Assembly: GCA_003221195.1 (NCBI GenBank)
Contig: QHQO01000031.1
Coordinates: forward strand, 1 to 40,697
Source: Verrucomicrobiota bacterium
GTDB lineage: Bacteria; Verrucomicrobiota; Verrucomicrobiia; Chthoniobacterales; UBA10450
DNA length: 40,697 bases
Direction: 5' to 3'
The notes below the pieces were generated by a model, which was given only the letters and a program-made list of their open reading frames with translations, had not been told where the DNA came from and searched no databases. Numbering within the stretch: the first letter of the stretch is position 1; each line of letters opens with the position of its first letter. Position numbers and translations under genes: made by a program. Below are positions 1 to 40,697 of the stretch, piece after piece.

Positions 1-840
1 AATCGAGTGCGTTTTATCGCTGGCGAGAAGGGAAACGCGCCGAAGCGAATTTAGAAATGTTTCGCGCTCGAGTTTTATCCGCTCTTTTGCCTCTGATGGA
101 ATGACCTGGCGATAGTTTGGGTAATTGCCTTCGATCAATTTCGAGACGAGCAGCGTTTTATTGAGATCGAATGCGATCTGCCCGCTGCCCATGCTGACCT
201 TGATTTCGCCATCATCAGCAAGCAGGCGTTGTAATTCTGTCACCGCTTTCGTCGGGATAATTAAGTCAGCTTCATGGCTGCGCGGGAATTCCAGTTCGAT
301 TTCGCCCATAGCGAGCCGACGCCCATCCGTCGCCACCAGCGTCAGCTTGTTGTCCTTAAAACTGAAAAGAACCCCGTTGAGGACGTAGCGAGTTTCGTCC
401 GTCGAGATTGCGTACGAAGTCTTGCGCAGTCCGTCGCGCAAATCTTTCTGCCGGATGGTGACAACTTTCGCATCCTCGAATTTTGGCAGCGGCGGAAATT
501 CTTCTTCGGGCAGCCCGAGGATTTTGAAAAAGCTTTGGCCGCTCCGGATGGAAGCAGCGTTCTTTCCGTTAACATCTACCTGAATTTCACTCGAAGGCAG
601 TTCACGGACGATGTTGAAGAGGCGGCGGGCAGGGAGTGTGGTCGCCCCTTCTTTTTCTACATCCGCCTCGCAACTGCCGCGAACACCGACATCGAGATCA
701 GTTGTCGTGAGATGGATTTCGTCGCCGTGCGCCTGAAGCAGAACGTTGGAAAGGATGGGAAGAGTGGTGCGCGTGCTGACCACGTTTTGGACCTGCTGCA
801 GGCCTTCGAGCAGTTTTTCTTTCGCGACACTAAATTTCAT
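1..840 (-). CDS. dnaN: DNA polymerase III beta subunit (sliding clamp), 3' end cut by window
   Basis: The sliding clamp encircles DNA and tethers DNA polymerase III. The reverse-strand frame starts at ATG 840 (MKFSVAKEKLLEGLQQVQNV) and stays open for 280 codons to the window edge. Family landmarks are visible: the N-terminal 'LQQVQNVVSTRTTLPILSNVL' type opening, 'TTTDLDVGVRG', 'LPARRLFNIVRELP' and 'DETRYVLNGVLF' at the start of the second domain. A full protein is about 370 residues, so roughly the last 90 (the third domain) are missing. It lies 182 bases downstream of dnaA on the same strand, the classic dnaA-dnaN order. Very confident of the identity; the partial state is due to the window edge, not to a mutation. 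Confidence 0.96.
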   Translation of the reverse strand, partial: MKFSVAKEKLLEGLQQVQNVVSTRTTLPILSNVLLQAHGDEIHLTTTDLDVGVRGSCEADVEKEGATTLPARRLFNIVRELPSSEIQVDVNGKNAASIRSGQSFFKILGLPEEEFPPLPKFEDAKVVTIRQKDLRDGLRKTSYAISTDETRYVLNGVLFSFKDNKLTLVATDGRRLAMGEIELEFPRSHEADLIIPTKAVTELQRLLADDGEIKVSMGSGQIAFDLNKTLLVSKLIEGNYPNYRQVIPSEAKERIKLERETFLNSLRRVSLLASDKTHSI

Positions 841-925
841 TATGACGGTCTAAGATGTAAAGCTTTGGGTTTTGTTCGGCAACAGCAATCTCTCCAATGC
901 CGGGCAAGTCCTCCACGGCGGATTG

Positions 926-952
926 GTCCGGCGGCAAGTCCGCCAGTCGGAC
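926..952. other. Nested inverted repeat in the dnaA-dnaN spacer
   Basis: GTCCG (926-930) can pair with CGGAC (948-952), and GCGG (931-934) with CCGC (940-943), giving a GC-rich hairpin between dnaA and dnaN. No T tract follows on either strand, so a terminator is not supported. It may be a processing or pausing hairpin, or part of a dispersed repeat. Confidence 0.3.
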
Positions 953-1022
953 GGACTCGTCCCGTGGCGACTTTGTAGCTGCGGTAGCCGGAATCGCAAG
1001 CTGGAAACGCACCACTTGAAGC

Positions 1023-2384
1023 TCAACGCTGAAGGGAACTGTCAATGAAGGATATGGTCTGGCGGAGGTTGTCTTGTTCGGCCATCCGTTTCTTCACCAG
1101 TTTGCATGCATGCAATACCGTGCCGTGATCGCGTCCTCCGAATGCGTCGCCAATTTCATTCAACGACGCCTTGGTAAGTTCGCGTGCAAGAAACATCGCC
1201 ACCTGCCGCGGAAAGGCGATGCTGGCGGGACGCCGCTTGCTTGTCATGTCGGCCACGCGCACATCAAAATGCTCAGCCACGCGTCGCTGAATTTGTTCGA
1301 TCGTGATCGAATGGCGTCCTTCCTCCTGCAAAATATCCTTTAGCAAATGTTCCACGACTTCCTGTGTGAGTTCCTTGCCGCTGAGTGACGCAAACGAGGC
1401 GACGCGCATGAGTGCGCCCTCCAGCCGACGCACATTTGTGCGAATACGGCTGGCGAGAAATTGAAAAACTTCGTCCCGCAGTTGGATCTGCATGCCGCGC
1501 GCTTTTTTCCGCAAGATCGCCATGCGCGTCTCGATGTCTGGCGGTTGAAGCTCGGCGGTGAGTCCCCATTCAAAGCGTGAGACTAGCCGGTGCTCCAGAT
1601 TTGCAATCTCGGAAGCAGGTCGATCGCTGGAGAGGACGATCTGTTTATGCCCATCGAAGAGCGTATTGAACGTGTGAAAGAATTCTTCCTGAGAACGCTC
1701 TTTGCCTCCGAGAAATTGGATATCGTCGATCAAGAGGAGATCGACCTGGCGATAACGCTTCCGGAATTTGACCAGATTACTGTGCTGGATCGCGTCGATG
1801 AACTCGTTGATGAACAGTTCGCTCGAGACATAAATCACCTTCACGTTTTTCTTCTTGGCCCAGACGTATTGGCCAATAGCCTGCATCAGGTGGGTCTTAC
1901 CAAGACCGACACCGCCATAAACGAACAGCGGGTTGTACGTGCGCGCGGGCGCCTGCGCCACGGCGAGAGCGGCAGCATGCGCAATTTCATTGTTCGGACC
2001 GACCACGAAAGATTCGAACGTGTTCCGTGGATTGAGCCCAGGGACGGTTGCGCCTGGTTTTGTGTTCGCGGACGGTTCGGGTAAAATTTTCTCCAGCGGC
2101 GCGGCATCCTCGACGGGCATCTGCACGCTGGTTCCCGACGGAGAGCAGAATTTTACCGGACGCGGGCCACCGAGCGTCGTTACAATGGCAGTCTGCAACG
2201 CGGGCATATAATTACTTTCTATCCAAAACTGATAGATGTTGTTTGGAACGCGAAGAGTGAGCGATTTGTCTTTCGCCTCGACAAGTTCGACGGCGGAAAA
2301 CCAGCGTTTAAAGCTGTCAGCGCTGATCTGTGGTTTAAGCGCAGCTGATAATTGCTGCCACAGCTGTGCGCATTTCTTGTCCAT
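1023..2384 (-). CDS. dnaA: Chromosomal replication initiator protein DnaA
   Basis: DnaA binds DnaA boxes at oriC, melts the origin and loads the helicase. The protein is 453 residues from ATG 2384 (MDKKCAQLWQQLSAALKPQI); an in-frame upstream start at 2420 would add 12 residues without family support. Visible parts: N-terminal domain I (about 1-80), a linker, the AAA+ domain with Walker A GGVGLGKTHLMQ and Walker B LLIDDIQFL, and the C-terminal DNA-binding domain with RRPASIAFPRQVAMFLARELT and GGRDHGTVLHACKLV. The last motif has Gly where the common form is DHTTVLHA. Normal length for the family. dnaN follows; the candidate origin lies just upstream. Confidence 0.97.
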   Translation of the reverse strand: MDKKCAQLWQQLSAALKPQISADSFKRWFSAVELVEAKDKSLTLRVPNNIYQFWIESNYMPALQTAIVTTLGGPRPVKFCSPSGTSVQMPVEDAAPLEKILPEPSANTKPGATVPGLNPRNTFESFVVGPNNEIAHAAALAVAQAPARTYNPLFVYGGVGLGKTHLMQAIGQYVWAKKKNVKVIYVSSELFINEFIDAIQHSNLVKFRKRYRQVDLLLIDDIQFLGGKERSQEEFFHTFNTLFDGHKQIVLSSDRPASEIANLEHRLVSRFEWGLTAELQPPDIETRMAILRKKARGMQIQLRDEVFQFLASRIRTNVRRLEGALMRVASFASLSGKELTQEVVEHLLKDILQEEGRHSITIEQIQRRVAEHFDVRVADMTSKRRPASIAFPRQVAMFLARELTKASLNEIGDAFGGRDHGTVLHACKLVKKRMAEQDNLRQTISFIDSSLQR

Positions 2385-2830
2385 AGCAGACTTGTTAACA
2401 GTGTTACACAATCGCCACACTCGCTGATCGCGCGGAAAATCGCTGGGTAAAACCCAGGCAAAGTCGAGCTAATCGCCAGCGTAACTTCCGGGAGGAATCC
2501 TGAAGAAAACGGTCAAAAGTTCGTAAATACGAGGGAAAATGGACTGCGCTGAGCGTTAGCGATTGATTCGATGCCCTAAGGTGGCGTTGCATATTCTGTC
2601 GTTGTTCCGGTGCCTTCTGCGCGTCGTTCATTCTCGCTGCTAAGAGTTTCTCAGAAATGTTCACAACTTATTCACATGCGGTCTTGTTCTGCCTCGCCAG
2701 CGGGCTTGAGACTAGAAATCGCTTTCAAAATCGACAAGAAAAAAATGAACTTTATTTGAAATTTTATTTTCATCGCGGCCAAAAATTTTCTTGACTAGAA
2801 AAAGAAGCGCGCGTGTTGGGAGAGAAAACA
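2385..2830. other. Candidate replication origin (oriC) region upstream of dnaA
   Basis: This stretch, part of the 624 bases without a gene between dnaA and the next ORF, holds one exact match to TTATNCACA at 2668-2676, a 7/9 match one helical turn away at 2657-2665, and another 7/9 match at 2402-2410. An AT-rich tract (about 2735-2800, with runs of A and T) follows and could be the unwinding element. Location next to dnaA-dnaN is typical of origins. Three boxes, of which only one is exact, is thin evidence; GC-skew would be needed. The rest of the gap, 2831-3008, shows nothing I recognise. Confidence 0.5.
2668..2676 (+). promoter_or_regulatory. DnaA box, exact match TTATTCACA
   Basis: TTATTCACA matches the TTATNCACA consensus at all positions. 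A weaker copy (ATGTTCACA) begins 11 bases upstream, i.e. one helical turn, on the same strand. It could serve origin firing, dnaA autoregulation, or both. Confidence 0.5.
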
Positions 2831-3008
2831 AAAAGAACACCCCGCTGCTGATTTTTGGCGCGCGCTCGTCCGTAACATTAGAGCAATGGCCATGGGGAAG
2901 CGATCAATCGATCCGCGTCGCCCTGATGGCATTCCGATTTGACCGAATCGACTCGAGCACGCAATTTTCTCGCCTCCAAAGTGTCACGGGACCTTTGAAA
3001 GATCGAAA

Positions 3009-3599
3009 ATGCGGGCGACGCACACGAAGATAGGGAACTGCGAGGCAAATTGCACCTCTAATTGGAACAGTAGAGCGATACGCCGAATTCTGTCGACCGG
3101 CGTTATTGGCCTTTTTCTTTCTACTGCGCAGGCGTATTCGGTCGATGAGTTGTTGCCGCCGTTCGGCTTTCGTTGGAACGACTCGATGGCGCATGTGGAA
3201 GCGGTGCTGCACGGTGCGAAAGCGAAGATCACCTCGCGAGAAAAAAAGGAGAACCGGAACGTCTGGACAGTGGAAGGACTGCTTCATCCCGGGTTAAAGC
3301 GCACACTGTTTACTTTTAAGCAGAGAGCGCTTGTTGCCGTGGAGCTGCAATATGAATACCCGGATTGGTCAATCGAGCGATATAACCAGCGAATGGGAGA
3401 AATTCGCAAATACTTCGATGAGAAGTACGGGACGGGAAAACTGGTGTCACGTTCGCGCGATACTGATACCGACGTCGTCCAGACGCTGGTTGGCTATCAA
3501 TGGATGGTCGGTGCGACGATGCTCGAGCTTTTTTATTTTTCTGCGCAACACGGCCCGCTGCTTTACCGAACCATTACGGTTGACTATAAGGCGATGTAA
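3009..3599 (+). CDS. Hypothetical secreted protein
   Basis: 196 residues from ATG 3009. I do not recognise the family. Residues about 25-42 form a basic-then-hydrophobic stretch (RRILSTGVIGLFLSTAQA) ending in an AQA|Y signal-peptidase I type site, so the mature protein should be exported. The N-region before it is unusually long (about 24 residues) and a shorter non-ATG start is possible, but no in-frame ATG/GTG/TTG lies between. The mature part is rich in aromatic residues and charged pairs (FGFRWNDSMAHVEAVLHG, ELQYEYPDWS), resembling small periplasmic proteins that track a ligand or surface component; no catalytic motif is visible. No clear ribosome-binding site. Confidence 0.7.
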   Translation: MRATHTKIGNCEANCTSNWNSRAIRRILSTGVIGLFLSTAQAYSVDELLPPFGFRWNDSMAHVEAVLHGAKAKITSREKKENRNVWTVEGLLHPGLKRTLFTFKQRALVAVELQYEYPDWSIERYNQRMGEIRKYFDEKYGTGKLVSRSRDTDTDVVQTLVGYQWMVGATMLELFYFSAQHGPLLYRTITVDYKAM

Positions 3600-3617
3600 T
3601 CGCCTTTGTCGCCACGA

Positions 3618-3634
3618 ATGGCGCGTTTCGCCAT
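3618..3634 (+). terminator. Possible weak terminator hairpin
   Basis: ATGGCG-CGTTT-CGCCAT forms a 6-bp stem 18 bases after the stop of the secreted-protein gene, and a T6 run lies 14 bases further on (3648-3653). The distance is too long for a standard intrinsic terminator, so this is tentative. Confidence 0.3.
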
Positions 3635-3656
3635 CGCTGCTGTTAGCTTTTTTCTA

Positions 3657-3668
3657 GTCTTCGAAGAC
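3657..3668. promoter_or_regulatory. 12-bp perfect palindrome upstream of the proton ATPase
   Basis: GTCTTCGAAGAC is its own reverse complement and sits 47 bases before the ATPase start; GGTCTTC recurs at about 3682-3688. It could be an operator for the ATPase operon. Only position and symmetry support this. Confidence 0.25.
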
Positions 3669-3714
3669 CGGACAGGTTATCAGGTCTTCCGCCAAATGAG
3701 CCGAGGAGTTGTTC

Positions 3715-6237
3715 ATGTCAGCCTCTGACCTTGCCGAATCCGCCAGTCCCAGCGTCGTCGGCATTCTGGGGAAGCTTGGGACCGACCCGAAGACCGGTCT
3801 GAATTCTGTCGAACTACAAGAGCGCCTGAGCAAGTACGGACCGAATGCGCTGCCGGAAGACAAGAAGAGTGTGCTTTCCGGTTTGCTCGCTTATTTTTGG
3901 GGACCCATACCGTGGATGATCGAGGCTGCGGCCCTCATGGCCTTGATTGTTGGAGACTGGGGTGACCTTACGATTATTACCTCGCTTCTGTTATTCAACG
4001 CCTTGTTAGGGTTTTGGGAGGAACACGAAGCTTCCAATGCGCTCGACGCTCTGAAGAATTCTCTGGCCTTAAAGGCGCGCGTGCTTCGGAGTGGAAAATG
4101 GGAGCAAGTCGATGCTCAAACGCTCGTCCCCGGAGATATTGTTCGCTTGTACCTCGGCGACGTAGTTCCGGCGGATTGTAAGCTCATCCGGGGCGATTAC
4201 ATCAGCATCGACCAATCCGCGCTCACGGGAGAATCGCTGCCGGTCAGTAAGAAATCGGGCGATGACGCATACTCGGGGTCTGTCGTCAAAGAGGGAGAAA
4301 TGGTTGCAGTGATTACTGCAACCGGAGCGAACACCTTTTTTGGCCGCACTGCAAAACTGGTGGCAGGCGCCGGAAACGTTTCGCACTTCCAACGGGCGGT
4401 GATGAAGATCGGCAACTTCCTGATTATCCTGGCGCTGGTTTTGGTGGTGATCCTGGTAGCCAGCCGCCTTTTCGATATGCGCGGCCACTACGATCGCGTG
4501 GTTTTGTTAAGGCTCGCCGAAATCGTTCTTATCCTTTTGGTGGCATCAGTGCCAGTGGCCATGTCTGCCGTACTCTCGGTAACGATGGCTCTGGGCGCCC
4601 GGATGCTAGCCAGAAGCAAAGCAATCGTTTCTCGACTCGAGTCAATCGAGGAATTGGCGGGTGTTGATGTGCTTTGCTCCGATAAGACCGGCACGTTGAC
4701 TCAGAACAAGCTGACGCTTGGTGATCCAGAGTCTTGGGCCGGAACTGACGCGGCAACTTTGATTCTCATGGCATCGTTAGCTTCGCGCGCGGCAGACAAC
4801 GATCCCATCGATCTTGCAATATTGGCCGGTTTGAAAGATTCCAACACACTTAAGGACTATCACCAGGAAAAGTATCTCCCGTTCGATCCGGTGAACAAGC
4901 GAACGGAAGCAACGATCAAGGACTCCTCGGGTAAAATTTTTCGAGTTACCAAAGGTGCGCCGCAAGTGATCCTCGCGCTCGCAAATCTCTCCGACAGTGA
5001 CCTCCAGAAAGCCAGCCGGACGGTAGATAGTTTAGCAAGTCATGGCTATCGCACTATTGGTGTTGCTGTCGCGGAAGGCGATAGTCCCTGGGCGTTCCAG
5101 GGAATTCTTCCGCTGCTGGATCCGCCTCGACCGGATTCCAAGAGCACCATAGCAAGGGCTCGCGCCTACGGAGTGAAGGTAAAGATGGTTACCGGTGACA
5201 ACGTCGCCATTGCACGGCAGATCGCTTCGGAACTGGATATGGGCACAAATATCCAGCCGGCAACGGAGCTCTTCCCCGGCGACATTACAAAAGGACAGAT
5301 CCCATTGGATGCAGCTGAGAAAATCGACGAGGCCGATGGATTCGCTCAGGTTTTCCCGGAACACAAATACGCCATTGTAAAAATACTGCAGGAAAACGGC
5401 CACATCGTAGGAATGACCGGTGACGGCGTGAATGACGCTCCTGCCCTCAAGCAAGCGGATGTAGGCATTGCCGTTTCCGGAGCAACCGAAGCAGCCCGAG
5501 CTGCGGCAGCATTAATTCTAACTGCACCCGGTCTTTCAGTCATCATCGAAGGGATCGCCGAAGCCAGGCGCATCTTCGAGCGAATGATGAGTTACGTGTT
5601 ATATCGAATCGCGATGACAATCGCCATCATGGTATTTGTAGTGCTGGCATCGATCTACTATCACTTCTTTCCTCTGACCGCGATTATGCTTATCGCGCTC
5701 GCTCTTCTGGACGATGTCCCTATTATGACCATCGCCTTCGATAACGCCAGTGTGCCACCCCAACCTGTCAAGTGGGAGTTAGATCGTGTGTTAGTCATCT
5801 CTTCGGTTCTGGGTTTGCTTGGAGTTATTCAAAGCTTTGGTCTGCTGTACCTGGGCGACACTCTTCATCACTTAGATCATCCACAACTGCAAACTATGAT
5901 GTTCCTGCAACTCGTAGCAGGTGGTCATCTCTTGTTATTCGTGACCCGCACTCGAAGAGCCTTTTGGAAGCCACCGTATCCGAATACCAAGCTTTTCTTT
6001 GCTATTGTCGTTACCCAAATCGCCGCGGTATTCATGTGCAGTCAAGGTTGGCTAGTGCCACCGCTTCCCTGGACAATCATCGGTTTTGTTTGGGCCTACA
6101 ACCTGGTATGGATGATAGTCCAAGACATAGTAAAGCTGGCGATCTATGGAATGCTGGACCCGGTCCGTTCGTGGAAAACATCGCTTTTCCAGCCCCTTCG
6201 AGTTCCTATGACACGTGGGCCGGAGGCGGTTCGCTAA
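3715..6237 (+). CDS. Plasma-membrane proton-efflux P-type ATPase (type IIIA)
   Basis: Pumps H+ out of the cytoplasm at the expense of ATP. 840 residues from ATG 3715, chosen because GAGGAG at 3703-3708 gives ideal spacing; a TTG two codons earlier overlaps that site. Visible: N-terminal cation-ATPase domain (GPNALPEDKK), first membrane pair (about 60-105), actuator domain with TGES (171-174), phosphorylation site DKTGTLT with Asp at about 323, nucleotide domain with KGAPQ, hinge TGDGVNDAP (Asp about 570), and six C-terminal membrane spans. Length and order fit the fungal/plant-type H+-ATPases that some bacteria and archaea carry. PPK2 starts 20 bases downstream, so the two are probably co-transcribed. 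Proton rather than other cation specificity is from overall resemblance. Confidence 0.92.
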   Translation: MSASDLAESASPSVVGILGKLGTDPKTGLNSVELQERLSKYGPNALPEDKKSVLSGLLAYFWGPIPWMIEAAALMALIVGDWGDLTIITSLLLFNALLGFWEEHEASNALDALKNSLALKARVLRSGKWEQVDAQTLVPGDIVRLYLGDVVPADCKLIRGDYISIDQSALTGESLPVSKKSGDDAYSGSVVKEGEMVAVITATGANTFFGRTAKLVAGAGNVSHFQRAVMKIGNFLIILALVLVVILVASRLFDMRGHYDRVVLLRLAEIVLILLVASVPVAMSAVLSVTMALGARMLARSKAIVSRLESIEELAGVDVLCSDKTGTLTQNKLTLGDPESWAGTDAATLILMASLASRAADNDPIDLAILAGLKDSNTLKDYHQEKYLPFDPVNKRTEATIKDSSGKIFRVTKGAPQVILALANLSDSDLQKASRTVDSLASHGYRTIGVAVAEGDSPWAFQGILPLLDPPRPDSKSTIARARAYGVKVKMVTGDNVAIARQIASELDMGTNIQPATELFPGDITKGQIPLDAAEKIDEADGFAQVFPEHKYAIVKILQENGHIVGMTGDGVNDAPALKQADVGIAVSGATEAARAAAALILTAPGLSVIIEGIAEARRIFERMMSYVLYRIAMTIAIMVFVVLASIYYHFFPLTAIMLIALALLDDVPIMTIAFDNASVPPQPVKWELDRVLVISSVLGLLGVIQSFGLLYLGDTLHHLDHPQLQTMMFLQLVAGGHLLLFVTRTRRAFWKPPYPNTKLFFAIVVTQIAAVFMCSQGWLVPPLPWTIIGFVWAYNLVWMIVQDIVKLAIYGMLDPVRSWKTSLFQPLRVPMTRGPEAVR

Positions 6238-6257
6238 CCTAAGAATCGAGACCTAAC

Positions 6258-7121
6258 ATGTCCAACTACCGAAAAAAATTTGTCGTCAACCCGGGCTCCA
6301 AGATCCGGCTAAAACACTTCGACCCCGACTATCATGGCAAACATGAATCACACAAATCGGCTTTGCCGGAGATTCAGGAGAACCTGAAGAAGATGGATGA
6401 ACTTCAATACCGGATGTATGCGGAGAACAAGCATTCGCTTCTCATTGTGTTGCAGGGGTTGGACGCAGCTGGCAAGGACGGCGTAGTCCGCCACGTCTTG
6501 ACTGGCCTGAATCCATCGGGCTGCGTTTCTACTAACTTCAAGGAACCGACGAAGGTGGAGGTAGCGCACGATTTTCTCTGGCGTGTGCATCCGCATGTGC
6601 CGGCTAAGGGGTCAATCGCAATTTTCAATCGCTCCCACTACGAAGATGTGCTGGTAGTAAGAGTTCACGGCCTGGCGCCGGAAAAGGTGTGGTCAAAACG
6701 TTACGACCAAATAAACGATTTTGAACGGCTGATTGTCACTGAAAACAACACAACGATTCTCAAATTTTTCCTGCACATTTCAAAAGACGAACAGCTTTCC
6801 CGGTTCAAGAAGCGATTGGATGACCCGGAGCGTCAGTGGAAAATCAGCGACTCCGACTATAAGGAACGCGAATATTGGGATGATTACATCAAGACTTTCG
6901 AGGACGTGCTTACTAAAACGAGCACCGAGCAGGCGCCTTGGTTTATCATTCCCTCGAATCATAAGTGGTTTCGGGATTTGGCTATCTCACAGATCATTGT
7001 CCGACAGATGGACGACATGAACATGCAGCTGCCCAAATCGACTGTGAACCTGGCTGAAATTCGTCGTGAATACCATCAGGCGAAGGATGGCGAGAACGCG
7101 CATCGTCGCAAGAAGCGGTAG
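6258..7121 (+). CDS. ppk2: Polyphosphate kinase 2, class III-like
   Basis: Transfers phosphate from polyphosphate to nucleotides. 287 residues from ATG 6258. Walker A GLDAAGKDG (67-75), the aspartate loop and lid-type segment FNRSHYEDVLVVRVHGL (123-139), and DPERQWKISDSDYKEREYW are typical of PPK2. The 'GLDAAGKDG ... FNRSHYEDVL' form matches what I recall of class III enzymes, which can phosphorylate both AMP and ADP; the class is inferred. Normal single-domain length. It sits between the proton ATPase (20 bases upstream) and an MFS gene (2 bases downstream), so polyphosphate-derived ATP might feed the pump when respiration is low; that link is inference. Confidence 0.9.
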   Translation: MSNYRKKFVVNPGSKIRLKHFDPDYHGKHESHKSALPEIQENLKKMDELQYRMYAENKHSLLIVLQGLDAAGKDGVVRHVLTGLNPSGCVSTNFKEPTKVEVAHDFLWRVHPHVPAKGSIAIFNRSHYEDVLVVRVHGLAPEKVWSKRYDQINDFERLIVTENNTTILKFFLHISKDEQLSRFKKRLDDPERQWKISDSDYKEREYWDDYIKTFEDVLTKTSTEQAPWFIIPSNHKWFRDLAISQIIVRQMDDMNMQLPKSTVNLAEIRREYHQAKDGENAHRRKKR

Positions 7122-7123
7122 CA

Positions 7124-8529
7124 TTGGCTGAAATCACACCATCGCAACGTCTGACAGTACTGTTAGATGAGTCGCCGCTAAGGCCGATTCAGCGATGGCT
7201 GTGGCTGCTGTCGACCGGAGGCACGTTACTTGATGGTTTCGTAATTTTTGTTCTTGGCGTGGCGATGCCACTGATCGTCGCTGAGTTTCATCTCACGCCC
7301 GAGGTAGTGGGTCTCATCGGCGCAAGTCTGGTGTTTGGTGCTGTCTTTGGGGCCGGACTCGGCGGGCCGATGGCAGATCATCTTGGCCGAAAGAAGTTGA
7401 TGCTTGCCGACATGATAATCATCGCTGTCGGCGCCGCGACCAGCGCGCTGGCCAATGGATTTCCAATGCTCTTTATCGGCCAACTTCTCGTTGGGGTGGG
7501 AGTCGGCATCGATTTCCCCGCGAGTAGCAGTTACGTTTCGGAAGTGCTGCCGAAACGCAGTCGCGCGCGGACGATGGTCGCAACAATTGCCTGCCAATCA
7601 GTCGGTATGTTGCTTGCCGCCGTGATTGCGCTGTTGCTGCTAAAAATTGTGCACAGCGCTCAGACTTGGCGGCTTTTTTTGGCGACCGAAGCCGTTATTG
7701 CGCTTCTTTTTTCTTGCTGCGTCTTTCGGAACCGGACAGTCCGCACTGGTTGATGACTCGAGGCAGATTCGCCGAGGCAGCGCCGGCCTTCCTTCGGATC
7801 ATGCCCGACCAGCGCGAAGCAGTGTTACAAATTACGAGCAATGCCGCAGATCCAAAAGTTGCAAATTCGGTCTCGCCTTCGAAAGCACCCGGAATAGCGA
7901 TTCTTTTCTCTCGCGCTTATCGAGCTCGTACGGTGCTCGTCGCGGTTCCCTGGTTCTTGATGGATATCGCGACCTACGGCGTAGGACTTTTCACTCCAAT
8001 TATTCTCGGCGCGATTGATGTCTCCACTAAGAGGGTCGGCGTCATCGCCCATGACTTCGCAGACGCGAGACGAAGCGCTGCAATCGATCTATTTCTGCTG
8101 TTCGGTTTTCTTGTAGGGATTTGGGCAGTCCCGCGATTCGGACGCATCCGAATGCAGGTCACCGGTTTCGCGGGTATGACTTTTGGCATGTTGCTGCTTA
8201 TGATCGCCGTTCGGCTGTCGAACTCTTCCGCAGGCGCAGGACACATTCCGCTGGTTTTCGCCGGGTCCATTCTGTTCAACTTGTCAATGAACACCGGACC
8301 TAATTCTACCACGTTCACGCTTGCGCCCATCTTGTTTCCGACGCAATTGCGTGCCACGGCCAGCGGTTTCGCTGCTGGCGTCGCCAAAATTGGAGCGACT
8401 CTTGGCGTGTTTGTTCTGCCAATCTTAAAAGGTAAATGTGGCGTCCCCGCAGTCCTCGGAATGATGGCGGCAGTCAGTGTTTTGGGTCTGGTCGTTACCC
8501 TGGTCTTTGGGCACGAGGATACGGAATAG
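7124..8529 (+). pseudogene. MFS sugar/metabolite transporter, frameshifted at a T6 run
   Basis: Two overlapping frames together make one 12-helix major facilitator protein. The first part (TTG 7124 to stop 7753) holds about 200 residues with the MFS loop signature GGPMADHLGRKKLM and GIDFPASSSYVSEVLPKRSRAR. The rest runs in the -1 frame to 8529 (LLRLSEPDSPHWLMTRGRF onward, then six more helices). The switch occurs at TTTTTT 7707-7712: one extra T would restore WRLFLATEAVIALLF-FLLRLSEPDSPHW as one chain. Both halves look otherwise intact, which favours a very recent mutation or a sequencing/assembly error over an old pseudogene. Substrate unknown. Start TTG lies 2 bases after the ppk2 stop with only a weak upstream purine tract. 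Confidence 0.75.
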
Positions 8530-8815
8530 CCGTGGTGCTGCTCATTCCAACCGGCTCTCCGAGTCAGATTTTGATCGGTAGTGCAAAACGCGATAGCCAA
8601 GCAGCCAATATGAAGATGTCGAGCTCAGCGAAGTCCATTGCCGGACTTGGTTCGTTCATTGCATCAGGTTTGCTCTTTGAGGCCGGAGCTGGAGATTGCG
8701 AAGTTCACTGTGACAGTCGAAAAGGCAGCGGACGGAAATTTTCGCTTCGCCGGGGAGGCCGGTCGGCGGAAGGATCGAATCGCGTGATGAGGAAAGAACT
8801 GTGCGAGTCGAGCAG

Positions 8816-9949
8816 CTATCTAATCCCAGACGCCAGCCGATAGTCGCCACGCCTGTTAGTCTCATGGTTCTCTTCGCGGTCGCCCGGGTTTTGCAACGCC
8901 GTGCCGTGGCATCTTAGTCGACCTGCAGCGACTGTCGCGAGACCCCGCGCGACGAAATCCTCAACCGCATCATGGATGGCATGATCCATCGAAGAGGTAG
9001 GAATGTAACCGAGCTCCTTTTCTGCTTTTGCATTGCTTGAAAAATGTGGACGGCGCGACATTTGCACGGATTCGCGTGTCACAAACGGAGTCCGGTTCGG
9101 CGAAAGCTTGGCGGCAGTTTCGCTGGCGCAAGCGGTGAGAAAGCTGAGCCAATGAGGCGCATAAAAACGTGGCGTGTGGTGGCGCGCGTAGGGTTCGACA
9201 AGTTTCAGAAAATCGCACAACCACAGGTTGATTCCGCCTAACAAGTAACGCTCACCGGACTTGGCCCGTGCCATTGCCAGAAGATGACCAAGTGCGCAAT
9301 CGCGTACATCGACGAAGTTGAGTCCGGTGCGGGCAAGCAACGGGATCCGTCCGTTTAAAAATGCGACCACGATCATTCCCGTTGGCGTCGGTCTCACGTC
9401 GTGTGGGCCGATCGGCGCGGTGGGCAGCGTGGTCACGATGGGCCAGCCTGCGTCCGCCCTTTGTTTTACTTCGAGATAACTCCGAAACTTGGAGCGTTTG
9501 TAGGGTCCTTTGAATTGAGAGGGCGAAGCGAGACGCTCTTCAGTTGCCAGCCGGTCCAACGTTCCTGGTTCGAGGATTCCGATCGTGCTCGTGCACACGA
9601 TTTTCTCAACCCCGCTGCGCTTCGCTGCTTCCAAAAGATTGATTGTTCCCTGCACGTTGTTAGCAAAAATCTCACGCGGATCGCGCGCCCAGAACCGATA
9701 GTCGCCAGCAACGTGAAAAACGTATCGGCAATCTTTCATGGCCGCTTCAATCGAATCCCGACGGAGAAGATCGCCCTCCACCCAATCGATCGCATTACGG
9801 CGGCGCCCTTTTATCGATCTCGTGAACGCCCGAACATGAGCGCCCGTCTGAACCAACAACGACGCCACATGGCTGCCGATAAAACCGGACGCGCCTGTGA
9901 CGAAGACTTGTTGTCCGCCGAAAAAATGATGGAGATCATGCGGGATCAT
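8816..9949 (-). CDS. SDR-family NAD(P)-dependent epimerase/reductase, HpnA-like
   Basis: 377 residues from ATG 9949, whose ATGA overlaps the stop of the upstream cytidylyltransferase gene. Extended short-chain dehydrogenase: cofactor motif VFVTGASGFIGSHVA (15-29), catalytic YKRSK (Tyr150/Lys154), and the HpnA-type phrases VFHVAGDYRFWARDPREIF, APIGPHDVRPTPTGMIV and GERYLLGGINL. HpnA is the 'hopanoid-associated sugar epimerase', a name from gene context rather than a proven reaction. No squalene-hopene cyclase is in the window, so hopanoids are not implied here. A tail of about 35 residues after the usual end (after VEDFVARG) looks unconserved. As last gene of the lipid operon it may modify a sugar or a lipid intermediate. 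Confidence 0.88.
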   Translation of the reverse strand: MIPHDLHHFFGGQQVFVTGASGFIGSHVASLLVQTGAHVRAFTRSIKGRRRNAIDWVEGDLLRRDSIEAAMKDCRYVFHVAGDYRFWARDPREIFANNVQGTINLLEAAKRSGVEKIVCTSTIGILEPGTLDRLATEERLASPSQFKGPYKRSKFRSYLEVKQRADAGWPIVTTLPTAPIGPHDVRPTPTGMIVVAFLNGRIPLLARTGLNFVDVRDCALGHLLAMARAKSGERYLLGGINLWLCDFLKLVEPYARHHTPRFYAPHWLSFLTACASETAAKLSPNRTPFVTRESVQMSRRPHFSSNAKAEKELGYIPTSSMDHAIHDAVEDFVARGLATVAAGRLRCHGTALQNPGDREENHETNRRGDYRLASGIR

Positions 9950-10686
9950 GCGGAGCGAACGATCATTGGAACCAATTGGTGTCGAGCACGGATGACGTCC
10001 GCCGGAAAATCGATCTCGATCCACCGCAGTCCGGTCACGTCTTCGTATCCGAATCGTCCGGCAAGCACTAGCGTCCTTAAGACATCATCGTAGGAATCCG
10101 CGCAACTGGAGCCACGGCTTCGCGCCTCTGTCTCCTTTATCAGGAGCGGAAAATCAGTCGGAGCGATCTTGAAGAAGCCGATTGATTCGCCCACGAAATC
10201 GGCCTCACCTCTCCAGTGCTTGCGAAAGTCGATCGGTCGCCCATTTTTTACCGGCACGAGCATGGGATCGTCGTCATTGGTGGAAAATTCACGATCCAGC
10301 AGTAACGCGGTGCCGTGCACTGATTCGGTCAGACGGTCGAGCATCCCGGTCGGATAAAACACATCGGCGTCCATCAACAGAAGAGGCTCGGAACTCTCTT
10401 CGATTTCTGGAAGCGAGACTTTCAGGCTAAGCAAACTACCCTCGTGAAAGCGCGGATTCACAATCTCGCGTAACGCAACGTCATGCCGGGCGCAAATGTC
10501 GGGAAGCACTTCTGCAACCTGCTCGCGAAGGTGGCCGGTCACCAGCACGATTTCACGCACGCCGGCCTCGCGCAGTCGCAACGCGTGCCACTCCAGTAGC
10601 GTTTTGCCTCCGAATTCGAGAAGGATTTTCGGCGAGTCCGATTGCAATCGAGTTCCGCGTCCCGCCGCGTAGATAATGGCTTTCAT
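9946..10686 (-). CDS. Nucleotidyltransferase (cytidylyltransferase, LicC/IPCT-like)
   Basis: 246 residues from ATG 10686, which overlaps the upstream stop by ATGA; an apparent longer frame only extends into the neighbouring gene. MobA/LicC-type Rossmann fold with YAAGRGTRL (6-14), Lys20 of the SPK motif, MDADVFYP (105-112) for metal binding, GESIGFFKI and WIEIDFPADV near the end. This pattern recalls CTP:phosphocholine and CTP:inositol-1-phosphate cytidylyltransferases. In the operon with a CDP-alcohol phosphatidyltransferase it would supply the CDP-activated head group. The acceptor (inositol phosphate, choline phosphate, AEP or other) cannot be read from sequence. A second cytidylyltransferase is fused to PEP mutase in the opposite operon. 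Confidence 0.85.
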   Translation of the reverse strand: MKAIIYAAGRGTRLQSDSPKILLEFGGKTLLEWHALRLREAGVREIVLVTGHLREQVAEVLPDICARHDVALREIVNPRFHEGSLLSLKVSLPEIEESSEPLLLMDADVFYPTGMLDRLTESVHGTALLLDREFSTNDDDPMLVPVKNGRPIDFRKHWRGEADFVGESIGFFKIAPTDFPLLIKETEARSRGSSCADSYDDVLRTLVLAGRFGYEDVTGLRWIEIDFPADVIRARHQLVPMIVRSA

Positions 10687-11702
10687 GCCGGCGCCTCGAC
10701 TTCTCGCGCGACGCGCTGCGCGAAACCGCGGAGCGCCGGTTCCTCGGCATAGAGAAGCGCGCCACCGATCAGTGCGAACGTCAGATCGCGCGCACGGCGG
10801 ATGATGGCGTAGGGAACTGCAAGCGCGGGCGGGAAACCGAAAAGGTAAGAGAGGAAAATAATACCACTTTCCTGCACTCCGAGCGCGGCGGGGGCAAAAA
10901 CCCCGAGTGCCTTTGCTACGCCGATGAATGCCTCGAAGGCCACTGCTTGACTCCAATCCAACGGCATCCCAAGCAAGCGCGAGACGAGCAAAATTTCCAA
11001 TGAATCGGCGATCCACCCGAGCAGATAAAATGTCACACTGGAAAGAAAGCGCCGCCGATCGTTGCGATAGAAATCGAAAATTCGCCGATCGAGTTGGCGC
11101 AAACTTTCAGCTCGCGACGTAAGCGCGCGAATGCGCAACCGCAATCGCCCGGTCAACGCCAGGAGTGTGCTGAACATTCCTCGATGCTGGAGCCAGAAGA
11201 GCATCGCGATGAGGGCGGTTGCCGCGCCGCTAATTGCGAACATACCGGCGCGGGCGGGCGAATTGGCCGGCAGAATGGAAGAGCCGGCCACGGCTCCAAG
11301 CGCGATATAAATCACTTCAGCCAGAACTTGCGCTGTCTTTCCGATAACCACGCTTGATGCCCCCTCGACAACCGGGAGGCCGCGTTTATGGAGGAAATAG
11401 ACTTTCACGGCTTCGCCCCCGAGATAAGCGGAAGGGACAACGTTATTGAGCGATTCCCCAGCCCACCGAATGCGGAATAGCGTTCCGAAGCTGATCGCCT
11501 TCGAAAGCGTGCGGCCAAAACACAAACGCCACCCAACAGTATCGAGAAGATAAACAAGAGCGTAAGGCAGAAGAATAAGAGGAGCCGACCAGCCGAGCGT
11601 GGTGAAGGCGCGCGAGATCGTATTCACGCCGGTTCGGTGTACGAACCACGCAAACAGCACCAGGCCTGCCCCGGCGATAATCAGTCTTAACGTCAATTTC
11701 AC
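10683..11702 (-). CDS. Flippase-like integral membrane protein (LPG synthase TM region / HpnL type)
   Basis: 339 residues from GTG 11702, chosen because GTGA overlaps the stop of the upstream gene; an ATG/other start at 11756 would overlap that gene by 57 bases. About eight hydrophobic spans. Family phrases: WRLCFGRTLSKAISFGTLFRI, ESLNNVVPSAYLGGEAVKVYFL, AFEAFIGVAKALGVFAPAALGVQE and a Gly/Pro-rich C-terminal half, typical of the UPF0104/AglD/HpnL group. Members are thought to move or help synthesise lipid-linked molecules across the membrane. Placed between a CDP-alcohol phosphatidyltransferase and a cytidylyltransferase, a role in moving the new lipid is the natural guess. Confidence 0.83.
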   Translation of the reverse strand: MKLTLRLIIAGAGLVLFAWFVHRTGVNTISRAFTTLGWSAPLILLPYALVYLLDTVGWRLCFGRTLSKAISFGTLFRIRWAGESLNNVVPSAYLGGEAVKVYFLHKRGLPVVEGASSVVIGKTAQVLAEVIYIALGAVAGSSILPANSPARAGMFAISGAATALIAMLFWLQHRGMFSTLLALTGRLRLRIRALTSRAESLRQLDRRIFDFYRNDRRRFLSSVTFYLLGWIADSLEILLVSRLLGMPLDWSQAVAFEAFIGVAKALGVFAPAALGVQESGIIFLSYLFGFPPALAVPYAIIRRARDLTFALIGGALLYAEEPALRGFAQRVAREVEAPA

Positions 11703-12766
11703 GCGGATTTCTCCAAGATCGATGGCGCACGTCCGGCGTCTTGCCACTGCGAGCAAAGCGCAATGATCCAGAAGAGATGAACACCTATTCCGGCCATCCA
11801 GAGGAATAGATCGAGCTGGCCGGCTATGGCGAACAACAACACCAGCAACGAGAAGTCGCGGTTGGTCGTAGCATCAATCAATTTTTCGAGACTTGAGGCT
11901 TTGCCACGGCTCTTGCGTTGCATGACGCGCACGATCACGGCGAAGGAGGCGATTGTCCCGAGCACCGCGCTGATTCCGAGCGCGAGCGCGGGCGATGCCG
12001 GATCGCTCCGGGCCAAGCCGAAGCCGATCCCAGCGAAAACAGCGACGTGCACCAACTGGTCACCCACAAGGTCGAGCCATTTACCCAAGCGCGATTCTTT
12101 ATAAAGTACCCGCGCAAGATCACCATCCACGCAATCGATGATGGCGGAAAGCTGCAGTAGAAGCGCACCTGAGATGAAATATCCACTGGCGAAAGACCAC
12201 CCCGACAAAATGCCAACAAGCATTGATACGATCGAAACTTGGTTGGGCGAAAATGGAGCACGGATAAGGATTTTCGACAGGTACCGGCCGAGTGGACGAT
12301 TAAGAAATCGATCGACGATTCCATCCGCACTGCTACCGAGCGATGCCCAAAGGCGGCGCTCGGCCTCGCGTACCGAAGTGGAGTCAGTAACTGGCGTGGC
12401 GACTTTTCCTGCGCTCACCGGTCCGGCGCCACCCGCCGTCATCGCAACCGGCAGACGAACATAATCAGTCGAAAACAGCTGCCCGCCACTTTTTATTACT
12501 TGCTGAAGATCCGCGGTCTCGACCAACACACCTCCGTTAATGAGGAGGGCGGGTTCATCGAGTTCTGGTATTGCTGAAGCAAGGGTTATATTGATTCCGA
12601 GGGCGCGGGCACGGGGAGTCGCCGGACCCGTTTCTGTAATGAGGCAGATGGGAGCGCAACCCGCGCGATGGACGGTTACGATTAAGCGATCGAGCAGGCT
12701 CAATCCCGCGATCTGTACGTCATTCGTTTCAGCGACACAGTCGAGGATGGCGGTGACTTTGCTCAC
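11699..12766 (-). CDS. CDP-alcohol phosphatidyltransferase with N-terminal degenerate nucleotidyltransferase-like domain
   Basis: 355 residues from GTG 12766, overlapping the stop of a small upstream ORF by GTGA. The C-terminal half carries the complete CDP-alcohol phosphotransferase signature: Asp211, Asp214-Gly215, Ala218-Arg219, Gly228, Asp232, Asp236 (D-x2-DG-x2-AR-x8-G-x3-D-x3-D), within about six membrane spans. The enzyme joins a CDP-alcohol (or CMP-phosphonate) to a hydroxyl acceptor. Residues 1-150 resemble a shrunken NTP-transferase (LSLLDRLIVTVHRAG, PALLINGGVLVE) without the GxGTR and DAD motifs, so it is probably inactive; the same architecture is found in archaeal IPCT/DIPPS proteins, where that domain is active. 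Here activity may have moved to the separate gene at 9946-10686. Confidence 0.88.
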   Translation of the reverse strand: MSKVTAILDCVAETNDVQIAGLSLLDRLIVTVHRAGCAPICLITETGPATPRARALGINITLASAIPELDEPALLINGGVLVETADLQQVIKSGGQLFSTDYVRLPVAMTAGGAGPVSAGKVATPVTDSTSVREAERRLWASLGSSADGIVDRFLNRPLGRYLSKILIRAPFSPNQVSIVSMLVGILSGWSFASGYFISGALLLQLSAIIDCVDGDLARVLYKESRLGKWLDLVGDQLVHVAVFAGIGFGLARSDPASPALALGISAVLGTIASFAVIVRVMQRKSRGKASSLEKLIDATTNRDFSLLVLLFAIAGQLDLFLWMAGIGVHLFWIIALCSQWQDAGRAPSILEKSA

Positions 12767-12912
12767 CGCACTTTGCCTTTGCCGACCGCATCTTTCATTT
12801 CGGAGACCGACGGCGCTAGCGCGTTAAGTTCTGGTAGGCGGCGCTGCCGCCCTTTCTTGTGTCCGGGAAGATAATTGCGATGCACGTGCGGCTTGAGTGT
12901 TTCCACTTCCAT
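12763..12912 (-). CDS. Small basic hypothetical protein (49 aa) heading the lipid operon
   Basis: ATG 12912 to TGA 12763 encodes MEVETLKPHVHRNYLPGHKK followed by a basic GRQRRLPELNALAPS stretch and ending KGKVR. No family recognised, no membrane segment, no catalytic motif. Support: its TGA overlaps the GTG start of the phosphatidyltransferase as GTGA, exactly like the next three junctions in this operon, and third-position base use is GC-rich like the neighbours. The frame is open further upstream but only to a non-standard start. No strong ribosome-binding site. It could be a small regulatory or enzyme-tethering protein, or a leader ORF for translational coupling. Confidence 0.5.
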   Translation of the reverse strand: MEVETLKPHVHRNYLPGHKKGRQRRLPELNALAPSVSEMKDAVGKGKVR

Positions 12913-13174
12913 CTCGTTATCATTTTCAGAGGCATGAAATCGTCCACGCTTACGAATTCATCGTGCTCGGAATACTTTCTTCGCAGGTTCGCTTCATCTG
13001 TTTCTCAATGAATCAGAAATCAATTCGTTGATTGTTGCGGTGGCAGTTGTGAGCATGGAACGAAGAAGGACTGAAAGCACGCCTTTGCGAAGAACAGAAA
13101 ACAAGCGTGGAAACTAATTACTGGTATTAAGTAGCCAGAAAGTCAATTGTTCTCATCTTAGACTGCTGTGCATC
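12913..13174. promoter_or_regulatory. Divergent intergenic region between lipid and phosphonate operons
   Basis: These 262 bases must carry promoters for both operons, which suggests joint control. I see no convincing -35/-10 pair. The one structured element is AATCAA-TTCG-TTGATT at 13018-13033, a 6-bp inverted repeat with a TTCG centre that could be an operator or a small hairpin. Confidence 0.4.
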
Positions 13175-14812
13175 ATGACATCCTCCACCAACGGCGAAAT
13201 CAGTAAGACGCAGCAATTCAAACGGATCCTGCAATCCAAACGGCTTGAGTTTTTGATGGAGGCTCACAATGGATTGAGCGCCCGTATCGTCGAGGAAACC
13301 GGGTTTCACGGAATCTGGGCCAGCGGGCTTTCGATCTCCGCTGCCCTCGGCGTACGCGACAACAATGAAGCGAGCTGGACGCAAGTACTGGAAGTCCTCG
13401 AATTCATGAGCGACGCCACTCACATTCCAATCCTGCTTGATGGTGATACTGGCTACGGAAATTTCAACAACATGCGACGGCTTGTGAAAAAACTGGAGCA
13501 ACGCGGGGTGGCAGCCGTCTGCATTGAAGATAAACTTTTCCCCAAGACCAATTCATTCATCACGAGCGAACGTCAGCCGCTCGCCACAATCGATGAATTC
13601 ACTGGTAAGATTAAAGCAGTCAAGGATGCTCAAAGGGATTCAGACTTTTGTCTGGTGGCACGACTCGAGGGATTTATAGCGGGTTGGGGGATCGATGAAA
13701 TGCTCCTCCGCGCCGAAGCCTATCATCTCGCGGGAGCGGACGCGCTTCTGGTTCACAGCAAAAAAGTGACGCCAGATGAGGTGCTCACGTTCGCGAAAGC
13801 GTGGGCCAATAAGTGTCCGCTCGTGATTGCTCCCACCACTTATTACAGTACGCCGGTCGAAGTGTTTGAGCAGGTGGGCATCAGAATCGTGATCTGGGCA
13901 AATCAAAATGTCCGTAGCGCAATCGCGGCGATGCAAGAAACGACCCGCCGTATTTTCACTGAGCGCACGGTTCAAAACGTCGAAGATGGAATTGCTCCGG
14001 TGAAAGAAGTTTTCCGGCTTCAGAATGCGGAAGAATTGTTGCTTGCCGAGGAGCGTTATTTGCCAAAAAGGCGGGCCTGGACGCGCGCGATTATTCTCGC
14101 TGCGAGTCGCGGCAACGAACTGGGAGAGGTCACGACCGGCGTCCCCAAAGCAATGGTTCCCGTTTCCGGCATACCTCTGCTGCACAAGCTCGTCTCCCAG
14201 TTTCGCGCGGCCGGGGTTCGTGCAATTACGGTAGTGCGGGGTTATGCGGCCGAGAAGGTGCACGCCCCCAACGTGGAATTCGTAGAGAACGAGGATTTCG
14301 AAGGCACTGGAGAATTGCTTTCACTGCACAAGGCCCGCGATCGGATCGATGGCGATGTGATCATTTCCTTTGGAGACATCCTTTTTCGCCAGCATATTCT
14401 GAACAACCTGCTCGCGGAAGAACACGATATCGTTATCGCCGTGGATGCGATGTGGGAACGGCGACGCAAGCGCGGGGCGAATGGATACATCGACTATATC
14501 ACTGCGACGCGGCCCTACTCGTTGCGTTATGAGGAAGAGGATGCGTTCCTGGCGAAGATAGGACCCGACCTTGCGGTCGAGAAAATCCATGGCGAATGGA
14601 TCGGCCTGATCAAAACGACAGCGCGTGGATCCGCGGGAGTATGCGGCGCGTTAGATGTCTTATCCAAGCGCCCGGACTTTGGCCGATTGCGCTTCGACGA
14701 TCTTTTCAATCATCTCGTAGGCGGGGGACAACGCATACAGGTTCTTTACATTACTGGACAATGGCTGGATGTGGACGACATCGACGATCTCGCGAGAGCC
14801 CAAGCGTTCTAA
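13175..14812 (+). CDS. pepM: Bifunctional phosphoenolpyruvate mutase - phosphonate cytidylyltransferase (PepM-PntC type)
   Basis: 545 residues from ATG 13175. Residues about 12-290 are PEP mutase, which makes phosphonopyruvate, the committed step to C-P bonds. The diagnostic [10 protein letters not shown] (118-127) is present, with Trp48, Ser50, DGDTGYGN (Asp89, Asp91), Arg163 and His194 at active-site positions; EDKx5NS separates mutases from isocitrate-lyase-like hydrolases. Residues about 303-545 are a nucleotidyltransferase ([43 protein letters not shown]), like PntC domains that make CMP-AEP from AEP and CTP. The GxGTR motif is degenerate (ASRGNEL) and DAD is GDI. First gene of an operon with the decarboxylase and aminotransferase. 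No strong ribosome-binding site seen. Confidence 0.92.
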
Positions 14813-14839
14813 TTCCTAGCTAGCCCGACGCCTCGAAAA

Positions 14840-15994
14840 ATGATCAGCGCTTGCTCGTTCGTCGATCAACTGCGTGGTCTTGGTTATTCACAATATGCCG
14901 GGGTGCCTTGTTCCTTTTTGACCTCTCTGATCAACTACGTGAGCGGTGATCCCGCGTTGGATTACATCGGCGCCACGAGCGAAGGCGAGGCAATTGGGAT
15001 TACCTTCGGAGCGTTTCTGGCCGGGCGGAAAACGGTGACCATGTGCCAAAACTCCGGCCTCGGTAACATGGTGAACCCTCTCACCTCGCTCAACTACCCG
15101 TTTCGTGTCCCGACGCTGCTGGTCGTTACATGGCGCGGCCAACCCGAAGTAAAGGACGAACCCCAACATGAACAGATGGGAAGGATTTTGCACCGTTTGC
15201 TCGAGACCCTGGAAATACCGTGTCTGCCTTTTCCTCGCAGCGAAGCGGATATTGCCCAAACAATGGCGCAGGCCGAGGCGAGCATGGAGCAACGAAAGCG
15301 GCCGTTTGCTTTGGTTATGCAAAAAGGCTCTGTCGCCCCGCACGCTGTGCCGGGTCGCCTCGAGTCCGAGTCGATCAAGACCGATTTGCAAGAAAACCTC
15401 TCAGCAAAGGAGAATGAGCGACTCACGCGGACAGCTGCAATCGAACTTATTCTCGATGCTCTCGCCGGGGACGAAGCGATCATTGCTTCGACTGGCAAGA
15501 CCGGCCGCGAACTCTTCACAATCTCGGATCGCGCCAACCACCTCTACGTCGTTGGCGGAATGGGCACTGCGTCGGCGATTGGTTTCGGTGTGGCACACGC
15601 GCTCCCTAGGCAACCAGTCGTCGTCATCGATGGAGATGGCGCTGCTTTGATGAAGCTCGGCGTGTTCGCCACGATTGGCTGGTATCAACCGCCGAATCTT
15701 CTTCACATCGTTCTCGATAACGAAGCGCACGATTCAACGGGAGGCCAGCAAACGGCATCTGGGATTGTCCGGTTCGCGGCTATCGCCGCAGCGGCTAATT
15801 ACCATTCAGCTTTTGCGGAGGATCGCCCGAACGAGATTCGCGAGGCCGTCCGTCTGCTACGTCACCGAACCGGACCTTCCTTGTTGCATGTGAAGATACA
15901 ACCGAGCTCGCCTGGGAAGCTTGGTCGTCCAACCGTGCAACCGCACGAAGTAAAAGAACGCTTTTCACAATTCCTTAGCTCGACGGCGAAATGA
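14840..15994 (+). CDS. Phosphonopyruvate decarboxylase
   Basis: 384 residues from ATG 14840, 27 bases after pepM. Thiamine-diphosphate enzyme that pulls the unfavourable PEP mutase reaction forward by forming phosphonoacetaldehyde. Visible: N-terminal pyrimidine-binding domain with VPCSFLTSLINY and SEGEAIG (Glu48, cofactor activation), a segment MCQNSGLGNMVNPLTSL, and the C-terminal pyrophosphate domain with the GDG...N motif (VVVIDGDGA, Gly265-Gly267; Asn294 in VLDNEAHDSTGGQQT). Length and phrases match Ppd rather than sulfopyruvate decarboxylase, and the flanking PEP mutase and AEP transaminase settle it. Confidence 0.94.
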   Translation: MISACSFVDQLRGLGYSQYAGVPCSFLTSLINYVSGDPALDYIGATSEGEAIGITFGAFLAGRKTVTMCQNSGLGNMVNPLTSLNYPFRVPTLLVVTWRGQPEVKDEPQHEQMGRILHRLLETLEIPCLPFPRSEADIAQTMAQAEASMEQRKRPFALVMQKGSVAPHAVPGRLESESIKTDLQENLSAKENERLTRTAAIELILDALAGDEAIIASTGKTGRELFTISDRANHLYVVGGMGTASAIGFGVAHALPRQPVVVIDGDGAALMKLGVFATIGWYQPPNLLHIVLDNEAHDSTGGQQTASGIVRFAAIAAAANYHSAFAEDRPNEIREAVRLLRHRTGPSLLHVKIQPSSPGKLGRPTVQPHEVKERFSQFLSSTAK

Positions 15995-17070
15995 AAGATC
16001 CGCTTCTCTTCACCCCGGGACCGCTCACCACGAGCGCGACCGTGAAAGCCGCGATGCAGCGTGACGTTGGTTCGCGCGACGCCGACTTCATCGAACTGGT
16101 CGGAGGCATTCGCTCGGAATTGCTTCGCATCGCGGGTGTCTCGCGCGAACAGGGTTACGAAGCCGTGCTCATGCAGGGAAGTGGGACATTCGGGCTCGAG
16201 TCGGTCATTTCATCAGTAATACCGTCGGAAGGGAGATTCGTGGTGCTGGCAAACGGTGTTTATGGCGAGCGCATGGCTACGATCGCGGAGCGATTGGGAA
16301 TTTCGACCAGGCTGGCCCGCTGGCCGGAGAATGAATCGCCGCAGCCCGCGGCAGTGCAACGTCTCATCGAAGCAGAACCGGCCACCACTCATGTGGCAAT
16401 GGTGCATTGCGAAACCACCACAGGCATTTTGAACCCGATCGACGAGATTGCGCGAATAGTAAAAGCCGGTGATCGCGAATTCATTGTGGACGCGATGAGC
16501 AGTTTCGGCGGTGTGCCCCTCGATTTGAGCAAACTGGAAATCGATTATCTAATTTCCTCCCCTAACAAATGCCTCGAAGGCATTCCCGGCTTCTCCTTCG
16601 TGCTGGTGCGACGCGAAGCGCTCGAAGCAACCAAAGGCCGTGCGCGCAGCGTCAGTCTCGATCTGCTCGCACAATGGGAAGGTCTTGAAGGGAATGGCCA
16701 ATTCCGCTTCACGCCGCCCACGCACGCGCTCCTCGCCTTTGCCAGAGCGCTGGAAGAACTCCGTGAAGAAGGTGGCGTCTCTGCTCGTGCCGCCCGCTAC
16801 CGCGCTAATCACGAGACATTGCGAGCGGGAATGCGCAGGCTCGGTTTCGCCGAGTACTTGCCCGCAGAGCGCCAGAGCAACATCATTACCGCGTTTCGGT
16901 ATCCGGACGATCCTAACTTCAAATTTGAAGAGTTCTATCATCGTCTCCGTGCGCGCGGTTTTGTCATCTATCCCGGCAAGTTGAACCAAGCCGACTGCTT
17001 CCGGATCGGAACGATCGGTCGAATCAACGAGAAAAACGTGGAGGACCTCGTCACCGCGATTGGCCACTGA
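15991..17070 (+). CDS. phnW: 2-aminoethylphosphonate-pyruvate aminotransferase
   Basis: 359 residues from ATG 15991, whose ATGA overlaps the decarboxylase stop. Fold type I PLP enzyme: LFTPGPLTTS at the start, GSGTFGLESVISS, Asp168 (FIVDAMSSFGG) and the PLP lysine Lys193 in SSPNKCLEGIPGF. It interconverts phosphonoacetaldehyde and 2-aminoethylphosphonate. PhnW usually serves degradation with phosphonatase PhnX; here no PhnX is present and PEP mutase precedes it, so it most likely works in the synthetic direction, yielding AEP for the cytidylyltransferase domain. Confidence 0.94.
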   Translation: MKDPLLFTPGPLTTSATVKAAMQRDVGSRDADFIELVGGIRSELLRIAGVSREQGYEAVLMQGSGTFGLESVISSVIPSEGRFVVLANGVYGERMATIAERLGISTRLARWPENESPQPAAVQRLIEAEPATTHVAMVHCETTTGILNPIDEIARIVKAGDREFIVDAMSSFGGVPLDLSKLEIDYLISSPNKCLEGIPGFSFVLVRREALEATKGRARSVSLDLLAQWEGLEGNGQFRFTPPTHALLAFARALEELREEGGVSARAARYRANHETLRAGMRRLGFAEYLPAERQSNIITAFRYPDDPNFKFEEFYHRLRARGFVIYPGKLNQADCFRIGTIGRINEKNVEDLVTAIGH

Positions 17071-17173
17071 GGCCCTCAGGTTCCACTCATTTTTTTTCCA
17101 CGCCGATAAAGCCCGGGATGATAACGTTCGAAAATTGGCGCAACTGACGCCAATGCTCGAATCGTTGTCGATC

Positions 17174-18292
17174 TTATGAGACGCTTAAACCTTCGTACGT
17201 TTCCGCGACGATATGATCGACGACGGCTTTCATGTCCTGAGTGCGTTCCCACACCATAAGTTGGCGATCCGCACCCGTACCTTCGCGCATGATCCGCTCG
17301 ATATGCGCCATCTCCTTTTGAGTGTCGAGCTCATTTACCTCGGTCGAGACAAACTCGAGCAATTCATTTAACAAACTGCGCGCCTCCACTTCCGTTTCCC
17401 TGCCGAAATCGATTAGTTTGCCGTCGATGCCGTAGCGCGAGGCGCGCCAGCGATTCTCATCCAATAACCGGCGGCGATAAACGCGGAAGCTAATGTTCTG
17501 GCGGAGCAACTTGTACAGTTTTGAGATCACCGCCTGAATCAATGCGGCTATCGCGAGCGTGTCGTCTACGCGCGATTGCGCATCGCACACGCGAACTTCG
17601 AGCGTCTCGAAAAATGGATGGAGTCGAATGTCCCACCAGATTTTTTTCGCGTTATCGACGCAGCCGGTTTTGACCAGGAGCTTGCAGTAATCTTCGTACT
17701 CGGAAAGACTTTCGAATGCGTCTGGAATCCCAGTGCGCGGAAAACGCTCGAACACTTTGAGTCGATAACCTTTCAGGCCGGTGTCCTGGCCGACCCAGAA
17801 CGGCGAGTTGGCCGAGAGCGCGTAAATGTGAGGGAGAAAATAGCGCGCTTGATTCATGACGTGAATCGCGCTTTGCCGATCCGGAATGCCGACGTGCACG
17901 TGCAAACCGAAGATGAGATTGGCGCGTGCGAGCTGCTGCATGTCCTTGACAATCTCCTGATAGCGCTCGCCTTGAGTAATAAGTTGATCGCGCCAGTGCG
18001 AAAACGGATGCGTGCCCACCGAGGCGATCTGCAGTCCGCTGCGACCTGCCAGTTCCGCGAGTCTGCTGCGCAGTTCGATCACGTGGGCACGCGCATCGAC
18101 AATCGACTGGCAAATTTCAGTGCCTAACTCAACGACCGATTGGTGCATCTCCGGCTTGATTTGCTCTTTCAGGGTAACTTTCCCGCCCTCGAGGATTTCC
18201 TGGATGTGCGACCGAAGCTCGCGTGTCTCCGGATCGATAATGGCGAATTCCTCTTCGATACCGAGGGTGAACGTGTGGTTTTTCTTCGCCAT
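17174..18292 (-). CDS. Carboxylate-amine ligase, YbdK/GCS2 family (glutamate-cysteine ligase-like)
   Basis: 372 residues from ATG 18292 (MAKKNHTFTLGIEEEF), the same length as E. coli YbdK; a TTG four codons earlier lies right behind a GAGGGAGA tract, so the start is not certain. Family marks: GIEEEFAIIDPETREL, the ATP/metal-binding glutamates there, HVHVGIPDRQSAI, and VRVCDAQSRVDDTLAIAALIQA. The family joins glutamate (or another acid) to an amine such as cysteine. The next gene upstream on the same strand is an ATP-grasp ligase and a glyoxalase I-like gene follows beyond it, which together suggest a glutathione-like or other small-peptide thiol; substrates are inferred only. Confidence 0.9.
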   Translation of the reverse strand: MAKKNHTFTLGIEEEFAIIDPETRELRSHIQEILEGGKVTLKEQIKPEMHQSVVELGTEICQSIVDARAHVIELRSRLAELAGRSGLQIASVGTHPFSHWRDQLITQGERYQEIVKDMQQLARANLIFGLHVHVGIPDRQSAIHVMNQARYFLPHIYALSANSPFWVGQDTGLKGYRLKVFERFPRTGIPDAFESLSEYEDYCKLLVKTGCVDNAKKIWWDIRLHPFFETLEVRVCDAQSRVDDTLAIAALIQAVISKLYKLLRQNISFRVYRRRLLDENRWRASRYGIDGKLIDFGRETEVEARSLLNELLEFVSTEVNELDTQKEMAHIERIMREGTGADRQLMVWERTQDMKAVVDHIVAETYEGLSVS

Positions 18293-18326
18293 GGCGGGGC
18301 GCAAATCTCCCTCAAAAACGCCCTAA

Positions 18327-18458
18327 TGTCATCCCGAGCAGAACGAGGGATCTCACATGACGTCGTGGAGCACACCAGTTCACGTGTGTGATCAACTCGC
18401 CTGTGTGATCAACTCGCCTGTGTGGGGTTCCTGGTCGCCTTCGCGACTCGGGATGACA
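18327..18458. repeat. Inverted-repeat element (MITE/REP-like), copy 1
   Basis: Begins TGTCATCCCGAG and ends CTCGGGATGACA: a perfect 12-bp terminal inverted repeat about 132 bases apart, between the YbdK-like gene and the ATP-grasp gene. The outer sequence (TGTCATCCCGAGCAGAACGAG) is the same type as in copy 2 at 20036-20141 and as short intergenic repeats I recall in several phyla. The centre holds a 17-bp tandem repeat. No ORF. Confidence 0.65.
18385..18424. repeat. 17-bp tandem direct repeat inside inverted-repeat copy 1
   Basis: TGTGTGATCAACTCGCC occurs at 18385-18401 and again at 18402-18418, and the first six bases a third time at 18419-18424. The unit contains the palindrome TGATCA. Probably slippage within the repeat element. 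Confidence 0.75.
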
Positions 18459-18478
18459 CGCGAACTTGTTTGTTGATC

Positions 18479-19444
18479 TTACGCCAGTTCGCCTAACGAA
18501 CTCTTTCTCACTGCCGCCTGCAGAAATTTGCCCCAGCTCAAATTATCACGCCCGGATTTGTGTTCGCGCGCTTTACGGATGGCCATTTCCGACACAGCTT
18601 CGACGACCCATTCGAAATTTGCCTGACCGACGTTGGCTGCTTCCGCATCCGGCGCGGGATTGCAAAAATCAATGGCGACCGGCACACCGTCGCGAATCGC
18701 AAACTCGACCGTGTTCAAGTCGTAACCGAGAAACTGATTCAGCGTCAGCACATCCCGCTCGACTCTTTGGAGAATATCTTTCGGTGCCTGCCATTCGGTT
18801 TGATACCGCAAATGGTAAGGATGCCGCGGCTCGTACGGCATTATCCGCACTTGCCGTTGATCAATTGAATAGCAGCGGAAATACATGTCGAACTTCACTT
18901 CCTCCTGCAACATCATCACCAATTGGCCAGTCTCGCTGTAGGCGCGATAAAATTCTTCCGGGTTATGCAAGCGATAGACGTTCTTCCAACCGCCCCCTGC
19001 GAACGGTTTGAAGAATGCGGGCCAGCCGACGTAATCGAAAATCGCTTCCCAATTCAATGGATACTGGAGATTACGAAACGATTTGTCGTTCGTGTCCGTC
19101 GGCGGCTGGTTCGATGGAAGCAATACCGTCCGCGGAACGGCGACGCCAATCTTGGTGGCGAGCGCGTTGTTGAAGAATTTTTCATCGGCGCTCCACCAGA
19201 AAGGATTATTTACGACCGCTGTTCCGGTGAGGGCTGCGTTCTTGAGCCACGCCCTATAGAACGGCACGTCCTGCGAGATACGATCGATCACCACGTCGTA
19301 GCCACATGGCTCGCCCTGGATCACCTTGTCGATCCTGACAAATTCGGCGACGATTTCTTTGCCGCCGGTTTTCTGATTCACCCGCTCGACAAACGCCGGC
19401 GGAAAGCTGTGTTCCTGGCCAAAAAGAATTCCAATTTTTTTCAT
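18479..19444 (-). CDS. ATP-grasp ligase-like protein
   Basis: 321 residues from ATG 19444 (MKKIGILFGQEHSFPPAFVE); the open frame continues upstream to 19579 but that part is made of low-complexity repeat (VIRVIRG) and is not coding. ATP-grasp features: FFKPFAGGGWKNVYRL (glycine-rich ATP lysine region, about 145-160), MMLQEEVKFDMYFRCY, and the metal-binding end TVEFAIRDGVPVAIDFCNPAPD with Glu and Asn. Such enzymes couple ATP to amide or peptide bond formation. It lies upstream of, and on the same strand as, the YbdK-like ligase, as GshB follows GshA in function; substrate unknown. Confidence 0.82.
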   Translation of the reverse strand: MKKIGILFGQEHSFPPAFVERVNQKTGGKEIVAEFVRIDKVIQGEPCGYDVVIDRISQDVPFYRAWLKNAALTGTAVVNNPFWWSADEKFFNNALATKIGVAVPRTVLLPSNQPPTDTNDKSFRNLQYPLNWEAIFDYVGWPAFFKPFAGGGWKNVYRLHNPEEFYRAYSETGQLVMMLQEEVKFDMYFRCYSIDQRQVRIMPYEPRHPYHLRYQTEWQAPKDILQRVERDVLTLNQFLGYDLNTVEFAIRDGVPVAIDFCNPAPDAEAANVGQANFEWVVEAVSEMAIRKAREHKSGRDNLSWGKFLQAAVRKSSLGELA

Positions 19445-19456
19445 ATGCAGACAACC

Positions 19457-19483
19457 GCGGATTACGCGGATCACACGGATGAG
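19457..19483. repeat. Three 9-bp near-repeats (GCGGATTAC type)
   Basis: GCGGATTAC, GCGGATCAC and ACGGATGAG follow each other just upstream of the ATP-grasp start codon. This periodic 'GCGGATTACGCGGAT' motif is a dispersed intergenic sequence type in several bacterial phyla, as I recall. It occupies the place of the 5' leader, so it may affect expression. Confidence 0.5.
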
Positions 19484-19644
19484 GTCTCGTTCGGAGCGTG
19501 CATTAAAATACAGTAACTCCTGGACTCTCATTAACACCGTGGCTTTAAGCCCGGTGCATTTCGCGTGGAGCGCAATCAAGCCGTTTTAACGGCTTTGTCC
19601 AGAGCGAGGGTTTGAATCCATGCGCCGGAACACTAAGATAAGCC

Positions 19645-20028
19645 ATGGTCAAGAAATTGTTGCACACGCGCTATCGCGTCCACGACTTAGAGAAAACGGT
19701 TTCTTTCTACAAGGATGTGCTGGGACTCAAGGAGCTTCGCCGTCACACTTCCGGTCGCGGATCGCAACTTGTGTTTTTGAAAGCACCCGAGAGTGACCAG
19801 GAGATTGAGATTTGTAAATTTGATGAGAGCGGGCCGGTAGTGGTCGGCCCCGATCTTACGCACCTCGCTTTTGAAGTGGACGATTTGGAAAAGTTCGCGA
19901 AACATGCGGCCGCAAAAGGCCATCCGCTATCGGACGGACCGCATTCAAGTGGCAACGGTAAAATCGCGTTCATCGACGCGCCGGAAGGCTACGAGATCGA
20001 ATTGATCGAACGCGGAAAGAAATCATAA
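19645..20028 (+). CDS. Glyoxalase I-like VOC-superfamily protein
   Basis: 127 residues from ATG 19645. Two beta-alpha-beta-beta-beta modules of the vicinal oxygen chelate fold. LLHTRYRVHDLEKTVSFYKDVLGL, LTHLAFEVDDLE and FIDAPEGYEIELIE match lactoylglutathione lyase. Metal ligands fit His7, a Glu in EIEI (about 53-55), His73 and Glu119. It would convert the hemithioacetal of methylglyoxal and a thiol. Divergent from the ATP-grasp/YbdK pair and so consistent with a thiol pathway. An inverted-repeat element starts 8 bases after its stop. Confidence 0.88.
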   Translation: MVKKLLHTRYRVHDLEKTVSFYKDVLGLKELRRHTSGRGSQLVFLKAPESDQEIEICKFDESGPVVVGPDLTHLAFEVDDLEKFAKHAAAKGHPLSDGPHSSGNGKIAFIDAPEGYEIELIERGKKS

Positions 20029-20035
20029 GTCGTAT

Positions 20036-20141
20036 TGTCATTCCGAGCGGAGCGAGGAACCTCAAAATCGAAGCAGCAGTCACACAAAGCACCGTGGGAC
20101 GCAAAAACTTTGAGAGGTCCTTCGCTTCGCTCAGGATGACA
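20036..20141. repeat. Inverted-repeat element (MITE/REP-like), copy 2
   Basis: TGTCATTCCGAGCGGAGCGA at 20036 is matched in reverse by TCGCTTCGCTCAGGATGACA ending at 20141; the arms pair over about 28 bases with a few mismatches. Same family as 18327-18458, about 1.7 kb away. It sits between the glyoxalase gene and the carboxypeptidase gene and could act as a bidirectional transcript-end hairpin. Confidence 0.7.
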
Positions 20142-20244
20142 GAAGGAATGCGCGCTCATCAGGAAGGCTTCGTCACAACGCGAGAGAGGAACTGGCTGCG
20201 ACAACGCTTGCGCGACTAAAGCTTTTATCGGTAATTTCCGACCC

Positions 20245-21273
20245 ATGAAATTGTCGCGCAATTGGCTCTGCTTCCTTTGCGTTGTCGTCCTGTCATCAGT
20301 TCCTAGCGTATGGAGCCAGGATGCCACTGACTCCGAGGCCGTACGCCCCAGCGGGGTCTCCGGGTCGGTCCGCAAGGCAAAGGCCGTTACTGCGAAAGCC
20401 GATGAGGATACTGATGCTGAATCTACTCCAACTCGCAAAGCAAAGACCTCGAAATCGACTCACGCCCGCTCGCACCGGACGCACGCAAAGGCGAAAGAAA
20501 CACCAGAAACAATCCCTGCGCCGACCGAGTACACTCCCGAGGGAATACCAAAGACCAGCGCAGCTTCAGTGATTGTCGTGGATGCGAATACCGGCAAAAT
20601 ACTGTACGAAAAAAATGCGGATCAGTTCAGGGCCCCGGCGAGCACGCAAAAATTACTTACGGCGCTCATTGTGGCGGAGACCGGTTTTCTTGATCGACAG
20701 GTCACAGTGCAACCAACAGATACAATGGCCGAACCGGTGAAGTTGAATATTAAGGCGGGCGACACTTATCAGCGAATCGATCTTCTGCGCGCGTTGCTGG
20801 TAAAAAGCCCTAACGACGTCGCACGATGTCTGGCCCGGGATAATGCCGGCAGTATCGAAGCGTTTGCGGGGGTCATGAACAGACGCGCCCAACAACTCGG
20901 AGCTGTGCATTCGCACTTTGTGAATCCAAATGGTCTGCCGGTTCCCGGACAGTATTCCACCGCGCGTGACCTGGCGCTCATAGCGCGCGTCGCCTATGCG
21001 AATCCGACAATCCGGTCGATCGTTTGTCTTCCGCAGCTTGTTTTTCGCTTCGCCAACGGTCGCACACGCGAGCTTGAGAATACGAACAAGCTGCTCAGAC
21101 GATTGCCTTACTGCAACGGGATGAAGACTGGTTATACCGATGCCGCAGGCAAATGTTTGATTGCCAGCGGCACGCGTCCCGGTAAGGACGTGATCGTCGT
21201 GGTGTTGGGCGACAGCTCGAGCCGCGTTTGGCGTGATGCATCCGCGCTACTCTCCTGGAGCCTCTGGATGTAA
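20245..21273 (+). CDS. D-alanyl-D-alanine carboxypeptidase (peptidase S11, PBP5-like)
   Basis: 342 residues from ATG 20245. A signal peptide (MKLSRNWLCFLCVVVLSSVP, cleavage near SVWS|Q24/25) is followed by a Lys/Ala/Thr/Glu-rich linker (about 30-100), then the penicillin-binding domain. All three active-site motifs are present: SxxK as Ser133-Thr-Gln-Lys136, SxN as Ser188-Pro-Asn190, and KTG at 294-296. It trims the terminal D-Ala of peptidoglycan stem peptides in the periplasm. No C-terminal membrane anchor helix is evident, and the usual C-terminal beta domain of PBP5 is absent, so this is a short form. Its end overlaps the convergent glycosyltransferase gene by 27 bases. Confidence 0.92.
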   Translation: MKLSRNWLCFLCVVVLSSVPSVWSQDATDSEAVRPSGVSGSVRKAKAVTAKADEDTDAESTPTRKAKTSKSTHARSHRTHAKAKETPETIPAPTEYTPEGIPKTSAASVIVVDANTGKILYEKNADQFRAPASTQKLLTALIVAETGFLDRQVTVQPTDTMAEPVKLNIKAGDTYQRIDLLRALLVKSPNDVARCLARDNAGSIEAFAGVMNRRAQQLGAVHSHFVNPNGLPVPGQYSTARDLALIARVAYANPTIRSIVCLPQLVFRFANGRTRELENTNKLLRRLPYCNGMKTGYTDAAGKCLIASGTRPGKDVIVVVLGDSSSRVWRDASALLSWSLWM

Positions 21274-22029
21274 AGCGTCCGCTGCCTCGGCCAGGTTTGC
21301 GCTTCGCTCGCGCGGCGGCATGCCGTGGATGAGATGCTCGAAAATCGCGCGCAACCAGCGGAGAAAAAATCCGAGTGCAACACCCAACGACATTTTCGAT
21401 TTCCCGTGTACGCGTTCACGAAAGACAATGGGAATTTCGCGTACGCGCAGCGTTCCGCGGGCGCGCACCATTGTCTCGAAAACAATTTTGAAACCGCTGG
21501 TTTGTGGCGCGAGTTCGAGCAGCCGAGAACGGCCGATTGCGAAGAAGCCGCACATGGAATCGTGCAAGCCAGTGAGCGGATAGGCAAGCAACGCACCTGT
21601 TCGCGAAACAACGCGCCGCCATACTGGCCAGCCGGGTGTCGCCCCGCCCTTCACATAGCGGCTTCCGACCACAAGATCTGCGGTATCGGCGAACAGCGGC
21701 GCCACCAAATCTTTGATCCGATCAGCCGGATGACTCAGGTCGGCGTCCATCACAAGCAGAATTTCTCCTTGTGCCGCTTGCGCGCCTGACATAATGGCGC
21801 CCGCTAATCCAGGGCCTGCGCCATCCTGTTCGATTAAGCGGATCGGCCGGCTTCCCGCGAGAGCACGAATCTTATCGCGAGTTGCGTCACTAGAATGATC
21901 GTCGACGAACAAAATTTCCCGAAAAGGAACAGCGCACGCGGTAATTTCCGAAACCAACGGCACGATATTTTCTTCCTCGTTCAACGTTGGAACAATGATT
22001 GATACAGAATTGGAAAATGAGTCTGTCAT
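21247..22029 (-). CDS. Family 2 glycosyltransferase, polyprenyl-phosphate mannosyltransferase-like
   Basis: 260 residues from ATG 22029. GT-A fold: SIIVPTLNEEENIVPLV at the start, FVDDHSSDATRDKIR, metal motif VMDADLSHP, then LVVGSRYVKGGATPGWPVWRRVVSR and IPIVFRERVHGKSKM, the pattern of DPM1-type enzymes that load a sugar onto polyprenyl phosphate. No C-terminal membrane domain, but one hydrophobic stretch near residues 218-232. Tail-to-tail overlap of 27 bases with the carboxypeptidase gene. Confidence 0.9.
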   Translation of the reverse strand: MTDSFSNSVSIIVPTLNEEENIVPLVSEITACAVPFREILFVDDHSSDATRDKIRALAGSRPIRLIEQDGAGPGLAGAIMSGAQAAQGEILLVMDADLSHPADRIKDLVAPLFADTADLVVGSRYVKGGATPGWPVWRRVVSRTGALLAYPLTGLHDSMCGFFAIGRSRLLELAPQTSGFKIVFETMVRARGTLRVREIPIVFRERVHGKSKMSLGVALGFFLRWLRAIFEHLIHGMPPRERSANLAEAADALHPEAPGE

Positions 22030-22242
22030 TCTAAAATGCCAAACGATTAACGCTCAACCCGCCTTCGGCAAGCCGGCGGCGCCAGGCGCGAACGTTCAAT
22101 CGTCGGATTCTAACGATTCGCTATCGAGTGCCTGCCAAGCCGTAGCTCGCAACAAAAAATTACTTGGGACCAAACGATCGGCCTCCGCCGAGGCTACGGC
22201 ATGACAGCTTTCGCTCTCCACGTTGTTGCGAGCGAAGGCTGG

Positions 22243-22315
22243 AGCCGACGACGGGATTCGAACCCGTGACCTGCGGTTTACGAAACCGCTGCTCTACCAG
22301 CTGAGCTACGTCGGC
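22243..22315 (-). tRNA. tRNA-Thr, anticodon CGU
   Basis: Read on the minus strand the 73-base sequence folds as a cloverleaf: acceptor GCCGACG/CGTCGGC, D-arm GCTCAGCTGGTAGAGC, anticodon stem GCGGT/ACCGC around loop TTCGTAA (anticodon CGT in DNA, reading ACG), and T-arm with GGTTCGAATCC. CCA is not encoded. The threonine identity rests on the anticodon. Confidence 0.97.
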
Positions 22316-22456
22316 ACGAGAAGTGCAAAGATTGCATCGTGCCAAGGCCCTGGCAACAGAACCTGCGACGGGCTCACCCTAATGCTCGTGCTCATGATCG
22401 AAATTAATTCGCGTTCCTTCCAGCGCGTCCGGCGGTCGCGTCCTACCATCAAAGGA

Positions 22457-23380
22457 TCATGGCATTATGAAAGTCTCACCAATTTCGCGGAGTGCGACGC
22501 GTTCAGGAGCGTTGCGAAGGGCGGCCTGGAAGCGTTCGATTGGTTCTCGCAATGGCTCGAAACTGAGCCGGAACGTTTGATGATGCACCGGCATTATGAA
22601 TTGCGCGCCGGCGGCGTTGGCCATCTCGATCGCCTGCTCCGGCGTGCAATGGTTCCGGATCCATGGGTTGTAAGCTGCGATCGATATGATCGCGAGATCG
22701 ATGGGCCCGTACTTGCGAAGCTTGGCAAAAGTGTCCGTGAACGCGGTGTCCCCAGCGAACAAGATGCGCCGTCCGTTTCGCTCCATAAGATAGCCATTGT
22801 AACCGCGATGGGTGTCGCGCTGCATTCGCGCGCCCCAGTGTTTCACTTCAAAGGCGCTGATGAAAATATCGCCAGCCGTACGGCTGCCAGTCTTAATCAT
22901 TTTCGTTTCACCCCAGCGAAGCTCGGTGATGGCTCGGAGACGTGTCCATCTTAGCAAGTCTGCCGTGTTCGAAGCAGTGATTACGCTGGTGTCTTTGTTA
23001 AAGCGGTGGAGCGTTCGCAAATCGAAATGATCGAAGTGCGCATGGGATAGAAGAATGAGGTCAATGCGAGGCAGTTCGTGAAATTGGAGCGCCGGTGCAG
23101 TTAATCGCTTCGGACCAATGGTAAATCCCGCCAATCGAATCCCGATGCGTGGAAAAAGCACCGGGTCGGTGAGAATGTTGATGCCGAAGAAATTGACGAG
23201 CACTGTGGCATGGCCGATCCAGCCTGCCGTTGCCTGGGTATCATTCCACTTCAGGGGCTCGGGTTTTGTGAAAGCGGGAGCGATCGGGCGCCAGCTTTCG
23301 ATTGTCCATTCACGCCAAAGATGCGCGAGCCAACGGCGCACCCGCGCGCTGCGCAAAGTTGGTTGATCGGGTGTATCCAC
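22457..23380 (-). CDS. MBL-fold metal-dependent hydrolase (NAPE-PLD/UlaG-like)
   Basis: 307 residues from GTG 23380. Metallo-beta-lactamase fold with GWIGHATVLVNFFGINILTDP at the start, HAHFDHFD (His113, His115, Asp117, His118), His181, GDTAF (Asp211) and a late histidine in MPVHHQTF, i.e. a full two-metal site. The overall form resembles N-acyl-phosphatidylethanolamine phospholipase D and UlaG-type hydrolases. Cytoplasmic, no signal peptide. Substrate not readable; a lipid phosphodiester is one option. Confidence 0.87.
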   Translation of the reverse strand: MDTPDQPTLRSARVRRWLAHLWREWTIESWRPIAPAFTKPEPLKWNDTQATAGWIGHATVLVNFFGINILTDPVLFPRIGIRLAGFTIGPKRLTAPALQFHELPRIDLILLSHAHFDHFDLRTLHRFNKDTSVITASNTADLLRWTRLRAITELRWGETKMIKTGSRTAGDIFISAFEVKHWGARMQRDTHRGYNGYLMERNGRRILFAGDTAFTDTFAKLRKYGPIDLAIISIAAYNPWIRNHCTPEQAIEMANAAGAQFIMPVHHQTFRLSFEPLREPIERFQAALRNAPERVALREIGETFIMP

Positions 23381-23463
23381 TAAATGCTTCGGATAACAAG
23401 GACACAGACAACTGTGCCAAGTGTTTTGGTCGGTAGGAGGAAGCTGCGGTCTCCGCCTAAATG

Positions 23464-24342
23464 TTACCCGCTGCTAAATAATCCTTTAATTGCTTTCCAG
23501 AGAGTTCTGGTTGCTTTTGGCCTGCCAGCGCGTGCAACGAGTACGGGACAACTCGCGCGGTTTAAAATGCTGCGGGTCAGATCGCCCATGATGTAATGAC
23601 CAAGCAGGCCGCGCGCCTGCGAGGTGCCGGTCACGATCAAATCGTAATCGCCTGCGCGTACTTCCTCGAAAACTTGATCGATTACAATGCCATGCCGAAG
23701 GCGCACTTCGGCCGGCACCGCAAGGTGTTCGAGGTCTCTTTTTTGCCGGCGCAAATTTGTCCCGAGCTCCGACTTGGATTGTAGCAACCGATCAACGTTT
23801 TCTTCTAACTGTACAAGATTGAGATAGATGGCAGGTGGCTCGGCCATTACATGTAGAAGCGTGACCGACGCGCCGAGAGCGGCCGCAATCTTGCCGGTGA
23901 ATTGCACCGCGTGTTCGATGAATTCTTTTCCGCCCGTGCAAACCAGAAAACGTTTCAACTGTTTCCGTTCCCCGATTGCCACCAGTACTGCCGGCTGAAT
24001 CGCCTTGATCACTTCGTATGTTCTTTCCGAGCGCCAGTAATGCCCGGTTGCGCCGATCCATCGCGCGCCAACGAGAACGAGATCGTAGCCGTTCTTTGAT
24101 GTTTGATCGAGAATCTGGCGCACAGGATCGCCCGCGCTCACGACGATATCCGGCCGCGCACTCTGTGTCCGGAGGGATTGCGCCTGTCTTTCAAGCGTTT
24201 CGCGCAGCGGGCGCTCATCGCTCGACTTTTCGGCGATGCCGAGAAGAGTGACTTCAGCTTTTAAGGGACGGGCTAGTAAGGTTGCCAGTTCGATCGCATT
24301 TTCGGAGGCCGGCATACCATCGCTGCAAATCAGAATTTTCAT
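23464..24342 (-). CDS. Universal stress protein with two Usp domains
   Basis: 292 residues from ATG 24342. Two tandem UspA domains of about 140 residues: the first opens MKILICSDGMPASENAIELA and ends GATGHYWRSERTYEVI...PAVLVA; the second opens FLVCTGGKEFIEHAV and ends GTSQARGLLGHYIMGDLTRSIL...CPVLVAR. The G-x2-G-x9-(S/T) nucleotide-binding pattern is clear in the second domain and less regular in the first. It starts 2 bases after the stop of the TauE-like gene, so the two are translated from one message. Confidence 0.92.
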   Translation of the reverse strand: MKILICSDGMPASENAIELATLLARPLKAEVTLLGIAEKSSDERPLRETLERQAQSLRTQSARPDIVVSAGDPVRQILDQTSKNGYDLVLVGARWIGATGHYWRSERTYEVIKAIQPAVLVAIGERKQLKRFLVCTGGKEFIEHAVQFTGKIAAALGASVTLLHVMAEPPAIYLNLVQLEENVDRLLQSKSELGTNLRRQKRDLEHLAVPAEVRLRHGIVIDQVFEEVRAGDYDLIVTGTSQARGLLGHYIMGDLTRSILNRASCPVLVARAGRPKATRTLWKAIKGLFSSG

Positions 24343-24344
24343 CG

Positions 24345-25271
24345 CTAAACTTTTTGGCCAGTGATGAGCGTGTAAACTACAATGGCCACGCCGATCAATG
24401 GCAATGGAACAAAGGCGAGCCGAATTTTCGGTCCCGCGAAATATTGTGTAGCGACCACTCCAATCTGCGCGCCGATAACTGCGCCTGTGTGCATAACCAG
24501 CGCGATTAGAATATCCACGTTGCCTTTGATCGCGTGGGTAATCGTTCCATAGCTGGCTGAAATCACGATCTCAAAAAGATCTGTTCCGACTGCCAGATGC
24601 GTGGGAATCCCGAGCACGTAAACCATTGACGGCATTCGAATGTAACCTGCGCCGCCGCCGAGGAAACCGCTGAAGATGCCCCCGATGAAGGCAACCAGAA
24701 GTATGGTCCAGAGAGAAATCGCCCGTATGCCTGAAGTGGGCAGAGAGATCATCGGCCAAATCCTCAGACGTTGAATCATCTGCGTGACAGGCCCGAATAC
24801 GGAATGGTCTTGCTTTGACGCCTTGTCTTTCACTGTGCGGTGCTGCGATGATTTTTTGCCCGACCACAGGGTTGTTCCGCTCTCCCACAGCATGAACACC
24901 GCGATGCCGAAATAGACGACGATCGCGACGAAGCTGACAACCGTGTTCACGTTTCCCGCGCGTTTTAGCGCCTGAATCAATTGCGCGCCGGCTTCGGCGC
25001 CGGCGATTGTTCCCAACGCCATGATCAGTCCTAGTTTCAGATCGACATTGCCCAGCGTGCGGTGCTGTCTTGCTGCTACGATTGATTTGCCGACGATATG
25101 CGCCAAGTCTGTCCCAACCGCGTAATTCCAATTTACTCCCATCAGGCGCAACGCGGGGCCGGCAATGAAACTTCCGCCGACTCCGAAGAACCCACCCAAA
25201 ATTCCAATGATAAAGCCGACGACGACCAGATAAATCGGATTGATATCCGCGTTGGAGATCGGGAAAAACAT
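24345..25271 (-). CDS. TauE/SafE-family membrane permease
   Basis: 308 residues from ATG 25271. About eight hydrophobic spans in two halves with the repeated family motif GGFFGVGGSFIAGPALRLMG (about 26-45) and SGFLGGGAGYIRMPSMVYVLG (about 213-233). A charged cytoplasmic loop (about 130-165) joins the halves. Family members export sulfite, sulfoacetate or other organic sulfonates; the real substrate here is unknown. Flanked by a small membrane protein 3 bases upstream and a universal stress protein 2 bases downstream, making a tight three-gene operon. Confidence 0.9.
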   Translation of the reverse strand: MFFPISNADINPIYLVVVGFIIGILGGFFGVGGSFIAGPALRLMGVNWNYAVGTDLAHIVGKSIVAARQHRTLGNVDLKLGLIMALGTIAGAEAGAQLIQALKRAGNVNTVVSFVAIVVYFGIAVFMLWESGTTLWSGKKSSQHRTVKDKASKQDHSVFGPVTQMIQRLRIWPMISLPTSGIRAISLWTILLVAFIGGIFSGFLGGGAGYIRMPSMVYVLGIPTHLAVGTDLFEIVISASYGTITHAIKGNVDILIALVMHTGAVIGAQIGVVATQYFAGPKIRLAFVPLPLIGVAIVVYTLITGQKV

Positions 25272-25274
25272 CAG

Positions 25275-25517
25275 CTATCTCCAACGGCCCCGCAGGAAGC
25301 GAAACAAGAGGGTCGTTACCGTGTCCAGTGCGACCGCCTGACCGGCGATAAGCAAAAGCGCGACCGCCGCATAAATGTAGCGATGCTGCGCTTCAAGATA
25401 GAACAGCCAGCCGCCCAGAAGATGAAGAACCAGGAAGAAGTAGATAACGACGAGAATCGAATAAACCGCCAGTTCGATCGCAAACGCTCGCAGGCTCTTA
25501 GTGGTGTTCCTTCGCAT
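25275..25517 (-). CDS. Small two-helix membrane protein
   Basis: 80 residues from ATG 25517. Two hydrophobic segments (about 13-35, LAVYSILVVIYFFLVLHLL, and 46-66, IYAAVALLLIAGQAVALDTV) with basic ends (MRRNTTKSLR and RFLRGRWR), so both termini are probably cytoplasmic. No family recognised by name. It ends 3 bases before the TauE/SafE start, so it is probably a partner or accessory subunit of that permease. Confidence 0.82.
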   Translation of the reverse strand: MRRNTTKSLRAFAIELAVYSILVVIYFFLVLHLLGGWLFYLEAQHRYIYAAVALLLIAGQAVALDTVTTLLFRFLRGRWR

Positions 25518-25746
25518 TAGGGCAAGATGGTTGAAGCGTTGACCGGTTAAATCGCTAAATCAGTAAGTCATTACTGGCTACATGAATCGAGCGCTGTTTC
25601 GATGATGGGCTTTCAGCTTCAAGGCTTTAACGACTTAAACGTGCCGACAGCAAGTGGCGGTTGCGTGCAATCACGTTCAGGCGCAAATTACTTTGCGCTG
25701 GGAGCGTTTGTTTCTAACGTTCCACTTCATTTTTACGGAAAAAGCC

Positions 25747-25980
25747 ATGGCCGATGTCGCGAACAAATACGCCGAAAACGTATCGGGCAAATTCTATGTC
25801 GATGATCAGTGTATCGATTGCGACTTGTGCCGCGAAACCGCGCCGGCCAATTTCAAACGGAACGATGACGGCGGCCATTCCTATGTCTACAAACAACCGG
25901 AGACGCCAGAAGAAGAAGGACTTTGCAAGGAAGCAATGGAAGGCTGCCCAGTCGAAGCAATAGGGAACGACGGAACGTAA
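25747..25980 (+). CDS. Single-cluster ferredoxin
   Basis: 77 residues from ATG 25747, acidic. One Fe-S cluster motif: Cys22-x2-Cys25-x2-Cys28 with the fourth cysteine Cys67 followed by Pro (EGCPVEAIG), plus an extra Cys60 that could pair as a disulfide. Typical of small [4Fe-4S] or [3Fe-4S] ferredoxins that pass electrons to P450s or reductases. A GGAAAAAG tract precedes the start. The thiD gene follows. Confidence 0.92.
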   Translation: MADVANKYAENVSGKFYVDDQCIDCDLCRETAPANFKRNDDGGHSYVYKQPETPEEEGLCKEAMEGCPVEAIGNDGT

Positions 25981-25988
25981 TCCTGTTG

Positions 25989-26006
25989 CGGCGGCTTATA
26001 CCGCCG
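25989..26006 (+). terminator. Hairpin between ferredoxin and thiD
   Basis: CGGCGG-CTTATA-CCGCCG, a 6-bp GC stem 9 bases after the ferredoxin stop and just before the thiD start. No T tract, so termination is uncertain; it may be a small dispersed repeat or an mRNA-stability hairpin. Confidence 0.35.
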
Positions 26007-26012
26007 AGTCTC

Positions 26013-26855
26013 ATGGGCAAGCAAGGCAGTCGGCGCTCACAGAGCGTCGCTACAGTTCCGGTTGCATTGAGCGTCGCAGGCTCCGATAGCAGCGCAGGCG
26101 CCGGTATCCAGGCGGACCTCAAAACATTTTCAGCACTCGGTATCTATGGATTGACCGCAGTCACCTGCACTGTCGCTGAGATTCCCGGGAAAGTTTCGCA
26201 GATTGAGCCGGCCAGCGCGAGAATTGTTCGTGAGCAAATCGAAGTGCTCGCAAAAAATTTTCCGATCACTGCGATCAAGACCGGTCTGCTTTGCTCTGCT
26301 GAAATCGTTTCCGCCGTCGCGAAGTCGTTACGAGGCATAGACAAGATATGTGGGTCACCGATTCCGCTCGTGATCGATCCAGTGTTTGTCGCGACGAGCG
26401 GGGATCCTCTGCTTGAACCCGCGGCTATCGAGACTTATGAGAAGGAATTGTTCGCGCTCGCGACCTTAATTACGCCAAATCTCGGTGAAGCACAGCGCTT
26501 ACTTGGAACGAGAATTAGAGATCGGCGATCGATGCATCGTGCCGGGAAAAAGTTGGAGAAGAGATTCGGAACTGCGATTCTTCTCAAAGGCGGTCATCTG
26601 GCGGGCAGCCGCGCTGTCGATCTTCTGTTCGCCAATGGGAAAGTTATCGAATTTTCAGCGCCATTCGTCCGCGGTATCGCGACTCATGGTACCGGCTGCA
26701 CCTATTCGGCAGCGATCACCGCCGGCCTTGCCAAAGGCCTGTCTCTCGAAGACGCTGTCAGACAGGCCAAGAAATTCGTGACCGACGCAATCACGCGACA
26801 TTTCCGATGGACGCCGCGCTCTTGCGGCACCGTACAAGCGCTTAGGCACTGGTAG
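26013..26855 (+). CDS. thiD: Hydroxymethylpyrimidine/phosphomethylpyrimidine kinase
   Basis: 280 residues from ATG 26013; the frame is open to 25923 but that overlaps the ferredoxin gene. Ribokinase-type fold: VALSVAGSDSSAGAGIQADLKTFSA near the start binds the pyrimidine, DPVFVATSGDPLL and TPNLGEAQRLLG are typical, and GTGCTYSAAITAGLAKG near the end is the ATP/anion-hole motif with the catalytic Cys/Gly turn. It phosphorylates HMP twice for thiamine synthesis. No riboswitch is visible in front. About 15 residues longer at the N terminus than E. coli ThiD. Confidence 0.93.
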   Translation: MGKQGSRRSQSVATVPVALSVAGSDSSAGAGIQADLKTFSALGIYGLTAVTCTVAEIPGKVSQIEPASARIVREQIEVLAKNFPITAIKTGLLCSAEIVSAVAKSLRGIDKICGSPIPLVIDPVFVATSGDPLLEPAAIETYEKELFALATLITPNLGEAQRLLGTRIRDRRSMHRAGKKLEKRFGTAILLKGGHLAGSRAVDLLFANGKVIEFSAPFVRGIATHGTGCTYSAAITAGLAKGLSLEDAVRQAKKFVTDAITRHFRWTPRSCGTVQALRHW

Positions 26856-26885
26856 CGAGATCGATGGTTGCACCTGCGAACCTTA

Positions 26886-27575
26886 CTACGGTTTCGTCTC
26901 CCAACGCTTTAACTGCATCGCCTCAAGTGCAGCCACAGTTTCCGCCTGTTTCTTGCTGCGGCCGCTGCCTTGGCCAAGGACAATTCCCTCCCAAACAACC
27001 TGTGAGACAAACATCTTTTCATGCTCAGGCCCACTTTGCGAAACCAATTCATAGACGGGACTGCGAGGCGAGATGCTTTGTAGTAACTCCTGAAGCTGGC
27101 CCTTGGGATTGATGTCCACTGGTGTTTCCGCCAGCTGTTCGAGATCACCACGAGTTTGCGTCAAAATGAAATCTTTCGCGGCTTCGAGGCCGCCGTCGAG
27201 GTAAATGGCACCGATGAGCGATTCAAACGCATCCGCCAATGTGGACGTGCGTTCCCGGCCGCCACTGCTTTCTTCACCGCGCCCCATCAAGATGTAACGT
27301 CCCAAGTCGAGCGTCGCAGCATGCGCCCGCAACGCTTCACGAGAGACCAGCCGCGAACGGAGTTTCGTTAGCTGACCTTCGGCTTCGGTTCGAAAATGGC
27401 GAAACAGATGCTCGGTGATAACAAGCTGGAGAACAGCGTCGCCCAGAAATTCCAAACGCTGATAATCAAAATGATAACGTTGCGCCTCATGGCCGAGGCT
27501 CGGATGCGTGAGTGCCTCCGCCAGCAAAAGTGAATTCCGAAATTTGTAGCCGATGCGTTCTTCGAGCGGTGTCAC
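26886..27575 (-). CDS. rnc: Ribonuclease III
   Basis: 229 residues from GTG 27575. RNase III domain with the signature RLEFLGDAVLQLVITEHLF (about 41-59) and DAFESLIGAIYLDGG (about 115-129) holding the catalytic Glu/Asp residues, followed by a dsRNA-binding domain (about 155-225, with KGQLQELLQ and GRSKKQAETVAALEAMQ). Cleaves double-stranded RNA such as rRNA precursors. Normal length. The preceding 129 bases up to the S41-like gene hold no convincing gene. Confidence 0.96.
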   Translation of the reverse strand: MTPLEERIGYKFRNSLLLAEALTHPSLGHEAQRYHFDYQRLEFLGDAVLQLVITEHLFRHFRTEAEGQLTKLRSRLVSREALRAHAATLDLGRYILMGRGEESSGGRERTSTLADAFESLIGAIYLDGGLEAAKDFILTQTRGDLEQLAETPVDINPKGQLQELLQSISPRSPVYELVSQSGPEHEKMFVSQVVWEGIVLGQGSGRSKKQAETVAALEAMQLKRWETKP

Positions 27576-27704
27576 TTTTTGCCATTCTGGGCGAAATCGA
27601 AGAATCTCTCAACTAAGTATAACGACAGTTCGCCGGGCGAGAATATGGCTCGCCAATCATGACAAAAAACCAACGGACAACCAGGTCGTCGAAGGCGCAT
27701 TCCG

Positions 27705-28835
27705 CTATCGTTTTTGATAAACTTCGAGCGAAGTAACCACATCCAAAGCGCGCTGTAACACCGGATCGTATGCTGGCGGCTTCTCCGGCGCGCGGCCGCG
27801 GCGTTGCTGCGCCGCCTCCGCTGCTTCAACCTCGGGATTGGTCCCGGCTAACAGCGCTGCCTCGTTCATGTGCGGCCGGCCACCTTCATAAACAAACGGC
27901 CCCATTCCTTTTTCGCCGCTCAGTTGGAAAATCTGCTGCTTATCTGCCATCGACATTTCAACAGGCAAATCTGGTTTTATCCCTTCCGGAAACAGTGGAC
28001 GACCGTCGGGGGAAACCATTTCTGCGACAGCAACGCGTAGAATTTTGCCGCTCGGCAGTAACAAATCGGAGTATTCGGCTGCGCGACCGGCAGTCGTTTG
28101 CCCGATGACCAGCGCCTTGTCGTAATATCTCAGTGCAGCAGCGATCGCCTCAGCCGCACCAACTGTGTCGCCGTCAGTGAGTACCATGACCAGGCCGCGA
28201 AACGCCGGATCACGATCGGAACTGAAGACGCGGTCTTGACGTCCCGTCGGCTTGCGCAAGGTAAAAAGAGTTTTGCCTTTGGGACAAAACCGCTTTGCAA
28301 ACTCGGCAGCCAGCGACAAATCAGCGGCTACCTGGCTGGCGCGAAGATCCACAATGATCTCGTTCACGTTTTTCGCGACGAAGTTGCTCAGGCTCTTGTC
28401 CAACGCCTGAAGGTTAGCGGCGTTTAATGAACCGGCGCGCACGTAACCGATGTGGCCTCCGATAACCTCGCTGTAAAAGATGCTAGGCCCTTCCGCCGGG
28501 GCGTTCTCCTTGGCGGGCAAAAGCATCACACCGCGCGGCAGCCGCACTATGAGGCCCTCAACAGTCGCCCGATTCAACTCAGTATCGGTAATTGCATCCG
28601 GATCTGTGAAATTCGCTTTTAATAGGGTGACGACTGCCTGCAGGTCAGCCTGGCCTAATGAATTGACCAGATCTTCTGTTGTCGGGCTGGACGAGGGCGA
28701 GGGCGATGAGAGCGCGGATGGTCTTGCCGAAGCGGCGGGCCTGCTTGGAGACATTACAGCCGGCGACGGAGTTTGCGCCAGCGCAGCTATCGCCACGAAG
28801 AAGCTAATAAAGAATGACGACGTTAATTGACACAT
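27705..28835 (-). CDS. S41-family (C-terminal processing) peptidase homologue lacking the catalytic dyad
   Basis: 376 residues from ATG 28835, picked because it starts a clear signal peptide (MCQLTSSFFISFFVAIAALA, cut before QTPSP). A Pro/Ser-rich linker (about 22-52) follows, then an S41-like core: IGYVRAGSLNAANLQALDKSL, EIIVDLRAS, LVMVLTDGDTVGAAEAIAAAL, ALVIGQTTAGRAAEY and PEGIKPDLPV. In active CtpA-type proteases the fourth part reads GGSASASEI and the fifth GEKTFGK; here the serines are Thr224, Gly226 and Ala228, and the lysine is Thr247. No PDZ domain is seen. So it is probably an inactive, exported relative with a binding or scaffold role. Follows purD by 77 bases. Confidence 0.8.
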   Translation of the reverse strand: MCQLTSSFFISFFVAIAALAQTPSPAVMSPSRPAASARPSALSSPSPSSSPTTEDLVNSLGQADLQAVVTLLKANFTDPDAITDTELNRATVEGLIVRLPRGVMLLPAKENAPAEGPSIFYSEVIGGHIGYVRAGSLNAANLQALDKSLSNFVAKNVNEIIVDLRASQVAADLSLAAEFAKRFCPKGKTLFTLRKPTGRQDRVFSSDRDPAFRGLVMVLTDGDTVGAAEAIAAALRYYDKALVIGQTTAGRAAEYSDLLLPSGKILRVAVAEMVSPDGRPLFPEGIKPDLPVEMSMADKQQIFQLSGEKGMGPFVYEGGRPHMNEAALLAGTNPEVEAAEAAQQRRGRAPEKPPAYDPVLQRALDVVTSLEVYQKR

Positions 28836-28912
28836 TTGAAACAGATGCCGACCTATAGCGCATTTTCTAATTGCGCGAAAATTCGAAATCGAACATCGAC
28901 TTTGGCGTTCTC

Positions 28913-30181
28913 TCAATTGGTCACACTCAGGGCAATGTCGCGTCGGTAGTGGCAGTTCTCGAAATGAATGCGGGAGACAGCGTCATACGCGCGTGCGCGT
29001 GCGGCTTCGAGCGTTGATCCAAGGGCTGTGACCGCGAGAATCCGACCGCCAGCGGTCTTAACTTCGTCGTCGGCGCGTTTTGTTCCGGCGTGAAAAATCT
29101 GAACATCTTCGAGCTTTGCCGCGTCGTTGAGACCTGAAATCGTTTTTCCAGTTTCGTATTTACCAGGGTAACCGCCAGAGGCGAGCACGACCGTAACGGC
29201 AGCACGCGTATCCCATTCAATCGTACACTTGCTGAGATTTCCATCGATCGTCGCTTCCAACAGCGGTACGAGATCGGATTTCATCCGGGGCAGGAGTGCC
29301 TGTGTCTCCGGGTCGCCGAAACGGCAATTGAACTCCAGCACGCGCCCTCCCTCGCTCGTAATTATCAAGCCCGGATAAAGCAGTCCACGAAATGTTATTC
29401 CCTCTTGCAGGAGACCGCGTAGCAGTGGCTGCATGATTTCCGTCTCGAATTTCGATTGCAGTTTCTTAGTCCAATTGTTGGCAGGACTGAACGCGCCCAT
29501 CCCGCCAGTGTTCGGGCCCTGGTCGCCCTCCAGCGCACGCTTGTGATCGCGCGCCGATTCCAACAAACGATAATTACTTCCGTCCACCAGGGCATGCAGC
29601 GAACATTCTGTTCCGCGCAAAAAGTCCTCGATCACGACACGTCGACCTGCGTCGCCAAAGCGGCCCTGATTCATCATCTCGTCGATGGCGGATCTCGCCG
29701 CCACACGATCAGCGGCAACGATTACTCCCTTTCCCAGAGCAAGGCCGTCTGCTTTGATCACCACTGGAAATTCCAGTTGTTCGCAGTAATGCAGCGCTTC
29801 GCTACTGTCGGAAAACGTCCTGGCCTCGGCTGTAGGGATTTTCTGAGAACGCATCAGCTCTTTCGCAAAAATTTTGGACGCCTCAATGCGCGCCGCCGAC
29901 TTCGTCGGACCAAACGCGCGCAATTTTTCAGCAGTAAAAAGATCGACAATTCCTGCGGCAAGAGGATCGTCCGGACCGACCACGGTCAGGTCGATGCGAT
30001 TTTCTTTAGCGAAGCGAACGAGCGTTTCCAGATCACTGGTTGAGATGGAGACATTTTCGGCAATTTCAGCGGTTCCCGCGTTGCCCGGCGCACAAAAAAT
30101 GCGTTCGGCATCCGGAGATCGCGCCAATTTCCATGCAAGCGCATGTTCACGGCCGCCACCACCAATAACCAGAATCTTCAT
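28913..30181 (-). CDS. purD: Phosphoribosylamine-glycine ligase
   Basis: 422 residues from ATG 30181 (MKILVIGGGGREHALAWKLA); a longer frame to 30289 has no family support. ATP-grasp enzyme of purine synthesis that joins glycine to phosphoribosylamine. Visible: N-domain GGGGREHA, FPVVIKADGLALGKGVIVA, the hallmark GPNTGGMGAFSP, and VLEFNCRFGDPETQALLPR with the metal-binding Glu and Asn. Normal length. It lies between an HtrA-like gene and the S41-like gene; no other purine genes are near. Confidence 0.97.
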   Translation of the reverse strand: MKILVIGGGGREHALAWKLARSPDAERIFCAPGNAGTAEIAENVSISTSDLETLVRFAKENRIDLTVVGPDDPLAAGIVDLFTAEKLRAFGPTKSAARIEASKIFAKELMRSQKIPTAEARTFSDSSEALHYCEQLEFPVVIKADGLALGKGVIVAADRVAARSAIDEMMNQGRFGDAGRRVVIEDFLRGTECSLHALVDGSNYRLLESARDHKRALEGDQGPNTGGMGAFSPANNWTKKLQSKFETEIMQPLLRGLLQEGITFRGLLYPGLIITSEGGRVLEFNCRFGDPETQALLPRMKSDLVPLLEATIDGNLSKCTIEWDTRAAVTVVLASGGYPGKYETGKTISGLNDAAKLEDVQIFHAGTKRADDEVKTAGGRILAVTALGSTLEAARARAYDAVSRIHFENCHYRRDIALSVTN

Positions 30182-30285
30182 CGCAAATTCGTTTGACTGT
30201 AGAGGCAGCCGCATCGCCTGCAAAGTGTTCGAAATCTCAGATGGCATCCGTCTTAGGCGGACTTCTACGGTTTGCGCGCTGAGGA

Positions 30286-31299
30286 TCACTCTGAGCGCGA
30301 TTCAGCAGGCAGGATCGACAACTCCAGTTTCTCGGTATGCCGGATCACTGTGAGGCTGGCGCTTACGCCAATTTGTTCGCCTACCAATATCTTATGCAAA
30401 TCGTGCACGCTTCCGATCGGCTGGCCATTGAATGCCACCATCAAATCGCCCTCGCGCAATCCAGCGCGTTCGGCAGGACTGTTCTTTTCAATCGAAACGA
30501 CGAGCACACCCGTCTCAAGAGGCAACCTGTAGAAACGAATGATCCGCCGGTGAATCGGCACATTTTGCCCGGCCACACCGATGTAACCGCGCCGGATTCG
30601 TCCGTCGCGGATTAACCAACCAGCAACCAACCTGGCGGTGTTACTTGCGATCGCGAAACAAATGCCTTGCGCTGGCCGAATCATTGCCGTGTTTACGCCT
30701 ACGACCTCGCCGGCCGAATTAACCAATGGTCCACCGGAGTTGCCCGGATTCAATGCGGCATCGGTTTGAACAATATTATCAATCAAACGACCTGATTGCG
30801 CGTGCATCGACCGACCGAGCGCGCTGATCACGCCTGCAGTGACGCTCGCTTGAAAGCCGAGAGGATTTCCAATCGCTATCACGAGTTGACCTACGCGCAA
30901 ATTCTCCGAGTCGGCCAGGCGGACATGAATAAGTTGCGGCGCATCGATTCGAATCACAGCGAGATCCGTGTCCGGATCGTCGCCCGTCACTTGGGCTGGA
31001 TATTCGCGTCCATCCGGCAGATTTACCGTGATAGAATTCGCCGCATGAACGACGTGGCTATTAGTCAGAATGAATCCGTCAGGGGTGATGATGAAACCCG
31101 ACCCATTGCCGCTCAGTTCGCGGGTTCCGCGCTGGACGTTGACGCGTTGTTTGACGTCAATGTTTACCACGGCCGGGGCGACACGCGCGGCCGCACTGAC
31201 CACGGTACGCGAATATGCATCAAGCAGTACGGAATCGTCCTGGCCAGCGGTGGGAGTGTCGACGTCCTTGCTCGTCGCCGATGGAGCACCAGAGCCCAT
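30286..31299 (-). CDS. HtrA/DegP-like serine protease with PDZ domain, no export signal
   Basis: 337 residues from ATG 31299; the frame runs up to a TTG at 31392 but without a signal there either. Trypsin-like domain with the full triad: His82 (TNSHVV), Asp112 (DTDLAVI) and Ser188 (NPGNSGGP), then one PDZ domain (about 230-325, GYIGVAG, AERAGLREGDLMVAFNGQPIG). Family members are normally periplasmic; here neither start gives a signal peptide or membrane anchor, so the protein may act in the cytoplasm, or be exported by another means. Divergent from an HxlR-type regulator. Confidence 0.88.
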   Translation of the reverse strand: MGSGAPSATSKDVDTPTAGQDDSVLLDAYSRTVVSAAARVAPAVVNIDVKQRVNVQRGTRELSGNGSGFIITPDGFILTNSHVVHAANSITVNLPDGREYPAQVTGDDPDTDLAVIRIDAPQLIHVRLADSENLRVGQLVIAIGNPLGFQASVTAGVISALGRSMHAQSGRLIDNIVQTDAALNPGNSGGPLVNSAGEVVGVNTAMIRPAQGICFAIASNTARLVAGWLIRDGRIRRGYIGVAGQNVPIHRRIIRFYRLPLETGVLVVSIEKNSPAERAGLREGDLMVAFNGQPIGSVHDLHKILVGEQIGVSASLTVIRHTEKLELSILPAESRSE

Positions 31300-31427
31300 C
31301 TCGTTTAAGAGAAAATCCGTCGGGACAGCGTTTCCTTCGTAGGAGATACAATTGTCATAGTGTAAATTTCGGATGCTCAAACCGACAGTCAACTACATAT
31401 GTCTTCAGCCTATACATACCTTCAGGA

Positions 31428-31853
31428 ATGTTACTCTCTGCTTGCGCGTCAACGGGAATTGTTTTAGACAGGGGCGTGCGAAAAGTGGCCTCCGCCCCTT
31501 CCGTTCTGGACGCGCAGTGTCCTTCCCGGCTCGTGCTCGATCGAATTGCTGACAAATGGACCGCTCTCATTATCCAGATTCTGGCGCGCGGAACCATGCG
31601 TTATGCCGCGCTACAGCGCGAGATCGGGGGCATTTCGCAAAAAATGCTGACCCAGACGCTCCGAAGCCTCGAACGCGATGGCTTGGTACAGCGCACCGTT
31701 CATCCCGTTGTGCCTCCGAAGGTGGAGTACTCTCTCACGAGATTGGGCCGGACTTTGATTGAGCCGTTGCATGCGCTTTGCCGATGGTCGGAAAAACATC
31801 TCGCGGAACTTCAGGCGAATCGCGCGCGGGCAAAGCAAGTCGTAGTGGAGTGA
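31428..31853 (+). CDS. HxlR-family winged-helix transcriptional regulator
   Basis: 141 residues from ATG 31428; GTG starts at 31476 or 31485, the latter with AGGGG upstream, would give a form about 16-19 residues shorter and nearer the family norm. HxlR features: QCPSRLVLDRIADKWTALII with the conserved early cysteine, MRYAALQREIGGISQKMLTQTLRSLERDGLVQR (recognition helix region) and PPKVEYSLTRLGRTL (wing). That cysteine is the redox or electrophile sensor in relatives such as HypR and YodB. It may control the divergent HtrA-like gene or the antiporter that follows 76 bases downstream. Confidence 0.88.
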   Translation: MLLSACASTGIVLDRGVRKVASAPSVLDAQCPSRLVLDRIADKWTALIIQILARGTMRYAALQREIGGISQKMLTQTLRSLERDGLVQRTVHPVVPPKVEYSLTRLGRTLIEPLHALCRWSEKHLAELQANRARAKQVVVE

Positions 31854-31929
31854 CGGTGTATTGGGGTGCCGGGGAAGTGAAATTCCATCACCCTGTTACT
31901 CGGCTACTCCATCTCTTTGGCAGCTGATC

Positions 31930-33513
31930 ATGCACCAAGCTGAGATCATTGTCCTTCTGTTCGCTTTGGTGGCGGTTCTCGCTGTGCTCGCGTGCAAAGT
32001 TGCGCTGCCGTACCCGATCGTACTCGTCATTGGCGGACTTGCCCTGAGTTTCGTGCCGCGATTGCCGGAGGTGAAACTCAATCCTGACACCGTATTCTAT
32101 TTCATTCTCCCGGCACTTCTTTATCCGGCTGCGTTGTTCACATCGTGGCGCGATTTCCGCCGGAATCTGCGGCCGATTCTTCTCTTGGCAATAGGACTTG
32201 TGCTGGTGACAACGGTCACTGTCGCGTGGATTGCACATACGATCTTGCCGACGCTTCCGTGGGCGGCTGCTTTTGCGCTTGGCGCAATTGTCTCGCCGCC
32301 CGATGCGATCGCTGCCACAGCAATTCTTCGCCGCCTTGGCGTTCCCCATCGTATTGAAGCAATCCTTGAGGGTGAGAGCCTAGTGAATGATGCGACTGCA
32401 CTGGTCGCGCTGCAGTTTGCGATCGCGGCCCTCCTCACCGGGACCTTCTCACTCGGCGATGCGGCCATTCGTTTTGCCTGGGTAGCGGCTGGCGGAATTG
32501 CATTTGGGTTGCTTGTTGGGCTGGTAATGCGCTGGGTGCAAAGGCATCTGGATGATCCACCGATCCAGATCACAGTCTCTCTGCTGACGCCCTTCGTCGC
32601 GTACCTGCCAGCAGAACGTCTCCACGTCTCGGGCGTTCTCGCGACGGTCGCCGCCGGAATTTTTCTCGGCTGGCATTCGCCGCTGATCGTCACTCCTCGC
32701 TATCGTCTGCAAGCATTCGCGTTTTGGGAAATGGTCGTGTTCCTTCTGAACGGTTTCGTCTTTATCGTTATTGGCCTGCAACTTCCTGGGCTTCTGCGCG
32801 CACTGAATCGCGAATCGCTTGCTGGTCCGCTCATCACCGCGATCGTCATCAGCATTACGGTCATTTTAGTGCGGTTTGCCTGGGTACTCCCGGCGACATA
32901 TCTGCCGCGTCTGCTCAGCCGCAAATTGCGGGCGCGCTATCAAATTCCACCATGGCAGGATGTTGCCGTCGTCGGTTGGGCGGGTATGCGCGGCGTGGTT
33001 TCATTGGCAGCAGCCTTCGCGCTGCCGCTGGCGCTCAGTAACGGCAGCCCATTCCCAGGGCGCGATTACATTTTGTTTTTTGCTTTCTCAGTGATCCTAG
33101 CGACGCTCGTCCTTCAAGGTCTGACGCTGCCGTACTTGATTCGGAAACTGGGAATCACGCATGACGGAGAGGCAGATGAAGAGGAACGCCGGGCACGCCT
33201 GGAAGCGAACAAAGCCGCAATTGAATTGATCGAGGAGCTCCGGGCCAACGGAAAGTTTTCGCCCGACACAGTGGGTCGATTGCGCGCAGAATACGACGAA
33301 CGCGTGGAACAATTGCAACTTTGCGCCGAGAACCCTGACGATTGCCGCGGCGAAATTGCCACGCCGCAATATCAGCGTTTGCAACGCAAAGCACTTCGCG
33401 CCGAAAGACAAACCATAATCCGTTTGCGAAACGAACGGGTCATCAACGACGACGCCTTGCGGCGTATTCAGCGTGATCTCGATCTGGCAGAGGCCCGGCT
33501 AACGGGAGGGTGA
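31930..33513 (+). CDS. Na+/H+ antiporter, CPA1 (NhaP-type)
   Basis: 527 residues from ATG 31930; 23 codons further upstream are open but non-conserved. About 12 membrane spans, with SPPDAIAATAILRRLGVPHRIEAILEGESLVNDATALV holding the ion-binding Asp residues (the ND motif of electroneutral antiporters), and GWAGMRGVVSLAAAFALPL later on. A cytoplasmic tail of about 110 residues (EEERRARLEANKAAIELIEEL ...) is charged and predicted to be coiled, typical of regulatory tails in this family. Exchanges Na+ or K+ for H+. Confidence 0.92.
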   Translation: MHQAEIIVLLFALVAVLAVLACKVALPYPIVLVIGGLALSFVPRLPEVKLNPDTVFYFILPALLYPAALFTSWRDFRRNLRPILLLAIGLVLVTTVTVAWIAHTILPTLPWAAAFALGAIVSPPDAIAATAILRRLGVPHRIEAILEGESLVNDATALVALQFAIAALLTGTFSLGDAAIRFAWVAAGGIAFGLLVGLVMRWVQRHLDDPPIQITVSLLTPFVAYLPAERLHVSGVLATVAAGIFLGWHSPLIVTPRYRLQAFAFWEMVVFLLNGFVFIVIGLQLPGLLRALNRESLAGPLITAIVISITVILVRFAWVLPATYLPRLLSRKLRARYQIPPWQDVAVVGWAGMRGVVSLAAAFALPLALSNGSPFPGRDYILFFAFSVILATLVLQGLTLPYLIRKLGITHDGEADEEERRARLEANKAAIELIEELRANGKFSPDTVGRLRAEYDERVEQLQLCAENPDDCRGEIATPQYQRLQRKALRAERQTIIRLRNERVINDDALRRIQRDLDLAEARLTGG

Positions 33514-33597
33514 GAGCTTTCGGTGCCTCGTCCGATTTGTGTGGCGGTCGAGCGCAATCACTTAGAACCTAACACTTATTACTCAAGGCCTACCGCA

Positions 33598-34485
33598 CTA
33601 AAAACCGTACCGTGCCGGCCAATCTCTGGCTGGCCCGCCAAGCCGCGCTGCACAGCCCTTCAGTTCGTTCTTAAAGAACTTGGCCAGATGCGATCGCACC
33701 TTGTTCGTGAGCGGAAGCTTTTCCATTCCGGTCCAGCTGTTGTAATCCGCCGTCAACCGGCCGCCAGGTTTGTCTGGGTCAGCGCCCAAGAAACAAAGCA
33801 TAGAGCGCCGTAGTTCAGCGGGGTTGCTTTGCAGATCGTCAAAAAAATAAACACGAAACTGAGCTGGATGGACATAGCGTTTCCATCGCGCTGCGACGGC
33901 GCTCGGGTACGAACGCAAAAGCATCCCTCGGCGCAACAAATTCCGATTGACTTCGTCGATGCTGGTTACGTCAAACGGCTCAATCTGACGGTAATGCACT
34001 TCCATGGACAAGTGCGACCACACTCGCTCAACTGGGTCACGCGCCAGAAACATCACGTTTAAGTTTGGGAAATATCCAACAACCTGCCGAATGACTTTGT
34101 TACTCAGCGTCGAATAATTTGGCGAAATATCACCTGAAAGGAGCGATGCTTTGGGTTCAAACAGTCGCGCATAATTCACGAGGTTAATGCTCGGTTCAGC
34201 GCTGAGACTCTGCAGCCGCTCCAGAAATTGACGATCGCGTTCATCTCTGCAGCGCGGAACAGCTGGGCGTTGAACCCTGCTTAACTGATCAAAGTAATGG
34301 AGCTCCTTTACAGGAGGCATCCAGAAATCGGGATGCGAATCGAGTTGCTGATAAAGCCAGGTGCTTCCGGCTTTGTGGGCTCCGATACATAGAAAATCAG
34401 GCCCTGGTCTGCGAGTAGGAAAACTGTTCGCTTGGTTATGCATGTCGCTACCAGCGCGAGTATTGAATGGCCAGGCCCATCTCAC
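33598..34485 (-). CDS. Sulfotransferase, copy A
   Basis: 295 residues from GTG 34485, with AGGAGA upstream. PAPS-dependent sulfotransferase fold: 5'-phosphosulfate loop CIGAHKAGSTWLYQQL (about 33-48), 3'-phosphate part MFLARDPVERVWSHLSM, and WKRYVHPAQFRVYFFDDLQSNPAELRRSML, common to the heparan/glycan sulfotransferase type. It would move sulfate from PAPS to a hydroxyl of a sugar or other acceptor. Next gene upstream is a close paralogue. This copy ends at PARYGF, about 20 residues earlier than copy B. Confidence 0.85.
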   Translation of the reverse strand: MRWAWPFNTRAGSDMHNQANSFPTRRPGPDFLCIGAHKAGSTWLYQQLDSHPDFWMPPVKELHYFDQLSRVQRPAVPRCRDERDRQFLERLQSLSAEPSINLVNYARLFEPKASLLSGDISPNYSTLSNKVIRQVVGYFPNLNVMFLARDPVERVWSHLSMEVHYRQIEPFDVTSIDEVNRNLLRRGMLLRSYPSAVAARWKRYVHPAQFRVYFFDDLQSNPAELRRSMLCFLGADPDKPGGRLTADYNSWTGMEKLPLTNKVRSHLAKFFKNELKGCAARLGGPARDWPARYGF

Positions 34486-34548
34486 CTTTCATCATCTCCT
34501 TGTTGGAGTTTATGGCGGGTACGGCGATCGCGGCGCGCCGTTCTTACT

Positions 34549-35499
34549 TCAGGCGACCCAATCGCACCAGAAAAAGATATCAAAATAGTCAGCCAGCTCC
34601 CATAAAAAAACGACTGCTGAAAAACCATATCGTGCCGGCCATTGTTTTGCCGGCCCGCCCAGTTCTGCGGCGCAGGCTTTCAACTCCTGCTCAAAGAACT
34701 CAGCTACACGGGATCGCACTTTGTCAGTAAACCGAAGTTTGTCCCTCTTGGCGTCCTGATTGTCGTCCGCCTTCAATCGGCCGCTAGGCTTGTTCGGATC
34801 GGCGCCTAAAAACAGGAGGATCGAACGGCGCAGCTCAGCAGGATTCTCCTCAAGATCGTCAAAAAAGTAGACGCGGAAAAGGTCTGGATGAACATAGCGT
34901 TTCCACCGGGCGACGATCTTACTGGGATGTGAGCGCAGGAGCACCCCGGGATTCAGCAAATTCCGAATCACTTCGTCGGCATTGGTCACGTCAAACGGAC
35001 TAATCATTCCGAGACGAATGCCCATTGACAATTGTGACCACGCTCTTTCAACGGGATCGCGAGCCAGAAAGATCACTTTTAGATTTGGGAAGGAATTGAC
35101 GACTCGCTGAATGATCTCATCGCTTACTGTGGAATAGGCTGGCGAGATATCACCAGAGACAAGCGATCCCTTGTGTTCGAACAACCGCCCGTACTTCTCC
35201 AAGTCGATGTAGGATAGGACACTCAGCATTTTCATGCTCTCCAGAAACGAAACATCGCGCTCGTCTCGGCAGCGGGGTGGATGGAATCGTTTTGTTCTGG
35301 TTAGACTATTGAGATAGTGGAGTTCCTTAACCGGAGGCATCCAGAAATCAGGATGTCGTTCAAGCTGCCGATAAAGCCATGAGGTTCCACCTTTCTGTGC
35401 GCCCACGCACAAGAAATCGGGTCGGGCATCGCCCAAGCAATTATCTTCTACGTTTCGATCTTCACTTACGCGAGATTTGAGTGGCCAAGCCAAACGCAT
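34549..35499 (-). CDS. Sulfotransferase, copy B
   Basis: 316 residues from ATG 35499. Same architecture as copy A: CVGAQKGGTSWLYRQLERHP (PAPS loop), FLARDPVERAWSQLSM and WKRYVHPDLFRVYFFDDLEENPAELRRSIL; the two share long identical stretches (PDFWMPPVKELHY, VSGDISP / LSGDISP), so they arose by tandem duplication, now well diverged. Copy B has a hydrophobic C-terminal tail (about 295-316, VVFLWELADYFDIFFW) that copy A lacks, possibly a membrane-surface anchor. 63 bases separate the two genes. Acceptor unknown. Confidence 0.87.
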   Translation of the reverse strand: MRLAWPLKSRVSEDRNVEDNCLGDARPDFLCVGAQKGGTSWLYRQLERHPDFWMPPVKELHYLNSLTRTKRFHPPRCRDERDVSFLESMKMLSVLSYIDLEKYGRLFEHKGSLVSGDISPAYSTVSDEIIQRVVNSFPNLKVIFLARDPVERAWSQLSMGIRLGMISPFDVTNADEVIRNLLNPGVLLRSHPSKIVARWKRYVHPDLFRVYFFDDLEENPAELRRSILLFLGADPNKPSGRLKADDNQDAKRDKLRFTDKVRSRVAEFFEQELKACAAELGGPAKQWPARYGFSAVVFLWELADYFDIFFWCDWVA

Positions 35500-35627
35500 G
35501 GCCGCATTATTTCCATTGCGCAGTCAAAAAGCAAGATCCGAGCATGGCGTAGGGTTCCGGTCGTTGGTAGTGGAGCGCGAATTGAGGCGCTTGCGCCCAT
35601 CGCCGATGAATTGGAAAATTGCTCCCA

Positions 35628-36272
35628 ATGAATCATGAGGCTCGTCACCGCATTTTCCTTCTCTCACCTGCTTACGCAGCCGGTGAACGAGCGCGGATGA
35701 TCCTGAGCGACCGGGCGGAATTCGAACTCGCGCGAAAATTGCGCTGCAAAGCCGGCGCGCCGATCGCGGAAGTGTTTACCTTTCTCAGCGGCCTCTACTT
35801 TCGCGGCAAGATCGCATATGCGACTGCCTTTGCGCGGCCCGCGCCCGGAATCGCCAGTGTGTTTGTAATCACGCCCACTCGTGGCCTGGTCGATGCCGAA
35901 ACACGCATTCGTCTCGATGACCTGCGTGAATTCGCTACGGTCGATATTCACAATGAGGATCCGCGCTATCGAGCGCCGATTGAGCGAGATGCGCGTATTC
36001 TCGCGAACAAACTACCGCCTCGGAGCGAGATCATCCTTCTCGGCAGCATTGCCACAGGAAAATATGTCAATGTTCTGCTGGCGAGTTTTGGCGACCGGCT
36101 CCGATTCCCCGTTGACTTCGTTGGTCGCGGCGACATGAGCCGTGGTGGATTGATGTTACGGTGTGCAGCAGACCGGCGGGAACTTCCATACATTGCAGTG
36201 GCAGGCGCTATTGTTAATGGAAAACGCCCGCCCAAGCTCGCTCCGCGGAGATATCTGGCCACGTTGCGATAG
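35628..36272 (+). CDS. Conserved hypothetical protein
   Basis: 214 residues from ATG 35628, with GGAAAA upstream. I recognise the sequence type from other bacteria but know no function. Notable parts: IFLLSPAYAAGERARMIL at the start, FTFLSGLYFRGKIAYATAFARP, VFVITPTRGLVDAETRI, LLGSIATGKYV and FVGRGDMSRGGLMLRCA. The LLGSIATGKY and FVGRGDMSRGG phrases look like ligand-binding loops of an alpha/beta protein. No signal peptide or membrane span. Divergent from the sulfotransferases. Confidence 0.75.
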   Translation: MNHEARHRIFLLSPAYAAGERARMILSDRAEFELARKLRCKAGAPIAEVFTFLSGLYFRGKIAYATAFARPAPGIASVFVITPTRGLVDAETRIRLDDLREFATVDIHNEDPRYRAPIERDARILANKLPPRSEIILLGSIATGKYVNVLLASFGDRLRFPVDFVGRGDMSRGGLMLRCAADRRELPYIAVAGAIVNGKRPPKLAPRRYLATLR

Positions 36273-36417
36273 GCCCTTGCCAAGGCGAGGAGAATTCACA
36301 GGCGGGCGACGGTCCCCACAGGACGGATTCGCCGTGCTTTATTTGTTTTGCGTCGCAGGCCAGTATTGCCTTATCTTGAGGTTGCTGTTGTTTCGGTAGC
36401 AAAATTTTCTGGATGAT

Positions 36418-36867
36418 ATGGATGTGAGCGGGACGATTGGCGCGATTCTGAGTCAGAAAAGCAAAGATATTTTCTCCATTCGCTCTGATGCATTGGTTTC
36501 AGAAGCGATTGAAATGATGGACGAAAAAAATGTCGGCGCGTTGTTGGTGATGGATGCGGATCGATTGAATGGGATCATTTCCGAGCGCGATTACACCCGC
36601 AAAATTTTCCTCCGCGGCAAACGTTCCCGGGAAACCAAGGTCTCCGAGATCATGTCAACCAATGTGACCGTTACGCATCCGCGCGAACCCGTGGAGAAAT
36701 GTCTGCGCTTAATGACCGACAAACACATTCGACATCTGCCCGTGGTCGAAGGCGATCAAGTCGTGGGTGTGATCTCGATCGGGGACCTCGTCAAGCACGT
36801 GATTTCTTGCCAGCAGGCCGCAATCGCACACTTGGAAAATTACATTCACGGCGGATACGCGGGGTAA
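36418..36867 (+). CDS. Two-CBS-domain protein
   Basis: 149 residues from ATG 36418. A Bateman module of two CBS domains: about 12-65 (KDIFSIRSDALVSEAIEMM, VGALLVMDADRLNGIISERDYTRKI) and about 77-135 (STNVTVTHPREPVEKCLRLM, RHLPVVEGDQVVGVISIGDLVKHVI). Such stand-alone pairs bind adenine nucleotides and signal energy state. No attached effector domain. The 145 bases before it show nothing clear. Confidence 0.92.
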   Translation: MDVSGTIGAILSQKSKDIFSIRSDALVSEAIEMMDEKNVGALLVMDADRLNGIISERDYTRKIFLRGKRSRETKVSEIMSTNVTVTHPREPVEKCLRLMTDKHIRHLPVVEGDQVVGVISIGDLVKHVISCQQAAIAHLENYIHGGYAG

Positions 36868-36881
36868 AAGCATAAACTTTA

Positions 36882-37004
36882 TAGGGCGTCTGCGTCAGAC
36901 GCCATTCGGGCGGCGTTTCACAGAATGGAGCCGCGGGGACGCGAGCGGCATAGACGATCGCCTATCTGGGCGAGAGAGCGGGAGCGAAGGAGTCAAACGC
37001 CCTA
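36882..37004. repeat. Inverted-repeat element between CBS gene and pyrC
   Basis: TAGGGCGTCTG at 36882-36892 is matched in reverse by CAAACGCCCTA at 36994-37004 (10 of 11), the right arm covering the pyrC stop codon. Inside the left arm GGCGTCTG-CGT-CAGACGCC (36885-36903) forms an 8-bp hairpin. It may serve as a terminator for the convergent genes, but without a T tract. Confidence 0.5.
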
Positions 37005-38285
37005 CAACTTCCAAACGGTTTTCCCGCCCACGATTGTTCGCACTGCGCGACCTTTCAGTTTCCAGCCGTTAAAAGGCGAATTGCGAGAGGCCGATTGAAA
37101 CTGATCGACACTAACGGTCCACTTCAAAGCCGGATCGATTAGCGTGACATCGGCGCGGGCGCCCGGCGACAGGGTACCGGCGTCCAACTTCAACAATCGG
37201 GCGGGCTCAATCGTGCACATCTCGATCAAACGCACGATATCGATCTTGGCGTGTTTGTGCACGAGCAGATCGATAAAAAGACCGAGCTCAGTTTCCAATC
37301 CAATGATACCGAACGGCGCGACGTCGAACTCAACTTCCTTCTCGAATTCTGCGTGCGGCGCGTGATCGGAACATAGGATCGACAAGGTCCCGTCGGCGAT
37401 GCCGTCCAACAATGCGTCGACGTCTGTTTGCGAGCGCAATGGCGGATTCATTTTATAGTTCGTATCGAAATTTTGGATCGCCTCGTCGGTTAGCGCGATG
37501 TGATGCGGGCAAATCTCGCCGCTTATTTTTACTCCGCGCGCCCGCGCTTCGCGAAGTAATCGTACACTCCCGGCTGTCGTGAGGTGCTGGCAATGAATCG
37601 GGTGATCGCAAAGTTCCGCGAGCAAGATGTTGCGCATGACTATCGCTTCCTCGCCGGCCCCTGGCCAGCCGGGTAACCCAAGGAGCGTGCTCCAGTAACC
37701 CTCATGCACAACTCCATTGCCGACCAAACTGTAATCCTGACAATGATCGAGCACAGGCACGCCAACCATGCGCGCGTATTCGACTGCGCGCCGCATGATT
37801 TCGTGATTTTGAATGCAATGACCGTCATCGGTGATCGCCACAACGCCTGCCTTCGCCAGAGACCCGATCGGCGCGAGTTCCTCACCTGCGAGATTTTTTG
37901 AAATTGCGCCGGCCGGCAAAACATTCACGCACGCAACCCGGGCCGCGCTATCTTTGATCCACGCAATCGTGCTCGAATTGTCCGGGACAGGCGACGTATT
38001 CGGCATGCAAACAATGGTGGTGAATCCGCCGGCCGCTGCCGCGCGTGCGCCTGATTCAATTGTTTCCTTGTGGCTAAACCCGGGCTCGCGCAGGTGGACG
38101 TGCATGTCGATCAAACCGGGTGCAACGATCAAACCTTTCGCGTCGATTTTCTCGACATCTGAGTTCGGATCTCTGACCTCTGACTTCTCTGCGATTCGTC
38201 CCTTGGCGATGTAAAGATCGGCGATTTCATCTCGCTTGTTTGCGGGATCGATCACGTGGCCGTTTCGGATGATTGTTGTGTTCAC
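37002..38285 (-). CDS. pyrC: Dihydroorotase
   Basis: 427 residues from GTG 38285, whose GTGA overlaps the pyrB stop; the longer frame to 38435 lies inside pyrB. Class I type amidohydrolase with zinc ligands in [36 protein letters not shown] and the catalytic Asp in CSDHAPH. It closes carbamoyl-aspartate to dihydroorotate. Normal length. Third gene of pyrRBC; its message is thus under the PyrR loop in the pyrR leader. Confidence 0.96.
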
Positions 38286-39211
38286 GCCGAGATCCCTCCG
38301 CACAGATAGAGAACAGCCATGCGCACAGCCAGGCCGTTCGTGACTTGATTGAGAATGACGCTGTGTAATCCATCGGCCACCTCGCTGTCGATCTCGACGC
38401 CGCGGTTGATGGGACCGGGATGCATGATCAGGCAATCTGCCTTCAAAAGTTTGGCGCGTTCTTTGGTGAGACCGAAGAAGCGAATGTATTCGCCGATTCC
38501 GGGAAAATATTCTCTGCGCTGGCGTTCGTGCTGAATGCGCAGGAGGTTTACCACATCTGCTTTTGGCAGCACCTCATCGACCTTGTGAGAAACTTCGACC
38601 CCAAGTTTCTCAAATTCGCGCGGAACCAGTGTGCTCGGACCAACCAGCGTGACGCGCGCGCCAAGCTTGACCAGACCAAAAATGTTCGAGCGCGCCACGC
38701 GGCTAAACAAAATGTCGCCGACGATTGCCACGTGTAGTCCAGCAATTTGTCGTCGCTTTTCGCGGATTGTGTAAAGGTCGAGCAATGCCTGAGTGGGATG
38801 CTCGTGTGCGCCATCACCGGCGTTGATCACGCTCGCCTTCAACTGATTCGCCAAAAACTGCGGTGCGCCAGCCGAGCCGTGACGCAGCACGAGAATATCG
38901 GCATGCAATGCCTCCAGATTGCGCGCGGTATCTTTGAGCGTTTCGCCTTTGGTCAGGCTGGAAGTGGTTGCCGAGATATTGATCACGTCCGCGCTCAACC
39001 GAAGCGCGGCCAGCTCAAAAGAGGTGCGCGTCCGCGTGCTCGGTTCGACAAAGAAATTCACCAATGTCTTTCCGCGCAGCGAAGGCACCTTCTTGATCTC
39101 GCGGGTGCCGACTTGTTTGAATGCGTCAGCGGTGTCGAGGATAAAATTGATTTCGTCTGCCGATAGCTCGCGCAGGCCGAGCAGATCCTTGCGCGTCCAG
39201 TGCGTGGTCAT
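38282..39211 (-). CDS. pyrB: Aspartate carbamoyltransferase catalytic chain
   Basis: 309 residues from ATG 39211. Carbamoyl-phosphate loop [17 protein letters not shown] (about 53-69), [29 protein letters not shown] and [12 protein letters not shown] are the standard ATCase motifs. Carries out the first committed step of pyrimidine synthesis. It begins 16 bases after the pyrR stop and overlaps pyrC by GTGA. No pyrI regulatory chain is present. Confidence 0.97.
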
Positions 39212-39227
39212 GGGATAGCGTCCGCGT

Positions 39228-39791
39228 TCATGATTTTTCCAAGCGAACCTCGTCAGGTTCGCCGTCGGTTTGCTCGAGCCGTACCTGCACCTTTTCGCCT
39301 CCTGCGGTCGGCAAATTCTTTCCGACGTAATCCGGGCGGATGGGCAGCTCGCGATGACCGCGGTCGATCAGCACTGCAAGCTGAATTCCTGCGGGCCGCC
39401 CGAATGAATTGATGGCGTCCATGGCAGCACGGACGGTGCGTCCAGTGTAGAGAACGTCATCCACAACAATGATGGTGCGTTCCTCCAGCGGCAGCGGTAG
39501 TTTCGATTCGCGCACGATTGGCAATTCAGAGCGCGTACCGACGTCATCCCGATGCATCGCTACGTCGATAACGCCGGTCTCAACGTCGATCTTCTCGATC
39601 TCATGAATGAAACGGGCAATGCGCTGGGCGATTTCCACGCCGCGCGACGGAATTCCCGCCAGTACGACGTGTGTCAGCTGCGGGTTCCGCTCAATGATTT
39701 CGTGCGCAACTCGTCGAAGCGCTCCACGAATTGCCTCCGCGTCCATGATCGCGACGGCGGCACCGGATGTCTTTTGTTTTGTTTGTTTCAT
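39228..39791 (-). CDS. pyrR: Bifunctional pyr operon regulator / uracil phosphoribosyltransferase
   Basis: 187 residues from ATG 39791 with AAGGA upstream. PRPP motif [17 protein letters not shown] (about 107-123), [24 protein letters not shown] and [20 protein letters not shown] are typical of PyrR. In the presence of UMP/UTP, PyrR binds a conserved RNA loop and lowers pyr expression. A near-exact copy of that loop lies 12 bases before the start codon. Confidence 0.96.
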
Positions 39792-39802
39792 TGGTTTCCT
39801 TG

Positions 39803-39820
39803 GCGACCTCGCAGGATCGC
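39803..39820 (-). promoter_or_regulatory. PyrR-binding RNA loop in the pyrR leader
   Basis: The minus-strand RNA reads GCGAUCCUGCGAGGUCGC. It matches 13 of 14 positions of the PyrR site ARUCCNGNGAGGUY (first A is G), and folds as GCGA/UCGC, a bulged U, CC/GG and the loop UGCGA. It ends just before AAGGA of the pyrR ribosome-binding site, so PyrR binding should block translation start rather than act by attenuation. Confidence 0.78.
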
Positions 39821-39830
39821 ATTAAAGGAA

Positions 39831-39870
39831 CAAAAAAATTAGGAGGCGGACTTTTCGGTGCGCGCCTCCT
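39831..39870 (-). terminator. Intrinsic terminator at the end of the 81-residue gene
   Basis: On the minus strand AGGAGGCG and CGCCTCCT pair (8 bp, 39863-39870 with 39841-39848) followed at once by AATTTTTTTG. The stem contains the last codons and the TAA stop of the 81-residue gene. Strong match to an intrinsic terminator; it lies upstream of pyrR. Confidence 0.8.
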
Positions 39871-40084
39871 TTCTTCGTCGCTCTCGCCAGTTGGAGCGAT
39901 GTTTCATGATCCAATCGAGCAAGGCTTTTTCAAAGCCGATGTCTTTACCGGCTTTTTCACTTTCGATCCACTTATGTTTCAGAATCTCGGCACGCTCCGC
40001 GAGAAACTCCTTATACAAGACCGAATTCTTAACGAATTGAGAGTGATCCTCTTCTGAAGACGGCATCTCAGGATTGTCTTTCAT
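39839..40084 (-). CDS. Small hypothetical protein (81 aa)
   Basis: 81 residues from ATG 40084. Highly charged and helical, without signal or membrane segment. EFLAERAEILKHKWIESEKAGKDIGFEKALLDWIMKHRSNW resembles the short charged segment found in DUF4032-type proteins, from memory only. The C terminus is strongly basic (RERRRKEARTEKSAS). Its coding end forms the intrinsic terminator. Function unknown. Confidence 0.75.
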   Translation of the reverse strand: MKDNPEMPSSEEDHSQFVKNSVLYKEFLAERAEILKHKWIESEKAGKDIGFEKALLDWIMKHRSNWRERRRKEARTEKSAS

Positions 40085-40183
40085 AAAATTAGTGGCGAGT
40101 CAACACAATCGGCGCGTCCACGTGGTATCGGCATCCTCCCGATCTTTGGGTTGAAGCCAAGGCCACAGCCATTTCGACGGGAT

Positions 40184-40210
40184 AACGACGGTATTTATTT
40201 AACCGTCGTT
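40184..40210. terminator. 9-bp hairpin downstream of the mrp gene
   Basis: AACGACGGT-ATTTATTTA-ACCGTCGTT is a perfect 9-bp stem with an AT-only 9-base loop, 27 bases after the mrp stop (minus strand). No T tract follows, so it may need Rho or act as a 3'-end stabiliser. The rest of 40085-40236 shows nothing else. Confidence 0.5.
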
Positions 40211-40236
40211 TGCCTCGGCGAGTTGCGGACATCTCT

Positions 40237-40697
40237 TTAGGGCAGGGTCTTACGAAGATTTTGGGCAACTTTTTTGAACTCGGCTGCAACGGCGGACCCC
40301 GGATTTTCTCCGACGATTGGCATCCCGCAGTCGCCCGACTCACGCGTGGCGATATCGATCGGAATTTGACCGAGCAACGGGACGCGTAGCCGCTTCGCTT
40401 CGCGTTCGCCACCACCACTTCCAAAGATATGGTAATGTTTGCCGTCTGACGGAGAAACAAAATAGCTCATGTTCTCAACCAGCCCGAGCACCGGCACGTT
40501 GACCTTCTCGAACATCGTAGCGGCTTTGCGAGCATCGATGAGCGCAACTTCCTGGGGCGTAGTGACTACAATCGCTCCAGAAAGTGCAACCGTTTGGACA
40601 ATCGTGAGCTGGATGTCGCCAGTACCAGGAGGCAAATCGAGCACAAGATAATCCAGTTCGCCCCATTCCACTTGTCGAAGAAATTGCTGGGTGTAAC
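40237..40697 (-). CDS. mrp: Mrp/ApbC/NBP35-family iron-sulfur carrier ATPase, 5' part cut by window
   Basis: The C-terminal 152 residues are in the window; the start and Walker A lie beyond the right edge. The Mrp signature DLPPGTGDIQL is present, followed by VVTTPQEVALIDARKA, LGLVENMSYF and GQIPIDIATRESGDCG. Family members store and pass Fe-S clusters bound at CPxC. In this protein the usual NMSYFxCPxCG reads NMSYFVSPSDG, so both cysteines are missing, as in some other bacterial and plastid members. Identity very likely, cluster binding doubtful. Confidence 0.93.
   Translation of the reverse strand, partial: YTQQFLRQVEWGELDYLVLDLPPGTGDIQLTIVQTVALSGAIVVTTPQEVALIDARKAATMFEKVNVPVLGLVENMSYFVSPSDGKHYHIFGSGGGEREAKRLRVPLLGQIPIDIATRESGDCGMPIVGENPGSAVAAEFKKVAQNLRKTLP

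Follow-up and report, generated by a model that had tools for sequence, protein, structure and literature searches.

A divergent gene cluster of a soil Verrucomicrobium that probably encodes phosphonolipid synthesis, with a stand-alone nucleotidyltransferase as the best candidate for AEP activation

Introduction

In the part of PMC5987646 that deals with lichen Nostoc, clusters combining genes for a CDP-alcohol phosphatidyltransferase (CAPT), a nucleotidyltransferase (NTPT), PEP mutase (pepM), phosphonopyruvate decarboxylase (ppd), 2-aminoethylphosphonate (AEP) transaminase (AEPT) and hpnL are presented as phosphonolipid genes, with Burkholderia as comparison; the Figure 7 legend follows Yu et al. 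2013 and includes a 2OG-Fe(II) oxygenase gene. According to a citation in PMC8154272, Bdellovibrio stolpii has been reported to contain a sphingophosphonolipid whose head group is 1-hydroxy-2-aminoethylphosphonate. In the bacterial group to which the locus described here belongs, phosphonate synthesis genes were predicted for a metagenome-assembled genome (MAG) of Candidatus Udaeobacter, where the passage on this potential cluster places it among secondary metabolites and not as a lipid (PMC7343977).

The steps after AEP have been called enigmatic (PMC6697681). According to the same paper, the enzymes shown to make CMP-AEP are Ari1348 and Tde1415, the latter being fused to AEPT and not to pepM. 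A pepM-fused PF12804 domain was counted among the phosphonate nucleotidyltransferases in a 2019 survey and is found on about one third of PEP mutases. The passage concerned in PMC13215547 deals with a Mycoplasma protein, for which PntC serves solely in a comparison of structures. The cluster analysed here offers defined candidate enzymes for both the activation and the transfer of AEP.

Results and Discussion

Organization of the locus

The window, i.e. the whole analysed stretch of 40,697 nucleotides, harbors seven genes of a soil Verrucomicrobium at positions 8816–17070, which are arranged in two divergent operons with all open reading frames (ORFs) intact. Inspection of the ORFs and comparison with Pfam and NCBIfam profiles bore out the genes, order and strands given by the original prediction, whereas the edge of the left operon, placed there at 12912, has to be shifted, as the CAPT frame opens at 12766.

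The right operon (plus strand) encodes a PEP mutase with a C-terminal PF12804 domain, followed by Ppd and AEPT. The PEP mutase domain (13175–14059) scores 378.4 bits with TIGR02320 (NCBIfam cut-off 319.55), displays the motif EDKXXXXXNS at 13526–13555, and its structure model matches PEP mutase 1s2v with 64% identity. The fused PF12804-like domain (14081–14809) reaches 49.3 bits. Ppd/AepY (14840–15994) scores 408.7 bits with TIGR03297 (cut-off 312.5) and AEPT (15991–17070) 493.5 bits with NF010006 (cut-off 296) and 474.1 bits with TIGR02326 (cut-off 400.8). Based on these curated family models and the motifs, the three enzymes are predicted to yield AEP.

The left operon (minus strand) starts with CAPT (11699–12766; PF01066, 45.1 bits), which carries an N-terminal nucleotidyltransferase-like domain, and continues with a flippase-like HpnL-like/LPG_synthase_TM membrane protein (10683–11702; PF03706, 120.3 bits) and the stand-alone PF12804 nucleotidyltransferase NTPT (9946–10686; 61.4 bits). 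The start of NTPT lies most likely at 10686, within a longer ORF spanning 11016–9946. The last gene encodes an HpnA-like extended SDR reductase/epimerase (8816–9949; PF01370, 115.6 bits). The Pfam cut-offs of 22 (PF01066), 33.4 (PF03706) and 27 bits (PF12804) are exceeded in all cases. Among the family models, the SDR and the membrane protein fit best to those of HpnA and HpnL of hopanoid loci, respectively, but both matches stay below the curated cut-offs (TIGR03466, 322.4 against 367.65 bits; TIGR03476, 162.6 against 195.65 bits) and, in contrast to hopanoid loci, the squalene-hopene cyclase of this genome is located elsewhere, on contig C5.

Neighborhood of pepM in related genomes

Conservation of the arrangement was assessed in 84 loci, comprising the best 80 of at least 559 relatives found in genome contigs, a choice by which the set leans towards close relatives, and four plasmid loci; neighbor profiles were iterated on the ORFs of the same 84 loci. 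Within 7 kb of pepM, CAPT and a separate nucleotidyltransferase are both present in 34 of these 84 loci (9 Cyanobacteriota, 9 Verrucomicrobiota, 7 Pseudomonadota, 4 plasmids, 2 Bdellovibrionota, 2 Ignavibacteriota and 1 Myxococcota), an HpnL-like protein in 20 and an HpnA-like homologue of at least 400 bits in 10. Here, separate denotes a nucleotidyltransferase that is not fused to pepM. Since loci at contig ends cannot reveal their neighbors, a second count was restricted to the 39 loci of the set with 7 kb on both sides, in two of which (L063 and L072) the separate nucleotidyltransferase is fused to AEPT. Both CAPT and a separate nucleotidyltransferase were detected in 22/39, though these are not independent, as eight of the 22 are cyanobacterial and mostly from Nostoc. 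Neither gene occurs in another eight of the 39 (7 Nitrospirota, 1 Pseudomonadota), indicating that the fused domain can exist without a nearby partner nucleotidyltransferase.

Among the Verrucomicrobiota loci of this best-80 set, 13 extend at least 5.7 kb on the relevant side, and in ten of them CAPT is divergent and directly adjoins pepM, with L048 and L049, both included in the ten, stemming from the same MAG. The CAPT half is not found beside pepM in the remaining three (L052, L054 and L098). Genes flanking the cluster in the window do not share this distribution: within 10 kb outwards in the 84 loci, L048 alone has counterparts of those tested on the right side, and for the left side none were detected except for one ATPase match of 25% identity. 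The Bacteriovorax-type loci L119 and L074 comprise NT-CAPT-PEPM-PPD-AEPT, which, together with the sphingophosphonolipid reported from B. stolpii, favors a phosphonolipid pathway. Thus, the claim that both halves belong together holds, and the check on whether they separate freely in relatives revealed that they mostly stay joined. An accidental neighborhood of the two halves was also considered and is ruled out by co-localization far above chance in the 13 Verrucomicrobiota and the 39 roomy loci.

A search for CAPT in 288 genomes of the phylum and for the pepM fusion in 117 genomes of the order, each sample including the window's own genome, gave no close copy outside the window, the best other matches having 32% identity in both cases (G132 and G013, respectively). 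The cluster therefore appears patchy, although both samples evidently lack the closer relatives found among the genome contigs. In the viral contigs searched, nothing was found.

Sequence and fold of CAPT

CDP-alcohol phosphatidyltransferases are characterized by the motif DxxDGxxARx8GxxxDxxxD. In CAPT this motif is intact (DCVDGDLARVLYKESRLGKWLDLVGD, 12059–12136, minus strand) and its D, G, A and R residues are invariant in all 22 aligned relatives from the clusters. The AlphaFold model (mean pLDDT 90.7) agrees with the assignment by motif: its best PDB match is the CDP-alcohol phosphotransferase AF2299 (4o6n, 4o6m, 4q7c), with IPCT-DIPPS (4mnd) at rank 7. Like these proteins, CAPT combines the transferase domain with an extra domain, and the Foldseek alignment with AF2299 spans 376 columns for the 355-residue model at an identity of 18–19%. 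However, the N-terminal extension of CAPT (12392–12766, about 125 residues, with an α/β arrangement according to the secondary structure of the model) lacks a nucleotidyltransferase signature, and the genomic context is AEP synthesis. The extension is present in 9/9 Verrucomicrobiota rows of the alignment; the other 13 rows display no matching extension.

A tree was calculated from motif-centered pieces of 60 CAPTs (38 from pepM loci and 22 others) after removal of rows without the full motif, near copies and duplicate loci; several long branches were flagged. The pepM-linked CAPTs are scattered over several parts of this tree, suggesting that the acceptor may differ among groups, and those of Verrucomicrobiota are located apart from the Burkholderia/Nostoc-type. 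Independent recruitment of the Verrucomicrobiota CAPTs, considered in view of this separation, was not upheld, as a single clade with the Burkholderia/Nostoc-type is not rejected by the AU test (p-AU 0.421).

Proposed pathway

The seven genes rather likely constitute one pathway, in which AEP is made by the right operon, activated by NTPT and transferred to a lipid by CAPT, while the fused domain is altered. NTPT would convert CTP and AEP to CMP-AEP, and the membrane-bound CAPT would then transfer the AEP moiety of CMP-AEP to the hydroxyl group of a lipid, which would thereby acquire a C-P head group; this step is suggested by the intact motif and the repeated neighborhood with pepM. The HpnL-like protein might translocate either the product or an intermediate to the other side of the membrane, and acceptor or product might be modified by the HpnA-like SDR. 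Judged from gene content, the end product of the set is probably a membrane lipid whose head group contains a carbon-phosphorus bond.

Two candidate acceptors can be named. A Roseomonas cluster (L044) adjoins hpnH and shc, which brings hopanoids into consideration, the own shc being the one on contig C5. With respect to ceramide, the genome contains alpha-oxoamine synthase-like matches below cut-off, one of them beside the CAPTs of contig C17.

The activating enzyme

The original prediction assigned the formation of CMP-AEP to the domain fused to PEP mutase. A comparison of residues speaks against this assignment. For PntC, the signature GXG(T/S)RX4-8PK is available together with mutant data for R15A and K25A of Tde-PntC, R15A leaving less than 10% activity (PMC6697681). 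NTPT, which matches the PDB sequences of LicC (1jyk) and Tde-PntC (6pd1), resembles Ari-PntC and Tde-PntC in possessing this signature (GRGTRLQSDSPK, 10627–10662, minus strand) and the metal-site Asp, together with LLMDADV. Position 104 is acidic, with Asp as in LicC where Tde-PntC has Glu. By contrast, the signature with its catalytic Arg is missing from the corresponding loop of the fused domain (14099–14149).

This difference extends to the whole class. Residues were aligned for 106/106 fused and 74/79 stand-alone domains, sampled outside the Actinomycetota, with domains shorter than 110 residues dropped and identical proteins counted once. Arg15 is kept in none of the 106 distinct fused sequences, five of which have Lys and one His instead, and position 104, the acidic AEP-amine site, is Tyr or Phe in all of them. 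Stand-alone nucleotidyltransferases keep Arg15 in 71 of 72 readable rows, and at position 104 deviate to His in seven, Asn in one and Phe in one of 74 rows. Moreover, at the final acidic position of the C-terminal motif, 41/85 fused domains have Asn, against Asp in 49/50 stand-alone ones. In a tree of 28/85 fused, 37/50 stand-alone and 3 background rows, from which near copies of Nostoc, L049 and short fragments were dropped and where L098 and L065 form long branches, the fused PF12804 domains build one clade. NTPT is placed in a 22-row clade (SH-aLRT 99) with stand-alone nucleotidyltransferases of other phosphonate clusters, namely from Burkholderia, Nostocales and Rhodospirillales, and not with the C17 nucleotidyltransferase of its own genome.

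Because the fused domain lacks both Arg15 and the acidic residue 104, the stand-alone proteins keep the Arg, and its loss in Tde-PntC is so severe, NTPT and not the fused domain probably makes CMP-AEP. Intact catalytic residues, neighborhood and phylogeny mark NTPT as the best candidate AEP cytidylyltransferase. Lys25 (105/106) and Asp106 (106/106) are retained in the fused domain, which, in combination with the Lys and His substitutions at position 15, leaves room for an altered activity. In the 37 loci with both domains, compared after near copies had been dropped, the fused domain is more conserved than the separate nucleotidyltransferase beside it. The fused domain is best described as a strongly conserved, altered nucleotidyltransferase-like domain, perhaps with a structural, regulatory or different-ligand role, and the balance tips slightly towards the pepM-fused PF12804 class as a whole being pseudo-nucleotidyltransferases, devoid of the pyrophosphate-binding Arg and the acidic residue on the amine side, with another job, such as assembly, channeling or binding of another metabolite, while separate nucleotidyltransferases activate. 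The residues suggest that the commonest fusion partner of PEP mutase is no activating enzyme, and if so, the PntC annotation would be redirected in many genomes.

Alternative readings

If the fused domain were nevertheless to form CMP-AEP, NTPT would activate something else or be redundant, and CAPT would still give a phosphonolipid. The pepM fusion, the most frequent arrangement, was interpreted by Rice et al. (PMC6697681) as a sign of functional linkage, Lys25 and Asp106 are retained, and the seven roomy Nitrospirota loci possess the fusion with no separate nucleotidyltransferase or CAPT within 7 kb. Weighed against the uniform loss of Arg15 and of the acidic position 104, the frequent Asn in the C-terminal motif and the AEPT fusion of Tde1415, this reading is unlikely. 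Rather improbable, too, is a glycan or surface polymer as the destination of AEP, in which case the substrate of CAPT would be a polyprenyl or glycan-lipid carrier that the HpnL-like protein flips. Most ppm clusters are predicted to serve phosphonoglycans or phosphonolipids and the three clusters studied in PMC6697681 hold LicD-like or glycosyltransferase genes, but Pfam detects neither type among the seven genes, and the GT2 gene of the window (21247–22029) recurs in a single one of the 84 loci, L048.

The least probable of the readings considered here is that the left operon produces an inositol-phosphate-type or other non-phosphonate polar lipid by the logic of IPCT plus DIPPS and merely adjoins the AEP genes. 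IPCT-DIPPS (NF041135) is indeed the best NCBIfam match of CAPT (76.3 bits) and NTPT (60 bits), though far below the cut-off of 580, and the fold matches of CAPT comprise AF2299, PIP synthase constructs and IPCT-DIPPS. However, CAPT adjoins pepM in most roomy Verrucomicrobiota loci and in other phyla, NTPT groups with nucleotidyltransferases of phosphonate clusters, and a further nucleotidyltransferase and CAPT set is present on contig C17.

Comparison with known systems

Transfer of AEP to a lipid remains the preferred reading, and the cluster most similar to the window is the phosphonolipid cluster of Nostoc and Burkholderia as presented in PMC5987646. Common to both are CAPT, a separate NTPT, pepM, ppd, AEPT and an HpnL-type membrane protein, all of which lie beside pepM in the window. 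Within the 84-locus set, the loci of Burkholderia, Mycetohabitans and Cupriavidus comprise CAPT, NTPT, pepM, ppd, AEPT and HpnL in one run, and those of Nostoc contain the nucleotidyltransferase, pepM, ppd and AEPT, most of them also CAPT, with no HpnL match by the profile used. The 2OG-Fe(II) oxygenase of the published legend has no counterpart among the seven genes at 8816–17070; this enzyme is no defining feature of phosphonolipids as such. The window differs in its two divergent operons, the extra N-terminal domain of CAPT and the added HpnA-like SDR.

The novelty claimed for the system is accordingly reduced in part: this kind of cluster had already been described for Nostoc and Burkholderia, while the Candidatus Udaeobacter cluster is treated as a secondary-metabolite cluster in a passage of PMC7343977 that mentions no lipid, CAPT or nucleotidyltransferase. 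As far as sequence comparison can tell, a type of cluster already proposed in other bacteria is found here in a soil Verrucomicrobium, and its activating enzyme seems to be the separate NTPT and not the copy fused to PEP mutase.

Organization of the divergent operons

The draft genome from which the window comes measures 3.1 Mb in 276 contigs (86.77% complete, 4.32% contaminated). Profile matches and ORFs confirm the originally predicted layout, in which genes for 2-aminoethylphosphonate (AEP) synthesis and genes on the side of a CDP-alcohol phosphatidyltransferase (CAPT) form two operons; only gene starts were slightly corrected. The forward strand (13175-17070) encodes a PEP mutase with a C-terminal PF12804 domain (pepM), a phosphonopyruvate decarboxylase (ppd) and an AEP transaminase (AEPT), each exceeding curated NCBIfam cut-offs. 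The reverse strand (8816-12766) carries the CAPT, a membrane protein of LPG_synthase_TM/HpnL-like type, a PF12804 nucleotidyltransferase that stands alone (NTPT, 9946-10686) and an HpnA-like SDR; in this series, start codons overlap stop codons. Among the best 80 of 559 relatives, the closest named homologues of the fused PEP mutase come from two MAGs, one assigned to Verrucomicrobia (92% identity) and one to Candidatus Udaeobacter (88%), and the Udaeobacter locus (L048) has seven of the right-flank genes of the window at 54-93% identity. The source of the window is accordingly probably a Udaeobacter-like bacterium within the Verrucomicrobiota.

Elsewhere, two sulfotransferase-family genes neighbour each other (33598-35499). 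An MFS transporter (7124-8529) seems spread over two ORFs that overlap in different reading frames (7124-7753, the one covered by the domain scan, and 7666-8529), probably because of a frameshift or mis-assembly.

Association of the two operons

The gene families of the window were mapped by iterated profiles onto 84 pepM loci, comprising the best 80 of 559 fusion relatives from genome_contigs and four plasmid loci. Within 7 kb of pepM, and with many loci truncated by contig ends, a CAPT was found in 40 of the 84 loci, a nucleotidyltransferase (NT) not fused to pepM in 47, ppd in 57, AEPT in 42, an HpnL-like protein in 20 and an HpnA-like protein (at least 400 bits) in 10. CAPT and separate NT occur together in 34 loci from six phyla and plasmids. 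Of the 39 loci that extend 7 kb or more to each side of pepM, 25 contain a CAPT, 28 an NT, 22 both (8 cyanobacteria, 5 Verrucomicrobiota, 4 plasmids, 2 Bdellovibrionota, 2 Pseudomonadota, 1 Ignavibacteriota) and 8 neither, seven of the latter being Nitrospirota. Since the 3.1 Mb genome of the window yields seven CDP-OH_P matches, about 0.035 CAPTs would be expected by chance per ~15.6 kb.

Verrucomicrobiota contribute 15 of the 84 loci, 13 of them with at least 5.7 kb on the CAPT side. An opposite-strand CAPT lies beside pepM in ten of these 13 (L047-L051, L056, L058-L061; L048 and L049 being two contigs from a single MAG), all ten with an HpnL-like gene, and is absent there from L052, L054 and L098. 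The 84 loci do not share the genes that flank the cluster in the window, except for the right flank in L048. The co-occurrence in relatives proposed as a check of the original prediction is found, and the two halves belong together. A search of 117 genomes from the order (that of the window included) found the PEP mutase fusion in no other genome, making the cluster patchy.

In L048 (Candidatus Udaeobacter AEW3), the region downstream of the left operon (2323-8556) contains repeated HpnA-like pieces, a fragment of an NT and an additional CAPT clustering with that of Roseomonas (92/74), and has the look of a rearrangement or duplication. In 18 Nitrospirota loci (L076-L081, L084, L089, L096, L097, L101, L103-L106, L118, L124, L126), several of them short contigs, the pepM fusion stands alone, and the 7 kb around it yielded no ppd, AEPT, CAPT or separate NT.

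The phosphatidyltransferase

The motif DxxDGxxARx8GxxxDxxxD is intact in the window CAPT, and none of the motif residues varies among the 22 cluster CAPTs aligned. The predicted structure (mean pLDDT 90.7) matches best the CDP-alcohol phosphotransferase AF2299, followed by PIP synthase constructs and IPCT-DIPPS. All nine Verrucomicrobiota sequences compared carry an N-terminal extension of ~125 residues; in the window CAPT, no nucleotidyltransferase signature was found in the sequence of this domain. The CAPTs of Verrucomicrobiota group in a ten-member clade (99/90), placed in the best tree apart from the Burkholderia/Nostoc and the Bacteriovorax/Ignavibacteria types, and a single clade with the Burkholderia/Nostoc type is not rejected (p-AU 0.421).

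Active-site residues of the nucleotidyltransferase domains

The AEP cytidylyltransferase PntC has the signature GXG(T/S)RX4-8PK (Rice et al., PMC6697681). In Tde-PntC, Arg15 is positioned at the pyrophosphate and Lys25 at the alpha-phosphate of CTP, Glu104 and Glu196 are close to the AEP amine, and replacement of Arg15, Lys25 or Lys153 by alanine leaves less than 10% activity (PMC6697681). NTPT reads AAGRGTRLQSDSPK in the signature region and LLMDADV around position 104, where the fused domain of the window reads IISFGDI. Across the 84 loci (best 80 of 559 plus four plasmid) and the window, Arg15 is kept in none of 85 fused domains versus 48 of 50 stand-alone NTs, the remaining two being fragments with a gap there. 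At position 104, all 85 fused domains have Tyr or Phe, while 47 of the 50 stand-alone NTs have Asp or Glu, one has His and two are gapped. Where the C-terminal W-x-E-x-D motif has its last acidic residue, Asn replaces it in 41 of 85 fused domains, and Asp is present in 49 of 50 stand-alone NTs.

The sample was widened by further loci belonging to the same phylum or class as four loci, one each from a spirochaete, a Lysinibacillus, a member of the Bacteroidales and a member of the Rhodospirillales. Arg15 occurs in 0 of the resulting 106 distinct fused domains (68 Glu, 5 Lys, 1 His, remainder other), and all 106 have Tyr or Phe at position 104, which speaks against the earlier assignment of CMP-AEP synthesis to this domain. 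Among 74 stand-alone sequences, 71 have Arg15, two are gapped and one has Gly; position 104 is Asp or Glu in 65, His in 7, Asn in one and Phe in one. The sequence with Gly (L138), whose alignment to the fusion model begins at position 259, looks like a fused-type domain in a separate ORF.

Judged by the published residue data, the fused domain is not expected to work efficiently as an AEP cytidylyltransferase, and NTPT appears the better candidate for AEP activation. Because neither the CAPT N-terminal domain nor the fused domain has the signature, NTPT alone looks intact among the three nucleotidyltransferase-like domains of the cluster. In every sequence sampled the pepM-fused domain looks like a pseudoenzyme, which is the part that may surprise specialists; our literature search found no later paper on it. 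Possibly, the domain retains an altered activity: Lys25 (105 of 106) and Asp106 (106 of 106) are still present, and the seven Nitrospirota loci with room possess the fusion without CAPT or separate NT. Mean pairwise identity over 37 loci with both domains is 40.0% for the fused versus 32.9% for the stand-alone domain, the former exceeding the latter in 501 of 666 pairs; being the more conserved, the fused domain is not decaying and is retained for some role. The fused domains sampled form a single clade (28 sequences, SH-aLRT 100). NTPT falls into a 22-sequence clade (SH-aLRT 99) with stand-alone NTs of Burkholderia, Mycetohabitans, Cupriavidus, Roseomonas, cyanobacterial, gammaproteobacterial and Rhodospirillales clusters, separate from a second NT of the same genome.

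This second NT lies on another contig (C17, ~2357-20437), which also has three genes for CAPTs and a match resembling alpha-oxoamine synthase (TIGR01825, under cut-off); the set may serve for a lipid head group of inositol or sphingolipid type. Two genomes of the same family (G013, G166) have a similar NT and CAPT set. On a Roseomonas marmotae plasmid (L044, 1-19611), AEP, NT, HpnL-like and CAPT genes adjoin the hopanoid genes shc, hpnH and hopanoid-associated phosphorylase.

Comparison with known systems

In PMC6697681, the enzymes demonstrated to produce CMP-AEP are Ari1348 and Tde1415, and the fusion partner in Tde1415 is AEPT, not PEP mutase. For Verrucomicrobiota, a potential phosphonate synthesis cluster of a Candidatus Udaeobacter MAG is listed among secondary-metabolite clusters (PMC7343977), and a search of mainly open-access literature on Udaeobacter/Verrucomicrobi phosphonates yielded no described phosphonolipid of this phylum. 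Two loci of Bacteriovorax sp. and Bacteriovoracaceae (L119, L074) show the order NT-CAPT-PEPM-PPD-AEPT, and Bdellovibrio stolpii is reported to contain a sphingophosphonolipid whose head group is 1-hydroxy-2-aminoethylphosphonate (Watanabe et al. 2001, as cited in PMC8154272), which indirectly ties such clusters to a known bacterial phosphonolipid. The reading of the window cluster as phosphonolipid genes is a well-supported genome-based prediction. Lichen-Nostoc clusters composed of CDP-alcohol phosphatidyltransferase, 2OG-Fe(II) oxidase, NTPT, pepM, ppd, AEPT and hpnL are labelled phosphonolipid genes in PMC5987646, after Yu et al. 2013 and with a Burkholderia cluster as comparison. The phosphonolipid gene cluster as such is already described, and the arrangement in the window is a variant of it.
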